Shown here one piece after another: positions 1 through 64,000 of a DNA stretch of 64,000 bases. Origin of the DNA: Simplicispira metamorpha (lineage in GTDB: Bacteria; Pseudomonadota; Gammaproteobacteria; Burkholderiales; Burkholderiaceae_C); contig NZ_SLXH01000002.1 in the NCBI RefSeq assembly GCF_004341365.1, forward strand, positions 1 through 64,000, given 5' to 3'. How positions within the stretch are numbered: position 1 is the stretch's first letter; the number at the start of each line of letters is the position of its first letter. Under the pieces are notes generated by a model. That model saw only the letters and a program-made list of their open reading frames with translations. It did no database searches and was not told the DNA's origin. A program made the position numbers and the translations under genes.

Positions 1-162
1 AAGCAGCTCGACACCGTCAAGCCCGAAGACCTCGGCGTCGATGTGGCCCCGCGCCTGAAGACCCTCAAGGTCGAAGAGCCCGCCAAGCGCGGCGCGGGCG
101 TCAAAGTGGCCGACGTGGCCGCTCTGGTGGACAAACTCAAAAACGAAGCCAAAGTGATCTGA
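1..162 (+). CDS. etfB: electron transfer flavoprotein subunit beta, C-terminal part
   Basis: Only the last 53 codons are in the window; the frame is open from base 1 and ends in TGA at 160-162. With etfA it would form the heterodimeric flavoprotein that takes electrons from acyl-CoA and related dehydrogenases and passes them to ETF-ubiquinone oxidoreductase. The visible end, with KTLKVEEPAKR followed by a short Lys-rich helix, looks like the C-terminal arm of ETF beta subunits, which wraps around the alpha subunit. The identification rests on this tail and on etfA starting 10 bp downstream, the usual etfBA order. Confidence 0.85.
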   Translation, partial: KQLDTVKPEDLGVDVAPRLKTLKVEEPAKRGAGVKVADVAALVDKLKNEAKVI

Positions 163-172
163 GGAACCGAAC

Positions 173-1108
173 ATGACCACCCTCGTTATTGCCGAACACG
201 ACAACGCCAGTATTAAAGGCGCCACCCTCAACACCGTCACGGCGGCCGCAGCCATCGGCGGTGATGTCCACGTGCTGGTCGCAGGCCACAACGCCGGTGC
301 TGCCGCAGCCGCAGCCGCGCACATCGCCGGTGTGGCCAAAGTGCTGCACGCCGACGGCGCCGCCCTGGCCCACGGCCTGGCCGAAAACATGGCCGCGCAA
401 GTGCTGGCCATCGCATCCAACTACAGCCACATCCTGTTTGCCGCCACCGCAGCCGGTAAAAACGTCGCCCCGCGCGTCGCCGCCCTGCTGGACGTCGCGC
501 AGATCAGCGAAATCAGCAAAGTCGTGAGCGCCGACACCTTCGAGCGCCCCATCTACGCCGGCAACGCCATCGCCACCGTGCAAAGCCAGGACGCCACCAA
601 AGTCATCACCGTGCGCTCTACGGGGTTTGACGCTGCAGCCAGCGCCGGACAAGCGCCAGCAGCTATCGAAAGCGTAGCGGCAGTGGCCGACGCCGGACAA
701 AGCAGCTTCCAGGGCAGCGAAATCGCCAAGAGCGACCGGCCCGAACTCACCGCGGCCAAGATCATCGTCTCGGGTGGCCGGGCACTGGGCAGCAAAGAGA
801 AGTTCGACGAAGTCATGACCCCGCTGGCCGACAAGCTGGGCGCCGCACTGGGCGCCAGCCGCGCTGCGGTCGATGCAGGCTACGCCCCCAACGACTGGCA
901 AGTGGGCCAGACAGGCAAGATCGTGGCGCCGCAGCTGTACGTGGCCGCGGGCATCTCGGGCGCCATCCAGCATTTGGCAGGCATGAAAGACAGCAAGGTC
1001 ATCGTGGCGATCAACAAAGACCCCGAGGCGCCCATCTTCAGCGTGGCTGACTATGGGCTGGAGGCCGATCTGTTTACGGCCGTGCCGGAGCTGGTCAAGG
1101 CGCTGTAA
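173..1108 (+). CDS. etfA: electron transfer flavoprotein subunit alpha (FAD-binding)
   Basis: 311 aa, the normal length for ETF alpha. The N-terminal half is the ETF alpha/beta Rossmann-like domain. The C-terminal half carries the FAD-binding signature: SGGRALGS near residue 201, then [11 protein letters not shown] and [12 protein letters not shown] around residues 242-268. It would bind the single FAD of the ETF dimer and pass electrons from acyl-CoA dehydrogenases to the quinone pool. The ATG follows etfB by 10 bp with a GAGGAA Shine-Dalgarno, so the two are one operon, and a strong terminator follows. Residues about 152-166, at the junction of the two domains, are coded by DNA resembling the dispersed repeat seen elsewhere in the window. 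Confidence 0.95.
625..671 (-). repeat. dispersed palindromic element, likely copy inside etfA
   Basis: On the minus strand this reads GATAGCTGCTGGCGC, then a spacer, then GCTGGCTGCAGC, close to the core and second half of the intergenic element. etfA stays open through it and translates it antisense to the core, giving A-P-A-A-I, the same frame as the copy in mutL. Ala-rich sequence is common in this part of ETF alpha, so chance similarity is possible. Confidence 0.45.
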
Positions 1109-1123
1109 ACCACAGCGCAAAGC

Positions 1124-1148
1124 AAAAAGGGGCGTTGTGCCCCTTTTT
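1124..1148 (+). terminator. intrinsic terminator after etfBA
   Basis: A perfect 10-bp stem, AAAAAGGGGC (1124-1133) with GCCCCTTTTT (1139-1148), and a 5-nt loop GTTGT. The T-run is the 3' arm, 15 bp after the etfA stop. It should end etfBA transcription and separate it from the binding-protein gene. Confidence 0.9.
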
Positions 1149-1198
1149 CTTGTCTGAAAAAGCAGGCGCCCCGGCCTGCCCGAACAAAGGAAAACGCC

Positions 1199-2335
1199 AT
1201 GACACGCTTGTCCCTATGGGGTCGATTTTTGTTGGCCACTGTGGTGTGTGCTGCCGGTGCGGTAGCGCACGCCAGCCCGTGGGTGGTAGGGCAGGTGGCG
1301 CCCCTGAGCGGGCCCTATGCCACGCAGGCACGGGCCTATGCGCAGGGCATGCGCCTGTACTTTGACGAGGTCAACAAGGCCGGTGGCATACAGGGCGAGC
1401 AGATCACGCTGGTCACGCAAGACGACCGGGGGCAGCCCGAAGAAACCGTGCGTGCCACGCGCGAGATGCTGGCCCAGTCCAAACCCGTGGTGTTGGCGGG
1501 CTACTTTGGCGACCGCAACTTGTTGGCCCTGGCCGACAGTGGCCTGCTGGCGCAGACGCAGACCAGTCTGGTGGGCTACCGCAGCGTGGACCCGCGCGTG
1601 CTCCAGGTGCCGCAGCTGTTCAATGCGCGTGCCAATACCCAGGACGAGATGGCCAAAATCGCCACCCACCTGGCTACCGTGGGCATCACCAAACTCGGGC
1701 TCTTTTATGAAGACGGCCCCGGTGCTGCCTCGGTGGTGAAGCTGGTTGAGGAGGCCATCAAGCCCGCAGGCGCCCGCCTGGCCGGGCACGCCATGCTGCA
1801 AGCCCAAGGAGGGGCACGCACCGCCGATGCCGTGGCCACCTTGATCAACGCGCAGCCCCAGGCCATTTTGATCATTGCCTCCAGCCCGGCGGCCGCCGGT
1901 TTTATCGAGCACTACCGCATGTCCGGGGGCACGGCGCAGATCTATACCAATTCCGATGCCGACATTGAGCAGCTCATCAAGCGCCTGTCGGTAGAGCACA
2001 TGAGCGGCATCTCCATTGCCCAGGTAGTGCCCAGCCCCTACCGCGTCTCGGGCCGCTTGAACAAGCAGTTTCGGGATGTGGTGGCCACCCGTGGCGACAA
2101 GCTCGACACCCCCGTCAGCTACGCCATGATGGAAGGCTACGTCAACGCCCGCGTGATTGCCGAGGCCCTGCGCCGCGCACCCAAAATCACCCCTGACCAA
2201 ATTGCCCCGGCACTGCGCAGCATCGATTCCGTCGATCTGGGCGGTTACTGGGTTTCCTTCAAGCCGCGATCCAACCAGGGGTCGCGGTTTGTGGAGTTGT
2301 CCATCGTCAATGCAGCTGGCCGCGTCAGCCACTGA
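1199..2335 (+). CDS. periplasmic ligand-binding protein, branched-chain amino acid type (orphan)
   Basis: 378 aa. Residues 1-25 form a Sec signal peptide (R at 3 and 9, hydrophobic core, AHA-S cleavage site). The mature start, WVVGQVAPLSGPYA, is typical of the type I periplasmic binding fold of LivJ-like proteins (Peripla_BP_6), and the two-lobe pattern continues to the end. No permease or ATPase gene is next to it, so it either serves a transporter elsewhere or acts as a sensor. It lies between etfA and an acyl-CoA dehydrogenase gene that starts 31 bp downstream and is probably co-transcribed, which suggests a carboxylic-acid-like ligand (inference). The ligand cannot be told from sequence. 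Confidence 0.85.
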   Translation: MTRLSLWGRFLLATVVCAAGAVAHASPWVVGQVAPLSGPYATQARAYAQGMRLYFDEVNKAGGIQGEQITLVTQDDRGQPEETVRATREMLAQSKPVVLAGYFGDRNLLALADSGLLAQTQTSLVGYRSVDPRVLQVPQLFNARANTQDEMAKIATHLATVGITKLGLFYEDGPGAASVVKLVEEAIKPAGARLAGHAMLQAQGGARTADAVATLINAQPQAILIIASSPAAAGFIEHYRMSGGTAQIYTNSDADIEQLIKRLSVEHMSGISIAQVVPSPYRVSGRLNKQFRDVVATRGDKLDTPVSYAMMEGYVNARVIAEALRRAPKITPDQIAPALRSIDSVDLGGYWVSFKPRSNQGSRFVELSIVNAAGRVSH

Positions 2336-2366
2336 AGAAAAGTCTTATTTCACAGGGAGTTCACCC

Positions 2367-4157
2367 ATGAGTTACATCGCACCCGTCAAAGACATGCTGT
2401 TTGCCATTGAGCACTTGGCCCAGATTGAGCAAGTCGCGCAAATCCCCGGTTTTGAAGATGCCAACCTCGATACCGCACAGGCCGTGCTGGAAGAGTGCGC
2501 CAAGTTCAACGAGGGTGTGGTTGCCCCGCTGAACTGGGAGAGCGACAAGAACCCGTCGAGCTTCCAGGCCGGTGTGGTCACCACTGCAGCGGGCTTCAAG
2601 GACGCATTCCGCCAATACGCCGAGGGCGGCTGGCAAGGCTTGCAGCACCCGGCAGATTTTGGCGGCCAGGGCCTGCCCAAAACCATTGGTGCTGCCTGCA
2701 TTGAAATGTCCAACAGCGCCAGCCTGAGCTTTGCGCTGTGCCCGCTGCTGACCGATGGCGCCATCGAGGCGCTGCTCACCGCAGGCAGCGATGCGCTCAA
2801 GGCCACGTACCTGGAAAAGCTCGTCAGTGGCCAGTGGACGGGCACCATGAACCTGACCGAGCCCCAGGCCGGTTCTGATCTGGCTCTGGTGCGCACCCGT
2901 GCCGAGCCCCAGCCCGATGGCACCTACAAGGTCTTCGGCACCAAGATTTTCATCACCTACGGTGAGCACGACATGGCCGAGAACATCGTCCATCTGGTGC
3001 TGGCCCGCGTGCAGGGCGCGCCCGAGGGCGTCAAGGGCATCAGCCTGTTTGTGGTGCCCAAGTTCTTGGTCAATGCCGATGGCACGCTGGGCGCGCGCAA
3101 CGACGCGCACTGCGTCAGCATCGAGCACAAGCTGGGCATCAAGGCCAGCCCCACGGCAGTGCTGCAATTTGGCGACCACGGCGGCGCCGTGGGCTACCTG
3201 GTGGGCGAAGAAAACCGGGGCCTGGAGTACATGTTCATCATGATGAACGCTGCGCGCTACGCCGTGGGCGTGCAGGGCATCGCCATTGCTGAACGCGCCT
3301 ACCAACAGGCCGTGCAATACGCCCGTGACCGCGTGCAAAGCCGCCCGGTCGATGGCAGCGTGGCGGGCAGCGCCGCCATCATCCACCACCCCGATGTGCG
3401 CCGCATGCTCATGACCATGCGCGCCTACACCGAGGGCTGCCGCGCCATGGCCACCACCGCCGCTGCGGCCTACGATGCGGCCCACCACCACCCCGATGCG
3501 CAGGTGCGCAAGGACAACGCCACCTTCTATGAGTTCATGGTGCCGCTGGTCAAGGGCTACAGCACCGAAATGAGCCTGGAAGTGACCAGCCTGGGCGTGC
3601 AAGTGCATGGCGGCATGGGCTTTATCGAAGAAACCGGCGCTGCCCAGCACTACCGCGACGCCAAAATTCTGACGATTTACGAAGGCACCACCGCCATCCA
3701 GGCCAACGACCTGGTGGGCCGCAAAACTGCCCGCGACGGTGGTCAGTCGGCCCGCGCCATCGCCGCGCAAATCGAGAAGACCGAAGGCGAACTGACCGCC
3801 AGCGCCACCCCCGCCGCCCTGGCCGTGGCCAAGCGCTTGCAGGCCGCGCGCCAGGCGTTTCTGGACGTGGTCGGCTTTGTGGCGGGCAGCGCCAAGGCCG
3901 ACCCCAACGCCGTCTACGCTGGCAGCGTGCCCTACCTCATGCTCACCGGCAACCTGGTGGCAGGCTGGCAAATGGCCCGTGCGCTGCTGGTGGCGCAGGA
4001 GCTGTTGCACAAGGGACAGGACGAAGCCTTCATGCGCGCCAAAATCGCCACGGCCCAGTTCTACGCCGAACACATCCTGGTCAAGACCGGCAGCCTGCGC
4101 GACAGCATCGTCGAAGGCGCCGCCAGCGTGACGGCCTTGGCACTGGACGCGTTCTGA
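2367..4157 (+). CDS. acyl-CoA dehydrogenase, long (about 600 aa) DmdC-like type
   Basis: 596 aa from ATG 2367; the frame is open further upstream, but that part overlaps the preceding gene and has no family similarity. The N-terminal extension plus the three classical acyl-CoA dehydrogenase domains and an extra C-terminal helical domain match the 3-methylmercaptopropionyl-CoA dehydrogenase-like branch. Visible motifs are LTEPQAGSDL at about 161-171 (FAD/substrate loop), GVQVHGGMGFIEE near 411-423 and YEGTTAIQ near 437 (catalytic Glu region). It would oxidise an acyl-CoA thioester to the enoyl-CoA and reduce ETF, which fits etfBA upstream. The substrate is not determined by sequence. Confidence 0.92.
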   Translation: MSYIAPVKDMLFAIEHLAQIEQVAQIPGFEDANLDTAQAVLEECAKFNEGVVAPLNWESDKNPSSFQAGVVTTAAGFKDAFRQYAEGGWQGLQHPADFGGQGLPKTIGAACIEMSNSASLSFALCPLLTDGAIEALLTAGSDALKATYLEKLVSGQWTGTMNLTEPQAGSDLALVRTRAEPQPDGTYKVFGTKIFITYGEHDMAENIVHLVLARVQGAPEGVKGISLFVVPKFLVNADGTLGARNDAHCVSIEHKLGIKASPTAVLQFGDHGGAVGYLVGEENRGLEYMFIMMNAARYAVGVQGIAIAERAYQQAVQYARDRVQSRPVDGSVAGSAAIIHHPDVRRMLMTMRAYTEGCRAMATTAAAAYDAAHHHPDAQVRKDNATFYEFMVPLVKGYSTEMSLEVTSLGVQVHGGMGFIEETGAAQHYRDAKILTIYEGTTAIQANDLVGRKTARDGGQSARAIAAQIEKTEGELTASATPAALAVAKRLQAARQAFLDVVGFVAGSAKADPNAVYAGSVPYLMLTGNLVAGWQMARALLVAQELLHKGQDEAFMRAKIATAQFYAEHILVKTGSLRDSIVEGAASVTALALDAF

Positions 4158-4193
4158 GCCCCAGACCAGCCGCCCTGGTCGGCTGAATTTCGC

Positions 4194-4255
4194 TACTGAA
4201 ATGAGAGCTGCTCGCGCTTGCCAGGCAAGCCCTGCAGCTCTTTTTTATATCTAAA
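4194..4255 (+). repeat. dispersed palindromic element, intergenic copy
   Basis: Variant copy with CTACTGAAATGAGAGCTGCT, then CGCGCTTGCC, GGCAAGC and GCAGCTC followed by a T-run. It is strongly palindromic. It fills most of the 116-bp gap between the acyl-CoA dehydrogenase and nitronate monooxygenase genes and has the form of a terminator (next entry). Confidence 0.7.
4205..4246 (+). terminator. intrinsic terminator formed by a repeat copy
   Basis: Outer stem GAGCTGC (4205-4211) with GCAGCTC (4234-4240), inner stem GCTTGCC (4216-4222) with GGCAAGC (4224-4230), then six T at 4241-4246. This is a complete hairpin-plus-T-run 48 bp after the dehydrogenase stop codon. Confidence 0.75.
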
Positions 4256-4273
4256 ACTTGTTGGAGACACGCC

Positions 4274-5230
4274 ATGTCACGTTTACCCCCCGTTTTGCAG
4301 AAACTGACCTTTCCGGTGATCGGCTCGCCGCTGTTCATCATCAGCAACCCGCAACTGGTGATTGCGCAATGCAAGGCGGGCATCGTCGGCTCCATGCCCG
4401 CGCTCAATGCCCGCCCGGCCGCGCAGCTGGACGACTGGCTGGCAGAAATCACGGAAACCCTGGCCGCCCACGACCGTGCCCACCCCGAGCAGCCTGCGGC
4501 GCCCTTTGCCATCAACCAGATCGTGCATAAAAGCAACGACCGGCTGGAGCAAGACATGGCCGTTTGCGCCAAATACCATGTGCCTATCGTCATCACCAGC
4601 CTGGGCGCACGCGAAGACGTGAACCAGGCTGTGCACGGCTGGGGCGGCGTGGTGCTGCACGACATCATCAACAACAAGTTTGCGCACAAGGCCATTGAAA
4701 AAGGGGCGGATGGCCTGATTGCCGTGGCCGCAGGCGCCGGTGGCCACGCGGGCGTGAAAAGCCCGTTTGCGCTGATCCAGGAAATCCGCCAGTGGTTTGA
4801 CGGCCCCGTCGCCCTGAGCGGCTCCATCGCCAGCGGCGGCGCCGTGCTGGCCGCGCAGGCCATGGGGGCCGACTTTGCCTACATCGGCTCAGCCTTCATC
4901 GCCACCCACGAAGCGCGCGCCAGCGAGGCCTACAAGCAGGCCATCGTGGACAGCAACTCCGACGACATCATCTACAGCAACCTGTTCACCGGCGTACACG
5001 GCAACTACCTGGCCAGCTCCATCCGTGCTGCTGGCCTGGACCCTGAGAACCTGCCCGCATCCGACCCCAGCAAAATGAGTTTTGGCAGCGACCGCACCAA
5101 AGCCTGGAAAGACATCTGGGGCTGCGGCCAGGGCATTGGCACCATCGATGCCGTCACCTCCACGGCAGAGTTGGTGGCACGCCTGCGCCGCGAGTACCAG
5201 GCCGCCCGCGAGCGCCTGCAATTGGTTTAA
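4274..5230 (+). CDS. nitronate monooxygenase (2-nitropropane dioxygenase family)
   Basis: 318 aa, a TIM-barrel FMN enzyme. Near the start it has FPVIGSPLFIISNPQLV, the family's first strand. Around residues 155-160 it has GAGGHAG with the conserved His, and at about 178-200 GSIASGGAVLAAQAMGAD, the FMN phosphate-binding glycine loops. It would oxidise alkyl nitronates or a related enolate with O2 and FMN. Such genes often lie near fatty-acid-type dehydrogenases, and annotators have at times called this group enoyl reductase-like, so the substrate is uncertain. It starts 28 bp after the repeat-derived terminator. Its stop overlaps the convergent ribD stop by 4 bp. Confidence 0.88.
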   Translation: MSRLPPVLQKLTFPVIGSPLFIISNPQLVIAQCKAGIVGSMPALNARPAAQLDDWLAEITETLAAHDRAHPEQPAAPFAINQIVHKSNDRLEQDMAVCAKYHVPIVITSLGAREDVNQAVHGWGGVVLHDIINNKFAHKAIEKGADGLIAVAAGAGGHAGVKSPFALIQEIRQWFDGPVALSGSIASGGAVLAAQAMGADFAYIGSAFIATHEARASEAYKQAIVDSNSDDIIYSNLFTGVHGNYLASSIRAAGLDPENLPASDPSKMSFGSDRTKAWKDIWGCGQGIGTIDAVTSTAELVARLRREYQAARERLQLV

Positions 5231-6345
5231 AAATCTCCGCGTCCGGGCACACGCGCCAGCACCCGCAAATCGGGCCCTACGCGCTCGGCGCTGGTGAATT
5301 CCAGTGCCTGTGCCTGGGCCAGCTCGCTCAAGGGGCCGATGTTGGCCATGCCCAGGCCGGGCCCCAGCAGCTTGGGCGCCAAATACACCAGCAGCTCATC
5401 GACCAGCCCCTCGCGCAGCAAAGAGCCGTTGAGCTGGTGGCCCGCTTCTACGTGCAGCTCGTTGATGCCGCGCCGCCCCAGGTCGATCAGCATGGCGTGC
5501 AAATCCACCTTGCCTTGCGGATTGGGCAACTGCACTACCGCTGCGCCGCGCGCCTGCAGGGCGGCTTTGCGCGCGGCAAATTCAGCATCCAAAGTGCCTC
5601 CAGCGTAGATGGTGCAAGCGCGACCAGCTATAAAAAGTGCAGCATCTGGCGGCGTTTGCAGGCGGCTATCGATCACCACCACCTGCGGCTGGCGCGGCGT
5701 GGCCACCTCGCGCACATCCAGGCGCGGGTTGTCGCTCCGCACCGTGCCAAAGCCGGTGAGCACGGCGCAGGCGCGGGCGCGCCAGGCGTGGCCATCGGCG
5801 CGCGCGCTGGCAGAGGTAATCCACTGGCTGGCCCCGTTGGCCAGCGCCGTAGTGCCATCCAGCGACGCTGCCACCTTGAGCCGTACCCACGGCGTGCCGC
5901 GCACCATGCGGCTGAAAAAACCGATGTTGAGTTCGCGCGCTTGGTCTGCGCCCGGCCCCACCTCTACTGCCACGCCCGCTGCGCGCAGCCGGGCAAAGCC
6001 CTGGCCACCGACCAGCGGATTGGGGTCGGCAATCGAGCCCACCACACGGCCTATGCCTGCGGCAATCAGTGCATCGCAGCACGGGCCTGTGCGGCCCTGG
6101 TGGGCGCAGGGCTCCAGCGTGACGTAGGCGGTGGCGCCGCGCACATCGTGCCCGGCGGCCTGCGCATCGCGCAGCGCCATCACTTCGGCGTGCGGGCCGC
6201 CCGCCTGCTGCGTAAAGCCTTGGCCCAGCACACGCCCGTCGGGCGTCGCAATGACGCAGCCCACGCGCGGGTTGGGGTTGGAAAGAAAAAGCGCCTGGGC
6301 CGCCAGCCCAAGCGCTTGAGAGATGAAGTGCGCTGTTGTTGTCAT
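5227..6345 (-). CDS. ribD: bifunctional riboflavin biosynthesis deaminase/reductase RibD
   Basis: 372 aa from the ATG at 6345. The frame is open upstream into the pilus gene, but homology begins at MTTTAHFISQAL. Residues 1-145 are the zinc cytidine-deaminase-like domain with HAE (52-54) and the PC-x8-C zinc motif (C80, C89). Residues about 150-365 are the dihydrofolate-reductase-like RibD_C domain (RLKVAASLDG, NPRLDVR, INELHVEAG). It converts the pyrimidinone product of GTP cyclohydrolase II by deamination and then NADPH reduction in riboflavin synthesis. It lies 26 bp downstream of pilE on the same strand, so it may be read through from the pilus operon; no other rib gene is visible. Confidence 0.95.
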   Translation of the reverse strand: MTTTAHFISQALGLAAQALFLSNPNPRVGCVIATPDGRVLGQGFTQQAGGPHAEVMALRDAQAAGHDVRGATAYVTLEPCAHQGRTGPCCDALIAAGIGRVVGSIADPNPLVGGQGFARLRAAGVAVEVGPGADQARELNIGFFSRMVRGTPWVRLKVAASLDGTTALANGASQWITSASARADGHAWRARACAVLTGFGTVRSDNPRLDVREVATPRQPQVVVIDSRLQTPPDAALFIAGRACTIYAGGTLDAEFAARKAALQARGAAVVQLPNPQGKVDLHAMLIDLGRRGINELHVEAGHQLNGSLLREGLVDELLVYLAPKLLGPGLGMANIGPLSELAQAQALEFTSAERVGPDLRVLARVPGRGDF

Positions 6346-6371
6346 AGCGCACGCGATGGTAGCGCAGCGGG

Positions 6372-6821
6372 TTATTTGTTCCAGCAATCGGGGTTGTAGC
6401 CTGTATCCGTGGACACTTTTCCCGCAGCGCCGCGAACCCCCGTGTTGGACAGCGTGTAGGTGCCGCACTTGTCATTTTGTTGCGGGCCAGTTTTGGGCGC
6501 AGCTGTCAGAGTGAAGGCCGCGTTGGTATTGCCGTTCTGGAAGCCGATGGTGTAGCGCTTGGTGGTGTCATTGGCCCACGTGAATGTGGCGGGCAACGTG
6601 GTCGGATAGACACCCGTGGCCGTGGATGCCCGCTCCAGCCACTGCTGCGCTTGCAACAGCCCCGTGCGCGCATCGGCACGGTGACCGCGCGCGATGTACT
6701 CGGTGTAGCTAGGGTAGGCAATGGCCGACAAGATGCCGACGATGGCCACCACGATCATGAGTTCGATGAGGGTGAAACCTTTTTGTCGCATGGTGATAGT
6801 GGTGTTCATGGTTGCTGTCAT
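6372..6821 (-). CDS. pilE: type IV pilus minor pilin PilE-like
   Basis: 149 aa. The prepilin signature [20 protein letters not shown] gives PilD cleavage between G and F, with Glu at mature position 5. The start is uncertain: ATG 6821 sits just after a GGGCGGGAG purine run and gives a 15-residue leader, while ATG 6791 gives the usual short MRQKG leader. The body has the [14 protein letters not shown] helix extension and a C-terminal Cys pair (KCGTY and PDCW) that would form the D-region disulfide. It is the last pilin gene of the fimT-pilV-W-X-Y1-E set and should be exported and built into or near the pilus tip. Confidence 0.9.
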
Positions 6822-6833
6822 ATCTCCCGCCCG

Positions 6834-9800
6834 TTATTGGATTTGGCGCCAGCTGGGGCGCAAGGATTCTTCCGGCATGCGAGCGAGTTTTTCTTTGTTG
6901 TTCTTGGCGTCAATATCGACGTTTTCATCTTTGCCTGTACTGATGATGGTGTGGGGGCCTTTGGCCACTTTTTTGCGCGAGATGCCGATGTACTTGCCCC
7001 CGACAGAGACTCCATCGCCTTCCGCCATGTTGAATTTGCCGTCACCATTTTTGTCCACAAGTGCCACTGTAGGCGCCTTGCCGTCCATGATGTTGACAAA
7101 GGTGCGGTATTGGCGCTCTTCGTCCACCGAGGTGGCGTCACAGCTCTCCACGTTGCCGCTGACGGTCGAGCCCTTGGCAGGCACTTGAGACCACACAGTC
7201 AGCAGGTTGCTGGCATCGTAGAACTCCATGCCTTTGAGCAGGCGTTCGCCCGCAGCGGGCATATCCAGGTACCAGCCGTTGAGGCTACCCCAAGTCTCGG
7301 GCTTTAGTTCGTTCGAACTGTCTGCGGGTTTGATGGCACCGTAGTCGCCGTTATTGACTTCTACGAATTCTTGCTTGGCAAGTTTGGCGGCGACTGTGCC
7401 AGCACCAAGAGGCGCTGGTGTAGGCACGCAGTTGGTGCCATCGGGACAGGAACCGCCGCCTGGGTGTACCTCCAGGCGCTTGCCGGCGCCGGTGCCGACC
7501 TCACGGTAACGTGTGTTATCCAGTACCGAGTACAAGGTTTGCACGCTTCTCTTGTTAGGGTCTCGGGTATCTACGTTGCGACCCGTACCAAATGCAACCA
7601 TCATGCCGCCTACACGCACGGTTTTGGCGCTGGCACCGCTGCCTGCGGTTCTTGTGCGGTCATTGGCGCGCACGGTGGGGGGGGCACTGATGGGCTGGAT
7701 TTGATCGCGCAATGTAGAGGTTGGTGCTTCCGGGCCGCTAGCCGTGAACAGGGGGCTGCCACCAAAGGCGACTTTCCAGTCGCTGGCGCTGGCGCTGGTC
7801 AGATCAAATTTCCACAAATTACCCAGGTTGTCTCCGGCATAGACCACGTCAGCGCGGCTGTCGCCATTCAGATCGACCACACGCGGTGCGGACAAACCGT
7901 TGTCGGCGGCCAGCCCCGTGCCAGGGGTCGGTGGCGCAGCCACGGTGCCTGCCGTGGGAATGCGCACCAGCTTTTTGTCACCGTCCAGGTATTGGATGAG
8001 CAGCACTGGACGTTGGTTGGTGCTGTTGTAGCCATTGCCCATCACTACGGCCCAGCGGTTGTTGTTAAGCCGCGTGATTTGTGTACTGCGCATAGAGTCG
8101 TTGTCATCGCGCACCGGCTTGGTGGTGATGTAGCCAATGTCCTTGTCTTCGTCTACCGCTTGCAGGCAGGCTGTTTTTTCGGCTCCTGCTGCTATGGCGC
8201 CGCAGTTGGGTGCAGGTTCGGTGGGGCCGCGGGTGCGATCAAGCTTGACCAGTTGTGCAGCGTTGGCCTCGGTAAAGCCGGGCGTTCCGGTGGACAGTGC
8301 GGTGTTGGTGGGGTTGGTAACGTCCAGTACAAAGTAACCCTTGCCGCCCAGGCCCAGTGTACCGACCAGCAAGGTGCGCCAGTCGGGGATGTAGTCGTCG
8401 TAGCCTTCGGACTTGGGGTCTTGCAGGCCACCATTCATGTCCACGTCGCCGGTCATGGGCGAGCCATCGACAGAATACTTGTGCTTGCTGTTGTATTCCG
8501 GGGCGGTCAGCAACGTCAGATTGGGGATCGCGCCCCGGGGTACGTAAGCGATTTTTTCTTGGCCATCAACGGCAGCAAAGCCATGCAGCATGCCGTCGTT
8601 GCCGCCCACGTAGAGCATGCCGGGGCGCGATTTGTTGCTGCGCACAAAAGCTGCATACCCTTTGAGCAGTGAGTTGCCCGCAGGCGCGCCTGTGTACCAC
8701 ACGTCAGAGTTGATGATGTCGCCCTGGCGGCTTTGGCGTTGGCGATAGGGTTTTGCGGTGGTGTAGCCGGTGGACTCCGAACCCTCTAGGCTACGTTCGC
8801 CCCGGATGTAGTCGAGCCGTTGCTGGCCTTTGGTGGCTCCTTCGTCAGAACCACTGGCATTTTTCTGTAGTGAGAGCTTTTGGGCCGTGCTGAGGTTGCT
8901 TTCGTCAGCAGCCCATTTGAAAGGTACGCCACCTTTGTATTTGGAGCTTTCCCACTTGTCGCTCCAGCTCAGTACCAGTCGATTGGCAACGCTGATAGCG
9001 TCTAGCTTGTCTGCGGTAGTTTGCCCTCCCCAGCCAGAATCGGGTGCAGTGGTGCCATCGGACTTGACCCGATCAGCGGTGACAGAGCCTTTCCATCCCT
9101 TGAGTGGTTCGTAATAAGCGGTGTATTTACCTACATCACTGCGCGATACGTTGGAGCCACTGGTGGCACTGGCGCTCAGGTCGGGATCTACATCTGTACT
9201 GATGGTTTTGACAATTTGGCGAAAGGCTTCTTTCAGATCTTCGCCTTTCTCCACGGCATAGAACTGGCCCCGGCCATTGATGGCAGCGTGCCACATATCT
9301 TCTGCAGGCTGTTTGATGGAATACCACTGTGCCCGGCCAGCAGCGTAGTCAGCAAAACTGCCGTCATAGCCATAGGGCATGTTGCTGGAAGGCTTGATCA
9401 GTTTGCCGCTATTGCCATTGTTGGTCGTTGCTTCCGTGTTGTTGGCTGCTGTCGGGCCGTCCAAGTAATAAAAAAGGCCGGTCGTACTGCCCCAGTCGTT
9501 ATTGGCCCCCGTGGTGCCATCTCGCCAGTACTTTCCGATGTTCCCGGCGGTCTGGCTGGCTGTCCCCATGGGCCTGTATTGCGTCGAGGGAAGCGAATCA
9601 GTGCTGAAGCCTATGGTGAAAGTCACCATGTGCGCCCAATTGGCAGGGTTGTAGCGTGGGTTCCAGTATTTTTCGAGGGTGGCCGTTTTGCCTGTTTTCG
9701 GATTTTTGAAAGTTTCGGTGGCACTTGCCTTGTCGTATTCGGGTGGAGGGGCGACTTCGCCGTCCAAAGCATCCTTGCTCTGCAGGCGCGTGGCCCAGCT

Positions 9801-10937
9801 TTTGAAAGTCCAGTCCGATAGCGTGCTGATTACCCCGCCACGGCGTGATCCGTTGCTTTGGATGTCGGTGCATTGGTTCACCCATTTGGGCTTGGACGAT
9901 GAGCCAATATCGCCTAGTTTGAAGGTGCGGCAGGGCCTGTAACCTTCGTGCCAACTGCTGTAGGTCAGGTAGTCAATGTCGCGGTAGATCCAGGTGTTTG
10001 GGTTGTCTCGGCTGTAGGGTGTGCCGTCGGGCAGGGAGAAGCCAGGATAGTCTTTGGGGTCTTCTTGGGGGTCAATGCCCAACGGATCGGGGAGCTGATT
10101 CGTACCAAACTTGGCTGGTGTGGCTGCCCGCTTGCCGTAGGCCTTGAAGGTTTTGGAGTCCTGGTTGTCGAAGTTGATGGGGTCGGTGTTGATGTCTTCT
10201 TTGGGGTCATCCCAGTTGGTCGACTCGCTGTAGGGTGAGGATGAATTGAAGTAGGTTCCACCAGGGCCGTAGTAGTCGCCGTTCCAGCCGCCGTCGGTCA
10301 GCAGAATGTGGTAGTTGCGGCGACAACCCAGGGGCTTGCCTTTTTCTCCATTGAGAGTCTCTCCTGGCTTGCTGGCCCAGGGGCCGTTCTGGTGCAGGGG
10401 CGCGCGCATGTATTCATCGGCACGCTTGACCATCCGGTGGGTGGGGGTAGAACTACAGGTGTTGTAGTTTTGCGCGTATTTGAGGAAGTTGGTGCGGTGG
10501 CTGCTATCGAGCAAGCGCATCGTATTGGCTGCGGTGGTCGCTGCGGTAGTAGTGCCCAACGTCTTAAAACTCAGCCCGTCGACTGAGGTGCAGTTTCCCA
10601 GTGATTGCCAAGCCAGACGAACCTTTTCGTCTGGCAGCAGGTCTTTGTCGCTGAACACGACCTGCAGGGCCTCCTGTAGCACCTGGACACGGGTCTTGGT
10701 GTACACGTTGCTGTACTTGTTGTATGGCTTGCTCGGATCTTGCAGAACCATATCCTTCTCATCCATGCTGGTCGAGTCGTCCAGAGACAGGATGATGTTA
10801 GGTGCCACATACGGTAGTACCGTGCCCGGCGGGGCTGTTGCCAAATCCAGCGCCCATGTACTGTGCGGTGCCAGCGCTGCACCAGCGGCCAGGGCGAGCA
10901 GGGTTTTGCGAAAGCGGGGTGGGGTATGGCGGGGCAT
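6834..10937 (-). CDS. pilY1: type IV pilus tip adhesin / biogenesis factor PilY1
   Basis: 1367 aa. It starts with a Sec signal peptide (about 1-29, ending STWA). Next comes a von Willebrand factor A-like segment with the MIDAS-type DDSTSM near residue 53 after NIILSL. The C-terminal half is the PilC/PilY1 beta-propeller: LYVGGNDGMLHGFAA, then DLNGDSRADVVYAGD near 1020, which matches the calcium-binding loop of Pseudomonas PilY1. A second EF-hand-like loop, DKNGDGKFN, lies near 1292. In studied species PilY1 caps the pilus with the minor pilins, controls retraction and senses surfaces. It sits between pilX and pilE as expected. The N-terminal half is long and Ser/Thr/Asn-rich, typical of the variable part. 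Confidence 0.93.
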   Translation of the reverse strand: MPRHTPPRFRKTLLALAAGAALAPHSTWALDLATAPPGTVLPYVAPNIILSLDDSTSMDEKDMVLQDPSKPYNKYSNVYTKTRVQVLQEALQVVFSDKDLLPDEKVRLAWQSLGNCTSVDGLSFKTLGTTTAATTAANTMRLLDSSHRTNFLKYAQNYNTCSSTPTHRMVKRADEYMRAPLHQNGPWASKPGETLNGEKGKPLGCRRNYHILLTDGGWNGDYYGPGGTYFNSSSPYSESTNWDDPKEDINTDPINFDNQDSKTFKAYGKRAATPAKFGTNQLPDPLGIDPQEDPKDYPGFSLPDGTPYSRDNPNTWIYRDIDYLTYSSWHEGYRPCRTFKLGDIGSSSKPKWVNQCTDIQSNGSRRGGVISTLSDWTFKSWATRLQSKDALDGEVAPPPEYDKASATETFKNPKTGKTATLEKYWNPRYNPANWAHMVTFTIGFSTDSLPSTQYRPMGTASQTAGNIGKYWRDGTTGANNDWGSTTGLFYYLDGPTAANNTEATTNNGNSGKLIKPSSNMPYGYDGSFADYAAGRAQWYSIKQPAEDMWHAAINGRGQFYAVEKGEDLKEAFRQIVKTISTDVDPDLSASATSGSNVSRSDVGKYTAYYEPLKGWKGSVTADRVKSDGTTAPDSGWGGQTTADKLDAISVANRLVLSWSDKWESSKYKGGVPFKWAADESNLSTAQKLSLQKNASGSDEGATKGQQRLDYIRGERSLEGSESTGYTTAKPYRQRQSRQGDIINSDVWYTGAPAGNSLLKGYAAFVRSNKSRPGMLYVGGNDGMLHGFAAVDGQEKIAYVPRGAIPNLTLLTAPEYNSKHKYSVDGSPMTGDVDMNGGLQDPKSEGYDDYIPDWRTLLVGTLGLGGKGYFVLDVTNPTNTALSTGTPGFTEANAAQLVKLDRTRGPTEPAPNCGAIAAGAEKTACLQAVDEDKDIGYITTKPVRDDNDSMRSTQITRLNNNRWAVVMGNGYNSTNQRPVLLIQYLDGDKKLVRIPTAGTVAAPPTPGTGLAADNGLSAPRVVDLNGDSRADVVYAGDNLGNLWKFDLTSASASDWKVAFGGSPLFTASGPEAPTSTLRDQIQPISAPPTVRANDRTRTAGSGASAKTVRVGGMMVAFGTGRNVDTRDPNKRSVQTLYSVLDNTRYREVGTGAGKRLEVHPGGGSCPDGTNCVPTPAPLGAGTVAAKLAKQEFVEVNNGDYGAIKPADSSNELKPETWGSLNGWYLDMPAAGERLLKGMEFYDASNLLTVWSQVPAKGSTVSGNVESCDATSVDEERQYRTFVNIMDGKAPTVALVDKNGDGKFNMAEGDGVSVGGKYIGISRKKVAKGPHTIISTGKDENVDIDAKNNKEKLARMPEESLRPSWRQIQ

Positions 10938-10964
10938 AGCTGCTCCTTCAATGAAGTTATTTTA

Positions 10965-11023
10965 TTGATCAAAAGTGGCTCTAGTGCTTGCAAAATAAGC
11001 GCTATAAGCTATTGTTTTGATAG
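10965..11023 (-). repeat. dispersed palindromic element, intergenic copy
   Basis: On the minus strand: CAATAGCTTATAGCGCTTAT, a short spacer, then GCACTAGAGCCACTTTTGAT. It occupies most of the 90-bp gap between pilX and pilY1. The T-run after the second half is short, so it could be a partial terminator or a processing site inside the operon. Confidence 0.75.
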
Positions 11024-11027
11024 TGAA

Positions 11028-11816
11028 TTAGTCTTTGCGTACCTGGCGGGCGTAGGTTTGTTGCAGCACGGCCATGGTGTTGCCTTTGCGGCCATAAGCC
11101 AGTGCAGTAATGCGGTACACCACGTTGGGCTTGAGGTTCAAGTTCAGCAAACTGTTGGTAGGAGTGCCAGCGCCACCGACGATCAGGCCAGAGTTTTTGC
11201 TGCTTTCGTCGTAGTGCATCACTTCAATCCAGTACCACCCACCGCGGTCGTTGGCGCTGCGGTCGGCCAGAATAGGGTTAGCCTGCTTGCTGCTGCTGCC
11301 CTGAGCGGCGCCGCTGAACTGACCATACCGAGCTCCCACATTGGGCACGGTCATGCTGCTGAGGGCGATTTCGCCAGCCAGCAGTCCGGTGTTGTCTTTT
11401 TTGTTCCAGAAGTCTTGTCGTCCTGCGCGTTTGGTACACAGACCGTAGCTGCACTTGGTAGTTTCTTGGTCCAGTGCCGCCAATAGGGGCGTGACGTCTT
11501 GGGTTTCCAGTGGGATCTTGGGGGCTGCGCTGATTTTGTCGCGGCAGTTGGTGGCAGTGCAGACACTGCCATCGGCGTTTTCACCCCGGATATCCAGTTC
11601 GGCATCTTGCAGCAGGGCCTGGGCAGCTTCAAAGGCGCGTTGGTAGTCTGCATCGTTGCCGACCAGCATTTCGTTGAATAGCGAAGTGCGCGACGCCCAC
11701 AGCGCCAGCAGCATAGAGAGCATGACAAACACAATGACGACAAACAGCGCCACGCCGCGCTGGCGCGGTCGCCGCTGGTGGGGGAAGTGCCTGCTTTGCA
11801 TGGTGGCTTTTCTCAT
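11028..11816 (-). CDS. pilX: type IV pilus assembly protein PilX
   Basis: 262 aa from ATG 11816; a TTG sits directly before it and a second ATG is at 11801. After a basic leader (RRPRQRG) comes the hydrophobic helix VALFVVIVFVMLSMLLALWA with no Glu5, as in the PilX_N family. Next is the helix FNEMLVGNDADYQRAFEAA, which is highly characteristic of PilX. PilX is a minor pilin that primes pilus assembly with PilV, PilW and FimT and helps display PilY1. It starts 6 bp after the pilW stop and is followed, after a repeat copy, by pilY1. Confidence 0.9.
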   Translation of the reverse strand: MRKATMQSRHFPHQRRPRQRGVALFVVIVFVMLSMLLALWASRTSLFNEMLVGNDADYQRAFEAAQALLQDAELDIRGENADGSVCTATNCRDKISAAPKIPLETQDVTPLLAALDQETTKCSYGLCTKRAGRQDFWNKKDNTGLLAGEIALSSMTVPNVGARYGQFSGAAQGSSSKQANPILADRSANDRGGWYWIEVMHYDESSKNSGLIVGGAGTPTNSLLNLNLKPNVVYRITALAYGRKGNTMAVLQQTYARQVRKD

Positions 11817-11822
11817 CAAGGT

Positions 11823-12716
11823 TTAGAGCACCGAGCCAATCAGCCCTTGGCTGCGCAGCTGGAAGGTATTGCGAAAGGCGATGTGCATGCGTTTGTTGCG
11901 CGCACCAGTGAGGGTATTCATGCTGACGGCTGTGCCATCGCAGTCGGTGTAGGTGCCTTGTTTGGGGTTGTCTTGGGTGGGGGAAGGTATGTCCATCGCC
12001 TCGTTGCCATACAACACCAGGCACACTTCTACTGCTTGCACCTGGGCCCAGTTGGTCACGCCACTGGCATCTACAGATTTGATGGTGCTGTTGCCCGGTG
12101 TAGTGGTGTTGTCTTGCAGCAGATAACGCACCTGGAAGTTGGCGACGTTGCCGACGATGGGCTGGATGTTGCCGTTGCCGTTGCAGCGCAGTTCCCGCTT
12201 GGCTGGATCACTGGCGGGGGTATAGAGCACGAATTCGCTCAATATCAGTGCGCTAGTTCCCTGGCCGCCCAAGCAGTTGCGCTGAAGCGACTCGGCAGAC
12301 GCACTGGTGAAAACTGGTTCTGTGTAATTGCGGTAGCCCACCGAAAGGGCGTATTCCCCATCGCTGGGCTCTTTCTTCCCTTTCAGGGTGTGATCTTTGA
12401 TGGAAAAGGATGCGCTGGTATCAACGGGGTCTGTGTAATCGGTTTCAAATGCTGCGGCGATCAGATAGGTGGATTCTGTGGTGGTGGTGCCTGGGTCTAG
12501 GTTAAGTCGCAGCGAGCCTGCCTGGCGCAGTTGCAGGCCGATTACGCGCATGGCGTAGGCGGCCTGTTGCTGGATGGTGCTGGCATCGCTTACTGTGCCT
12601 GAGATACCACGCGAGACCATGAGCGCCCCCATGGCCACGGCAACAGTGAGCAGACCGATGGTGATGCCCACCATCAACTCAATCAGCGTTACACCACGTT
12701 GGGCGTGTGGATGCAT
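11823..12716 (-). CDS. pilW: type IV pilus minor pilin PilW
   Basis: 297 aa from ATG 12716, giving leader MHPHAQRG before VTLIELMVGITIGLLTVAV (prepilin cleavage G/V, Glu5 present). The helix AAYAMRVIGLQLRQAGS after the transmembrane part is typical of PilW. The frame is also open back to an ATG at 12791, one base after the pilV stop; using it would add 25 residues, nearly all encoded by a dispersed repeat copy. I prefer 12716 because a normal class III leader is short, but neither start has a clear ribosome-binding site. Cys residues in the C-terminal half probably form disulfides. Confidence 0.88.
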   Translation of the reverse strand: MHPHAQRGVTLIELMVGITIGLLTVAVAMGALMVSRGISGTVSDASTIQQQAAYAMRVIGLQLRQAGSLRLNLDPGTTTTESTYLIAAAFETDYTDPVDTSASFSIKDHTLKGKKEPSDGEYALSVGYRNYTEPVFTSASAESLQRNCLGGQGTSALILSEFVLYTPASDPAKRELRCNGNGNIQPIVGNVANFQVRYLLQDNTTTPGNSTIKSVDASGVTNWAQVQAVEVCLVLYGNEAMDIPSPTQDNPKQGTYTDCDGTAVSMNTLTGARNKRMHIAFRNTFQLRSQGLIGSVL

Positions 12717-12729
12717 CGACTTGTTTTTC

Positions 12730-12786
12730 GGCTGTTTTTGTCCTGCAAGCTTTGCGGGATAAGCGCCGGCAGCTATGTTTTTTGAG
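12730..12786 (-). repeat. dispersed palindromic element between pilV and pilW
   Basis: On the minus strand: CATAGCTGCCGGCGCTTATC, then GCAAAGCTTGCAGG and an A-rich end. It fills the 76-bp gap between the pilV stop and the preferred pilW ATG. Its frame is open and continuous with pilW; from the alternative ATG it would be read I-A-A-G-A, the frame also used by the miaA and permease copies. Confidence 0.75.
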
Positions 12787-12792
12787 AGCATG

Positions 12793-13461
12793 TCAAGACC
12801 CTGGGCAGTAGTACATGGTGACGCCACCGGGAGCGTAAGGCGCACAGCGTGACGCAACAGGGATGTATTGCAGGTGGCAGGTGTGGTCGTCGGGGCATGC
12901 GAGGGTTGCGCCATCACTCAGGGTTCCGTCGGCAGCGCGCACTTTGGTGGCATCAATGTTGTCTTTGAAGGTCTTTTTCTCTGCGCTGTCTGTGATCGCA
13001 CGTTCGTTTTCACGCCAAGCGACCATCACGCCCAGCTGGCGCCCCAGACCGGCGGCCAGACCACTCTCAGCTGGGGGAATAAAGATGCTGGCCTTGCCGA
13101 GTGGCAAGTTGTCCTGGACGGTCTTTTTCCAGACGGCCACGTCATAAGCGGCCAGTTGCGCCGCACTACAACCGTTGGCGCAGTTGGGCGTGGAGGGGGT
13201 TGTATCAAATCCAGTGACATAGGCATTGAGGTTGGACAACGCATTGGGGTTGACTTTCATGCGTTCACCCAGGTCTTCAATCAGCCGGATGGCCTGCGCG
13301 CGGCGCACAGCAGTCTGTGTGTCGGTCAGGGTGCGCATTTGTACGCCCAAGATGCCCAAGATGCCCAATGCCATGACGACGATGGCCACCAGAGATTCAA
13401 TCAGGGTGATGCCGCGCTGCGGCTGTAGGAGTGTGTATTGCATGGGATTTAATCGCTGCAT
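12793..13461 (-). CDS. pilV: type IV pilus minor pilin PilV
   Basis: 222 aa from ATG 13461; ATG 13443, 5 bp after the fimT stop, is a possible alternative and gives leader MQYTLLQPQRG. The prepilin motif RGITLIESLVAIVVMALGIL and the LGVQMRTLTDTQTAVRRAQA segment are the standard PilV features (type IV pilus modification protein). It would be processed by the prepilin peptidase and join the priming complex of minor pilins. With the 13461 start the gene overlaps the end of fimT by 13 bp, suggesting coupled translation. Several Cys pairs in the last third suggest a disulfide-linked globular domain. Confidence 0.88.
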   Translation of the reverse strand: MQRLNPMQYTLLQPQRGITLIESLVAIVVMALGILGILGVQMRTLTDTQTAVRRAQAIRLIEDLGERMKVNPNALSNLNAYVTGFDTTPSTPNCANGCSAAQLAAYDVAVWKKTVQDNLPLGKASIFIPPAESGLAAGLGRQLGVMVAWRENERAITDSAEKKTFKDNIDATKVRAADGTLSDGATLACPDDHTCHLQYIPVASRCAPYAPGGVTMYYCPGS

Positions 13462-14027
13462 GGAATGTCGGCTGGATCGCTGCTGATCCGGATCCGCCCG
13501 CCCGAACTCATGCACAAACCGCGTGCGGCGGGGTGCGAGGTGCTTTGGTTTGCGGGAACGATCGAGAATCCGAAAGGAGCATTTGCTCTACCCCAGCGGT
13601 CAAAACGTATGAATGCGCTATTTGCAGAGCGAGTGACTTCTAGGTTTGCCGGGATAGCGAAGCGTTGCAGCACTTCTTCACCAGTGTTTTGTGTGCCATT
13701 GTTATTGGTGTCCACAAATACGAACCAGCCACAGTCCCAATTGGATGCGCCAGATGCCAGCGTGCAGCCGTTGGCGCCTGTGGCCTCTTTGCGGATGACG
13801 ACGTTACCGCCGCGTTTGATCGCTTCGGAACGTGCCAAATACAGCGCCGATTGCAGACTTTCTACGCTGTCACGCACGCGCCAGCGCTCAAGCAAGGGCG
13901 TGAAACTGGGGCCTGCCAACGCCGCCAGCACGGCCACGATGGCCGCGACGACCAGGACTTCAATGAGAGTAAAGCCGCGTTGCACTCGTTGCGCAGGCGT
14001 AAAAGTCGATGCATACATGGCGTCCAT
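13449..14027 (-). CDS. fimT: GspH/FimT family minor pseudopilin
   Basis: 192 aa; ATG 14018 is another possible start. The leader ends VQRG, followed by FTLIEVLVVAAIVAVLAALA (cleavage G/F, Glu5) and the typical FimT helix RDSVESLQSALYLARSEAIKR. The GspH beta-sandwich follows, with GCTLASGASNWDCGWFVFVD containing the conserved W/C positions, and GRIRISS near the end. It is the first pilin gene of the operon. In other species FimT-like pilins help prime pilus assembly, and some bind DNA for natural transformation; a Lys/Arg-rich C-terminal tail for DNA binding is not obvious here. Confidence 0.9.
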   Translation of the reverse strand: MDAMYASTFTPAQRVQRGFTLIEVLVVAAIVAVLAALAGPSFTPLLERWRVRDSVESLQSALYLARSEAIKRGGNVVIRKEATGANGCTLASGASNWDCGWFVFVDTNNNGTQNTGEEVLQRFAIPANLEVTRSANSAFIRFDRWGRANAPFGFSIVPANQSTSHPAARGLCMSSGGRIRISSDPADIPCSD

Positions 14028-14114
14028 GTTACGCAGCCAGAACGTGGTGCGTCGCCGTAGCGGGACAAGCGGCCGTGGTGTGCGGATCAGCGGCAGCTGT
14101 CTGGCGCAGGCAGT

Positions 14115-14426
14115 CTAGCGGCGGGTGTATCCCAGGCAAGCGCCTGCATCGGGGCGGCCTTTGCACTCGCGGTACAGGCGCCGGTCGCGCTGACTTGTAC
14201 TCTCTTCCGAAGAGCTCCCAAAATATTTGACGCGCACACTGCCTTTCTTCGCACTGGTGGTTTGGTTGTTGCTGGCGCTGTCTTTTTTCTTGCGTGCGGC
14301 GTGGGCATCTACAGGTGTGGCCAGCAGACCCATGGCCAGGCAGGCGCACAGCAGTGTGTTTGGAAGTGCGTGGCGGCGCCAGATCCTGTGCGCTGTGGTG
14401 GTTGTCTGGGGGGCTGTGGTACGCAT
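14115..14426 (-). CDS. small exported basic protein of unknown function
   Basis: 103 aa from ATG 14426; the frame is open to 14495 but the likely signal peptide starts here. Residues about 20-45 are a hydrophobic signal segment ending DAHA-A, followed by RKKKD, a Ser/Asn/Thr-rich linker with KKGSVRVKYFG, and a C-terminal motif RDRRLYRECKGRPDAGAC-LGYTRR with two Cys. I do not recognise a named family. It lies 87 bp upstream of fimT on the same strand, so it may be the first gene of the pilus operon, or an independent gene. A disulfide across the Cys pair in the periplasm is plausible. Confidence 0.6.
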   Translation of the reverse strand: MRTTAPQTTTTAHRIWRRHALPNTLLCACLAMGLLATPVDAHAARKKKDSASNNQTTSAKKGSVRVKYFGSSSEESTSQRDRRLYRECKGRPDAGACLGYTRR

Positions 14427-14600
14427 GGTGGTGTGGCTTTCTGGCGGTGCCGTTCGGGTGTGACCGGGTGGGGTGGGGTAGGTGCATCGTGCCATGCCAG
14501 AACCAGCTGTGGCATGCGGGTATGCGCGCGGTGGAATATTGCGAAAGCAGGTTTCGGGATTGGGTACTGCGCGACAGGGGCCTCAAAAAAGAGCAGTCGC

Positions 14601-14606
14601 TATAAT
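14601..14606 (+). promoter_or_regulatory. putative -10 box of the rpsO promoter
   Basis: A perfect TATAAT in an otherwise GC-rich gap, 119 bp before the rpsO ATG. No good -35 hexamer lies 16-18 bp upstream, so it may need an activator or the true -35 is weak. The 299 bp between the divergent small exported gene and rpsO hold nothing else I can name. Confidence 0.5.
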
Positions 14607-14725
14607 CGACAGGTTTTGCATGGTGCAAGACGCACGCCGGTAGCCCTTCCAGTTTCTGGCGCAAGTAAAACCCGCGCTGGCTGCCCGTTTATGGGGTGGC
14701 AAGCCGCATTACAGGAAATTTCCAA

Positions 14726-14992
14726 ATGATCGCATCCTCCATCAAGGCCGAAGTCGTCAAGGCCAACGCCCGTGCTGCCAACGATACCGGTAGCCCTGAA
14801 GTGCAAGTGGCCCTGCTGACGGCCCGCATCAACGAACTGATGCCCCACTTCAAAACCCACGCCAAAGACCACCACGGTCGCCGTGGCCTGCTGCGCATGG
14901 TGAGCCGTCGCCGCAAGCTGCTGGACTACCTCAAGGCCAAGAATGCTGAGCGTTACACCGCTTTGATCGCCAAGCTGGGTCTGCGCAAGTAA
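14726..14992 (+). CDS. rpsO: 30S ribosomal protein S15
   Basis: 88 aa, exactly the usual S15 size from this ATG, which has an ACAGGAAA Shine-Dalgarno; upstream in-frame ATGs give non-family sequence. It has all the S15 landmarks: [35 protein letters not shown] and [11 protein letters not shown]15 binds 16S rRNA at the three-way junction of helices 20-22 and nucleates the platform. It is followed by a terminator and then pnp, the conserved rpsO-pnp order. In E. coli, S15 represses its own mRNA through the leader; the 120-nt leader here could do so, but I could not identify the fold. Confidence 0.97.
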
Positions 14993-15006
14993 GCGCTGTC
15001 GCATGC

Positions 15007-15045
15007 AAAAACGCCTGGGTTAGCACGCTAGCTCAGGCGTTTTTT
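15007..15045 (+). terminator. intrinsic terminator between rpsO and pnp
   Basis: Stem AAAAACGCCTG (15007-15017) with CAGGCGTTTTT (15034-15044), loop about 16 nt including a small GCTAGC-type inner palindrome, then further T. It begins 14 bp after the rpsO stop. It probably terminates only part of the transcripts, since rpsO and pnp are usually partly co-transcribed. Confidence 0.88.
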
Positions 15046-15081
15046 ACTTTGCCAGTGTCCAAGATCAGAGCGAAGCTGTGT

Positions 15082-15119
15082 CATTCCACTGAACTTCCGC
15101 GTGCGGTTTCAATGGAATG
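15082..15119 (+). promoter_or_regulatory. long hairpin in the pnp leader (possible RNase III/PNPase autoregulation site)
   Basis: CATTCCACTGAA pairs with TTCAATGGAATG with one mismatch, and CCGC/GCGG closes the inner loop, giving an almost continuous 16-17-bp stem 70 bp before the pnp ATG. In E. coli an RNase III-cut stem in the pnp leader is the basis of PNPase autoregulation. The same role here is inference from position and shape. Confidence 0.6.
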
Positions 15120-15189
15120 GCATCGTGTTCTGAATAGGCCTCTGGCGCCCGCTGGTACTGCGTTACCAGCTATCTAATCAGGAGCAAAA

Positions 15190-17427
15190 ATGAGCATTTT
15201 TAACAAAGTCACCAAGTCTTTCCAATGGGGCGACAAGACCGTCATCATGGAAACCGGCGAAGTCGCCCGCCAGGCCTCTGGTGCCGTTGTGGTCAACATT
15301 GACGATACCGTGGTGCTGGCCACGGTGGTGGCCTCCAAAGGTGCCAAGCCCGGCCAGGACTTCTTCCCGCTGACGGTGGATTACATCGAGAAGACCTATG
15401 CCGCTGGCAAGATTCCCGGCAGCTTCTTCAAGCGCGAAGCCAAGCCCAGCGAGCACGAAACCCTGACCAGCCGCCTGATCGACCGTCCGATCCGCCCGCT
15501 GTTCCCCGAAGGCTTCTTCAACGAAGTGCATGTGGTCATCCACACGCTGTCGCTGAACCCTGAAGTGGATGCAGACATTGCAGCACTGATTGCCTCCAGC
15601 GCTGCGCTGGCCATTTCCGGCATTCCGTTCAGCGGCCCCATCGGCGCCGCGCGCGTGGGCTATGTCAATGGTGAGTACGTGCTCAACCCCGGCCAGACGC
15701 TGCGCAAGAGCAGCCAGATGGATCTGGTGGTGGCCGGTACCGAAGCTGCCGTGCTGATGGTCGAGTCCGAAGCGCAGCAACTGCCCGAAGACGTTATGTT
15801 GGGCGCTGTGGTGTTTGGCCATGAGCAGGGCAAGATTGCCATCAATGCCATCCATGAGCTGGTGCGTGACGCCGGCAAGCCGGTGTGGGACTGGAGCGCC
15901 CCGCCCAAAGACGAGGCCCTGATTGCCAAAGTCACGCAATTTGCCGAAGAAAAACTGCGCGCCGCTTACCAGATTCGCAACAAGCAGGCCCGCACCCACG
16001 CTTGCCGCGAGGCATACGCCGTGGTCATGGCTGACCTGAAGGAAGCTGGTGTGGAGTTCGATGCCGTCAAGGTTGAAGGCATGTTGTTTGACATCGAAGC
16101 ACGCATCGTGCGCAGCCAGATTCTGGCCGGTGAGCCCCGCATTGATGGCCGCGACACACGCACGGTGCGTCCCATTGAAATCCGCAGCAGTGTGCTGCCG
16201 CGTGCCCACGGCTCGTCGCTGTTCACCCGTGGCGAAACCCAGGCGCTGGCCGTGACCACGCTGGGCACCGAGCGCGATGCCCAGCGCATCGACGCCTTGA
16301 TGGGCGAATACGAAGACCGCTTCATGCTGCACTACAACATGCCTCCCTTTGCCACCGGCGAAGTCGGTCGCATGGGCAGCACCAAGCGCCGTGAAATCGG
16401 CCATGGCCGCCTGGCCAAGCGCGCACTGACCGCGGTGCTGCCGAGCAAGGAAGAATTCCCCTACACCATTCGCGTGGTGTCGGAGATCACCGAATCCAAC
16501 GGCTCCTCGTCGATGGCATCGGTGTGCGGCGGCTGCCTGTCGATGATGGATGCGGGCGTGCCCATGAAGGCGCACGTGGCTGGTATTGCCATGGGCCTGA
16601 TCAAGGAAGACAACCGTTTTGCCGTGCTGACCGACATCCTGGGCGATGAAGATCACCTGGGCGACATGGACTTCAAGGTGGCTGGCACTACCGCCGGTAT
16701 CACGGCGTTGCAAATGGACATCAAAATCCAGGGCATCACCAAGGAAATCATGCAAGTCGCCCTGGCCCAGGCCAAAGAAGCGCGCATGCACATCCTGGGC
16801 AAGATGCAAGAAGCCATGGGCGAGGCCAATACCGAAGTCTCCAGCTTCGCGCCCAAGCTCTACACCATGAAGATCAACCCCGAGAAGATCCGCGACGTGA
16901 TCGGCAAGGGTGGTTCGGTGATCCGTGCATTGACCGAAGAGACCGGTTGCCAGATCAACATCGACGAAGACGGCACCATCACCATCGCCTCGACCGACAC
17001 GGCCAAGGCCGATGAAGCCAAGCGCCGCATCGCGCAAATCACGGCTGAGGTGGAAATCGGCAAGGTGTATGAAGGCCCAGTCACCAAGATTCTGGACTTT
17101 GGCGCGCTGATTAATCTGCTGCCTGGCAAGGACGGCCTGCTGCACATCAGCCAGATCGCCCACGAGCGCGTCGAGCGCGTGAGCGACTACCTGACCGAAG
17201 GCCAGATCGTCAAGGTCAAGGTCATGGAAACTGACGAAAAAGGCCGCATCAAGCTGTCCATGAAAGCGCTGGCCGAGCGCCCCCAGGGCGGTGACCGCCC
17301 TGAGCGTGGCGAGCGCCAAGAGCGTGCTGAGCGCCAGGAACGCCGTGAGCCCGCCGCAGCGCGTGACAACGAGCAGCAGCCAGCACAGCAGCCTGCCCAG
17401 GACGCGCCAGGCCAAGTCAGCGGCTAA
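15190..17427 (+). CDS. pnp: polyribonucleotide nucleotidyltransferase (PNPase)
   Basis: 745 aa with a GGAGCAAAA ribosome site. Domain order: RNase PH domain 1 (about 10-145, with RPLFPEGF), helical linker, catalytic RNase PH domain 2 (about 315-470), KH domain near 559-590 ([13 protein letters not shown]) and S1 domain from about 624 ([15 protein letters not shown]). A charged tail of about 35 residues, rich in Arg/Glu/Gln repeats ([13 protein letters not shown]), follows and may be the RNase E or degradosome contact. The enzyme degrades RNA phosphorolytically 3' to 5' in the cytoplasm. It follows rpsO, and the leader carries a strong hairpin. Confidence 0.97.
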
Positions 17428-17435
17428 CGTCAATT

Positions 17436-17500
17436 TGCTATTGATATGAGAGCTTCTAGCGCCCACCAGTCGGGCGCTAGAGGCCAAAATCATTCAAATT
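17436..17500 (+). repeat. dispersed palindromic element after pnp
   Basis: CTATTGATATGAGAGCTTCT followed by a perfect 10-bp stem, TCTAGCGCCC (17455-17464) with GGGCGCTAGA (17472-17481), loop ACCAGTC. There is no T-run after it, so it is not a standard terminator; it may protect the pnp 3' end. It fills the 92-bp gap before the oxidoreductase gene. Confidence 0.75.
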
Positions 17501-17519
17501 AACGGAGCGCCTTCAGAGC

Positions 17520-18506
17520 ATGCTTGCTGTAGAAATTTCATCGTTTGGCGAACCTGGCGTTCTGCGTCTGGGTGAGCGTCCTGTGCCGGTGGCCGGTGCG
17601 GGGGAGTTGCTGATCCGCGTGAGCGCCAGCGGCATCAACCGGCCTGATGTGCTGCAACGCAAGGGCCACTATGCGCCGCCGCCGGGCACCTCTGACCTGC
17701 CGGGTCTGGAGGTGGCGGGGGTGATTGAGGGGGGCGATGAGTCCGCCATGGCCCAGGCCGGTCTGCGCGTGGGCGATCGCGTGTGCGCGCTGGTGGCTGG
17801 TGGTGGCTACGCCCAGTGGTGCGTGGCGCCCGTGGTGCAGTGCCTGCCCGTGCCCGCCGGATTCAGCGACGTAGAGGCTGCCTCTTTGCCCGAAACCTTC
17901 TTCACGGTGTGGAGCAATGTGTTCGAGCGTGGCCGTTTGCAGCCGGGGGAGGTTTTGCTGGTGCAAGGCGGAAGCAGCGGCATCGGCGTGACTGCCATCC
18001 AGCTGGGCCGGGCGCTGGGCGCTACCGTCATCGTGACAGCGGGCAGCGATGACAAATGTGCGGCCTGTCTGGCGCTGGGCGCCCACCATGCCATCAACTA
18101 CCGCACGCAAGATTTTGTCGCTGAGGTGCAACGCATCACGGCGGGCAAAGGCGTGGATGTGGTGCTGGACATGGTGGCGGGCAGCTACGTGGCCCGCGAG
18201 GTGCAGTGTCTGGCAGAAGATGGCCGTCTGGTGATCATCGCCGTCCAAGGTGGTGTACAGAGCACGTTCGATGCGGGGCTGGTTTTGCGACGGCGCCTGA
18301 CCATTACCGGTTCCACGTTGCGGCCCCGGCCCGTGGCCTTCAAGGGCGCGATTGCGCAGGCCTTGCGCGAGCGGGTGTGGCCTTTGCTGGCCGCCGGTGC
18401 CGTGCGCCCAGTGATCCACCGCACCTTTGCCGCTGCCGATGCGGCACAGGCGCACGCTTTGATGGAGTCCAGTCAGCACACTGGCAAGATTGTTTTGACG
18501 TGGTAA
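17520..18506 (+). CDS. NAD(P)H quinone oxidoreductase, PIG3-like medium-chain dehydrogenase
   Basis: 328 aa, a zinc-free MDR-superfamily protein. The N-terminal GroES-like domain has [13 protein letters not shown] and [13 protein letters not shown]. The Rossmann domain starts near residue 146 with [20 protein letters not shown], the NADPH-binding glycine motif. The second half contains [16 protein letters not shown]. There are no structural-zinc cysteines, as in quinone oxidoreductases such as Qor and TP53I3. It would reduce quinones with NADPH by one or two electrons. The gene ends 2 bp before the tpiA ATG, so the two are translationally linked; this pairing is common in related genomes. Confidence 0.9.
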
Positions 18507-18508
18507 GC

Positions 18509-19255
18509 ATGAACAAAAAACTGATCGCAGGCAATTGGAAAATGAACGGCAGCTTGGCTGCCAACGACGCCTTGGTGCGTGCGCTGGTGGCAGGGCTGGC
18601 AGGGCAGGGTGGTTGTGACGTGGCTGTGGCCGTGCCCGCGCCCTACTTGGCGCAGGTGCAGTCCCTGGTTGCGGGCTCGGCCCTGGCGCTGGCGGCGCAG
18701 GATGTGTCTGCGCACGAGGCAGGTGCTTACACGGGGGAAGTGTCGGCCTTGATGTTGCGCGACTTCGCGGTGCGCTACGCCTTGGTTGGGCACTCGGAGC
18801 GGCGTCAATACCATGCCGAGTCGGATGCCTGCGTGGCGCTGAAGGCACAGCGTGCGCTGGCCGCTGGCATTACACCCATTGTGTGTGTCGGTGAAACGCT
18901 GGCCGAACGCGAAGCGGGAGAAACCGAAGCCGTGGTGCGTCGCCAGCTGGCAGCGGTCATCCATGTCAATGGCCATTGCATCAGTGAAGTGGTGGTGGCG
19001 TACGAGCCCGTGTGGGCCATCGGCACAGGCAAAACTGCCACGCCAGAGCAGGCGCAGCAGGTGCATGCCGTGCTGCGTGCGCAGTTGGCAGCGGCCAGCG
19101 ACAAGGCGGCACGCATTCGACTGCTGTACGGCGGCAGCATGAATGCGGGCAATGCGCAGCAGCTGCTGGCCCAACCCGACATTGATGGCGGGCTGGTCGG
19201 GGGCGCCTCGCTCAAGCCCGCAGACTTCTTGCAAATTATCGCTGCAGCCCAATAA
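18509..19255 (+). CDS. tpiA: triosephosphate isomerase
   Basis: 248 aa. The start [15 protein letters not shown] places the catalytic Lys/Asn at the usual position. VGHSERR near residue 94 holds the electrophilic His, [14 protein letters not shown] near 165 holds the catalytic Glu and flexible loop 6, and LLYGGSMN plus GGLVGGASL form the phosphate-binding loops. It interconverts dihydroxyacetone phosphate and glyceraldehyde 3-phosphate. The frame is open far upstream over the preceding gene, but that is a shadow. It is followed by secG, the conserved tpiA-secG pair of proteobacteria. Confidence 0.97.
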
Positions 19256-19281
19256 GGATAAGCGCTAGGCGCTATCAAATC
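19256..19281 (-). repeat. degenerate copy of the dispersed element (weak)
   Basis: On the minus strand: TTTGATAGCGCCTAGCGCTT. This is the core with two extra or altered bases; the second half would fall inside the tpiA end and is poor. It lies in the 41-bp tpiA-secG gap just before the secG ribosome site. Confidence 0.4.
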
Positions 19282-19296
19282 AGGAGTTATCGAAGA

Positions 19297-19674
19297 ATGA
19301 ATTTACTTGTGAACGTGATTTTGGCAGCACAGATTTTGACCGCTTTGGGCATGATCGGTTTGATTCTGATCCAGCATGGCAAAGGTGCTGACATGGGGGC
19401 GGCTTTTGGCAGTGGCAGTTCGGGCAGTCTGTTTGGCGCCAGCGGAAGCGCCAACTTCCTGTCGCGCACTACTGCAGTGCTGGCGGCCGTGTTTTTTGTC
19501 TGTACGCTGGCGTTGGCCTATTTTGGTAGCACCCGTCCGCAAAGCACAGGCAGTGTGTTGGAGACAGTGGCGCCCGTGGTGGTGCCAGACGCTGGTTCGG
19601 CTGCGGCTATTCCGGGCAATGTGGCGCCAGCTGCGGTTCCTGCCTCTGGTGCCGCAGAGATTCCCGCCAAATAA
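19297..19674 (+). CDS. secG: protein translocase subunit SecG
   Basis: 125 aa. Two transmembrane segments (about 3-23 and 54-76) flank the conserved loop GADMGAAFGSGSSGSLFGASG, the SecG signature, followed by NFLSRTTA. SecG sits in the inner membrane with SecY and SecE and aids SecA-driven export. The C-terminal tail (about 80-125) is a Pro/Ala/Val-rich low-complexity extension, commonly found in beta-proteobacterial SecG. An AGGAGTTAT ribosome site precedes the ATG. It comes between tpiA and tRNA-Leu. Confidence 0.95.
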   Translation: MNLLVNVILAAQILTALGMIGLILIQHGKGADMGAAFGSGSSGSLFGASGSANFLSRTTAVLAAVFFVCTLALAYFGSTRPQSTGSVLETVAPVVVPDAGSAAAIPGNVAPAAVPASGAAEIPAK

Positions 19675-19691
19675 ACCTGCGCAATCATTTT

Positions 19692-19714
19692 TTGACAATG
19701 TATCAAGGTATAAT
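19692..19714 (+). promoter_or_regulatory. promoter elements upstream of tRNA-Leu and nuo
   Basis: A perfect TTGACA (19692-19697) and a perfect TATAAT (19709-19714) separated by only 11 bp, far below the normal 16-18. The TATAAT probably works with another, weaker -35 about 17 bp upstream (CATTTT). It lies 54 bp before the mature tRNA 5' end, and nuoA follows the tRNA without a visible terminator, so this may drive both. Confidence 0.6.
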
Positions 19715-19768
19715 CGCGGACTGTCTGGAAAGCAAAAAAGTTCCTCAAGCCATCCAGGCAACGCGATA

Positions 19769-19853
19769 GCCGTCGTGGTGAAATTGGTAGACACGCTATC
19801 TTGAGGGGGTAGTGGCGAAAGCTGTGCGAGTTCGAGTCTCGCCGACGGCACCA
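19769..19853 (+). tRNA. tRNA-Leu (anticodon GAG)
   Basis: 85 nt, class II tRNA. The acceptor arm pairs GCCGTCG with CGACGGC. The D-loop is GTGAAATTGGTAGACAC. The anticodon stem CTATC/GGTAG holds loop TTGAGGG with anticodon GAG at 19803-19805. A long variable arm follows, then GTTCGAGTC in the T-loop and an encoded CCA at 19851-19853. It reads CUC and CUU. It lies between secG and nuoA, a placement conserved in related bacteria, and the transcript could run on into the nuo operon. Confidence 0.97.
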
Positions 19854-19932
19854 AACAAAAAAACAAGCTCATGCCCATGTGCCATTTTCTGGTCATGGTG
19901 CATGCAGTTACAGCGGTGAGCACATCCACAAG

Positions 19933-20292
19933 ATGAACCTCGATCAATATCTCCCCGTTCTATTGTTCATCTTGGTAGGCATAGCGGTCGGTGTCGTGCC
20001 GCTGGCGCTGGGATATATCTTGGGGCCCAACAGGCCCGATCCCCAAAAAAATTCCCCTTATGAATGCGGCTTCGAAGCTTTCGAAGATGCCCGCATGAAG
20101 TTCGATGTGCGCTACTACCTGGTTGCCATCCTCTTTATTCTTTTTGATCTTGAAATCGCCTTCCTGATTCCCTGGGCTGTGTCGCTGCAGGAGGTTGGGG
20201 TGACTGGTTTTGTCGCTGTGATTATCTTTCTGGCTGTTCTGGTTGTGGGTTTTGCCTACGAGTGGAAAAAAGGCGCGCTGGATTGGGAATGA
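19933..20292 (+). CDS. nuoA: NADH-quinone oxidoreductase subunit A
   Basis: 119 aa, three transmembrane helices (about 7-27, 63-83, 89-109). It has the family's conserved loop [20 protein letters not shown] and the acidic [12 protein letters not shown] in helix 2. NuoA lies at the junction of the membrane and peripheral arms, near the quinone site. The ATG at 19933 gives the standard N-terminus; the open frame upstream is non-family. First gene of a complete 14-gene complex I operon, 79 bp after the tRNA. Confidence 0.95.
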
Positions 20293-20317
20293 TCAGGTTT
20301 GAGCGGGGATTGACACA

Positions 20318-20797
20318 ATGATTGAAGGCGTGATGAAAGAAGGCTTCGTCACCACGAGTTACGACTCTGTGGTGAATTGGGCCAAAACCGGCTCTTTGTG
20401 GCCCATGACCTTTGGTCTGGCGTGCTGTGCTGTGGAAATGATGCACGCAGCAGCTGCACGTTATGACATCGGTCGATTTGGTGCCGAGGTCTTTCGTGCT
20501 AGTCCACGTCAGTCTGATTTGATGATTGTTGCGGGAACCTTGTGCAACAAGATGGCGCCCGCTTTGCGCAAGGTGTATGACCAGATGTCGGAGCCGCGCT
20601 GGGTTTTGTCCATGGGGTCGTGCGCCAATGGCGGTGGTTATTACCACTACAGCTATTCAGTCGTGCGCGGTTGTGATCGTATTGTGCCTGTGGATGTGTA
20701 TGTGCCTGGTTGCCCTCCAACGGCTGAGGCGCTGATCTACGGCATTATCCAGTTGCAGCAAAAAATACGTCGCACCAATACCATTGCGCGCGCTTGA
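20318..20797 (+). CDS. nuoB: NADH-quinone oxidoreductase subunit B
   Basis: 159 aa. It carries the four ligands of cluster N2: the tandem Cys pair C36-C37 ([12 protein letters not shown]), C102 (GSCANGGG) and C132 (PGCPP). N2 is the last iron-sulfur cluster, which hands electrons to ubiquinone between NuoB and NuoD. The sequence is the short, soluble-type NuoB of proteobacteria. Wobble positions here are clearly richer in T and A than in genes outside the operon. Confidence 0.97.
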
Positions 20798-20806
20798 GGT
20801 GGTGTC

Positions 20807-21415
20807 ATGACAAACGTAGCTATCAGCCCTGAAAATCTCAAAAATGCCATTGCCCAAGCCTTGGGTGAGAAAGTGCGCGCAGTCAAGGTGGCTTTGGATG
20901 AGGTAACTATTGAAGTTGCTGCAAAGCATTATCTGGAAGCCATGCGCATTTTGCGTGAGGCGCCAGGTTGCCGTTTTGAACAGCTGATTGATTTGTGTGG
21001 AGTAGATTATTCTGCCTACAAAGATCGTGAGCAAGAAGGGTTGCGTTACTGTGTGGTTTCGCACTTGCTTTCTGTGAGTTTGAATCAGCGTTTGCGCGTC
21101 AAAGTATTTTGTCCGGATGATGATTTTCCAGTTGTTGCGTCGCTGACCACTTTGTGGGAAGGCGCTGGCTGGTTTGAGCGCGAGGCCTTTGATTTGTTTG
21201 GCATCGTATTTGATGGTCACGGCGATCTGCGTCGCATTTTGACGGACTACGGTTTCATTGGGCATCCTTTCCGTAAAGACTTTCCGTTGTCCGGCAATGT
21301 TGAAATGCGTTACGACGCTGACCAGCGTCGTGTGATTTATGAGCCGGTAACGATTGAGCCGCGTGAAGTCACGCCACGCATCATCCGTGAAGATAAATAC
21401 GGAGGCCTGCACTAA
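20807..21415 (+). CDS. nuoC: NADH-quinone oxidoreductase subunit C
   Basis: 202 aa, the 30-kDa subunit of the peripheral arm. The signature [24 protein letters not shown] is present, followed by TDYGF and [11 protein letters not shown], which leads into the NuoD interface. It is a separate protein, not the NuoCD fusion of E. coli. It has no cofactor and supports the Q module. Strong AT wobble, around 43% GC in places, is unlike the 65-70% of flanking genes. Confidence 0.96.
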
Positions 21416-21442
21416 GGCGCTTTGTGCCTTCTCTGGTGAAAC

Positions 21443-22696
21443 ATGGCTGAAATCAAAAATTATTCTCTGAACTTTGGTCCCCAGCATCCGGCTGCGCACG
21501 GTGTGCTGCGCTTGGTGTTGGAGCTTGATGGTGAGGTGGTTCAGCGTGCTGATCCGCACATTGGTCTGTTGCACCGTGCCACCGAAAAATTGGCTGAACA
21601 CAAGACCTTTATCCAATCGCTTCCTTATATGGATCGGTTGGATTACGTGTCGATGATGTGCAATGAGCATGCCTATTGCCTGGCAATCGAGAAGTTGCTG
21701 GGCATTGAGGTTCCGGTTCGCGCGCAGTACATCCGTGTGATGTTTGCTGAAATCACTCGTCTGCTGAATCACTTGATGTGGCTTGGTTCGCACGGGAACG
21801 ACTGCGGCAGCTCCACCATCTTGATCTACACTTTCCGTGAGCGTGAAGATCTGTTTGACATGTATGAGGCAGTGTCTGGCGCACGCATGCATGCTGCTTA
21901 CTTCCGTCCAGGCGGCGTGTATCGCGACCTGCCTGACAGCATGCCCCAGTACAAGGCAAGCAAGGTGCGCAATGCCAAATCGTTGGAAGAGCGCAATCAG
22001 AACCGTAAGGGTTCTTTGCTTGATTTTATTGATGATTTCACACAGCGCTTTCCAGCTTGTGTGGATGAGTATGAAACCTTGTTGACAGAAAACCGTATCT
22101 GGAAGCAGCGTACGGTGGGTATTGGTGTGGTTCAGCCTGAACGCGCCATCAATCTGGGTATGACAGGCCCTATGTTGCGTGGCTCTGGTATTGCCTGGGA
22201 TTTGCGCAAGGCGCAGCCCTATGATGTTTATGATCGCCTCGATTTTGATATCCCTGTGGGCGAAACCGGCGATTGCTATGACCGCTATTTGGTACGCGTT
22301 CAGGAAATGCGCCAGTCCAATCGCATCATCAAGCAATGCGTAGATTGGTTGCGTGCCAATCCTGGTCCTGTTATTACCGATAACCATAAGGTTGCGCCAC
22401 CCAGCCGTGAATCCATGAAGTCGAACATGGAGGAGTTGATCCACCACTTCAAGTTGTTCACGGAAGGATTTCATGTGCCAGAAGGTGAAGCTTACGCTGC
22501 GGTAGAGCATCCCAAAGGCGAGTTTGGCATTTATCTGGTAAGCGATGGTGCCAATAAGCCCTATCGTTTGAAAATTCGAGCGCCTGGTTTTGTGCATTTG
22601 TCGGCATTAGATGAAATGTCGCGTGGTCATATGTTGGCAGACGTTGTTGCCATTATTGGCACGATGGATATCGTGTTCGGAGAAATTGACCGATGA
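21443..22696 (+). CDS. nuoD: NADH-quinone oxidoreductase subunit D
   Basis: 417 aa, 49-kDa subunit related to hydrogenase large subunits. [22 protein letters not shown] at the start contains the conserved His of the quinone pocket. [27 protein letters not shown] follows, and the C-terminus ends DIVFGEIDR. It forms the ubiquinone-binding cavity with NuoB. Its stop overlaps the nuoE ATG by 4 bp (ATGA), indicating coupled translation. Confidence 0.97.
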
Positions 22697-23184
22697 TTTC
22701 TGAAGCGACCAAGGCGCGTTTTGCGCGGGAAGTGGCCAAATACCCAGCCGAGCAAAAGCAATCGGCTGTTATGGCTTGTCTGGCCATTGTTCAGCAAGAG
22801 CAAGGCCATGTCAGTGAAGCCAGTGAGGCAGTGATTGCCGAGTATCTCGGTATGCCCCAAATTGCTGTCCATGAGGTCACTACCTTCTACAACATGTACA
22901 ACCAGCAAGCAGTAGGAAAATACAAGCTGGCTGTGTGTACCAATTTGCCATGTCTTTTGCGCGATGGGGCTAAGGCATTGGAGCATCTTGAGCAAAAACT
23001 CGGTGTTTCCATGGGGCAAACCACTGCTGATGGATTATTTACCTTACAACAGTGTGAATGCCTCGGCGCTTGCGCCGATGCGCCGGTAATGTTGGTGAAT
23101 GATCGGAATATGTGCAGTTTTATGGGTCATGAAAAGCTCGATCAGCTGGTCGATGCTTTGCGTGCAGCGGAGGAAAAGAAATGA
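22693..23184 (+). CDS. nuoE: NADH-quinone oxidoreductase subunit E
   Basis: 163 aa, thioredoxin-like 24-kDa subunit of the N module. The four ligands of its [2Fe-2S] cluster N1a are visible: C82 and C87 in CTNLPC, and C123 and C127 in CLGAC. It pairs with NuoF at the NADH-oxidising tip. It overlaps both neighbours by 4 bp (nuoD upstream, nuoF downstream). Confidence 0.96.
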
Positions 23185-24536
23185 GCAGTTCTGCCCAAAT
23201 CCTCGCCCAATTCCAATCGGCCGGAATAGAAACCTGTTTTCATGGTCGGCATATTGACCCACAAATCTATGCCGATCTGAATGGTTCTAACTGGACTCTG
23301 AAAGATTACGAAGCGCGTGGTGGTTACCAAGCTTTGCGCTCTATATTGGGAAAAGATGGCGGCGAAGGGCTGACCCAAGACCAAGTGATTGCCAGTGTCA
23401 AGGAGTCTGGCTTGCGCGGTCGTGGCGGTGCCGGCTTCCCCACGGGACTGAAGTGGAGCTTTATGCCCCGTCAGTTTCCAGGTCAAAAGTATTTGGTCTG
23501 CAATTCCGACGAAGGTGAGCCGGGGACTTGCAAAGACCGCGACATTTTGATGTTCAACCCCCATATCGTGATCGAGGGGATGATCATTGCCGCTTATGCC
23601 ATGGGTATTTCAGTGGGTTATAACTATATCCACGGTGAAATCTTCCAAGTTTATGAGCGTTTTGAAGCTGCCTTGGAAGAGGCGCGCGCTGCCGGTTACT
23701 TGGGTGATTCTATTTTAGGCAGTGCCTTCAGTTTCCAACTGCATGCCCACCATGGCTTTGGTGCCTACATTTGTGGAGAAGAAACTGCACTGCTGGAATC
23801 TCTGGAAGGTAAAAAAGGCCAGCCGCGCTTCAAGCCGCCTTTTCCTGCTAGTTTTGGGTTGTATGGCAAACCCACCACGATCAACAATACCGAAACTTTT
23901 GCTGCGGTTCCCTGGATTATTCGCAACGGTGGGGCTGCCTACTTGGCATGTGGTAAGCCGAATAACGGTGGTACAAAAATTTATTCCGTCAGTGGGGATG
24001 TGGAGAGGCCTGGCAACTACGAAGTTCCCATGGGAACTCCTTTCGCCAAGTTGCTGGAGCTGGCTGGTGGTGTCCGTACAGGGCGTCAGCTCAAAGCAGT
24101 CATCCCCGGTGGCTCCTCGTCGCCTGTTCTGCCTGCATCCATCATCATGGAATGCACCATGGACTACGATTCGATTGCCAAGGCTGGTTCCATGCTGGGT
24201 TCGGGTGCCGTGATCGTCATGGATGACAGCCGTTGCATGGTGGAGTCGCTCAAGCGTCTGTCTTATTTTTATATGCATGAGTCTTGTGGCCAGTGCACAC
24301 CATGTCGTGAAGGTACTGGTTGGCTTTGGCGTCTGGTGGATCGAATTCACCGCGGTGAAGGGCGTCCGCAAGATATGGATGTGCTGGACTCTGTGGCCAG
24401 CAATATCATGGGCCGAACCATCTGTGCTTTGGGTGATGCTGCAGCCATGCCCGTGCGAGCCATGATCAAGCATTTCAGGCCTGAGTTTGAGGCGCTGATC
24501 CAGAAGAATGTTTCCCAGGCCGTGGCCTCTGCCTGA
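23181..24536 (+). CDS. nuoF: NADH-quinone oxidoreductase subunit F (NADH/FMN-binding)
   Basis: 451 aa, 51-kDa subunit. [16 protein letters not shown] (about 77-92) is the NADH/FMN-binding glycine loop, [16 protein letters not shown] follows, and [13 protein letters not shown] near 367-379 plus a later Cys (RTICALGD) bind [4Fe-4S] N3. It oxidises NADH and passes electrons via FMN. The ATG overlaps the nuoE stop, and a 15-bp gap precedes nuoG. Confidence 0.97.
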
Positions 24537-24551
24537 TCGTGAGAAAAGCAT

Positions 24552-26675
24552 ATGGTTGAAATTGAACTTGACGGTCAGAAGGTGGAAATCGCTGAAGGTT
24601 GCATGGTGATGCATGCTGCTGAAAAAGCGGGCACCTACATACCGCATTTTTGTTATCACAAAAAGCTATCTATCGCTGCCAATTGCCGCATGTGTCTGGT
24701 AGAGGTAGAAAAGGCACCCAAACCGATGCCTGCCTGTGCCACGCCTGTCACCCAAGGTATGGTCGTCCGCACCAAAAGTGATAAGGCGATACAGGCTCAA
24801 AAATCCGTGATGGAGTTTTTGCTCATCAACCATCCGCTGGATTGCCCTATATGTGATCAGGGTGGTGAGTGCCAGTTACAGGATTTGGCCGTGGGTTACG
24901 GCGGCACTTCTTCGCGCTACGAAGAAGAAAAACGTGTGGTGTTTCATAAGGATGTCGGTCCTCTTATCTCCATGGAGGAAATGAGTCGCTGCATTCATTG
25001 CACCCGTTGCGTGCGATTTGGTCAGGAAGTGGCTGGCGTCATGGAGTTGGGGATGATTCACCGTGGTGAGCATTCCGAAATCACCACTGTGACCGGTGAC
25101 ACCATCGATTCCGAGTTGTCGGGCAACATGATTGATATTTGCCCTGTGGGTGCTTTGACCAGCAAGCCATTTCGCTACAGCGCTCGTACCTGGGAGCTGT
25201 CCCGTCGCAAGTCGATCAGTCCCCATGACTCGACGGGTGCTAATCTGGTGGTGCAAGTCAAAAACCACAAGGTCATGCGTGTTTTGCCTTTCGAAAATGA
25301 AGACGTCAACGAATGCTGGATTGCTGACCGTGATCGCTTCTCGTATGAAGCCCTGAATAGTGCTGAGCGTCTGACGCGCCCCATGCTTAAGCAAGGAGGT
25401 GTCTGGAGTGAAGTGGATTGGCAGACCGCGCTCGAATACATCGCCAACGGTTTGCAGCAAATCAAGAAAGACCACGGTGCCAACAAGATCGGTGCCTTGG
25501 TCAGCCCTCACAGTACGCTGGAAGAGTTGTACTTGGCGCGTGCTCTGGTGCAAGGCTTGGGTAGCAATAACATCGACTATCGTCTGCGCAATGCAGAATT
25601 CGCCACCCAGCACGGCGTAAATTGGTTGGGCTGCTCCATTGCTTCTTTGTCCGCTTTGCAATCGGTTTTGGTGGTTGGATCCAACCTGCGCAAAGACCAT
25701 CCTTTGTTTGCGCAGCGTGTGCGCCAAGCTGCACGCAAGGGTGCGGTGGTCACTGCTATTGATTCGGTTGTGCGTGACTGGGCTATGCCGGTGGCCCATA
25801 CGCTAGTGGCACAGTCCAATGCGTGGGTGCAAGCCTTGGCAGATGTGGCCGCTGCTGTGGCACAGGCCAAAGGTGTTGTTGCACCGCAGCCTCAAGGACA
25901 GGCTGGCGAAGTGGCACAAGCCATTGCCCAAGCACTGTTGAGCGGTGAACGCAAAGCCGTTTTGCTCGGTAATGCCGCCGCTCACCATGCGCAAGCTTCC
26001 AACTTGTTGGCTTTGGCGCAATGGATTGGTGAGAATACAGGCGCTACAGTGGGGTACCTTACGGAGGCTGCCAATACTGTGGGAGCGCAGTGGGTGGGTG
26101 CGATGCCCACCGCAGAGGGTCTGAATGCCGCGCAAATGCTGGCCGGTGGACTGCGCTGCGCGCTGTTGCTGAATACCGAGCCTCAGTGGGACAGTGCTGT
26201 TGGCGCGCAGGCTGTAGCAGCGCTGGGCAAAGTCGACATGGTGATCACCATGAGCCCATTCAAGGCCAATATGGAATTCAGCGATGTGTTGTTGCCCATT
26301 GCCCCGTTCACAGAAACCTCCGGCAGTTTTATCAATGCGGAAGGTCGCGTGCAAAGCTTCCATGCCGTGGTCAAGCCTCTGGGTGAAACCCGTCCTGGCT
26401 GGAAAATTCTGCGGGTATTGGGTAACTTGCTCGGTTTGTCGAATTTCGATTTTGAAACATCGCAGGAAATTCTGACCAAAGCGGTCAATGTACCTTCTGG
26501 CGGGTTGTTAGACATGTCCACACGGCGTGTTCAGGCGCAGACTCTGACATCGCCTGCACAAGCCGGTGAACCTGTGGTGGCGTCGATTTACCAACTCGAT
26601 GGCATAGTTCGCCGAGCCGCCTCATTGCAGTTGACGGTAGATGCACGCTTGGCATCTGGGGAGGTGCCAGCATGA
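24552..26675 (+). CDS. nuoG: NADH-quinone oxidoreductase subunit G
   Basis: 707 aa, 75-kDa subunit. The N-terminal ferredoxin domain has C34, C45, C48 and C62 for [2Fe-2S] N1b. Next are the His/Cys site around [14 protein letters not shown] and [14 protein letters not shown] for N5 and N4-type clusters, with ICPVGAL. The rest is a catalytically degenerate molybdopterin-oxidoreductase fold. The length is like that of alpha/beta-proteobacterial and mitochondrial enzymes, shorter than E. coli NuoG. It overlaps nuoH by 4 bp. A-rich stretches in the last third ([13 protein letters not shown]) are Ala-rich and variable. Confidence 0.96.
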
Positions 26676-27748
26676 TTGATGCAATCTACAACGGTGGTCT
26701 GGGTTTGGTGTCCCAGGGATGGTGGAGCGCTGCCGTCTGGCCAGTGCTCTGGATATTGATCAAGATTGTTGTCATCTTGCTGCCGCTGATGGGGGCGGTG
26801 GCTTATCTCACGCTCTGGGAGCGTAAGCTTTTGGGTTTCATGCAGGTGCGCCATGGTCCCAACCGGGTGGGGCCTTTGGGTTTATTGCAACCCATTGCCG
26901 ATGCTGTCAAGTTGCTGACCAAAGAAATCATCCAACCTTCTGCTGCCAGCAAAGGTTTGTTCATCCTTGGCCCAGTAATGGCCATCATGCCTGCTTTGGC
27001 AGCCTGGGTGGTAATTCCATTTGGCCCGGATGTGGCACTGACCAATGTCAACGTCGGTATTTTGCTGATGATGGCCATTACTTCGATTGAAGTCTATGGT
27101 GTGATTATTGCGGGGTGGGCGTCCAACTCCAAATATGCGTTTCTTGGTGCCATGCGCGCATCAGCGCAGATGGTGAGCTATGAAATTGCCATGGGCTTTT
27201 GCTTCTTGGTAGTCATCATGGTCACTGGCAGCATGAACTTGACGGCGGTGGTGATGAGCCAAGCTTCTGGCACGGCTGCTAGCTATGGTTTGAATTTCTT
27301 GTCCTGGAATTGGTTGCCACTGCTGCCGATTTTCATCGTGTATCTAATTTCTGGCGTCGCCGAAGTTAACCGCCATCCATTCGACGTGGTTGAAGGCGAA
27401 GCAGAGATCGTTGCTGGTCACATGGTGGAGTATTCAGGCATGGGTTTTGCCATCTTCTTTCTGGCTGAATATGCCAGCATGTGGCTGGTGTCCATTCTGG
27501 CGGTGCTGATGTTCCTGGGGGGCTGGCTCTCGCCTGTGGCGGCGCTTGACTTCATTCCCGGCTGGATCTGGCTGGGTATCAAGACATTCGTGGTGGTATC
27601 CATGTTTATCTGGATTCGCGCTACTTTCCCGCGCTTTCGCTATGACCAGATCATGCGTTTGGGCTGGAAAATCTTTATTCCGGTCACTTTGGTGTGGCTG
27701 GTGCTGGTCGGGGGCTGGTTGCACTCGCCGTGGAACATCTGGAAATGA
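26672..27748 (+). CDS. nuoH: NADH-quinone oxidoreductase subunit H
   Basis: 358 aa with about eight or nine transmembrane helices. [21 protein letters not shown] is the conserved cytoplasmic loop 1, and [17 protein letters not shown] near 231-247 is the acidic loop that forms part of the quinone entry channel and the E-channel. NuoH anchors the peripheral arm. The ATG overlaps the end of nuoG. Confidence 0.97.
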
Positions 27749-27762
27749 GCGGGGATACACAA

Positions 27763-28272
27763 ATGGCTGCTGTTGCTGCTGCATCCTTTTCCATCAAGGA
27801 TTTTTTCAAAAGCTTCATGCTGGTGGAGCTGATCAAGGGGATGACCTTGACCGGGCGCTATGCCTTCCGCCGCAAAGTAACGGTGCAGTTTCCAGAGGAA
27901 AAAACACCGTTGTCGCCACGTTTCCGGGGTCTGCACGCCTTGCGCCGCTATGAAAATGGCGAAGAGCGTTGCATTGCCTGCAAACTCTGCGAGGCTGTCT
28001 GTCCTGCGACAGCTATCACTATCGAGTCGGATGTTCGCGAAGACGGTTCGCGCCGTACCACCCGCTACGACATCGATCTCACCAAGTGCATTTTTTGTGG
28101 ATTTTGTGAGGAAAGCTGTCCAGTGGATTCGATCGTCGAAACGCAAATTCTCGAATACCACGGGGAAAAGCGCGGCGATTTGTATTTCACCAAGGATATG
28201 TTGTTGGCCGTGGGTGACCGCTACGAAGGCGAAATCGCTGCAGCCAAGGCAGCGGACGCCAAATACCGCTGA
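27763..28272 (+). CDS. nuoI: NADH-quinone oxidoreductase subunit I (2x[4Fe-4S])
   Basis: 169 aa from ATG 27763, which has GGGGAT upstream; ATG 27745, overlapping the nuoH stop as ATGA, is an alternative that adds six residues. The N-terminal helix is amphipathic ([19 protein letters not shown]). Two CxxCxxCxxxCP motifs (C70, 73, 76, 80 and C109, 112, 115, 119) bind clusters N6a and N6b, which relay electrons to N2. Confidence 0.96.
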
Positions 28273-28317
28273 TATTGCGCGTGCATTGACGCCTGACCTC
28301 TTACAAAGAACTGACTC

Positions 28318-28986
28318 ATGGACGCCAAGACTGGTTTTTTCTATCTATTCTCGGTAGTGCTGCTGTATGCGGCCTTTCGGGTCGTTACTGCCCGCAATCC
28401 AGTGCATGCCGTTTTGCATTTGATGTTGGCTTTTTCGCAGGCTGCCGGTGTGTGGTTGCTGCTCAAAGCCGAGTTTCTGGCCATCGTCCTGGTGCTGGTG
28501 TACCTGGGTGCCGTCATGGTGCTTTTCATGTTCGTCGTCATGATGCTAGACATCAGAGAAGATGCGCTGCGACAAGGTTTTTGGAAGCATTTCCCACTGG
28601 CCGCCACCATGGGTGTGCTGATTGCACTTGAAATGGCTGCGATATTGATGGGTGGCTTTGGTGGCATGGATGAGCCTAAAGCGTTGGCCGTTGTTCTGGA
28701 TGCTGCCGGTAATGTGGTGCCTTACTCCAATGCCAAGGCACTTGGCCAGTTGATGTACACCAAATATCTTTATCCCGTAGAAATTGCTTCGGTGATTTTG
28801 CTGGTGGGTATGGTCGCTGCCATTGCATTGACCCTGCGCCGTCGGAAAGACAGCAAGGCTATTGATCCAGCGCTACAGGTGCGTGTGCGTTCTGCGGACC
28901 GTGTGCGCCTTGTAAAAGTGACGGCTACACAAAAAGCGGCAGCTGATAGTGTTGTCGTCTCTGCTGGTGAGGAGAAAAAGGCATGA
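28318..28986 (+). CDS. nuoJ: NADH-quinone oxidoreductase subunit J
   Basis: 222 aa, five predicted transmembrane helices. The conserved [18 protein letters not shown] (helix 2) and [20 protein letters not shown] (helix 3, with the pi-bulge region near Tyr/Gly that is central to complex I coupling) are clear. It has a basic C-terminal tail of about 40 residues ([10 protein letters not shown] onwards), longer than in E. coli. It overlaps nuoK by 4 bp. Confidence 0.95.
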
Positions 28987-29291
28987 CATTGACTCTGGGG
29001 CATTTTCTTTCACTTGGAGCAATGCTGTTTGCTTTGGCAGTGATCGGTATATTTTTGAATCGCAAGAATCTGATCGTCTTGCTCATGGCCATTGAACTGA
29101 TGTTGTTGGCTGTCAATATGAACTTCGTTGCGTTCTCCCATTACCTGGGCGATATGCATGGACAGGTTTTTGTGTTTTTCATTCTGACCGTCGCTGCTGC
29201 TGAGTCGGCTATTGGCTTGGCCATCTTGGTGCTGCTGTTCCGCAATAAGTCCAATATCGACGCGGACACCCTCGACACCCTCCGCGGTTGA
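28983..29291 (+). CDS. nuoK: NADH-quinone oxidoreductase subunit K
   Basis: 102 aa, three transmembrane helices. Conserved Glu residues in [17 protein letters not shown] and in [19 protein letters not shown] are the membrane acids of the proton path. It is MrpC-like. The start overlaps the nuoJ stop. This is the last gene of the AT-rich-wobble section; codon use returns towards GC-rich in nuoL and nuoM. Confidence 0.96.
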
Positions 29292-29318
29292 TCCGACGGA
29301 CATGCAAGGTTCTCCACA

Positions 29319-31343
29319 ATGAGTCAAACCCTTTCTGCTTCAACGCTTCTGGCTGTTCCGCTGGCGCCGCTGGCGGGCGCTTTGCTCGCCGGTATTTTCG
29401 GTACGGCATTTGGTGGCAACTGGATTGGCCGCCGCGTCTCGCACACGCTCACCATCGCTGGTGTTTTGGTGGCATTCATCCTGTCTGCCATGACGCTTCA
29501 GAGCGTTGCCATGGATGGTGCCCGCTTCAATGAAACCCTCTACACCTGGATGGTGGTGGGTGGTTTCAAGATGGAAGTGGGCTTTATGGTCGATAGCCTG
29601 ACAGCGATGATGATGTGCGTAGTGACCTTCGTGTCATTGATGGTGCATATCTACACCATTGGCTACATGGAAGAGGACGAAGGCTATAACCGCTTCTTCT
29701 CTTACATCTCGCTGTTTACCTTTTCCATGCTCATGCTGGTCATGAGCAACAACCTGCTACAGCTTTTCTTCGGTTGGGAGGCTGTGGGTCTGGTTTCCTA
29801 TCTGCTGATCGGTTTCTGGTTCAACAAACCATCGGCTATTTTTGCCAACATGAAAGCGTTTTTGGTCAACCGTATTGGTGACTTTGGCTTCATCTTGGGT
29901 ATTGGCCTGATTGCTGCCTATACCGGCACTCTCAATTACACCGAACTCTTTGGCCAGACCGGCGCCTTGGGTGCTTTGACCTTCCCAGGCACTGACTGGA
30001 TGTTGATCACGGTCATTTGTATCTGCCTGTTCATCGGCGCTATGGGCAAGAGCGCGCAGTTTCCGCTGCACGTCTGGTTGCCCGACTCGATGGAAGGCCC
30101 CACACCCATTTCCGCGCTGATCCATGCTGCCACCATGGTGACGGCAGGCATTTTCATGGTGGCGCGCATGTCGCCACTGTTTGAGTTGTCGGATACGGCT
30201 TTGAACTTCATTCTGGTGATTGGCGCTATTACCGCTTTGTTCATGGGTTTCCTGGGCATCATCCAGAACGACATCAAGCGTGTGGTGGCTTATTCCACCC
30301 TGTCGCAGCTCGGTTACATGACCGTGGCGTTGGGTGCATCAGCATACTCGGTGGCTGTCTTTCACCTGATGACGCACGCTTTCTTCAAGGCTTTGCTGTT
30401 CCTGGGGGCTGGTTCGGTCATTATGGGAATGCACCACAATCAGGACATCCGCTGGATGGGCGCTGTGCGTAAGTACATGCCTATCACCTGGATTACTTCG
30501 TTGCTTGGTTCGCTGGCACTGATCGGTACACCGCTGTTCTCGGGCTTCTATTCCAAAGACAGCATCATTGAGGCTGTTCATTTCAGTAACTTGCCTGCCG
30601 CTGGTTTTGCACACTTTGCCGTCCTGGCGGGTGTCTTTGTGACTGCTTTTTATTCGTTCCGCATGTATTTCCTGGTGTTCCACGGCAAAGAGCGTTACGA
30701 CCAGAATCCTGATGCACACCACCACGACGACGACCATGGCCATGGTGACCACTACGATGCCAAGCCGCACGAATCTCCTTGGGTGGTGACGGTTCCATTG
30801 GTGTTGTTGGCGATTCCTTCGGTCGTGATCGGTTTCATGACCATCCAGCCCATGCTGTTTGGTGACTTCTTCAAAGGCGTGATTTTTGTCGATCCCGTCA
30901 AGCACCCTGCCATGGCCAAACTGGCAGAGATTTTCCATGGCCCCATGGCCATGGCCACGCACGGTCTGATGACCGCGCCGTTCTGGCTGGCACTGGCTGG
31001 TGTGGCCTTGTCCTACTACATGTACATGGTGAATCCAGCTTTGCCTGCTGCCATCAAGAGAACCTTCATGCCGGTGTTCACCCTGCTTGAAAACAAGTAC
31101 TACCTGGATTGGATCAACGAAAACATCCTGGCGCGCGGTGCCCGTGCTTTGGGCGTGGGTTTGTGGAAGGGTGGTGACCAGGCAGTGATTGATGGCACGC
31201 TCGTCAATGGCTCCTGGAAGCTGGTGGGATGGATTGCAGGGCTGGTTCGCCGCATGCAGACGGGGTATGTGTACCACTATGCATTGGTCATGCTTCTGGG
31301 CATTTTTGTCCTGATGACCTGGTTTGTCTGGCTCAACAAGTAG
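29319..31343 (+). CDS. nuoL: NADH-quinone oxidoreductase subunit L
   Basis: 674 aa, antiporter-like subunit with about 16 transmembrane helices, including the long lateral helix near the C-terminus. NNLLQLFFGWEAVGLVSYLLIGFW holds the conserved Glu, and FPLHVWLPDSMEGPTPISALIHAATMV the conserved Lys/Pro loop. A short His/Asp-rich stretch (AHHHDDDHGHGDHYD, about 464-478) lies in the loop after helix 13-14. It pumps protons at the distal end of the membrane arm. Confidence 0.96.
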   Translation: MSQTLSASTLLAVPLAPLAGALLAGIFGTAFGGNWIGRRVSHTLTIAGVLVAFILSAMTLQSVAMDGARFNETLYTWMVVGGFKMEVGFMVDSLTAMMMCVVTFVSLMVHIYTIGYMEEDEGYNRFFSYISLFTFSMLMLVMSNNLLQLFFGWEAVGLVSYLLIGFWFNKPSAIFANMKAFLVNRIGDFGFILGIGLIAAYTGTLNYTELFGQTGALGALTFPGTDWMLITVICICLFIGAMGKSAQFPLHVWLPDSMEGPTPISALIHAATMVTAGIFMVARMSPLFELSDTALNFILVIGAITALFMGFLGIIQNDIKRVVAYSTLSQLGYMTVALGASAYSVAVFHLMTHAFFKALLFLGAGSVIMGMHHNQDIRWMGAVRKYMPITWITSLLGSLALIGTPLFSGFYSKDSIIEAVHFSNLPAAGFAHFAVLAGVFVTAFYSFRMYFLVFHGKERYDQNPDAHHHDDDHGHGDHYDAKPHESPWVVTVPLVLLAIPSVVIGFMTIQPMLFGDFFKGVIFVDPVKHPAMAKLAEIFHGPMAMATHGLMTAPFWLALAGVALSYYMYMVNPALPAAIKRTFMPVFTLLENKYYLDWINENILARGARALGVGLWKGGDQAVIDGTLVNGSWKLVGWIAGLVRRMQTGYVYHYALVMLLGIFVLMTWFVWLNK

Positions 31344-31356
31344 GAGAAAAACAAAA

Positions 31357-32832
31357 ATGGGTTTGTTGAGTCTTGCCATCTGGACGCCAATCGCGTTCGG
31401 TGCGCTGCTGCTGGCTTTGGGGCGTGAGAGCCAGGTTCAGGCTGTTCGCTGGTTGGCCCTGATTGGTTCGCTGATCGGGTTTGCTGTCACTTTGCCGTTG
31501 TACGAAGGTTTCAAACTGGGCACTGCTGCGATGCAGTTTGTCGAAAAGACCCCCTGGATTGAGAGCTTCAATATCTTCTACCACCTTGGGGTAGACGGCA
31601 TTTCCTTCTGGTTTGTCCCCCTGACTGCTTTCATCACAGTCATCGTGGTGATTGCCTCCTGGGAGTCCATCACCGAGCGCGTCAACCAGTACATGGGGGC
31701 GTTCCTGATCCTGTCGGGTTTGATGATCGGTGTATTCAGCGCGCTTGATGGCATGCTGTTTTACGTGTTCTTTGAGGCCACGCTGATACCGATGTACCTC
31801 ATCATCGGTATCTGGGGCGGTCCGAACCGGATCTATGCAGCGTTCAAGTTTTTCCTGTACACGCTGCTGGGCTCTTTGCTGATGCTGATTGCCCTGATCT
31901 ACTTGTACCACCAGTCGGGTGGCAGCTTTGATATCGCCGCTTGGCACAAACTACCATTGGATGCGCGCGCGCAGACGTTGCTGTTCTTTGCGTTCTTTGC
32001 TGCTTTTGCTGTCAAGGTGCCCATGTGGCCAGTACACACCTGGCTGCCTGACGTACACGTCGAGGCGCCCACTGGCGGCTCTGCCGTACTGGCTGCCATC
32101 ATGCTGAAGCTGGGTGCGTATGGTTTCCTGCGTTTCTCTATGCCCATTGCCCCCGATGCTTCGCGTGAGTGGGCCTGGCTGATGATTACGCTGTCCCTGG
32201 TGGCCGTGCTCTACGTCGGTTTGGTGGCCATGGTGCAAAAAGACATGAAGAAGCTGGTGGCTTACTCGTCTGTGGCGCACATGGGCTTTGTCACCTTGGG
32301 CTTCTTTGTCTTCAACGACCTCGGTGTATCCGGAGGCTTGGTGCAAATGATTGCCCACGGCTTTGTCTCTGGCGCCATGTTCCTGTCGATTGGCGTGCTC
32401 TACGACCGCATGCACTCGCGTGAAATCGCCGACTACGGCGGCGTGGTCAACACCATGCCCAAGTTTGCTGCCTTTGCGCTGCTGTTCACTATGGCCAATT
32501 GCGGCCTGCCCGGAACTGCCGGTTTCGTGGGCGAGTGGATGGTGATCCTGGCTGCCGTCAAGGCCAATTTCTGGATTGGTCTGGCCGCTGCCACCGCATT
32601 GATCTGGGGTGCCGCTTACAGCCTCTGGATGTTCAAGCGTGTGTACTTGGGTCCCGTGGGCAATGAAAACGTGAAAGCCTTGCTCGACATCGGCCGCCGC
32701 GAGTTCTTCATCATGGCCGTGCTGGCCGTGGCAGTGCTGTATATGGGTGTGTACCCTCGCCCCTTCACGGACGTGATGGATGCTTCTGTGGCCGAGCTGC
32801 TCAAGCATGTGGCACTGACCAAGCTCAACTGA
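31357..32832 (+). CDS. nuoM: NADH-quinone oxidoreductase subunit M
   Basis: 491 aa from ATG 31357 with a TAGGAGAAAA ribosome site; a frame open 11 codons upstream is not used. It is an antiporter-like subunit with 14 helices. MLFYVFFEATLIPMYLIIGIWG carries the essential Glu, and VKVPMWPVHTWLPDVHVEAPTGGS is the conserved loop. Proton pumping in the middle of the membrane arm. Confidence 0.96.
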   Translation: MGLLSLAIWTPIAFGALLLALGRESQVQAVRWLALIGSLIGFAVTLPLYEGFKLGTAAMQFVEKTPWIESFNIFYHLGVDGISFWFVPLTAFITVIVVIASWESITERVNQYMGAFLILSGLMIGVFSALDGMLFYVFFEATLIPMYLIIGIWGGPNRIYAAFKFFLYTLLGSLLMLIALIYLYHQSGGSFDIAAWHKLPLDARAQTLLFFAFFAAFAVKVPMWPVHTWLPDVHVEAPTGGSAVLAAIMLKLGAYGFLRFSMPIAPDASREWAWLMITLSLVAVLYVGLVAMVQKDMKKLVAYSSVAHMGFVTLGFFVFNDLGVSGGLVQMIAHGFVSGAMFLSIGVLYDRMHSREIADYGGVVNTMPKFAAFALLFTMANCGLPGTAGFVGEWMVILAAVKANFWIGLAAATALIWGAAYSLWMFKRVYLGPVGNENVKALLDIGRREFFIMAVLAVAVLYMGVYPRPFTDVMDASVAELLKHVALTKLN

Positions 32833-32856
32833 CCAGACTGAATTGAGAGACCCGAG

Positions 32857-34350
32857 ATGATTGACAACATCAGTTGGCTAGCCATTTACCCAGAGATTCT
32901 GCTGTTGGTCATGACCTGCGTGATTGCGCTGGTAGATCTGGGTGTGACCAGTGCCCGGCGCACGCCCACCTACGTCCTGACCCTGCTGACGCTGGCGGTG
33001 GTGGCCGTGCTCCAAGGCGTGTATGCCAGCAGCGGCAACACCTTTTATGGCTTTGGCAACATGGTGGTCAGTGACCCCATGGGAAACTGGCTCAAGTGTT
33101 TTGCTACCGTGGCCATGATGGTCACGCTGATCTATGGCCGCCCTTACGCTGCCGACCGTGACATGCTGCGCGGTGGTGAGCTCTTCACCCTGGGCATGTT
33201 CTCGTTGCTGGGCATGTTCATCATGATCGGCGGCAACAACTTCCTGGTGATTTACCTGGGCCTGGAATTGCTCACCCTCTCAGGTTATGCGCTGGTGGCA
33301 CTGCGCCGTGACCACGCCACAGCCACAGAAGCAGCCATGAAGTACTTTGTACTGGGCGCCATGGCCAGCGGCTTTCTGCTGTATGGCCTGTCGATGGTGT
33401 ACGGTGCCACAGGTTCGCTGGACATCGGTGAGGTCTTCAAGGCTGTGAACTCCGGTCAGATTCGCCACCAGGTGCTGGTGTTTGGCGTGGTGTTCATCGT
33501 GGCGGGCCTGGGCTTCAAACTGGGCGCTGCGCCATTCCACATGTGGGTTCCCGACGTGTACCAGGGTGCCCCCACTGTGGTCACACTGATGATCGGTGGC
33601 GCGCCCAAGTTGGCTGCTTTTGCCATCGTCATGCGCTTGCTGGTGGATGGCTTGCTGCCGTTGGCCATTGACTGGCAGCAAATGCTGGCAGTGCTGGCGA
33701 TTGCCTCGCTGCTGGTCGGTAACTTGGCCGCCATTGCACAAACCAACCTCAAGCGCATGCTGGCGTACTCGACCATCTCGCAAATGGGTTTTGTATTGCT
33801 GGGTTTGCTCTCTGGCGTGATCAACGGCAACGTCGAAGCCTCGACCATCCAGGGCGCCTACAGCGCTTCCATGTTCTACGTGGTCACTTATGTGCTGACC
33901 ACGCTGGCTGCCTTTGGCGTCATCCTGCTGCTGGCCCGCGAAGGGTTTGAGAGCGAAGAAATTGCCGACATGGCTGGCCTCAACCAGCGCAGCCCGCTGT
34001 ATGCAGGTGTGTTGGCAGTGTGCTTGTTCTCCATGGCCGGTATTCCTCCGCTGGTGGGTTTCTATGCCAAGCTGGCAGTGTTGCAGTCGCTGATGGCATC
34101 GGGTCAGGGCTTGTACATTGCGCTGGCCGTGTTTGCGGTGGTCATGTCGCTGATTGGCGCTTTCTACTACCTGCGCGTGGTCAAGGTCATGTACTTTGAT
34201 GCGCCGCTCACCGCCACCCGGGTGTCCGCTTCGCTGGAAGTGCGCGTGGTGCTGACGCTCAACGGCGCTCTGGTGCTGGTGCTGGGCATTCTGCCCGGTG
34301 GCTTGATGGCTTTGTGTGCCGATGCCATCGTGCGTTCGCTGGCCACCTGA
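32857..34350 (+). CDS. nuoN: NADH-quinone oxidoreductase subunit N
   Basis: 497 aa, antiporter-like subunit. [21 protein letters not shown] contains the conserved Glu, [21 protein letters not shown] the Lys/His loop, and [15 protein letters not shown] the second conserved motif. It is the last canonical subunit. DUF2818 begins 16 bp downstream in the same direction, so the operon continues. Confidence 0.96.
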
Positions 34351-34366
34351 TACATCTGCCTGCCTC

Positions 34367-34675
34367 GTGTCCCAAACTGCTTCCATCTGGATGGTGATCG
34401 TGGCGGCTTGCATTGCCGCTAACTTGCCCTTTGTCAACCAGCGCCTGCTGGCGGCGGGGCCTGCGCTGGCATCGCACAAAAGCCTGTGGCTGCGTTTGTT
34501 GGAGCTGGTGGTGCTGTACTTTGTGGTCGGTACTTTTGCCCTGCTGCTGGAACAGCGTGCCGGGCAAATTGCCCCCCAAGGCTGGGAGTTCTACGCCATC
34601 ACCGGCACGCTGTTTGTGACGCTGGCTTTTCCGGGCTTTGTCTACCGCTACCTGGTGCGTCACCGTGGCGCCTGA
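34367..34675 (+). CDS. DUF2818 family small membrane protein, complex I operon
   Basis: 102 aa from a GTG at 34367, which gives the usual start SQTASIWMVI; an ATG-started frame would overlap nuoN and give non-family sequence. Three hydrophobic segments are visible: about 8-25, 42-62 and 73-93. Between them lies the NLPFVNQRLL segment. I recognise it as the DUF2818 type that follows nuoN in many Burkholderiales. Function unknown; constant association with the nuo operon suggests an assembly factor or accessory membrane subunit of complex I (inference). Confidence 0.82.
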   Translation: MSQTASIWMVIVAACIAANLPFVNQRLLAAGPALASHKSLWLRLLELVVLYFVVGTFALLLEQRAGQIAPQGWEFYAITGTLFVTLAFPGFVYRYLVRHRGA

Positions 34676-34705
34676 AAATTGTCAGCGCCTGACCGTTGAT
34701 GCGCT

Positions 34706-35182
34706 ATGAAAGTGCTTGATCTGTGTTGCCAGAACGACCACACCTTTGAGGGCTGGTTTGGCAGTGAAGCAGATTTCCAAGACCAGCACCAGCGTGGCCT
34801 GTTGCAATGCCCATTGTGTGGTGACTCCCAGGTGCGCAAGGTGCTGAGTGCGCCGCGCATTCAGCGCAGTGCCCGGACGGTCAGTGCACAAGAACCTGTA
34901 CTGCCCGCCGCGTCCACTCCTTTGCCCGCATCTGCCGCGGGTGGCGCTGACCATTCTGTGGCCTCGTTGCAGGCAGCGTGGCTGGAGGTGGCGCGCAAGA
35001 TTGTTGCCCAAACCGAAGACGTTGGCGCGCACTTTGCCGACGAGGCGCGGCGCATGCACCACGGTGAGGTGCCTGAGCGCGCTATCCGCGGCCAAGCCAG
35101 CCGCGAAGAAACTGTGCAGTTGCTCGACGAAGGCATTGCCGTTTTACCCTTGCCCGGCATCGCTACCAAAACCTTGCATTAA
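34706..35182 (+). CDS. DUF1178 family putative zinc-ribbon protein
   Basis: 158 aa. The start MKVLDLCCQNDHTFEGWFGS and the CPLCGDSQVRKVLSAPRI motif match DUF1178, with Cys pairs that could bind zinc like a small zinc ribbon. A variable Ser/Ala-rich linker (about 58-82) is followed by a conserved helix and EVPERAIRGQASREE. Function unknown. It lies 30 bp after DUF2818 and probably ends the nuo transcript, and a repeat copy follows. Related genomes often carry a NUDIX hydrolase gene here; none is present. Confidence 0.85.
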   Translation: MKVLDLCCQNDHTFEGWFGSEADFQDQHQRGLLQCPLCGDSQVRKVLSAPRIQRSARTVSAQEPVLPAASTPLPASAAGGADHSVASLQAAWLEVARKIVAQTEDVGAHFADEARRMHHGEVPERAIRGQASREETVQLLDEGIAVLPLPGIATKTLH

Positions 35183-35216
35183 CCGCTTGCAAGGCAGCAG
35201 GCAGGGCGCTAAATGC

Positions 35217-35272
35217 TTCTTTTTTGATAGCTGCTTGCGCCCGACTGGTAAGCTTTAGGGCCACTTTTTGTT
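35217..35272 (+). repeat. dispersed palindromic element, convergent intergenic copy
   Basis: TTTTTTGATAGCTGCTTGCG, then CCCGACTGGTAAGC, then TTTAGGGCCACTTTTTG. A typical full-length copy between the convergent DUF1178 and ABC exporter genes (115-bp gap). The T-runs on both sides may give some termination in either direction. Confidence 0.85.
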
Positions 35273-35297
35273 CTGAATTGCAGGCTGCGCACATCCG

Positions 35298-37136
35298 TTA
35301 CGTGGCCCATTGCAGCGCCGCCAGCCGCGCGTACACGCCACCCCGTGCCAGCAACTGGGCGTGGCTCCCTTGTTCCACGATGCGCCCGTGCTCCAGCACC
35401 ACGATGCGATCGGCGTTTTGCACTGTGGCCAGCCGGTGGGCGATGACCAAGGTGGTACGCAAACCACTGTGGCGTTGCAGTGCCGCGTCCAGCGCTGCCT
35501 GCACCATGCGCTCGCTCTCGGCATCGAGGGCGCTGGTGGCTTCGTCCAGCAGCAGGAGCAGCGGGTTTTTCAGCAGTGCGCGGGCAATGGCAATGCGCTG
35601 GCGTTGCCCGCCCGACAGGCGCACGCCGCGCTCGCCCAGGAAGGTGGCGTAGCCCTCGGGAAGTGCCTGCAAAAAATCGTGGGCAAAGGCCTCCTTGGCA
35701 GCAGCGATGACTTCAGCGTCTGTGGCGTCGGGGCGACCATAGCGGATGTTGTCCAGCGCACTGGCTGAGAAGATCACTGCATCCTGCGGTACTGTGCCGA
35801 TCTGGCGGCGCACCTCGGGCAGCGCCAGTTCGCGCACATCCACGCCGTTGAGGTAAATGCCCTGGCCCGAACCCGGGGCGTTGTCCACATCGTAAAAGCG
35901 CTGTAGCAGCTGGAACACGGTGGTTTTGCCCGCCCCGCTGGTACCCACCAGGGCCACGGTTTCGCCGGGCTCCAGCGCCAAAGTGACGTTGTGCAAGGCC
36001 ATATGACCGGGGCGGGAAGGGTAGTGAAAATCCACTGCGTTCAGGCGCACGGCCAGGCCCCGGCCCGTGTCAGGCAGTGCGCGCGGTTGCGCAGGCGATG
36101 CCACGGGCGATGCGCTGTCCAGCAGTTCCATCAGTCGCTCGGTGGCACCGGCGGCGCGCAGCAAGTCGCCATACACCTCGCCCAGAACGGCCACAGCACC
36201 GGCCAGCAGCATCACGTACAGCACCGTCTGCCCCAGGTGCCCGGCGCTGGTCTGGCCAGCCAGCACCGCCTGTGTGCCCTGGTACAGACCCCACAGCAGC
36301 AGCGCCGCGTTGGCAATGATGATGAAAGCCACCAGCAGCGCCCGTGTGCGGGTGCGGCGCACGGCGGTGTCAAACGCGGCCTGCGTGGCCTGGGCAAAGC
36401 GGGTGGCTTCGCGCGGCTCGGCGGTGTAGCTTTGCACCACGCTGACGGCGTTGATCACCTCGGCGGCCAGGGCGCTGGAGTCGGCCACCCGGTCTTGGCT
36501 GGCGCGCGATAGGCGGCGCACGCGCCGACCTATCCACATGCCCGGCAGTACCACCAGCACCAGCATCAGCAGCACGATGGCCATGGCGCGTGGATTGGTC
36601 CAGACCAGCATGGCCAGCGCCCCCACGGCCATGACCGCATTGCGCAGCCCCATCGACAGCGACGAACCCACCACGGTTTGCACCAGCGTGGTGTCGGTGG
36701 TCAGGCGCGAGAGCACTTCGCCGGTCTGCGTGGTTTCAAAAAACTGCGGGCTTTGTTGCAACACATGGGCGTACACGGCATTGCGCAGGTCGGCAGTGAC
36801 GCGCTCGCCCAGCCAGCTCACCAGGTAAAAGCGCGCGGCAGAAAAAATGCCCAACGCCACCGCAATGGCCAGCAGCAGGCCAAAGTGCTGGCGCAGCGCC
36901 AGCGTGGCCGCGCCTGCGTTGTCCGCATTGCCCGCGCCTGCGCTGCCTGCGCCCAGGCCCGTGTCAATCAGTGTGCGCAGCGCCCACGGAAAAGCCAGTG
37001 TGGCCAGCGCTGCCAGCAGCAAAAACAACCCGGCTACTGCGATACGCCAGCGGTAGGGGCGCAGAAAAGGCAGCAGTCCGGTGAGTGAGCGCGGCGCGCC
37101 ACGCGCCGGTGTAGAAGCGGAAGGGGAAGAGGCCAT
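35298..37136 (-). CDS. ABC exporter, fused permease and ATPase (MsbA/ABCB-like)
   Basis: 612 aa from ATG 37136; an upstream extension of the frame runs through a repeat copy and is not family sequence. Residues about 35-330 are six transmembrane helices of the type I exporter fold (PFLRPYRWRIAVAGLFLL at the start). The nucleotide-binding domain has Walker A GTSGAGKT (near 395), signature LSGGQRQR (near 508), Walker B LLLLLDEATSALD and H-loop IAHRL. It works as a homodimer that moves lipids or drugs outward from the inner membrane. The substrate is unknown, but this subgroup (half-transporter with an Ala-rich N-terminus) is frequent in Burkholderiales. Confidence 0.93.
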   Translation of the reverse strand: MASSPSASTPARGAPRSLTGLLPFLRPYRWRIAVAGLFLLLAALATLAFPWALRTLIDTGLGAGSAGAGNADNAGAATLALRQHFGLLLAIAVALGIFSAARFYLVSWLGERVTADLRNAVYAHVLQQSPQFFETTQTGEVLSRLTTDTTLVQTVVGSSLSMGLRNAVMAVGALAMLVWTNPRAMAIVLLMLVLVVLPGMWIGRRVRRLSRASQDRVADSSALAAEVINAVSVVQSYTAEPREATRFAQATQAAFDTAVRRTRTRALLVAFIIIANAALLLWGLYQGTQAVLAGQTSAGHLGQTVLYVMLLAGAVAVLGEVYGDLLRAAGATERLMELLDSASPVASPAQPRALPDTGRGLAVRLNAVDFHYPSRPGHMALHNVTLALEPGETVALVGTSGAGKTTVFQLLQRFYDVDNAPGSGQGIYLNGVDVRELALPEVRRQIGTVPQDAVIFSASALDNIRYGRPDATDAEVIAAAKEAFAHDFLQALPEGYATFLGERGVRLSGGQRQRIAIARALLKNPLLLLLDEATSALDAESERMVQAALDAALQRHSGLRTTLVIAHRLATVQNADRIVVLEHGRIVEQGSHAQLLARGGVYARLAALQWAT

Positions 37137-37176
37137 GGTCGCAGTGTAGGGCTTGTGCCTTGGCCGTTTCGTGGTG

Positions 37177-37236
37177 TTTTTGATAGCTGCTAGCGCACAT
37201 CCTGTAAGGCTTGGAGCGGTTTTTGGCTTGTAAATC
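37177..37236 (+). repeat. dispersed palindromic element in a divergent promoter region
   Basis: TTTTTGATAGCTGCTAGCGC, then ACATCCTGTAAGG, then CTTGGAGCGGTTTTTGGCTT. This is one of the best-preserved copies. It lies 40 bp upstream of the exporter gene start in the 287-bp gap shared with the divergent ABC importer operon; I see no convincing promoter boxes in that gap. Confidence 0.88.
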
Positions 37237-37423
37237 GGGCCATGCCCGGTGCAGGCCATCGCCACTGCCATCGGGGGGTAGTTTTCCCTTAGGCATTAAT
37301 ACATAGGCGTTAGCCCCAGTGCTTGCAGGAAGGGTGCGCCCTAGGATGCGATGCAGCAAAGCACCTGCGAGGGCGCGCCATCGGGGCGCGTTTTGTTGAT
37401 TTACACGGAGCGGCCAAGGCGCA

Positions 37424-38194
37424 ATGAGCGACGTCATACTTGAAACCCAGCACCTGACCAAAGAGTTCAAGGGCTTTACCGCGGTCAGCGACGTGACACT
37501 GTCGGTGCGCCGGGGCTCCATCCATGCCCTGATCGGCCCCAACGGTGCAGGCAAAACCACCTGCTTCAATCTGCTGACCAAGTTTCTGGAGCCCACCTCG
37601 GGCACCATCCGCTTCAACGGCCACGACATCACCCGCGAGGCACCGGCGCAGATTGCCCGCCGGGGCGTGATCCGTTCGTTCCAGATATCGGCGGTGTTTC
37701 CGCACCTGACCTTGATCGAGAACGTGCGCATCGGCTTGCAGCGCAAGTTGGGCACGGCGTTCCATTTCTGGCGCAGCGAACGCAGCCTGCGCCAACTCGA
37801 TGAGCGCGCCATGCAGCTGCTCACTGAAGTGGGCCTGGAAGACCTGGCCGACGAGCTCACCGTCAACCTGCCCTATGGCCGCAAGCGCGCGCTGGAGATT
37901 GCCACCACGCTGGCCATGGAGCCCGAACTCATGCTGCTGGACGAGCCCACGCAGGGCATGGGCCACGAGGACGTGGACCGCGTCACGCAGCTCATCAAGA
38001 AAGTCTCTGCCGGGCGCACCATTTTGATGGTCGAGCACAACATGAAAGTCATCTCCACCATCGCCGACCGCATCACCGTGTTGCAGCGCGGCGCTGTGCT
38101 GGCCGAAGGCGCCTACGCCGAGGTGTCGAGCAACCCGCAGGTCATGGAAGCGTACATGGGCACCACCGATGGCCAATTGCAGGGAGCGCACTGA
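37424..38194 (+). CDS. livG: branched-chain amino acid-type ABC transporter ATPase (LivG-like)
   Basis: 256 aa. Walker A GPNGAGKTT at 38-46, the Q-loop in RSFQISAVFP, the LivG-type signature LPYGRKRALEIATTL, Walker B LMLLDEPTQGM and switch His in VEHNM. It would drive import with its partner, the LivF-like gene 1 bp downstream. The gene order ATPase, ATPase, binding protein, two permeases marks one HAAT (hydrophobic amino acid) transporter operon. The substrate could be amino acids, but such systems also take up amides, urea or aromatic acids. Confidence 0.92.
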   Translation: MSDVILETQHLTKEFKGFTAVSDVTLSVRRGSIHALIGPNGAGKTTCFNLLTKFLEPTSGTIRFNGHDITREAPAQIARRGVIRSFQISAVFPHLTLIENVRIGLQRKLGTAFHFWRSERSLRQLDERAMQLLTEVGLEDLADELTVNLPYGRKRALEIATTLAMEPELMLLDEPTQGMGHEDVDRVTQLIKKVSAGRTILMVEHNMKVISTIADRITVLQRGAVLAEGAYAEVSSNPQVMEAYMGTTDGQLQGAH

Positions 38195-38195
38195 C

Positions 38196-38921
38196 ATGGC
38201 CACTGTATCTGCCAACACCCCCGCGCTGGAGATCACCAACCTGCAAGCCTGGTACGGCGAGTCGCATGTGCTGCACGGCGTTGATATCGTGGTGCAGCCT
38301 GGCGAGGTGGTCACGCTGCTGGGCCGCAACGGCGCAGGCCGCACCACCACGATGCGCGCCATCATGGGACTGACGGGCGCGCGCAAGGGCTCCGTCAAGA
38401 TCAATGGTGTGGAAACCGTGGGCATGGCCACGCACCGCATTGCCCACCTGGGCGTGGGCTACTGCCCGGAAGAGCGGGGCATTTTCTCCAGCCTGTCGTG
38501 CGAAGAGAACCTGCTGCTGCCGCCCCTGCTCAAGACGGGCACGCCCGGCATGAGCGTGGACGAGATTTACACCATGTTTCCTAACCTGGCCGAGCGCCGC
38601 CACAGCCAGGGTACGCGCCTGTCGGGCGGCGAGCAGCAAATGCTGGCCGTGGCGCGCATCCTGCGCACGGGCGCCAAGCTGCTGCTGCTGGACGAAATCT
38701 CCGAAGGCCTGGCGCCCGTCATCGTGCAGGCGCTGGCCCGCATGATCACCACGCTGCGCCAGCGCGGTTACACGGTGGTCATGGTGGAACAGAACTTCCG
38801 CTTTGCTGCGCCGCTGGCCGACCGCTTCTATGTGATGGAGCATGGCCGCATCGTCGAGCGCTTTGGCGCCAGCGAGCTGGCAGAAAAAATGCCCGTGCTC
38901 AACGAACTGCTGGGCGTTTGA
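38196..38921 (+). CDS. livF: branched-chain amino acid-type ABC transporter ATPase (LivF-like), Walker A Lys replaced
   Basis: 241 aa from ATG 38196, one base after the livG stop. It has the LivF pattern: NLQAWYGESHVLHGVD, CPEERGIFSSLS, the intact signature LSGGEQQM, Walker B LLLLDEISEGLAP and H-loop MVEQNF. The P-loop reads GRNGAGRTT, so the invariant Walker A Lys is Arg49 (codon CGC at 38340-38342). In a LivG/LivF heterodimer this may leave one weakened ATP site, as in other asymmetric ABC ATPases; I believe the same variant occurs in related transporters, so it is probably not a sequencing error. Confidence 0.9.
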   Translation: MATVSANTPALEITNLQAWYGESHVLHGVDIVVQPGEVVTLLGRNGAGRTTTMRAIMGLTGARKGSVKINGVETVGMATHRIAHLGVGYCPEERGIFSSLSCEENLLLPPLLKTGTPGMSVDEIYTMFPNLAERRHSQGTRLSGGEQQMLAVARILRTGAKLLLLDEISEGLAPVIVQALARMITTLRQRGYTVVMVEQNFRFAAPLADRFYVMEHGRIVERFGASELAEKMPVLNELLGV

Positions 38922-38977
38922 GCCGCACGGCGGCATTGCTTCTTCTTCATTTTTCACCACGACAACAGGAGACATCC

Positions 38978-40174
38978 ATGAAAAACAAACTTACCGTGCT
39001 GGCCATGATGCTGGGCGCCGCAGGTCTGGCCGCGCCGCTGGCCCATGCCCAGGAGAAGGTCAAGATCGGTTTCATCACCGACATGTCCAGCCTGTATTCC
39101 GACGTGGATGGCAAAAACGGTGCCCTGGCCATCCAGATGGCCATCGACGACTTTGGCGGCAAGGTCAACGGCAAGCCCATCGAGTTGCTGTCAGCCGACC
39201 ACCAGAACAAGGCCGACATCGCCGCCACCAAGGCGCGCGAGTGGATTGACACCCAGGGCCTGACCATGCTCTTTGGTGGCACCAACTCGGGCACGGCGCT
39301 GGCCATGGCCCAGATCGCCAACGAGAAAAAGCGCGTCTTCATGGTCAATGGTGCAGGCGGCTCGGCACTGACCAACGAGCAATGCACCCCCTACACCGTT
39401 CACTACGCCTATGACACCGTGGCGCTGGCCAAGGGCACCGCAGGCGCTTTGGTCGATCAGGGCGGCAAGAGCTGGTTCTTCCTGACCGCCGACTACGCCT
39501 TTGGCCAACTGCTGGAGCGCGATGCCGCCGCCGTGGTCAAGAGCAAGGGCGGCACCGTGGCCGGGGCGGTGCGCCACCCGCTCAATGCGTCGGACTTCTC
39601 CTCTTTCCTGCTCCAGGCGCAAAACTCCAAGGCCCAGGTGCTGGGCCTGGCCAATGCGGGCGGCGACACCATCAACGCCATCAAGGCGGCCAAGGAGTTT
39701 GGCGTGGGCAAGAGCATGAAGATGGCGGGCCTGCTGGTATTCATCACCGATGTCCACAGCCTGGGCCTGAAAAACACCGAAGGCTTGCTGCTGACCACCA
39801 GCTGGGACTGGAACCTGAACGACCAGACGCGCGCTTTTGGCAAGAAGTTCTTTGAGAAAACCAAGCGCATGCCCACGGACATCCAGGCTGCCAATTACTC
39901 GGCCACCATGAACTACCTCAAGGCGTTGCAGGCCACCAAGACCGAAGACGCCGACAAGGTCATGGCCTACCTCAAGAGCACGCCGCTGGACGACTTTTAT
40001 GCCAAAGGCACCATCCGACCCGATGGCCGCTACGTGCACGACATGTACCTGATGCAGGTCAAGTCCCCCGCCGAGTCCAAGCAGCCCTGGGATTACTACA
40101 AGGTCGTCACCAAGCTGCCCGGCGACCAGGTTTTCACCACCAAGGCCGAGAGCAAGTGCGCTCTCTGGAAATAA
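38978..40174 (+). CDS. ABC importer substrate-binding protein (branched-chain amino acid type)
   Basis: 398 aa from ATG 38978. Sec signal peptide 1-24 (KNKLTVLAMMLGAAGLAAPLAHA-Q), then KVKIGFITDMSSLYSDVDGKNG, the first strand and ligand loop of Peripla_BP_6. A two-lobe venus-flytrap fold continues, with a C-terminal Cys (ESKCALWK) and another in NEQCTPY that could form a disulfide. It delivers the ligand to LivH/LivM. The ligand is not predictable; the large aromatic-rich lobe (SWDWNLND) leaves non-amino-acid substrates open. Confidence 0.9.
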   Translation: MKNKLTVLAMMLGAAGLAAPLAHAQEKVKIGFITDMSSLYSDVDGKNGALAIQMAIDDFGGKVNGKPIELLSADHQNKADIAATKAREWIDTQGLTMLFGGTNSGTALAMAQIANEKKRVFMVNGAGGSALTNEQCTPYTVHYAYDTVALAKGTAGALVDQGGKSWFFLTADYAFGQLLERDAAAVVKSKGGTVAGAVRHPLNASDFSSFLLQAQNSKAQVLGLANAGGDTINAIKAAKEFGVGKSMKMAGLLVFITDVHSLGLKNTEGLLLTTSWDWNLNDQTRAFGKKFFEKTKRMPTDIQAANYSATMNYLKALQATKTEDADKVMAYLKSTPLDDFYAKGTIRPDGRYVHDMYLMQVKSPAESKQPWDYYKVVTKLPGDQVFTTKAESKCALWK

Positions 40175-40213
40175 GCCCTTGACCTGACACACCCTTACCC
40201 TCTGCCGCCTCCC

Positions 40214-41098
40214 ATGGAAATTTTTGGTGTCTCCTTGCCGGCCATGCTCAGCCAGCTCCTTCTGGGGCTGGTCAATGGCTCGTTTTACGCAATCCTCAGC
40301 CTCGGGCTGGCCGTGATTTTCGGCCTGCTCAACGTCATCAACTTTGCGCACGGTGCGCTGTTCATGATGGGGGCGGTGATTACCTGGATGGCCATGAATT
40401 ACCTGGGCATCGGCTACTGGTGGATGCTGGTGCTGGCGCCGCTGGTGGTGGGGGTGTTCGGGGTGGTCATCGAGCGCCTGCTCTTGCGCTGGATCTACAA
40501 ACTCGATCACCTCTATGGCCTGCTGCTCACGCTGGGCCTGACGCTGCTGATTGAGGGGCTGTTTCGCTCGTTCTACGGCGTCTCTGGCCTGGGCTACGAC
40601 ACGCCCGAGCTGCTCGAAGGCGCCACCAACCTGGGCTTCATGATGCTGCCCAACTACCGTGCCTGGGTGGTGGTGGTGTCGATTGTGGTGTGCATTGCCA
40701 CCTGGTACGTGATCGAAAAAACCAAACTGGGCGCCTACCTGCGCGCCGGTACGGAAAACCCCCGCCTGGTGGAGGCCTTCGGCATCAACGTGCCGGTGAT
40801 GATTACGCTGACCTACGCCTTTGGCGCGGCGCTGGCGGCCTTTGCGGGCGTGCTGGCTGCGCCGGTGTACCAGGTCTCGCCGCTGATGGGGCAGAACCTC
40901 ATCATCGTGGTGTTTGCCGTGGTGGTGATCGGTGGCATGGGCTCGATCATGGGCTCCATCCTCACCGGGTTGGGCCTGGGCATCGTCGAGGGGTTCACCA
41001 AGGTGTTTTACCCCGAAGCGTCTTCCACCGTGGTGTTTGTCATCATGGTCATCGTTCTCCTGATCCGCCCCGCCGGCCTGTTCGGCAAAGAGAAATAA
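40214..41098 (+). CDS. livH: branched-chain amino acid-type ABC permease (LivH-like)
   Basis: 294 aa, about eight transmembrane helices. LLLGLVNGSFYAILSLGLAVIFGLLNVINFAHGALFMMGA is the standard LivH N-terminal block (given here in two conserved halves, LGLAVIFG and INFAHGALF). The cytoplasmic EAA-like loop AFGINVPVMITLTYAFGAALA contacts an ATPase. It starts 39 bp after the binding-protein stop. Confidence 0.92.
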   Translation: MEIFGVSLPAMLSQLLLGLVNGSFYAILSLGLAVIFGLLNVINFAHGALFMMGAVITWMAMNYLGIGYWWMLVLAPLVVGVFGVVIERLLLRWIYKLDHLYGLLLTLGLTLLIEGLFRSFYGVSGLGYDTPELLEGATNLGFMMLPNYRAWVVVVSIVVCIATWYVIEKTKLGAYLRAGTENPRLVEAFGINVPVMITLTYAFGAALAAFAGVLAAPVYQVSPLMGQNLIIVVFAVVVIGGMGSIMGSILTGLGLGIVEGFTKVFYPEASSTVVFVIMVIVLLIRPAGLFGKEK

Positions 41099-41110
41099 GG
41101 GGCCGCCAAC

Positions 41111-42106
41111 ATGAATCCCAAGAACCTCTCCGCACTGGGCTACGGCCTGCTGTTCATCGCTTTGCTGGCAGCGCCGCTGCTGGGTGCCTACCCGGTGTTT
41201 GTGATGAAGCTCATGTGCTTCGCGCTCTTTGCCTCGGCGTTCAACCTGCTGCTGGGTTACACCGGCATGCTGTCGTTTGGCCATGCCGCTTTTCTGGGCG
41301 GTGCTGCCTACGCGGCCGGGCATTCCATCAAGGTGTGGGGCTTTACCCCGGAAGTGGGCTTGCTGCTGGGCACCGCCAGCGGTGCGCTGCTGGGCCTGAT
41401 CGTGGGTTTTTTCGCCATCCGCCGCCAGGGCATTTACTCCACCATGATCACGCTGGCGCTGGCACAGATGCTGTTTTTCGTCTGCTTGCAGGCGCCCTTC
41501 ACCGGTGGTGAAGACGGGTTGCAGGGCGTGCCACGCGGCAAATTGTTCGGTCTGATCGATCTGCAAAACGACCTGGCCATGTACTACGTGGTGCTGGCCG
41601 TGGTGACGGCAGCCTTTTTGCTCATTGTGCGCACCATCCATTCGCCGTATGGCCAGGTGCTCAAGGCCATCAAAGAGAACGAGCCGCGCGCCATCTCGCT
41701 GGGCTACGACACCAACCGCTTCAAGCTGCTGGCCTTTGTGCTGTCGGCGGCGCTGGCCGGGCTGGCCGGTTCGCTCAAGACGCTGGTGCTGGGCTTTGCC
41801 ACGCTCAGCGATGTCCACTGGAGTGCCTCGGGCCATGTGGTGCTGATGACGCTGGTGGGGGGGCTGGGCACCTTGTCAGGGCCGCTGGTGGGCTCTGCCG
41901 TGGTGGTGCTGCTGGAAAACAAGATTGGCGACCTGGGCGAGCTGTTGGCCAACGTCTCGGGCATCGCATGGTTCCAGACCCTGGGCGAGTCGGTCACCAT
42001 CGTCACGGGGCTGATCTTCGTGGTCTGTGTGCTGGCTTTCCGGCGCGGCATCATGGGTGAGCTGATCGCCTGGCTGACGCGCCTGCGGGCCGGCAAAAAA
42101 GCCTGA
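41111..42106 (+). CDS. livM: branched-chain amino acid-type ABC permease (LivM-like)
   Basis: 331 aa, about nine or ten transmembrane helices. The pattern SAFNLLLGYTGMLSFGHAAFLG is the LivM signature, and GQVLKAIKENEPRAISLGYDTNR is the ATPase-contact loop. It forms the membrane channel with LivH. It is the last gene of the operon; a GC-rich hairpin lies between it and the convergent gene. Confidence 0.92.
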   Translation: MNPKNLSALGYGLLFIALLAAPLLGAYPVFVMKLMCFALFASAFNLLLGYTGMLSFGHAAFLGGAAYAAGHSIKVWGFTPEVGLLLGTASGALLGLIVGFFAIRRQGIYSTMITLALAQMLFFVCLQAPFTGGEDGLQGVPRGKLFGLIDLQNDLAMYYVVLAVVTAAFLLIVRTIHSPYGQVLKAIKENEPRAISLGYDTNRFKLLAFVLSAALAGLAGSLKTLVLGFATLSDVHWSASGHVVLMTLVGGLGTLSGPLVGSAVVVLLENKIGDLGELLANVSGIAWFQTLGESVTIVTGLIFVVCVLAFRRGIMGELIAWLTRLRAGKKA

Positions 42107-42119
42107 GCCATGGCCCAGG

Positions 42120-42148
42120 GGCGGCCCCACGCGCCACGGGGCGCCGCC
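42120..42148. terminator. possible bidirectional hairpin between convergent genes
   Basis: GGCGGCCCC (42120-42128) pairs with GGGGCGCCGCC (42138-42148) with a small bulge and a 9-nt loop. It has no T-run, so at most it stops transcription with Rho or stabilises 3' ends. It lies between the livM stop and the stop of the lipocalin-like gene. Confidence 0.35.
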
Positions 42149-42161
42149 GCTGGGCACGCCT

Positions 42162-43400
42162 TTATAGCCGCAGCGCGGCGGCGTAACCTGTCATCTCCAG
42201 GTAGCCCGAGCCCACCACTGGGCCTGCATTCTGGCCTGTGCCCGCTGTGTGCAGCGCGCACAGGCCCTCCCAGTAAATAGCGCCGGTGGAGCCCCGGCTG
42301 TCCAGCTCCTGGTTGTCCAGCAGGGCCTGCACGGCAAAGGCCCCGGCGGGCGTGTCTACCCGCCACTGCACCGGGTAGCGGGTGCCGCCCAGCGGGCTGC
42401 GCCACCAGCGCAGCGGCGTGAACTGCACTTCGGTGGCGGCAAAAATCCGTGCTGCTTGGCCCGGTGCCCGCCACGAGCCGCCTGCCCACAGTGCCGAACC
42501 ATCGGCGCGCCGCAGCCGAAAGGCCGTCAGTGCGCTGCCATCGTGCAGGTTCATGCCTATCCAGTCCCAGCCGGTGGCCTCGGGGTGCAGCAGGGCCTGG
42601 CTGGCCTCGTGGTCCAGCCAGGCGCGGTTGTCGCCGCTGGAAGCGGGCGCTTCTATGGCCAGGCGCTGCCCGCCCAGCACCAGGCTGCCGCGCACGGCCA
42701 TCTGCGGCTGGCTGTAGTAGTAGCTGGCCTGCGCGGCGTCTGGCCCTTTGCGCGACAGGCCCTGCTGGCCTTGCAGCAGCAGCGGCTGCGTGGTGTCGCA
42801 TTCCAGATTGAGCGCAAAACCGGTCGTGGTGATCTGCGCGGTGTAGCGGCTGCCGGTGAGGGGGGCAGCGCTTGCACTCGTGCCCGTGCCGTGGTCGGTA
42901 CTGTTCCTGCTGGCGTTGGCAACTGCACCTGCCAGATCGGTGCGCCGCAGCGACCAGTCTTGCAGGCGGATGTCGGTGTCGGCCTCGCTGGCGCGTGCTA
43001 CGCCAAAGCCGGCACGGGCGATGCGCTGATCGTGGTAGAGCTTGCCCGCGCGCAGGTCGGTCAGTGCGGCATGGGCAAACAGCAATTGCTTGGCGGCAAA
43101 CGCCGATTGCATGCCCTGGGCCACATCCACCCGCGAGCGAAAAAACGTTACCTGAAACCCCCAGCGTTGCCCGGCTGCCTGCACCTGTCCGGTGATGTAC
43201 CACCACTCGGTGCGCAGGTCGGGGTGGCTGCCAAAGTCGCGCGGAAATTGCAAGGGCCGCAGCGGCAGGGCCTGGGCACCAGGCACTGCGCTGGCGGCGT
43301 ACCCCCCCGCCGCCAGTGCCAGCCAGTGCCGGCGCGACAAGGTGGGTGCAGTGGAGAAGGCCGATAAAGGTGCGGGTGTGGTGGGCCAGTTTTTCATCAT
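42162..43400 (-). CDS. secreted lipocalin-like protein, AttH/CrtC family (COG5621 type)
   Basis: 412 aa; start ATG 43400, with a second ATG directly after it. Residues about 20-45 look like a Tat signal (SRRHWLALAAGG). The core begins LPLRPLQFPRDFGSHPDLRTEWWYITGQV, the hallmark of the AttH/CrtC (hydroxyneurosporene synthase-like) beta-barrel family, and EWWY is fully conserved. In this context, next to an ABC permease, it is the AttH-like partner of an AttEFGH transporter rather than a carotenoid enzyme. The start overlaps the permease stop (TAATG), so the two are translated together. The molecule handled is unknown. Confidence 0.85.
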   Translation of the reverse strand: MMKNWPTTPAPLSAFSTAPTLSRRHWLALAAGGYAASAVPGAQALPLRPLQFPRDFGSHPDLRTEWWYITGQVQAAGQRWGFQVTFFRSRVDVAQGMQSAFAAKQLLFAHAALTDLRAGKLYHDQRIARAGFGVARASEADTDIRLQDWSLRRTDLAGAVANASRNSTDHGTGTSASAAPLTGSRYTAQITTTGFALNLECDTTQPLLLQGQQGLSRKGPDAAQASYYYSQPQMAVRGSLVLGGQRLAIEAPASSGDNRAWLDHEASQALLHPEATGWDWIGMNLHDGSALTAFRLRRADGSALWAGGSWRAPGQAARIFAATEVQFTPLRWWRSPLGGTRYPVQWRVDTPAGAFAVQALLDNQELDSRGSTGAIYWEGLCALHTAGTGQNAGPVVGSGYLEMTGYAAALRL

Positions 43401-46174
43401 TACCAATCTTCTTTGACTGCCAGCACCGCATCGCGCCCGGCGGCGGCGCGGCCAGCGAGCCAGGCGGTCAGCGTGCCGCACAGCACCACGGCCACGGCCA
43501 GCGCCAGCAGGCGCAGCAAGGGCAGGCGCAGCTCCATCGTCCAGTGAAAGCTCTGCGGATTGACCACATGTACCAGCACCACGGCCACCGCCGTGCCCAG
43601 CAGCACGCCCGCCACGGCGCCCGCGCCCGTCCAGGCAGCGCCTTCGCCCGCCACCACGGTGAGGATTTGCCGCCGCGTCAGGCCCAGGTGCGCCAGCAGG
43701 CCGAACTCTTTGCGCCGCGCCAGCACCTGGGCGCTGAAGCTGGCGGCCACGCCGAACAAACCGATGCCAATGGCCACCGCCTGCAGCCAGTAAGTGACGG
43801 CAAAGCTGCGGTCGAAAATTTGCAGCGAACGGGTGCGGATGGCCTGCGCGGTGCCAAATTCCAGCAGCGGTGCATCTGCGCCTGCGCTGGTGGTCTCGGT
43901 GCCTGTGCTCGTCGCTGCCCCTGTTCGTCGCGATTCGGCCTGCGCCAGCGCTTCAATGGTTTGCTGCAAGGTGGCCAGGTCGGCATCGCTGGTGCCCGTG
44001 TCGTCCGGGCGGTTGCTGCCCGCGTCGGTGCGGGTGCTGCGCGGCCAGATGGCCAGGTCGTTGGCGTAGCCGTCGCCCGTCAGGCGGATGTAGTCAGCCG
44101 TATCCATGGCCACGGCCCCGGTCTGGCGGGCATAGTCACGCCACACACCTGCTACAAAAAACGGAGCTGCGTGCGCTTTCTGTGATTGGCTTTGCACCAT
44201 AAAAGCCTTGGAAAGAGCGGGCAGTGTCTGGCCCGGCGCTGCACCCCACAGCGCGGCCATGGCTTCGCTGGCATACACGGGGATATGGCCCGGCGGCACG
44301 GGCAGGGCTGGCGCCACCAGTGCCAGCGTGCGCGCGGGCTCAGGGCCCAGGGGGCGTGCCAGCAGTGTGATGGCCGGGCGGTCTGGGGCCAACAGCAAGT
44401 TCACCACCCGCGTGCCTTGTACCCGCTCCACGCCGGGCAATTGCGCGATGCGCTGCAACAGCGCCGGGCTGAACACCGGGGCATCGGTGCCCGTGCTGGT
44501 GGCACTGCGTGCGTACAGCGGGGCGGGCAGCACGGCGTCCAGCCAGTCGATCACGGAGCCGCGAAAGCTGGTCACCATTACGGTGAGCGCTACGGCCAGA
44601 CTCAGGCTGGCCACCACGCCGCCCACGGCCACGGCGGCGCTGTGCTGGGTGCGTCGCGCGCGCTCCAGGGCCAGCAGCGCCAGCAGGTGCGGTGCAGTGC
44701 CCGGGTGGTACCAGCGCAGCCCCCAGGCCACGCCCCAGGGCAGCAGCGCAATGCCGCCGACCAGCAGCAGGGCAATCGACACATACGCTGCCAAAGGTAT
44801 GCCAAAAACGGGTGGAACGTAGGCCAGAAAAGCGCTGGCAGCTATCAAAACCATACCGGGCCAGGCCGCTGGTGTACCCATGCTGCCCTGGCCCAGGCCC
44901 TTGAGGGTTTGCGCGGGCGGCAGCGCCTGCGCCGCCCGCGCGGGCCACCAGCCGCCCAGCAGCGCTGCCCCCACGCCCAGGCCGCCGTACAGCAGCGCTG
45001 CTGCCCAGCTCCATTGCAGCGCGGGCCGTGCCCCGGTGAAATAACCACCGCCCAGGTCGCCCCCCAGCAGGCGCAGCGCCAGCGCCGCCAGCGCCGTGCC
45101 CAGCGCAATGCCCGCAGCGCTGCCCACCAGCCCCAGCACCAGCGATTCGGCCAGCACCAGTTGCAGGCGCTGGCGCGGCGTGGCGCCCAGTACCGCCAGC
45201 AGAGCAAAAGCGCTGGCACGCTGCGCCACGCTCAGCGCCAGCACCGAAAACACCAAAAAAGCCCCGGTAAACAGCGCCACCAGCGCCAACACCGTCAGGT
45301 TGACGCGGTAGGCGCGCGTGAGGTTGCCCACGCTCTGGGCCGCATCACCGGGCTCGGCCCAGAGCACGTTGGCGGGCCAGCCGGGCGTGGCTTGGAGCGC
45401 CTGCTGCACTGCCTCGGGCACGCTGCCCGGTTGCCATTGCAGGTCGATGCGGGTGAGTTGGCCTGCGCGCCCGAACAGGTCTTGTGCGGCGCCAATGTCC
45501 ATCACCGCCAGCGGTGCGCCCGGTGCGGCAATGCTGCCCGCCACGCGCACCCGCACGCGCTGTAACCCGGTCTGCAACAGCAGCAGTGGCGTTTGCGTGG
45601 GCTGGCTGGAGACGCCCAGCGCCTGCATCGCCGCTGCGTTGAGAAACACCGTGGCCGGGGCAAACAGCGCCCAGCGGTCTGCTGGCAGGCTGGAAAACGC
45701 CTGTGGCATCCAGGCCGGGGCTGTGGCGGGCAGCAGCAAGGCATCGGCGCCGATGATGCGCAGCGGGGTGCTGGCCGGTGTGGTCGTAGTGGTGGACTGG
45801 GCGGGTGCAGCGTCGGTATCGGGCGCAGGGGGCGCGGCAGAGGCTGGGCCATAGTGCGCTGCGCCATCAGCGGGCAGCGCCTGTGCCAGCACCGACAGCT
45901 CCAGCACCGGGCTGGCGCGCGCCACCTGCGGGTGTGTGGCCACACGCTCGTACACCGATTCGCTGAAATGGCCTTGCACTGCGCGCAACTGCACATCGGG
46001 CTGGCCGCTGACGTTGCGCACCGCCTGGGCAAACTCATCCAGTGCCGAGGCGTTGATGGTGTGTACGGCAAACGCCAGCGCCACCCCCAGCATCACGGCG
46101 CAGGCGGCGGCGGCGCTGCGCCAGGGGTGGTGGCGCAGCTCTTGCAGCGACCAGGTGCGAAGCAAAGCAAACAT
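43400..46174 (-). CDS. large ABC transporter permease, FtsX/MacB-like (AttF/AttG-like)
   Basis: 924 aa from ATG 46174 (FALLRTWSLQELRHHPWRS, a cytosolic amphipathic helix). Two FtsX-like units: TM1 near 22-40, a periplasmic domain, three helices near 275-450 (ALVALFTGAFLVFSVLALSV), then a second half with the same arrangement and final helices at about 800-915. Such permeases, with a LolD-like ATPase, extract lipophilic substances from the inner membrane. Two stretches are coded by DNA similar to the dispersed element. It is upstream of and coupled to the AttH-like gene; the likely ATPase lies beyond the hsp20 gene. Confidence 0.88.
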   Translation of the reverse strand: MFALLRTWSLQELRHHPWRSAAAACAVMLGVALAFAVHTINASALDEFAQAVRNVSGQPDVQLRAVQGHFSESVYERVATHPQVARASPVLELSVLAQALPADGAAHYGPASAAPPAPDTDAAPAQSTTTTTPASTPLRIIGADALLLPATAPAWMPQAFSSLPADRWALFAPATVFLNAAAMQALGVSSQPTQTPLLLLQTGLQRVRVRVAGSIAAPGAPLAVMDIGAAQDLFGRAGQLTRIDLQWQPGSVPEAVQQALQATPGWPANVLWAEPGDAAQSVGNLTRAYRVNLTVLALVALFTGAFLVFSVLALSVAQRASAFALLAVLGATPRQRLQLVLAESLVLGLVGSAAGIALGTALAALALRLLGGDLGGGYFTGARPALQWSWAAALLYGGLGVGAALLGGWWPARAAQALPPAQTLKGLGQGSMGTPAAWPGMVLIAASAFLAYVPPVFGIPLAAYVSIALLLVGGIALLPWGVAWGLRWYHPGTAPHLLALLALERARRTQHSAAVAVGGVVASLSLAVALTVMVTSFRGSVIDWLDAVLPAPLYARSATSTGTDAPVFSPALLQRIAQLPGVERVQGTRVVNLLLAPDRPAITLLARPLGPEPARTLALVAPALPVPPGHIPVYASEAMAALWGAAPGQTLPALSKAFMVQSQSQKAHAAPFFVAGVWRDYARQTGAVAMDTADYIRLTGDGYANDLAIWPRSTRTDAGSNRPDDTGTSDADLATLQQTIEALAQAESRRTGAATSTGTETTSAGADAPLLEFGTAQAIRTRSLQIFDRSFAVTYWLQAVAIGIGLFGVAASFSAQVLARRKEFGLLAHLGLTRRQILTVVAGEGAAWTGAGAVAGVLLGTAVAVVLVHVVNPQSFHWTMELRLPLLRLLALAVAVVLCGTLTAWLAGRAAAGRDAVLAVKEDW
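44151..44208 (+). repeat. possible dispersed element copy inside the ABC permease gene (1)
   Basis: Plus strand GCTACAAAAAACGGAGCTGC then GTGCGCTTTCTGTGATTGGC and TTTGCACC. The head matches the miaA copy (AAACAGGAGCTGC). The permease reads it antisense in frame A-H-A-A-P, again the A-x-A-A frame. The second half is weak. Confidence 0.4.
44797..44851 (-). repeat. dispersed element copy inside the ABC permease gene (2)
   Basis: Minus strand (coding) GTTTTGATAGCTGCCAGCGC, a 19-nt middle, then CACCCGTTTTTGGC. Head and tail both match intergenic copies such as 37177-37236. It is translated L-I-A-A-S-A-F-L-A-Y and forms part of a transmembrane segment, so the coding strand carries the core in the stop-free frame. 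Confidence 0.6.
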
Positions 46175-46500
46175 GGCGCCGATTGTGGCCCCGGCAGGGC
46201 TGCGCCCCGCCGTTGGCGATGGATGGGCGAATGCTGGCAGGGGCTGTTGATGGGTAAAAATGATAGCTGCCAGCGCTTGCTGCATAAGGGCTGGAGCCAG
46301 ATTTGGCTTCAAACTGGGGCAGATGGCAACGCATGGGTGCTGTGTGCCCGGCCCGTGTTGCGCGGCCCGGCGCCCAACAGCATTTGGTTGCAGTTGTGCG
46401 CTATGGCCCCTTGAAGTGCGTGGGTGTTGCGCTTATCTTGAACAGTGCCCTGCACTGGCGCGGGGCACCTTCTTCACCCCTTTCTGTAAGGAGCATTGTC
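46175..46500. other. divergent intergenic region between ABC permease and hsp20
   Basis: 326 bp without a gene. It contains the repeat copy at 46256-46314 and the leader of hsp20. CTTGAA occurs twice (near 46409 and 46437), like the -35 of heat-shock sigma-32 promoters, but I find no matching CCCCAT-type -10 at the right distance. An AAGGAG ribosome site lies at the end. Confidence 0.6.
46256..46314 (+). repeat. dispersed palindromic element upstream of the ABC permease
   Basis: AAAAATGATAGCTGCCAGCG, then CTTGCTGCATAAGG, then GCTGGAGCCAGATTTGGCTT. A full-length copy 82 bp before the permease start, in the gap shared with hsp20. The permease frame happens to be open through it, but the ATG at 46174 is the likely start. 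Confidence 0.85.
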
Positions 46501-46929
46501 ATGAACGCATTGGTAGGCCGTGGCGGCTTGTTGGATGATTTTTTCAAGGACATGAACCCGGGCTTTTACGTGCGCCCCCTGCACGGCGACCCGCTGCCCA
46601 CGCCGGGGCAGATGAAAGTGGATGTCAAGGAAACCGACACGGCCTACACCGTGCAGGCCGAAGTGCCCGGCGTGCCCAAAGAGGACATCCATGTCTCGGT
46701 CGATGGCAACGTGGTCAGCCTGCGCGCCGAAGTGCGCCAGCAAGACCAGCAGACCGAGGGCGAAAAAGTGCTGCGCTCGGAGCGCTACTTTGGTGCCGTG
46801 GCGCGCAGCTTTCAGTTGCCCGCAGATATCGACGCCGCGCAGTGCAAGGCCAAGTACGACAACGGGGTCCTGACCCTGACCCTGCCCAAAAAGCAGGGCG
46901 GCAGCGCGCAGCGCCTGGCTATTGAGTGA
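46501..46929 (+). CDS. Hsp20 / alpha-crystallin family small heat-shock protein
   Basis: 142 aa from ATG 46501 after TAAGGAGCATTGTC. The N-terminal 35 residues are aromatic/Gly-rich (DDFFKDMNPGFYVRPL). The alpha-crystallin domain spans about 38-142: MKVDVKETDTAYTVQAEVPGVPKEDI, VSLRAEVRQQ, ERYFGAVARSFQLPADID, and the conserved YDNGVLTLTLPKK. It is an ATP-independent holdase in the cytoplasm. It lies on the opposite strand between an ABC permease and its likely ATPase, which is unusual. Confidence 0.93.
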   Translation: MNALVGRGGLLDDFFKDMNPGFYVRPLHGDPLPTPGQMKVDVKETDTAYTVQAEVPGVPKEDIHVSVDGNVVSLRAEVRQQDQQTEGEKVLRSERYFGAVARSFQLPADIDAAQCKAKYDNGVLTLTLPKKQGGSAQRLAIE

Positions 46930-46959
46930 GCAGCGGTGGCGGCGGCGCAGCGCTGCGCA

Positions 46960-47631
46960 TCACGCAATCCCCTGCGCTGTCAGCCGCAGCACCCGATCGG
47001 CGCGTGCTGCGGCAGCGTCCGAGTGCGTGACCAGCACCAGCGCGGCGCCGTGCTCGCGCGTTTGCGCCAGCAGCACATCCATGGTGCGCGCGGCGGTCCC
47101 GGGGTCGAGGTTGCCGGTAGGCTCGTCGGCCAGCAGCAGGCTGGGGCGGTGTACCAGCGCACGGGCGATGGCTACGCGCTGCAACTGTCCGCCGCTGAGC
47201 TGCGCGGGCAGGCGCGCGCCCAGGTCGCTCAGCCCCACGGCGGCCAACATCTGCGCCACGCGCTCGGGGTCGGGGCGCTGCAACAGCACCAGCGGCAGGG
47301 CCACGTTGTGCGCCACGTCCAGGTGCGGCAGCACATGAAACGCCTGGAACACAAAGCCCACATGGGTGCGGCGCCACAGCGCGCGCTGCGTTTCGTCCAA
47401 CAGCCCCAGGTCGGTGCTGCCGTGCAGGATGTGGCCGCTGTCCCAGGTGTCCAGCCCGGCCAGGCAGTTGAGCAGTGTGGATTTGCCCACGCCCGAGTCC
47501 CCCACGATGGCGACAAACTCGCCCGGCTGCACGGCAAAGTCCACTCCGGCAAACACGGGCGTGCTGCCGTAGTGCTTGGTCAGACCCTGCACACGCAGGG
47601 TCTGGGTGGGGCGGTCTGCGGCGTGGTTCAT
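46960..47631 (-). CDS. LolD/MacB-type ABC transporter ATPase (AttE-like)
   Basis: 223 aa from ATG 47631. Walker [10 protein letters not shown] (near 44-52), [23 protein letters not shown] (the MacB/LolD-type Q-loop block), signature [15 protein letters not shown], Walker [13 protein letters not shown] and H-loop VTHSD. It is the likely motor of the large permease at 43400-46174, although hsp20 separates them. The ATG overlaps the miaA stop (ATGA), so it is translated with miaA. Confidence 0.9.
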
Positions 47632-48620
47632 GGGGTGTTGGCGTCTATGCGTTGCAGCACGGCCTGCACCAGTTGCTGCGTGGCGGTGGGCTGGTCGCAG
47701 GCGATGGCGTTGCGCTCGGGCATGCTGCGCAGCCAGGTGATTTGCCGTTTGGCCAGTTGCCGGGTGGCGGCGATGCCGCGCTCGCGCAGCATGCCCAGGT
47801 TCAGTGGCGTGCCTGCGGGGCGGTTGGCCTGGAAGTCGAGTTCTTCCCACGCCTGGCGGTAGCCCACGCAGCGCATGGAGGGCAGGTCGGGGTGCAGGTC
47901 GCCGCGCGCGCGCAGGGCACGCACTTCGTCGATAAAACCAGCCTCCAGCATGGCGTCAAAGCGCTGGGCAATGCGCTGGTGCAGCCAGGCTCGGTCGGTG
48001 GGTTCTAAAGAAAAAAGCGCTCCAGCACTGATGGGGCGTGCGCTTGCAGCTCCTGTTTTGATAGTGTGAAAACTCGACAGCGGCTGCCCGGAAATCTCCC
48101 AGACTTCCAGGGCGCGCTGTATGCGCTGGCTGTCGGCGGGGGCCAGGCGCGCGGCGGTGGCGGGGTCGATGCGGGCCAGCTCGGCGTGCAGTGCGGGCCA
48201 GCCGTGCTCGTGTGCCCGGGCCTCGATGCGCGCGCGCACGGCAGCGTCGGCGGCGGGCATGGCGTCGATGCCATCGAGCAGCGCCTTGAAGTACAGCATG
48301 GTGCCACCCACCAGCAGCGGCAGTGCGCCGCGCGCGCGGATGTCGGCGATCAACTCCGTGGCGTCTTGCACAAACTCGGCGGCGCTGTAGGCCAGCAGGG
48401 GGTCGCGGATGTCGATGAGGTGGTGCGGGACAAAGGCGCGCTCCTCGGGCGTGGGCTTGGCGGTGCCAATGTCCATGCCGCGATAGACCAGTGCCGAATC
48501 GACGCTGATGATTTCTACCGGCAGGCGCCGCGCCAGCACAGCGGCAATGGCCAGTGCGCCAGCGGTTTTGCCCGAGGCCGTGGGGCCCGCGATGGCGATG
48601 CAGGGCAGGGTGGTGTTCAT
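47628..48620 (-). CDS. miaA: tRNA dimethylallyltransferase (i6A37 synthase)
   Basis: 330 aa from ATG 48620. P-loop GPTASGKT (12-19), then [16 protein letters not shown] and HHLIDIRDP, the dimethylallyl/tRNA site, and [11 protein letters not shown] near the end. It adds an isopentenyl group to A37 of tRNAs reading UNN codons. Residues about 185-206 ([20 protein letters not shown]) are encoded by a dispersed element copy in a surface region that varies in length among MiaA proteins. The start overlaps the MFS gene stop, and the stop overlaps the next ATPase gene. miaA is normally near mutL and hfq; hfq is not in this window. Confidence 0.96.
48004..48069 (-). repeat. dispersed element copy inside miaA (in frame)
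   Basis: Coding (minus) strand: CACACTATCAAAACAGGAGC, TGCAAGCGCACGCC, then CAGTGCTGGAGCGCTTTTTT. Core and second half match intergenic copies in order and spacing. It is read in frame G-A-A-S-A-R, and the reading frame is kept on both sides, adding about 20 residues between the LSSF and [10 protein letters not shown] family motifs. Confidence 0.75.
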
Positions 48621-49849
48621 GGTTTGGCAGGGTCTCCGAATTTTTGTACCAGCGTCCAGGCCGCAACGGCTACGCACAGGCTCCAGAACCACACGCCCAG
48701 CGCCAGCGGCAGCACGGTGCCATCCATGCGCTGGCCCAGCCAGTGGCCTATGCCAAAGGCCACCAGCATCATGACAAAACCGTTGAGCGCGGCGGCGGTG
48801 CCCGCCGCGTGTGGAAAAGGCCCGACCGAGCCGCTTTGGCTGCACGGCATATGGATGCCGTGCGCCATTTGAAAAAGCCAAAACGGCAGGGCATAAGCCC
48901 AGCCGTTGTTCACGCCCGCCAGAGCAAACACGCCCATCAGCGTGCCACCGGTAGCGCTGAGTGCCCCGGCCAGCGCCATGCTGCGGCGCACGCCCCAGCG
49001 CGCCAGCAAGCGGCGGCACAGCACCGTGCCGCTGACGTACAGCAGGGCGTTGCACGACAGCAGCAGCCCATACTGCGTGGGGCTCCAGCCCAGTACCTGG
49101 ATAAAGGTGAACGACGAGGCCGCCAGGTAGGTGAACAAGCCCGCGTAGGTGCAGGTGGTGGTGGCAGAAAACGCCAGAAAAGTCGGGTGGCGCAGGATTT
49201 GGCCCCAGGTGCGCAGCAGGTGCGCCGGGTGCAGTGCCTGCGGGTTGGGCCGCGCCAGCGATTCTTCAAAGCGCAGCCACATCATGCACAGCGCTACGGC
49301 ACCAAAGCAGGCCAGGGCCGCCATGGTGGCGCGCCAGCCCAGCGATGCTGCCAGCAGGCCGCCCAGCGGCGGGCTCAGGCAGGCGATGACGCCCAGACCC
49401 GTGAGGGCGCGCGACATGGCCTGCGCGCCTTGCACTGGCGCATACAGGTCGCGCACCACGGCACGCGCACCCATCACGCCAGCGCCCATGGCGGCGCCCT
49501 GCACCGTGCGCCAAAAGACCAGTGCCTCCATGGACTGCGCCAACGCGCAGCCCAGCGCCGCCAGCACATAGGCTGCCAGCCCCAGCAGCAAAATCGGCCT
49601 GCGCCCCCAGCGGTCAGACAGCGGCCCCCACACCAGTTGTGAGCAGCCAAAGGCCAGCAGCAGCGCGGTCAGCGTCAGTTGCGTCTGCGCCATGGGCGCG
49701 TGCAATTGGGCTTGCAGGGCGGGCAGTGCAGGCAGATACAGGTCGGTGGTGATGGGCTGCAGGCCCAGCAGCAAGGCCAGCAGCGCAACGACCAGGGCGG
49801 GCGATATGCCGGCAGGCGGGCGCTGCGCGGAAGAGGAAGGCACGGACAT
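48617..49849 (-). CDS. MFS transporter, Bcr/CflA drug-resistance family
   Basis: 410 aa from ATG 49849, 12 transmembrane helices. [14 protein letters not shown] in TM1 and [20 protein letters not shown] in the TM2-3 loop are typical of the Bcr/CflA (DHA1) family; [20 protein letters not shown] is motif C-like. It would export drugs or sulfonamide-like compounds by proton antiport. Its stop overlaps the miaA ATG by 4 bp, an odd pairing of a transporter and a tRNA-modification gene. Confidence 0.9.
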
Positions 49850-49961
49850 AGGCGCTGGAGCGTAGCAGAACAATTTGGCCGAAAAAGCGGACGCCACCGA
49901 CCCACGGGCCGGTCTGCGGCCCACCCTGCTGCGGCCCCGGCACCCGTGCCGCAGCGCCCAA

Positions 49962-49985
49962 GAAAAAGGGGGCCGAAGCCCCCTT
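49962..49985 (-). terminator. intrinsic terminator of gdhA (TTCG tetraloop)
   Basis: On the minus strand AAGGGGGC pairs with GCCCCCTT around a TTCG tetraloop, followed by TTTCT. It begins 23 bp after the gdhA stop. A strong, classical terminator. Confidence 0.92.
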
Positions 49986-50008
49986 GGTTGCCGCAGTGTG
50001 CCGCAGGG

Positions 50009-51352
50009 TCAGACCACGCCTTGCGCCAGCATGGCGTCGGCCACCTTGACAAAGCCGGCCACGTTGGCGCCGTCGATGTAGCTGACGGTGCCGTCGGCGC
50101 GCTTGCCGTACTTCAGGCAGGCGGCGTGGATGCCTTGCATGATTTGCAGCAAGCGGGCATCGACTTCTTCTGCTGTCCAGGACAGGCGCATGGCGTTCTG
50201 GCTCATTTCCAGGCCGGAAGTGGCCACACCACCGGCATTGCTGGCCTTGCCCGGTGCGTACAGCACGCCAGCGGCTTCAAATGCACGGGCCGCTTCGTTG
50301 GTCGAAGGCATGTTGGCACCTTCGGCCACGCACAGCACGCCGTTGGCGATCAGGGTCTTGGCGTCGGCCTCGTCCAGTTCGTTTTGTGTGGCGCAGGGCA
50401 GGGCCACGTCCACCGGCACATGCCAGGGGCGCACACCGGCTTCAAAACGCACGCCAGTGCGGGCGGCGTAGTCGCTCACGCGGCCATAGTGGTGGTTCTT
50501 CACGTCCATCAGGATGGCGAGTTTTTCGGTGGTGAAGCCGTCTTCGTCAATGATGGTGCCGCTGGAATCGGACACCGTGATCACCTTGGCACCCAGGGCC
50601 ATGGCTTTTTCGACGGCGTACTGGGCCACGTTGCCCGAGCCCGACACCGACACGCGCAGGCCGTCGAACGACTTGCCACGGGTCTTGAGCATTTCGTCGG
50701 CAAAGTACACGGTGCCGTAGCCGGTGGCTTCGGGGCGGATCAACGAGCCGCCAAACGACAGGCCCTTGCCCGTGAACACGCTGGCAGCGTTGTTGGCCAG
50801 CTTTTTGTACATGCCGGCCATGAAGCCCACTTCGCGGCCACCCACGCCGATGTCACCGGCGGGCACGTCGGTATCGGGGCCGACATGGCGGAACAGTTCC
50901 GAGACGAAAGCCTGGCAAAAACGCATCACTTCGCCGGGGCTCTTGCCCTTGGGGTCGAAATCGGAGCCGCCCTTGCCGCCGCCCATGGGCAGCGTGGTCA
51001 GTGCGTTCTTGAAGGTTTGTTCAAAAGCCAAAAACTTCAGCACCGACAGCGTGACCGAGGGGTGAAAGCGGATGCCGCCCTTGTAGGGGCCAATCGCCAT
51101 GCTGTGCTGGATGCGGTAGCCACGGTTGACCTGCACCTGGCCGTGGTCATCCACCCACGAGACGCGGAACATGACGATGCGCTCGGGCTCGACCAGGCGC
51201 TCGAGCAGGCCGTGCTCGGCGTAGCGGGGGTGCTTTTCAATGAACGGCCACAGGCTCTCCATCACTTCGGTGACGGCCTGAAGAAATTCAGGCTGACCGG
51301 GGTTGCGCTGCGCTACCTGCGCCAGGAAGCTGCCTACGGACTCGTACTTCAT
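50009..51352 (-). CDS. gdhA: NADP-specific glutamate dehydrogenase
   Basis: 447 aa, the same length as E. coli GdhA (hexameric NADP type). The substrate-binding region has KGGIRFHPSVTLSVLKFLAFEQ, then the catalytic PMGGGKGGSDFDPKG with the active Lys, GDIGVGGREVGF and the Rossmann dinucleotide loop SGSGNVAQYA. C-terminal EGANMPSTNEA and GKASNAGGVATSGLEM are family signatures. It makes glutamate from 2-oxoglutarate, ammonium and NADPH. It has its own terminator and a 165-bp upstream gap with an inverted repeat. It sits among mutL/miaA-cluster genes where it is not usual. Confidence 0.97.
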   Translation of the reverse strand: MKYESVGSFLAQVAQRNPGQPEFLQAVTEVMESLWPFIEKHPRYAEHGLLERLVEPERIVMFRVSWVDDHGQVQVNRGYRIQHSMAIGPYKGGIRFHPSVTLSVLKFLAFEQTFKNALTTLPMGGGKGGSDFDPKGKSPGEVMRFCQAFVSELFRHVGPDTDVPAGDIGVGGREVGFMAGMYKKLANNAASVFTGKGLSFGGSLIRPEATGYGTVYFADEMLKTRGKSFDGLRVSVSGSGNVAQYAVEKAMALGAKVITVSDSSGTIIDEDGFTTEKLAILMDVKNHHYGRVSDYAARTGVRFEAGVRPWHVPVDVALPCATQNELDEADAKTLIANGVLCVAEGANMPSTNEAARAFEAAGVLYAPGKASNAGGVATSGLEMSQNAMRLSWTAEEVDARLLQIMQGIHAACLKYGKRADGTVSYIDGANVAGFVKVADAMLAQGVV

Positions 51353-51433
51353 ATCAAAGGGCCTTTTTTGGGTGAAAAACGCGGGCGATGTGGCACCGCA
51401 GCGCGAGATTATGCCAAAAGCACATGAGTGAAT

Positions 51434-51510
51434 GCACCAAATCTATGCATTCAAGGCTAATGTGGTGCGGTCAATGCACGAAAAAGGGCGTGATTGCCTT
51501 GATTTGGTGC
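51434..51510. promoter_or_regulatory. inverted repeat upstream of gdhA, possible regulator site
   Basis: GCACCAAAT (51434-51442) is repeated perfectly in inverse as ATTTGGTGC (51502-51510), and two more GGTGC/TGCAC half-sites lie between (51464-51468 and 51475-51479). The spacing does not fit a canonical NtrC site (TGCAC-N5-GTGCA-like), so another nitrogen or glutamate regulator is possible. It is 82-158 bp upstream of the gdhA ATG. Confidence 0.45.
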
Positions 51511-51517
51511 GTTGCTG

Positions 51518-52255
51518 TCAATGAAAGCTGCGTTTGAGGCCCACGCTGAGCAAAGTGGTGCCTTGCTTGCGCCCCACGGTGCCGTCGAGTTGCCAGTCGG
51601 CGCTGAAAGCCCAGCGCAGCCCGGTCTGGAAGGTGGGCGCGCCATGGCGGCGGCCAAAGGCCTCAATGTGGGCGGTGATGTCGCCCGAGGGGTGCGGGTA
51701 GGCGCGCTCGTAGGCCAGGCCCCAGGTGGGCAGCCACTGGGCCTGGGGTTCGCGTTGCGCGCCGAGGTTGGCGTGTACGGCGCCCCAGTCGCCAGTGCAG
51801 GTGCCCAGCAGCGCCACAGACACCGTGTTGCCCGATTGCTGGCGGGTGTGCTGCACCCCCGCGCTGCTGGCGGCATTGCAGCCTTGCTCCGCAGGGGCTG
51901 TCCACAGCCATTTGGCCTGCACACCTTGCAGCGTGGCGTGGCCTTGCAGGTCGCGCGCCAGCAGGGCGCCCAGCTCCAGCCCTTCGATGGGTGCATAGGC
52001 CGGGGCAGCGAGCACGGTTCCGCGCTCGCCCCGGGGGCCTTCCCACCACATTTCGAGGTGGCCGTGGCCTGCGTCGTTGACCCCCGCGTCATCCACCCCC
52101 AGCGGGCGACCGGCATGGGCATGGCCGAGCGCGCCCAGCAGCAAGACCACGGCGCCAGCGCAGTGGCACAGGGACGTGCCCGATGGCAGGCTGGTCACCA
52201 AAGCGCTGTACAGACGGCGTGACAACAAAGGGGTGCAGGGGGGTGTGGCAGACAT
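51518..52255 (-). CDS. exported protein of unknown function, possibly an outer-membrane beta-barrel
   Basis: 245 aa from ATG 52255, which has an AAGGAG ribosome site. A signal peptide is likely at about 18-48 (CAGAVVLLLGALGHAHA-G). The mature part begins RPLGVDDAGVNDAGHGHLEMWWEG, then alternating polar/hydrophobic strands (LELGALLARDL, TGLRWAFSADWQLDG, TTLLSVGLKRSFH), suggesting a small beta-barrel. Two Cys (EQGCNAAS, GTCTGDW) may form a disulfide. I do not recognise a named family. It lies between gdhA and mutL, all on the minus strand, but there is no overlap. Confidence 0.7.
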   Translation of the reverse strand: MSATPPCTPLLSRRLYSALVTSLPSGTSLCHCAGAVVLLLGALGHAHAGRPLGVDDAGVNDAGHGHLEMWWEGPRGERGTVLAAPAYAPIEGLELGALLARDLQGHATLQGVQAKWLWTAPAEQGCNAASSAGVQHTRQQSGNTVSVALLGTCTGDWGAVHANLGAQREPQAQWLPTWGLAYERAYPHPSGDITAHIEAFGRRHGAPTFQTGLRWAFSADWQLDGTVGRKQGTTLLSVGLKRSFH

Positions 52256-52368
52256 CAAAAGCTCCTTGGTGGATGGTGAGTGGTGGTGGGTGAAAGCAAG
52301 AATGGGGCGCAGCGTTGCCCCGCTGCGGCGGCTGCGCAGGCACGGGCGCGTATCGGGGGCGGGGGGCT

Positions 52369-54615
52369 TCAGCGGCCGCGCAGAAACAGCGCGTCCAGCT
52401 CGCGCATGGACAGTTGCCGCCAGGTGGGCCGACCGTGGTTGCACTGGTCGGAGCGCTCGGTCACTTCCATCTGGCGCAGCAGGGCGTTCATTTCGTCCAG
52501 CGTCAGGCGCCGGTGGGCGCGCACGGCGCCGTGGCAGGCCATGGTGGCCAGGATGTCGCTCTGCGCGCGCTGCACTACGGTGCTGGCGTCGTGCGCGGCC
52601 AGGTCGGCCAGCACGCTGCGCGCCAGCTCTACCGCATCGCCTTGCGCCAGTGTGCTGGGCACGGCGCGCACGGCCAGGGTTTTGGGCGAGAACGGCGTCA
52701 CTTCCAGGCCCAGTGTGGCCAGGGTGTCAGCGTGGGCTTCGGCGCAAGCCACTTCATGGGCGGTGGCGGCAAAGGTGGCCGGAATCAGCAGCGGCTGGCT
52801 GGGGATGCGCGCCGCTGTGGCGGCCTGCGCTTTCAGGCGCTCATAGACGATGCGCTCGTGGGCAGCGTGCATATCGACCAGCACCAATCCCTGGGCGTTT
52901 TCGGCCAGGATGTACACGCCGTGCAGTTGGGCCAGCGCGCGGCCCAGGGGCCAGGCGGGGGCGCTGGCGTAGGGGTCGCTGTCGTTCGGGTTCTGGATGG
53001 GCGTTGGGTGCTGTGCGCTGGCTGGTGCGTCTGCACGGGCCGCCGGTGCCTCAGTGCTCGCGCTGGTGACGGGCAGGCTGTGGCGCCCCGTCTGGTCTGG
53101 CGCGAAGTGTTGCGCTGCCGGGTGCCCTGCCACCTCGTGGGGCGTTGTGCTGGCAGCCAGGCCATGCCAGGGGTTTGCCTGTGCGCCGCTGTCTGCGGGT
53201 GTTTTGCCCCACAGCGCCCCCAGGTCGGTCACGCGGTGGCCCACGCGATCATCAAAATGTATAGCTGCTTGCGCTTGCTGCGCGGGCGTTGGAGGCCAGT
53301 TTGGCTTGAGATTTGATGCTGTGCCGGGCCAGGCTGCCGTGCGGGGGCTTGCGTCCGCAGCGGTGGCAGGGGGGCTGCCCGGCGCACCCGCAGCATCTGC
53401 GCTTTCTGCCGCCGCTGCCAGTGCCGCTGCGCGCGGCACGGCCAGGGCGTTTTCTACGGCGTGGCGCACGGCCTGGTGGACTTCGCGGCTGTCTCTGAAG
53501 CGCACCTCGATCTTGGTCGGGTGGACGTTCACGTCCACCCGCGCCGGGTCGATCTCGATATAGAGCGCATACACGGGCTGGCGTTGGCCGTGCAGCACGT
53601 CTTCGTAGGCGCTGCGCGCGGCATGTTGCACGACTTTGTCGCGCACAAAGCGGCCATTGACGTAGCAGTATTGCTGGTCGGCGCGCGCGCGGGCGGCGTC
53701 GGGCAGCCCGGCGCGGCCCGTGACGGTGACGCGCCCTTCGCGGTGGTGCAGGGGCACCGATTGCGCGACGAACGCCTCGCCCAGCACATCGGCCAGGCGC
53801 CGGGCCAGCGTGGCCTGGGCGTCGGTGCTGGGTGCTGCCTGGCTGGCCGCTGGCGCGTCGCCCTCCGGGGGTATGGGGCTGGCGGACTGTGCAGGCGGCT
53901 GGCCGGGCACGAAGGTGGCGCGCCACTGCTCCACCAGCTTGCCCTCGTGCCAGATGGCAAAGCCCACGTCGGGCCGCGCCAGTGCGTGGCGGCGCACGGC
54001 CTCGACGCAGTGGGCCAGTTCGGTGGCGTCGGTTTTCAAAAACTTGCGCCGCGCCGGGGTGCTGAAAAACAGCTCTTTCACTTCCACCGTGGTGCCGGTG
54101 GCGCGGGCCACGGGGCGCAGTTCGCCGCTGCGCGCGTCCAGCAAGAAAGCGCTGTCTTGCCCGTGCGGGCGCGAGAGCAAGGCGGTTTCTGACACCGAGC
54201 AGATGGCGGCCAGCGCCTCGCCCCGAAAACCCATGGTGACCACGGTTTCCAGCTCGTGCAGGTCGGTGATTTTGCTGGTGGCGTGGCGGCGCAGGGCAAT
54301 GGGCAGCTCGTCGCGGGCAATGCCGCTGCCGTCGTCCTCGACGGCAATCAGCCGCACGCCGCCAGCCAGCAGCCGCACGGTGATCTGGCTGGCGCCCGCG
54401 TCCAGGGCGTTGTCCACCAGCTCGCGCACCACCGAGGCGGGGCGCTCCACCACTTCGCCAGCGGCAATCTGGCTGATGAGTTCGTCGGGCAGGTCGCGGA
54501 TGGGGCGGCGGGCTGGAGCGGCGGGCGCCGCCGTGGCAGTGGCCGGTGCAGGGGAGGAAGAGGTGGCGCTGGAGGGGGTGGCGCTGGCGCGGGCGCTGGG
54601 GTCAAGGGCATTCAC
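52369..54615 (-). CDS. mutL: DNA mismatch repair protein MutL, endonuclease type
   Basis: 748 aa from GTG 54615; ATG 54663 is an alternative that adds 16 Pro-rich residues. The GHKL ATPase has IRDLPDELISQIAAGEVVERP, DNALDAGA, DDGSGI and GFRGEALAAI. A long Ala/Pro-rich linker (about 410-550) leads to the C-terminal domain, with the endonuclease motif DMHAAHERIVYE near 578 (DQHA-x2-E-x4-E with Met for Gln, as in Neisseria), CNHGRPTW near 725 and terminal FLR. It nicks the error strand in species without MutH. About 20 linker residues are encoded by a dispersed element copy. Confidence 0.94.
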   Translation of the reverse strand: MNALDPSARASATPSSATSSSPAPATATAAPAAPARRPIRDLPDELISQIAAGEVVERPASVVRELVDNALDAGASQITVRLLAGGVRLIAVEDDGSGIARDELPIALRRHATSKITDLHELETVVTMGFRGEALAAICSVSETALLSRPHGQDSAFLLDARSGELRPVARATGTTVEVKELFFSTPARRKFLKTDATELAHCVEAVRRHALARPDVGFAIWHEGKLVEQWRATFVPGQPPAQSASPIPPEGDAPAASQAAPSTDAQATLARRLADVLGEAFVAQSVPLHHREGRVTVTGRAGLPDAARARADQQYCYVNGRFVRDKVVQHAARSAYEDVLHGQRQPVYALYIEIDPARVDVNVHPTKIEVRFRDSREVHQAVRHAVENALAVPRAAALAAAAESADAAGAPGSPPATAADASPRTAAWPGTASNLKPNWPPTPAQQAQAAIHFDDRVGHRVTDLGALWGKTPADSGAQANPWHGLAASTTPHEVAGHPAAQHFAPDQTGRHSLPVTSASTEAPAARADAPASAQHPTPIQNPNDSDPYASAPAWPLGRALAQLHGVYILAENAQGLVLVDMHAAHERIVYERLKAQAATAARIPSQPLLIPATFAATAHEVACAEAHADTLATLGLEVTPFSPKTLAVRAVPSTLAQGDAVELARSVLADLAAHDASTVVQRAQSDILATMACHGAVRAHRRLTLDEMNALLRQMEVTERSDQCNHGRPTWRQLSMRELDALFLRGR
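53253..53312 (+). repeat. dispersed element copy inside mutL (in frame)
   Basis: Plus strand: AAAATGTATAGCTGCTTGCG, CTTGCTGCGCGGGC, then GTTGGAGGCCAGTTTGGCTT. This is nearly identical in layout to the intergenic copy at 46256-46314. mutL reads the opposite strand in frame Q-A-Q-A-A-I-H-F, adding about 20 residues to the disordered linker without a stop or shift. Confidence 0.88.
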
Positions 54616-54698
54616 CGGCACGATTTTACGCAGCGGGGGTGGTGGGGATAATGCCCCTCTCATTTTTGCCAACGCGCACACGACCGTTGCCCGCACCC

Positions 54699-55358
54699 AT
54701 GGAAGCCATCACTTTTCTCATCGATTTCATCTTGCACGTGGACAAGCACCTGGAGGCGTTCGTGGTCGCCTACGGCATGTGGGTGTATGCACTGCTGTTT
54801 CTGATCGTGTTTGTGGAAACCGGCGTGGTGGTGATGCCGTTTTTGCCGGGCGATTCGCTGCTATTCATCGTGGGCGCGCTGTGCGGTGCCGGGCTGATGG
54901 ACTTTGGCCTGGCCTGCTCGGTGTTGCTGGTGGCGGCCATTTTGGGCGACCAGTGCAACTACACCATTGGCCGCTATATCGGCCCCAAGGTGTTCCAGTG
55001 GGAGAACTCGCGCTGGTTCAACCGCCGCGCGTTTGACCAGGCCCATGCGTTTTACGAGCGCTACGGCGGCATCACCATCGTGCTGGCGCGCTTCATGCCG
55101 TTCATTCGCACTTTTGCGCCCTTTGTGGCGGGCGTGGCGGCCATGGGCCGGGGCAAGTTCACGGCCTACAACGTCGGTGGTGCTGTGCTGTGGGTGATGG
55201 GCATTTGCACGGCGGGGTACTTTTTTGGCAACCTGCCCTGGGTCAAGCTGCACCTGGACAAAATCATCTGGGGGCTGATTCTGGTGCCGGGGCTGATTGC
55301 CCTGTGGGGTGCCTGGCGCGGCACCCGCCAAGGCACTGCGCCAGCGCCTGCTCCCTGA
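54699..55358 (+). CDS. DedA family inner-membrane protein
   Basis: 219 aa from ATG 54699, divergent from mutL. Several hydrophobic helices. ETGVVVMPFLPGDSLLFIVGAL is the re-entrant membrane motif with the conserved Glu/Asp, followed by GDQCNYTIGRYIG, FERYGGITIVLARFMPFIRTFAPFVAGVAAMG (the conserved Arg motif, here F-R-F-x-P type) and the terminal helices. DedA proteins are undecaprenyl-phosphate or phospholipid scramblase-like transporters needed for envelope integrity and antibiotic tolerance. The 83-bp gap to mutL carries GATAAT (54647-54652) as a possible -10. Confidence 0.9.
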   Translation: MEAITFLIDFILHVDKHLEAFVVAYGMWVYALLFLIVFVETGVVVMPFLPGDSLLFIVGALCGAGLMDFGLACSVLLVAAILGDQCNYTIGRYIGPKVFQWENSRWFNRRAFDQAHAFYERYGGITIVLARFMPFIRTFAPFVAGVAAMGRGKFTAYNVGGAVLWVMGICTAGYFFGNLPWVKLHLDKIIWGLILVPGLIALWGAWRGTRQGTAPAPAP

Positions 55359-55373
55359 GGTTGGCGCCAATCT

Positions 55374-55437
55374 GCTCTTTTATTGATAGCTGTTAGCGCA
55401 CGCCACGTGTGCGTTCAGGCCTGTTTTTGCCTGAATT
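55374..55437 (+). repeat. dispersed palindromic element after dedA
   Basis: TTTTATTGATAGCTGTTAGC, GCACGCCACGTGTGC, then GTTCAGGCCTGTTTTTGCCT. It contains the hairpin TTCAGGC (55414-55420) with GCCTGAA (55429-55435). It starts 16 bp after the dedA stop, between convergent genes. Confidence 0.78.
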
Positions 55438-55445
55438 TCTGACCG

Positions 55446-55473
55446 CCGCACCCGCACCAATCGCCGGGTGCGG
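55446..55473 (-). terminator. perfect hairpin after the small lipoprotein gene
   Basis: CCGCACCCG (55446-55454) and CGGGTGCGG (55465-55473) form a perfect 9-bp stem with a 10-nt loop, 8 bp after the lipoprotein stop. No T-run follows, so it may be a stabiliser or Rho-linked terminator. Confidence 0.5.
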
Positions 55474-55480
55474 GCGTGGC

Positions 55481-55723
55481 TCAGCGGCGGTTGCGGCGTG
55501 GGGGCTGGTCGTTGCCTTCACCGATTTCGTGGCCGATAAAGGCGCCAGCGGCTGCACCGCCGATGGTGCCCACGGCACCACCGATGACGGCATCGCCCAC
55601 CACACCGCCCACCACGGCGCCTACGCCGGTGCCTATCTGTGCATTGGTGGGGTTGGAGGCGCAAGCGCCCAGGGCGAGCGCGGCCACGCAGCTGGTGGCG
55701 ATGAGCAAGGAACGAGTGGACAT
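55481..55723 (-). CDS. small glycine-zipper lipoprotein (OsmB-like)
   Basis: 80 aa. Lipobox LALGAC-A with Cys at 21 after an N-terminal hydrophobic signal. The mature part is a Gly/Ala-rich glycine zipper (IGTGVGAVVGGVVGDAVIGG, then AVGTIGGAAAGAFIGHEIGE) ending PPRRNRR. Such proteins sit in the envelope with two glycine-zipper helices and are often osmotic- or stress-induced. The Lipo_OsmB-like assignment is by pattern only. The 182 bp upstream to amiC hold nothing clear. Confidence 0.82.
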   Translation of the reverse strand: MSTRSLLIATSCVAALALGACASNPTNAQIGTGVGAVVGGVVGDAVIGGAVGTIGGAAAGAFIGHEIGEGNDQPPRRNRR

Positions 55724-55905
55724 GGGGAAATCCTTTTGGGTTTGAAACGGTGGTCAGGGTTAACGCAAACAGATAACTGTGTACGCAACACCACTGCCCT
55801 ACTGTGGCACCCTGCGCCCGCCCGCGCTGTAGGACGCAGCGGGGCGGCGCTGTCAGACCCGGCGCCGAAAGGTGGGCGCTGCCTGCGCGCCCATGCCATG
55901 CCCAC

Positions 55906-57405
55906 CTACACCGAGCGGCTGCGCGCCAGCGGCGGGTTTTTGGCAAAGTAGCGCGTGATGCCGCGCATCAGCGCATCGGCCAGCTGCTCCTGGTAGGCGC
56001 TTGAGCGCAGCTTGGCCTCTTCGCCGGGGTTGCTGATGAAGGCGGTTTCGACCAGCACGCTGGGAATATCGGGCGCCTTGAGCACGGCAAAGCCCGCTTG
56101 TTCCACGCGCGGCTTGTGCAGCTTGCCGACGTTGCCGATCTCGCCCAGCAGCACGCTGCCCAGCTTGAGGCTGTCGTTGATCTGCGCGGTGGTGCTCATG
56201 TCCAGCAGGGCGCGTTGCACATGCTGGTCTTTGGCGCGCACGTTGATGCCGCCGACCAGATCGGCCTGGTTTTCCTTGTTGGCCAGCCAGCGCGCTGCCG
56301 TGCTGGAGGCGCCGCCCTGGCTGAGCGCAAACACGCTGGCGCCGCGCGCGTCGGGGTTGGTGAAGGCATCGGCGTGGATGCTGACGAACAGGTCGGCCTG
56401 CACGCGCTGGGCTTTTTGCACGCGCGTGGCCAGGGGCACAAAGTAGTCGCCGTCGCGCGTGAGGTAGGCGCGCATGGGGTTGCCGCCAATGGTGGTGGCG
56501 TTGATGCGCGCGCGCAGCAGGTGGGCCACGCGCAGCACCACGTCTTTTTCGCGGGTGCCGCCGGGGCCGATGGCGCCGGGGTCTTCGCCGCCGTGGCCGG
56601 GGTCTAGGGCCACGATGATGAGGCGGTCAGTGCGGCTGGGCGTGGCGGCCTGGGCAGTGCCTGCCGCAGGCGGGCGCGCTGGGGCAGCGGGTGCGGGTGC
56701 TGGGGCGGTGGGCGCTGGCGCTGGTGTAGCCGGTGGCGGTGCTGCCGCCACGGTGGTGGGGGCGGGCGCCGGTGCGGGTGCCGGGGTGGTGCGCGCGATG
56801 CTGTCGGGCGGGAGCGGCGCGGTGTGCTGGGCAATCAGCGTTTCCAGCGCATCGTGCGCAGGCGTGCCAGGGGTGAGCGGTGGGATGGGCGCGGGCTTGT
56901 GGTCGCGCAGGCGCTCGGCGATCAGGGCCTCCAGCGGGTCTACCGGGGCGGCGGGGTACAAGTCCAGCACCAGCCGGTGCCCGTAGGCAGCAATCGGCGG
57001 CAGCGTGAACACCTGTGGCAGCGCTGCCTGTTTCAGGTCCAGCACCAGGCGCACCACGCCGGGCGTGTTCTGGCCGACGCGGATGCCCGCGATGTTGGGG
57101 TCGTCCGAGCGCACCTTGGCCACCAGCTCGCGCAGGGCGGGGTTGAGGTCGATGCCCTCGATGTCCACTGCCAGGCGCGGCGGCGTGGTGACAAAAAACT
57201 GCTTGGCCGAGAGCTTGGTGTCGGACTCGATGGTCACGCGCGAATACTCGGGCGCAGGCCAGACGCGCACGGCCAGGATGTTGGCGCCGCGCGCCAGTTG
57301 GGCTGCGCCCAGCAGCAGCACCAGCGTGCCGCCTTGCAGCAGGGTGCGCCGCGCGGCGCAGGGCACGGTGTGTGCGGCGCCCGGTGGGGGAGCGGCATGG
57401 CTCAT
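55906..57405 (-). CDS. amiC: N-acetylmuramoyl-L-alanine amidase, AmiC type
   Basis: 499 aa. The N-terminus has a Tat-like signal (ARRTLLQGGTLVLLLGAAQL, about 18-38). The AMIN peptidoglycan-targeting domain spans about 42-150 (VRVWPAPEYSRVTIESD). A Pro/Ala-rich linker (about 205-255) follows, then the zinc amidase_3 domain (about 262-490) with DPGHGGEDPGAIG, VSIHADAF, GASVFALS and SVLVETAFISNPGEE. It cleaves the stem peptide from MurNAc in the periplasm for daughter-cell separation. Its ATG overlaps the tsaE stop by 4 bp, the conserved tsaE-amidase pair. Confidence 0.94.
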   Translation of the reverse strand: MSHAAPPPGAAHTVPCAARRTLLQGGTLVLLLGAAQLARGANILAVRVWPAPEYSRVTIESDTKLSAKQFFVTTPPRLAVDIEGIDLNPALRELVAKVRSDDPNIAGIRVGQNTPGVVRLVLDLKQAALPQVFTLPPIAAYGHRLVLDLYPAAPVDPLEALIAERLRDHKPAPIPPLTPGTPAHDALETLIAQHTAPLPPDSIARTTPAPAPAPAPTTVAAAPPPATPAPAPTAPAPAPAAPARPPAAGTAQAATPSRTDRLIIVALDPGHGGEDPGAIGPGGTREKDVVLRVAHLLRARINATTIGGNPMRAYLTRDGDYFVPLATRVQKAQRVQADLFVSIHADAFTNPDARGASVFALSQGGASSTAARWLANKENQADLVGGINVRAKDQHVQRALLDMSTTAQINDSLKLGSVLLGEIGNVGKLHKPRVEQAGFAVLKAPDIPSVLVETAFISNPGEEAKLRSSAYQEQLADALMRGITRYFAKNPPLARSRSV

Positions 57406-57869
57406 GCGTTCATTCCTTGTAAAAGGCCGCAGCCCAAGGGGGTGTGTGCGTGCAGCACGGCACGGCGCTGGTGGTCGTCAATTGCTTCAATAGTAATAGC
57501 TATGTCCGCAGGCGGGATAAGCCCTACAGCCTTTTCAGGCCATTCGGCCAGCTTCAGGCCCGGGGCGGCAAAGATGTCGCGAAAGCCCGCGTCCTCCCAC
57601 TCGCGCGGGTCATCGAAGCGGTAAAAATCAAAGTGCCAGATGGCCAGGCCCGGTGCCTCGTGCGGCTCCACCACAGCGTAGGTCGGGCTTTTGATGCGGC
57701 CTTGAACGCCCAGCGCGCGCAGCAGGTGGCGCACCAGCGTGGTTTTGCCCGCACCCAGGTCGCCGTGCAGGGTGATGAAAGCGTTGGCCAGCAGCGGCTG
57801 CGCGGCCAGCTGGCGGGCCAACGCGGCGGTGTCGTCTTCGTTGTGCCAAGTGCAGTGGCGCAGCTCCAT
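57402..57869 (-). CDS. tsaE: tRNA threonylcarbamoyladenosine biosynthesis ATPase TsaE
   Basis: 155 aa from ATG 57869. Walker A GDLGAGKTT (36-44), SPTYAVVEPHE and WHFDFYRFDDPREWEDAGF (the Walker B-like block with catalytic Asp), then LAEWPEKAVGLIPPADI. It drives the TsaB-TsaD complex in t6A37 formation. The C-terminal segment after EWPEK matches a dispersed element in DNA, though those residues also align to ordinary TsaE. It is divergent from queG with a 27-bp gap. Confidence 0.94.
   Translation of the reverse strand: MELRHCTWHNEDDTAALARQLAAQPLLANAFITLHGDLGAGKTTLVRHLLRALGVQGRIKSPTYAVVEPHEAPGLAIWHFDFYRFDDPREWEDAGFRDIFAAPGLKLAEWPEKAVGLIPPADIAITIEAIDDHQRRAVLHAHTPLGCGLLQGMNA
57485..57541 (+). 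repeat. possible dispersed element copy inside tsaE
   Basis: Plus strand TCAATAGTAATAGCTATGTC, CGCAGGCGGGATAAGCC, then CTACAGCCTTTTCAGGC. Second half and tail are close to intergenic copies, but the core is altered (AATAGCTATG). tsaE reads it antisense through A-D-I-A-I-T. The encoded EWPEKA-x-G is a family motif, so either the element wrote over a conserved stretch or the match is partly chance. Confidence 0.5.
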
Positions 57870-57896
57870 GGGCGAGGGGCTTTCTACAATCGGGCG

Positions 57897-58994
57897 ATGG
57901 TGGTGTGCAGCAGTCAACTCGTTCCTCAAATTCAGCAGTGGGCGCGCGAACTGGGATTTTCCCAAATCGGCGTGGCCGGGGTGGATTTGTCCGACGCCGA
58001 GCCCGGATTGGTGCAGTGGCTGGCCCAGGGGTTCCATGGCGATATGGCTTATATGGCCGCGCACGGTTTGAAGCGCGCGCGGCCCGCCGAGCTGGTGCCC
58101 GGCACCGTCAGCGTGATTACGGCGCGCATGGATTATTTGCCCCGCGCCACCCCGGACGGCTGGCAGGCGCTGGAGTTTGCGCGCTTGCACGATCCGGCGC
58201 AAGGCGCTGTCTCGCTCTATGCCCGGGGGCGTGACTACCACAAGGTGCTGCGTACGCGGCTGCAAAAGCTGGCCGAGCGCATTGCGCAGGCCGTGGGGCC
58301 GCTGGGCCACCGGGCGTTCACCGACTCGGCGCCGGTGCTGGAGGCCGAGCTGGCCAGCCGCAGCGGCCAGGGCTGGCGTGGCAAGCACACGCTGGTGCTC
58401 AACCGCGATGCGGGCTCGATGTTTTTTCTGGGCGAAATCTATATCGACCTGGCCCTGCCCGCCAGCGCGCCGGTGAGCGCGCACTGCGGCCAGTGCCGCG
58501 CCTGCCTGGACGTGTGCCCCACGCAAGCCATCGTGGCGCCCTACCGGCTGGATGCACGCCGTTGCATCTCTTACCTGACCATCGAGCATGCCGGGCCGAT
58601 TCCGCTGGACTTGCGCCCGCTGCTGGGCAACCGCATTTACGGCTGTGACGATTGCCAGCTGGCCTGCCCCTGGAACAAGTTTGCCCAGACCAGCACCTTG
58701 CCCGACTTTGACGCGCGTGCCGGTTTGTCGGGCCAGCAACTGGTGCATTTGTTTGCCTGGGACGAGGCCACCTTTTTGCGCCTGACCGAAGGCGGCCCCA
58801 TCCGCCGCATTGGCCACGAGCGCTGGCTGCGCAACGTGGCCGTGGCGCTGGGCAACGCGCTGCGCGCTGCGGGTGAGGCGGGCGCTGCGGGTGCGGACGC
58901 TGGCGCGCTGCGGGCCGCATTGCAGTCGCGCGCGCAGCACGACAGCGCCCTGGTGCGCGAACATGTGGCCTGGGCGCTGGCGCAAGCCCATTGA
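57897..58994 (+). CDS. queG: epoxyqueuosine reductase QueG
   Basis: 365 aa from ATG 57897. The N-terminal cobalamin-binding domain (about 10-180) has GFSQIGVAGVDL, MDYLP and GRDYHKVLRTRL. Two [4Fe-4S] motifs follow: CGQCRACLDVCP near 197-208 and CDDCQLACPWNKF near 249-261. The C-terminal part has a HEAT-like helical end (RRIGHERWLRNVAVALGNALR). It reduces epoxyqueuosine in tRNA to queuosine. It is divergent from tsaE, as in other proteobacteria where queG neighbours tsaE-amidase-mutL. Confidence 0.95.
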   Translation: MVVCSSQLVPQIQQWARELGFSQIGVAGVDLSDAEPGLVQWLAQGFHGDMAYMAAHGLKRARPAELVPGTVSVITARMDYLPRATPDGWQALEFARLHDPAQGAVSLYARGRDYHKVLRTRLQKLAERIAQAVGPLGHRAFTDSAPVLEAELASRSGQGWRGKHTLVLNRDAGSMFFLGEIYIDLALPASAPVSAHCGQCRACLDVCPTQAIVAPYRLDARRCISYLTIEHAGPIPLDLRPLLGNRIYGCDDCQLACPWNKFAQTSTLPDFDARAGLSGQQLVHLFAWDEATFLRLTEGGPIRRIGHERWLRNVAVALGNALRAAGEAGAAGADAGALRAALQSRAQHDSALVREHVAWALAQAH

Positions 58995-59052
58995 AGGTCA
59001 AAAGCGGCTCTAACCCAACAGGAGTGCGCGCAAGCAGCTATCAAAATAATAG
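58995..59052 (-). repeat. dispersed palindromic element after queG
   Basis: Minus strand: TATTTTGATAGCTGCTTGCG, CGCACTCCTGTTGGG, then TTAGAGCCGCTTTTGACC. A full copy directly after the queG stop in the 94-bp gap to convergent cheB. Confidence 0.88.
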
Positions 59053-59088
59053 TTATTCCTGCGCCGCTGAAGGCGCTGCTGCCACCCT

Positions 59089-60147
59089 TCAGCGCGCCAG
59101 CTGGGTCTGGATTTCGCGGGCGATGCCCTCCAGCGGCACGAAGCGGCCCACGGCACCGCGCTTGTGCGCCTCTTTGGGCATGCCATAGACCACGCAGCTT
59201 TTTTCGTCCTGGGCCAGCGTCTGGGCACCGGCCTTGCGCATCTCCAAGAGGCCCACGGCACCGTCGTCGCCCATGCCGGTCATGATGACGCCCAGGGCGT
59301 TGGCACCGGCGCATTTGGCCACCGAGCGAAACAGCACATCCACCGAGGGCCGGTGGCGGTTGACCAGCGGGCCATCGACCACCTCGACAAAATACTGCGC
59401 GCCGTTGCGCCGCAGCAGCATGTGTTTGCCACCCGGCGCAATCAGCGCGCGGCCCTGGATGACGCGGTCGTTGTTTTGCGCCTCTTTCACCTCGATCTGG
59501 CACAGGCCGTTCAAGCGGCTGGCAAAGGCGGCCGTGAACTGCTCGGGCATGTGCTGCACGATGACGATGCCGGGCGAGACGCGCGGCAGCGCCGTCAGCA
59601 CCACCTCCAGCGCCTGCGTGCCGCCGGTGGAGGTGCCCAGCGCCACCACGCGCTCGGTGGTCTGGATCATGGCGTGGCGCGTGGGCTCGGCGGGCGCCAG
59701 GATGACGTCGGCGCTGTGCTTGCTGGTGACCTGCAACCGGCGCACATTGGCCTTGGCGGCGGCCTTGACGGCCGAGGTCAGGTCTTCGCTGGCATCGCTC
59801 AAGAATTGCTTGAGGCCGATTTTGGGCTTGGTGATGATGGCCACCGCCCCGGCGGCCAGCGCCGCCAGCGAAGTCTCGGTGCCCCGGTCGGTGAGCGTGG
59901 AGCAGATCACCACCGGGGTGGGGCGCTCGGCCATGATTTTTTTCAGGAAGGTGATGCCGTCCATGCGCGGCATCTCGATGTCGAGCACGATCACGTCGGG
60001 CCACTGCGTGGCCATGCGCGACATGGCCAAAATTGGGTCGGCCACGGCGGCCATGACCTCGATCTCGGGGTCTTGTGCCAGCAGCGCCGACACCACCTGG
60101 CGCACCACGGCGGAGTCGTCCACCACCAGTACCTGTATGCGTTTCAT
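59089..60147 (-). CDS. cheB: chemotaxis response regulator protein-glutamate methylesterase
   Basis: 352 aa from ATG 60147. Receiver domain: [10 protein letters not shown] with the acidic pair, phosphoryl-acceptor Asp56 ([11 protein letters not shown]) and conserved Lys in ITKP. Linker, then methylesterase domain from about 168, with catalytic Ser173 (GTSTGG), His199 (QHMPEQF) and Asp near 294 (GMGDDG). It removes methyl groups from, and deamidates, MCP glutamates, opposing CheR. Last gene of the chemotaxis run; 62 bp after cheD. Confidence 0.95.
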
Positions 60148-60209
60148 GGGGATTTTGATCGGTTGGTCCGGGAGAAAGCGGCCCCGGGGGGCGCCGCCTG
60201 CGGGGGCAC

Positions 60210-60704
60210 TCAGGCCGTCGGGCGCACCTGGTGCGACCATACATCGCCAGTGCTGATGTCAAAGATGATTTGCCGGTGGCCAATGCCAAACAGGCTCTCG
60301 GAGACGATGGGAATGCCATGCGCTTGCAGCAAGGCGCGGGCGGCCTCGCCATTTCTGCGCCCGATGTGCATGGTGCTGGAGCGCGAATGCTTGGGAAACA
60401 TGTTGCCGCCGCCAAAAATCTTGCCCTGGCATTGGCTGGGCTGCACGCCCGCCTGGGCCAGTTCGGCCAGCATCAGGGTCAGGGCTTCGTCGCCGTAGCG
60501 CGCGTCCAGAGGGCGCACGGCGGTGTCGATCAGGCCGTGCGTGGGCAGCAAAAAATGCGACATGGCGCCGATGCGCTTGCCCGGGTGCCACAGCGTCATC
60601 GAGACGCACGAGCCCAGCATGGTGCGAATCTGGTAGTCCGCATCGCCGACAAAGTATTCACCGGGCTGCAAGAAAATGTCGATCAGGTCGGGCAGTCGCA
60701 CCAT
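60210..60704 (-). CDS. cheD: chemoreceptor glutamine deamidase CheD
   Basis: 164 aa. The catalytic core has GSCVSMTLW with Cys33 and GAMSHFLLP with His50. [17 protein letters not shown] precedes it, and [18 protein letters not shown] and GGD-like turns follow. It converts selected MCP Gln residues to Glu and may interact with CheC-like phosphatases; no cheC is visible here. It starts one base after the cheR stop, so the two are coupled. Confidence 0.94.
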
Positions 60705-60705
60705 G

Positions 60706-61515
60706 TCACGGGTTTTTACGGTAAATCGATGGCGCCAGCGCTTGCACTGCCTGGGTGATGTCGCTCAGGCTCTCGGAGTGGCCAATCAGAAAGTGCCCGC
60801 CCGGCTTGAGGGTGGCAATCACCCGTTCCACCACTTCGCGCTTGGTGGCGTCGCTGAAATAAATCATCACGTTGCGCAAGAAAACGATGTCGAACGTGCC
60901 CAGTTGCGGCAAGGCGGCGTTCAGGTTGAGTTGGCGAAAATGCACCCGGCTGCGCAGCGCGTGGTCTATCAGCAAGGTGCCCTGGTACTCCTGCGTGCCG
61001 CGCAGGCAAAAGCGCTTGAGGTAAGACGCCGGGATGTTGCGGGCGCGCTCTGCGCTGTAGTGCGCGCGCTGGGCCCCGCGCAACACGCGCGTGCTGATGT
61101 CCGAGCCCATCACTTCCCAGGGGGTGTCGCTGCCCAGGCAGTCGGCCAGCACCATGGCGATGCTGTAGGCCTCTTCGCCGCTGGAGCTGGCCGCGCTCCA
61201 GACGCGGAACATGGCCGTGCGCCCGTGTGCGGCCAGTGCCTGCTGGCGCAGAAAATCAAAATGCTTGGGCTCGCGGAAGAAATAGGTTTCGTTGGTGGTG
61301 AGCAAATCCACCGCCGTTTGCAGTTCTGTGGGGTGCTCGCCACTGTGCAGCAGCCGGAAGTATTCGCCATAGCTTTCCAGCTGATGCTGGTGCAGGCGCT
61401 TGGCCAGGCGCCCGCTGACCAAAGCCTTTTTGGACGATGGCAGCGTGATGCCCGCCGCATCAAAAATAAAGCGCTGAAAGAGGGCGAATTCCGGATCCGA
61501 CAGGGGCTGGGTCAT
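60706..61515 (-). CDS. cheR: chemotaxis protein methyltransferase CheR
   Basis: 269 aa. N-terminal helical domain (GRLAKRL, TNETYFFREPKHF), then the SAM-binding domain with RVWSAASSSGEEAYSIAM near 104-121, GSDIS, and FLRNVMIYF with the loop that follows. It methylates glutamates on chemoreceptors. Its tether-binding beta-subdomain would need a pentapeptide like NWETF on a receptor; the MCP here ends KFTKF, so methylation is probably tether-independent. It lies 32 bp after cheW. Confidence 0.95.
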   Translation of the reverse strand: MTQPLSDPEFALFQRFIFDAAGITLPSSKKALVSGRLAKRLHQHQLESYGEYFRLLHSGEHPTELQTAVDLLTTNETYFFREPKHFDFLRQQALAAHGRTAMFRVWSAASSSGEEAYSIAMVLADCLGSDTPWEVMGSDISTRVLRGAQRAHYSAERARNIPASYLKRFCLRGTQEYQGTLLIDHALRSRVHFRQLNLNAALPQLGTFDIVFLRNVMIYFSDATKREVVERVIATLKPGGHFLIGHSESLSDITQAVQALAPSIYRKNP

Positions 61516-61547
61516 GTCTATGGCGGTTCGTGGCGGGGCGCCGCTGC

Positions 61548-62108
61548 TCAGGCCGCCGCCGCTCCGGGCAGCTGTGCCTGGCTGGCGACCTGACCGGCAG
61601 CGCCCAGCTCATCCACCGACAGCACCTGGCTGACGTTGAGCAGGATCACGAAATTGCCGTTGACCTTGCCCATGCCCTCGATGAAGTCGGTGCGGATTTT
61701 GGAGCCGAAGGCGGGCGCCGGTTCGATGTCGCTGCGCGGTATCTCCAGCACCGCGTTCACCGCATCGACCACCACCCCCATGTCCTGGCACTCATCGCCC
61801 ACCTTCACCTCGACGATGACGATGCAGGTTTTTTTGGTCACTTCGCCGGATTTTTTGCCAAAGCGCACGGCCAGGTCCAGCACCGGCAAGACCGCGCCGC
61901 GCAGGTTGATCACGCCACGGATGCACTCGGGCATCATCGGCACTTCGGTCAGGCCGCTGTACTCGATGATTTCTTTGATGCACAGAATGCCAATGGCAAA
62001 CGGCTCGCCGTTGAGCATGAACGTGAGGTACTGCGTCTGCTCTTGCAGACGGGCGGAGTGTTCCGCCAGCGCCACTGACTTGGCCGTGGCCGGGACGACT
62101 TGGTTCAT
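61548..62108 (-). CDS. cheW: chemotaxis coupling protein CheW
   Basis: 186 aa. Two SH3-like subdomains: YLTFMLNGEPFAIGILCIKEII and VINLRGAVLPVLDLAVRFG, then CIVIVEVKVGDE and VDAVNAVLEIPRSDIEPAP. It links MCPs to the kinase CheA. An N-terminal extension of about 25 residues and an Ala-rich C-terminal tail (GAAGQVASQAQLPGAAAA) are longer than in E. coli CheW. It starts 11 bp after the mcp stop; cheA is outside the window, presumably upstream. Confidence 0.95.
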   Translation of the reverse strand: MNQVVPATAKSVALAEHSARLQEQTQYLTFMLNGEPFAIGILCIKEIIEYSGLTEVPMMPECIRGVINLRGAVLPVLDLAVRFGKKSGEVTKKTCIVIVEVKVGDECQDMGVVVDAVNAVLEIPRSDIEPAPAFGSKIRTDFIEGMGKVNGNFVILLNVSQVLSVDELGAAGQVASQAQLPGAAAA

Positions 62109-62119
62109 GGCGGGTTCTT

Positions 62120-64000
62120 TCAGAATTTGGTGAACTTGGACTCGTCAATGTCCGTGTCACTGCCGTCCAGGGCTGCCGACGAACCCAGGCCCATTGATTC
62201 CATGAACGCCTTGGGTGTGCCACCACTGGAGGCTTTGCGCGCAGCGGGCTTGTAGGACTGCTGTGCGGCCTTGCGGGCGTTGCTGTTGGCCGATGGCTTG
62301 TGGCCGCTGGTTCCTGCCCCGTGGCCAGCGCCGTCAATCTTGAAGAACGCCATGGTCTGCTGCAGCTGCTCGACCTGGCTGCTCATTTCTTCGGCGGTGG
62401 CGGCCAGTTCTTCGGAACTGGAGGCATTTTGCTGTGTGGTCTGGCTCAGCTGGCTGATGGCCGAGTTGATCTGACCGGCGCCCGAGGACTGCTCTTCCGA
62501 GGCGGCGGTGATTTCCTGCACCAGGTCAGATGTCTTTTTGATGCTGGGCACGATCTCGTCGAGCAGCTTGCCAGCTTTTTCGGCCAGATCGACGCTCGAG
62601 CCTGCAACCTCGCCGATCTCCTGCGCCGCCACCTGGCTGCGTTCGGCCAGCTTGCGCACCTCGGCGGCCACCACGGCAAAGCCCTTGCCATGCTCGCCCG
62701 CGCGCGCTGCCTCGATGGCCGCGTTCAGGGCCAGCAGGTTGGTCTGGTAGGCAATGTCGTCAATGATGCCGATCTTCTTGGCAATCTGCTTCATTGCTGC
62801 CACCGTGGCCGCCACCGACTCGCCGCCCTCGGTGGCCTGCTTGGCCGCCTGGCTGGCCATGCCGTCGGTGATCTTGGCGTTTTCGGTGTTTTGCGAGATG
62901 GAGGACGTCATCTGCTCGATGGACGCGCTGGTCTCTTCCACGCTGGCTGCTTGCTCGCTGGAGGCCTGCGACAGCGATTGCGCTGTGGCGCTGACTTGCT
63001 CGGAGGCGCTGGAGAGGGCTTCGGCGGCCACCAGCACCTCGGTGATCACGCTGGCCATTTTGCTGACGGCGTTGTTGACCATGGTGCTGAGTTCGCGCAG
63101 ATCGCCTTGGTAGTTGCCGTTGACGTCGAGCGTCAGGTCACCGCGTGCCACAGCGCCCATGACGGTGCGCACTTCGTTGACGGGAATGACGACCGATTCA
63201 AGGGTGGCGTTGATGCCTTGGATGACCTTGCGGAAGTCCCCGTGGTGCTTGGCTGCATCGGCGCGCACCGAGAGCTTGCCCTCCACCGTGGCTTGCGAGA
63301 GCAGGTTGGCATCGGCCACCAGGGCCGTGACGGCCTGGATCACATCGCGCAGGCTCTTGGCCAGTACATCGTTGTCCGAGCGCACCTTGACCGAGACCGA
63401 CAAGTCACCCTTCGAGATGGACTGCGCCGCTGCCGATTGCTGGTTGGTCGCCTCAATGCAGGCATTGAGGTTGTTCTTCAGCGTGTTGAAGTCGCCGTTG
63501 TAGGAGTCGGTGATCTGCTTGGGGATATCGCCAATGGCAATCAGCTCGACGTACTTGGCGGCCACGTTGAGCGGGCCAATGACCGCGTCCAGCGTGTCGT
63601 TGACACCCTGCACGATTTTGCGGAAATCGCCCTGGTGCTTGGCGGCGTCGGCACGGGTGGCCAGCTTGCCCTCGACGGCAGCCTTGGACAGCATGCTGGC
63701 GTCTGCCACCAGTGCATTGACGGCGTCGATGCAGGTGTTGAGGTTGTTCTTCAGCGTGTTGAAATCGCCGTTGTAGGTGTCGGTGATTTTGGCGGGAATG
63801 GCGCCGCGCGAGATGTCGTCCACGTACTTGGCGGCCACGTTGAGCGGGCCAATGACCGCGTCCAGCGTGTCGTTGACGCCCTGCACGATCTTGCGGAAAT
63901 CGCCCTGGTGCTTGGCAGCATCGGCGCGGGTGGCCAGCTTGCCTTCGACGGCAGCCTTGGACAGCACGCCCGCGTCCGAGATCATGGCTTGCACCGCCGA
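62120..64000 (-). CDS. methyl-accepting chemotaxis protein with tandem HAMP-like units (5' truncated by window)
   Basis: 626 residues are visible; the start is beyond base 64000, since the repeated domain is open to the edge and the GTG at 63994 is internal. From the visible N-end: repeats of 91 aa containing [21 protein letters not shown] and NVAAKYV, each looking like a HAMP-type helix pair with a Gly/Asp turn. After a more divergent unit ([15 protein letters not shown] and [13 protein letters not shown]) comes a long coiled coil with the conserved hairpin tip [21 protein letters not shown] and methylation helices, then a Gly/Lys/Ser linker. No membrane or sensory part is in view. Confidence 0.92.
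63465..64000 (-). repeat. tandem 273-bp repeat encoding poly-HAMP units
   Basis: Period of 273 bp (91 codons): TTGAGGTTGTTCTTCAGCGT at 63465 recurs at 63738, and GCCACGTTGAGCGGGCC at 63561 recurs at 63834. Across about 140 bp (63549-63690 and 63822-63963) I count only six differences, all at silent sites, giving identical protein. The array may continue past the window edge. Confidence 0.88.

Follow-up and report, generated by a model that had tools for sequence, protein, structure and literature searches.

A REP-like family of ~68-bp palindromic elements at gene ends in Simplicispira metamorpha and its relatives, with copies that appear to be held in place by selection

What is the short palindromic sequence near position 37177, and what has placed so many copies of its layout in this DNA? 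An earlier note described about 16 copies in the window (the whole 64-kb stretch analyzed here), in both orientations. Scored with an 82-column ungapped weight matrix, trained on 183 copies from the source genome and 75 from relatives, all 16 listed positions have an element within 70 bases, at 22.5–67.0 bits; 15 of the 18 copies now counted in the window belong to the training set, and the other three (anchors 12777, 44162, and 57495) score 32–34 bits. The control maxima of this matrix are 0.3 bits on the reversed window and 6.5 bits over 20 one-strand shuffles. A first matrix, built from 33 copies near the exact core, had given 17 window matches above 8 bits, with control maxima of −8 (5 shuffles) and −7 (reversed window); it missed the copy at 12730 and placed those at 44151 and 57485 at 8–9 bits only. 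Two copies beyond the earlier list, at 5632 and 15174, bring the window total to 18 in 64 kb (Table 1), and matches at 10973 and 17488 are already counted copies seen on the other strand. The entry at 44793..44860 may not be a true copy, because in three of four relatives the stretch is equally long and bears no likeness to it; convergence, or replacement of a coding stretch, are the alternatives. No Rfam family matched the window above its gathering score. Elsewhere in the window, positions 63156–63997 hold three copies of a 179-nt direct repeat (67–89% identical to the reference copy) within a long − strand ORF, which probably encodes a repeat protein, and the first gene region (1–1113) has paralogous matches of 82–95% identity on contigs C34, C35, and C36 of the same genome.

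Table 1. Element copies in the window, with scores from the 82-column matrix and the state of the corresponding site in relatives
Positions	Strand	Score (bits)	Anchor	Relatives	Context
614..681	-	22.5			weak; within a called gene (own crude gene caller)
4189..4256	+	60.4	4203	filled in 16/16	gap between co-oriented genes
5579..5646	-	51	5632	>10 bits in 4/5	beyond the earlier list
10960..11027	-	67.0		filled in 2/3	
12724..12791	-	33.1	12777	filled in 2/5	weak
15121..15188	-	50	15174	16/18	beyond the earlier list; leader of a 745-aa gene
17434..17501	+	64.0	17448	filled in 17/17	
19223..19290	-	49.5	19276	filled in 13/20	abuts a ribosome-binding site
35212..35279	+	62.7	35226	filled in 7/16	convergent genes
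37168..37235	+	50.8	37182	filled in 3/15 (relatives with valid anchors; 19 would include loci with a wrong second anchor)	copy of the earlier note; divergent genes
44148..44215	+	33.5	44162	filled in 5/5	
44793..44860	-	36.8	44846	>10 bits in 1/4	doubtful; within a called gene
46248..46315	+	55.3	46262	empty in 4/4 tested	
48001..48068	-	48.0		filled in 6/6	
53246..53313	+	56.5		filled in 5/5	
55371..55438	+	55.8		filled in 2/2 tested	convergent genes
57481..57548	+	32.3	57495	empty in 4/4 tested	weak
58989..59056	-	53.3			convergent genes

The earlier note anticipated hundreds of copies per genome, and this is what the assembly holds. The core GATAGCTGCTNGCGC, allowing at most one mismatch, occurs 426 times (221 + 205) in 3.78 Mb, and the reversed pattern occurs 0 times, so the family extends well beyond the copies first listed. 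Both orientations are common: in 864 kb of the genome, 97 copies on the + strand and 86 on the − strand exceed 12 bits, and the reversed-sequence control yields none above that threshold. Extrapolation from these 183 copies suggests a genome total of ~800. An artefact of composition or of the profile might be suspected from the training of the profile on the same genome and from the doubtful match at 44846; against the core count and the empty reversed controls, we give that explanation next to no credence.

Across the family the element is patchily distributed. Counts of the core, which is that of the source genome's own lineage only, range from 0 to 545 matches over 250 family genomes, and small counts are to be read as background because the reversed control reaches 19 in one genome. 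With a profile (R1), at least one match was found in 114 of the 250 genomes, and in 71 the element is abundant (at least 14 of at most 20 candidates scored per genome). In a sample of 300 genomes from the order, with at most 16 candidates scored per genome, 21 matched: 6 belong to the same family, and the 15 from outside it have one or two matches apiece. At G063:C39:144717-152075 and G186:C104:6683-10828, both in element-poor genomes, matches occupy three places within a few kilobases, as though an element-rich relative had donated a block of genes.

The anatomy of the unit differs from that first described. Weight matrices place sharp borders ~68 bp apart (columns −14 to +53), longer than the 55–60 bp proposed, and where 10–14 free bases had been described the spacing is fixed and the unit free of gaps. 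The consensus consists of TTGCTATTAAATTTGATAGCTGCTAGCGC, ~11 loosely conserved bases, a right arm like GCGCTGGAGGCC, and then TTTT, GAC, and AAAT, with A/T-rich tracts near columns −13, −3, 40, and 51. It forms an imperfect palindrome centered at about column 20 (central palindrome, ~33), and some copies are recognized from both strands. Columns 1–4 mostly read ATAG, with G in 12% of copies at column 1 and in 15% at column 2. Information amounts to ~0.57 bits per position over 70 positions, or ~40 bits. Among 13 neighboring pairs, four form mirror composites whose anchors are separated by exactly 81 bases; in one pair the separation is 6, in the opposite sense.

Paired substitutions in the stem, which the earlier note would have counted as support, are missing. 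The arms are complementary in the consensus; across 98 copies, the covariation score is 0.161 versus 0.161 in shuffles, and 63.7% of cells pair versus 63.9% in shuffles. The inner pairs comprise two weakly positive and two negative ones (z of 2.5, 2.1, −1.3, and −2.1), and the variance of pairing between copies is inflated, 19 copies having at least 7 of 8 pairs versus 6.5. Nor does pairing exceed that of permuted columns in E. vulgaris (3.86 vs. 4.20) or in genomes G225 and G254 together (4.68 vs. 4.96). A stem selected for pairing across copies was rejected, as pairing shows no net excess; conservation of the element is additive, column by column without covariation. One copy may have taken a path of its own. 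The copy at 15121..15188 lies immediately 5′ of the ribosome-binding site of the 745-aa gene, which we take from gene order to be pnp, and by eye its CTGGTA/TACCAG-type arms change together in relatives; this hairpin is possibly an RNA switch or processing hairpin derived from an element copy.

Copies are located at gene ends and favor convergent genes. Crude gene calls put 127 of the 183 copies in intergenic DNA and 40 within called genes, with 16 partial; the 40 are an upper bound. Among gaps of 70–300 bp, again by crude calls, a copy is present in 26 of 43 convergent gaps (60%), 54 of 190 co-oriented gaps (28%), and 8 of 68 divergent gaps (12%). Within co-oriented gaps there is no orientation bias, with 37 copies in the same sense as the genes and 41 in the opposite sense. 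Identity with predicted terminators was considered and rejected: one of the seven copies in 34001–54000 overlaps one of the 29 terminator-like sites there.

The copies are old, and they show no presence differences among the close relatives tested. No near-identical copies were found among the 183, the best pair being 78% identical (best pair in 50 column shuffles: average 74%, maximum 78%), and no pair exceeds 78% identity in 400 kb of Extensimonas vulgaris. Pairs above 70% identity number 143 versus 13 on average in column shuffles; with the maximum near shuffle level despite this excess, subfamilies are weak. Orthologous sites with and without the element, the second line of support named by the earlier note, do exist at ~80% identity but not among the close relatives compared. 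In three Extensimonas genomes with 89–99% identical flanks, 0 of 53 comparisons at ~15 sites were empty (51 exceed 12 bits, the other 2 lie in the range 5–12); these are 26 comparisons at 14 sites plus 27 in the reverse direction at mostly the same sites, and they cover 14 of the 66 copies in 400 kb from G222, most counted both ways. For 15 of the 18 window sites compared with six genus relatives, 47 of 72 comparisons are filled, made up of 24/44 at nine intergenic sites and 23/28 at six further sites placed by flank alignment. Gaps that are empty in the source genome are filled in relatives in 1 of 154 cases. Filling by site spans the whole range, from complete at 17448 and 4203 to nil at 46262 and 57495 (Table 1), and the 37182 site is empty in the closest relative, G260. 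No insertion with clean borders was caught in the compared sites. Extensimonas also carries a ~180-bp repeat with dozens of 80–100% identical copies in all three genomes (L311:410-591, G222:C1) and an 81-bp repeat in many copies (L311:13726-13806); unlike the element, both look recently amplified.

Orthologous sites allow change in the different columns of one copy to be compared. Identity to relatives at 4203, 35226, and 37182 is 88, 80, and 73% in constrained columns and 34, 34, and 32% in free columns, with flanks at 18–38%; random copies from the same genome agree at 81% of constrained and 36% of free columns. At 17448 the values are 84% (constrained), 56% (free), and 26% (flanks), and sites 15174 and 19276 are less informative because their flanks are conserved too (84 and 72%). 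The identity of constrained columns is partly there by construction, because the copies in relatives were found with the profile; the informative part is that orthologous places still show a profile match when free columns and flanks are already saturated. Differences in 13 close comparisons at nine sites fall on 18 of 208 positions in constrained columns, 67 of 351 in intermediate columns, and 65 of 325 in free columns (constrained vs. free, p = 0.0004). Within the same copies, the rate of change at constrained columns is thus below half that at free columns. The neighboring flanks of these pairs, which probably consist mostly of coding sequence, differ at 111 of 1,170 positions; they are as slow to change as the constrained columns, so that the comparison runs without a true neutral reference. 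Natural selection seems to maintain the copies at their sites, a sign that the element may be of use to the cell.

The middle of the element, described at first as completely free between copies, instead carries letters that are specific to lineages. Majority letters of the loop columns differ between the source genome and E. vulgaris at column 18 (p = 4e-14), and those of the G225/G254 group differ at column 19 (p = 6e-10, 19 copies). At three orthologous sites in four genomes, copies of the G225 group carry the letters of their own lineage, with a mean log-ratio of +2.0 vs. −3.8 for copies of the source genome (p = 1e-6, from 15 training copies and 12 non-independent copies of four related genomes). 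Shared loop letters of this kind imply either that copies have been exchanged within genomes or that a common reader has been changing.

Regarding the linked RAYT gene that the earlier note proposed to look for, a gene of this type is indeed present between two inverted copies but does not predict the element. The source genome has three Y1_Tnp genes, two of which adjoin TnpB-like ORFs, presumably as in IS200/IS605. The third, on contig C27, scores 85.2 against a cut-off of 80 for the NCBIfam equivalog REP_Tyr_transpos (REP-associated tyrosine transposase), matches the solved TnpA_REP structure 4er8 (E = 2e-5), and contains an HFH motif. A + copy lies upstream (51.5 bits) and a − copy downstream (27.1 bits), an inverted flanking layout seen at 3 of 719 genes of the scanned contigs, C27 not being among them. 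At 81 transposase loci (the source genome and the closest 80 of 418 relatives), the zone 20–60 bases past the stop codon is among the 1% most element-like stretches of its locus in 55 cases and scores more than 10 bits in 32; 30 of the 719 source-genome genes have a copy in that 3′ register. With the first matrix, an upstream copy did not show up at most loci. The element-like 3′ match could be one more long-conserved site.

The ends of the transposase gene are marked by other sequences. Its terminal motifs are GGGGTCAG/GGGGACAC and not the element, the 3′ zone also contains GGGGACACATCAAA-type sequence, and GGGGTCAGATTCC lies near both gene ends in many species. At the source-genome locus (L034), the GGGG-type motif is found on both sides, both on the − strand, and it is inverted in several relatives. 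That the element is the transposase's own terminal repeat was rejected, as the GGGG motifs differ from it and GGGGTCAGATTCC occurs 0 times in 864 kb. The closest named relatives of the transposase include Extensimonas, Acidovorax, Giesbergeria, and Simplicispira. The gene is near-universal, with 237 of 250 family genomes matched and mostly one match each, which is odd for a transposase; as the element is abundant in 71 of the 250, presence of the gene does not predict it. A close relative of the transposase is found in 49 of 71 element-rich genomes versus 31 of 179 others (kinship ignored, as in the other tests), and three element-rich genomes (G040, G163, and G131; 74, 70, and 87% complete) gave no transposase match. 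The idea that matches in element-poor genomes mark the transposase was likewise rejected. The two are neighbors in 0 of 24 genomes, the smallest distance being 48 kb; these 24 are the ones, among 38 element-poor genomes with some match, that also have a listed transposase place.

Comparison with described repeats reveals both similarities and differences. Like REP/BIME sequences associated with GTAG-tagged RAYTs, the element is a short extragenic palindrome present in hundreds of copies at gene 3′ ends and between convergent genes, in a genome with a REP-type tyrosine transposase flanked by inverted copies. Unlike REPs, it is ~68 bp rather than 20–40 bp, its head is mostly ATAG instead of a GTAG or CGTC tag at the palindrome foot, it lacks stem covariation and near-identical copies, it is mostly solitary, and many of its sites are conserved between species. 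REPs and RAYTs are described in Nunvar 2010 (PMC2817692) and Di Nocera 2013 (PMC3733652), whose main texts contain no Acidovorax, Delftia, Polaromonas, Rhodoferax, or Comamonas. The TIRYT or TIRtron transposases, as portrayed in PMC3733652 and under subclass 2.1 in PMC6006769, have GGGGWSAS terminal repeats; the transposase here resembles them in having GGGGTCAG near both ends and a GGGGACA-type 3′ sequence in many species, and the dispersed element differs in not being a terminal repeat. BREs are also dispersed and mostly intergenic, and PMC3110155 places them in Bordetella and other betaproteobacteria, including Comamonadaceae, as ~90-bp, tandem units of 69% G+C in Bordetella with at most 29 copies. 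The element differs from BREs in size, composition, and layout, a distinction drawn from the description of BREs and not from their sequence.

The closest precedents are two printed motifs. PMC5217627 (2017, Table 7) gives GCTTAT(N)5AAGCG in Acidovorax ebreus, with 114 copies near genes, 107 of them intergenic (44 convergent, 4 divergent, and 59 co-oriented), and ATAGCT(N)22CAAAAG in Polaromonas naphthalenivorans, with 125 copies. Where they are listed there, the two stand as separate potential novel motifs, with no function given and not joined as a family. Compared by the printed motif only, that of A. ebreus fits the register of element columns 13–28; the spacing of the Polaromonas motif misfits the element columns, ATAGCT alone is shared, and none of the 81 transposase loci matches the full motif. 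Judged by these letters, one fragment of the element, perhaps two, may have been printed in 2017 as an unexplained motif. Searches with the sequence letters of the element itself gave no relevant hit among the open-access papers listed. In number and place, and probably in origin, the element is REP-like; in size, tag, covariation, and near-identity it departs from an active REP.

We consider the element, at a probability of about 0.5, to be a REP-like family of ~68 bp that was spread long ago by a transposase, is now immobile, and is kept as binding or transcript-end sites. It is dispersed over many genera of a single betaproteobacterial family, at the ends of genes. Its origin would lie in non-autonomous mobile DNA of the single-strand type, moved in the distant past by a tyrosine transposase of the REP type (HUH, Y1), a gene with related sequence still at its 3′ end. 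At present it would serve, at the ends of transcripts and in a small number of leaders, as a dyad-symmetric site with additive readout. The most likely reader would be a dimeric host protein on double-stranded DNA; alternatively, the element would act as a mild hairpin in the message. Such a role is our inference as to how selection acts on the copies. That the copies are simply intrinsic terminators or mRNA-stabilizing hairpins of a common type seems unlikely, even though the folded consensus is a long, imperfect hairpin with a T tract after it, gene 3′ ends are preferred, and hairpin energy in 60 sampled copies is mildly better than in shuffles (mean z −1.28 forward and −1.04 reverse, vs. 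−0.30 for flanks). Paired changes are absent, just 18 of the 60 copies forward and 13 reverse reach z below −2, and placement among co-oriented genes is neutral in orientation. Still less probable is a REP or MITE family currently mobilized by a transposase. The HUH motif and flanking copies of the C27 gene, along with the more frequent close transposase relative in element-rich genomes, would fit such a family, but the 78% ceiling on pair identity in the source genome and in E. vulgaris, and the 53 Extensimonas comparisons with no polymorphic site, argue against ongoing movement.

A more serious competitor, although we hold it only tentatively, is that these are selected sites spread over the chromosome, with no transposase ever involved. 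They would then be a signal of architectural, topoisomerase, or uptake type for one dimeric protein, built and maintained by selection or biased exchange. This reading accords with a consensus that is dyad-symmetric yet without covariation, with copies that share little beyond the profile, and with sites kept over the genus and never empty in the close comparisons. The A/T tracts lie near helical-turn spacing, and the loop letters shift genome-wide by lineage, as they would with a changing reader protein. Against it, ~40 bits would be hard to build at ~800 places without copying, and the subfamilies, however weak, do exist. A related possibility, to which we lend similarly limited weight, is that ~800 dyad-symmetric 68-bp sites per chromosome constitute an undescribed family-wide system with a putative single dimeric reader of architectural, topological, or transcript-end function, kept by selection and with loop letters that change together with the reader; a transposase-derived repeat may have been co-opted for it.

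To our knowledge, accounts of REP repeats usually treat them as selfish or domesticated and offer no proof that single copies are under selection. What is unusual here is the evidence that copies are held column by column. Hundreds of conserved sites in many genera allow constrained columns to be set against free ones, which makes it directly testable whether such a repeat is junk or a site. The element also gives a handle on a candidate reader protein, and it would account for at least one of the motifs published in 2017 without explanation.
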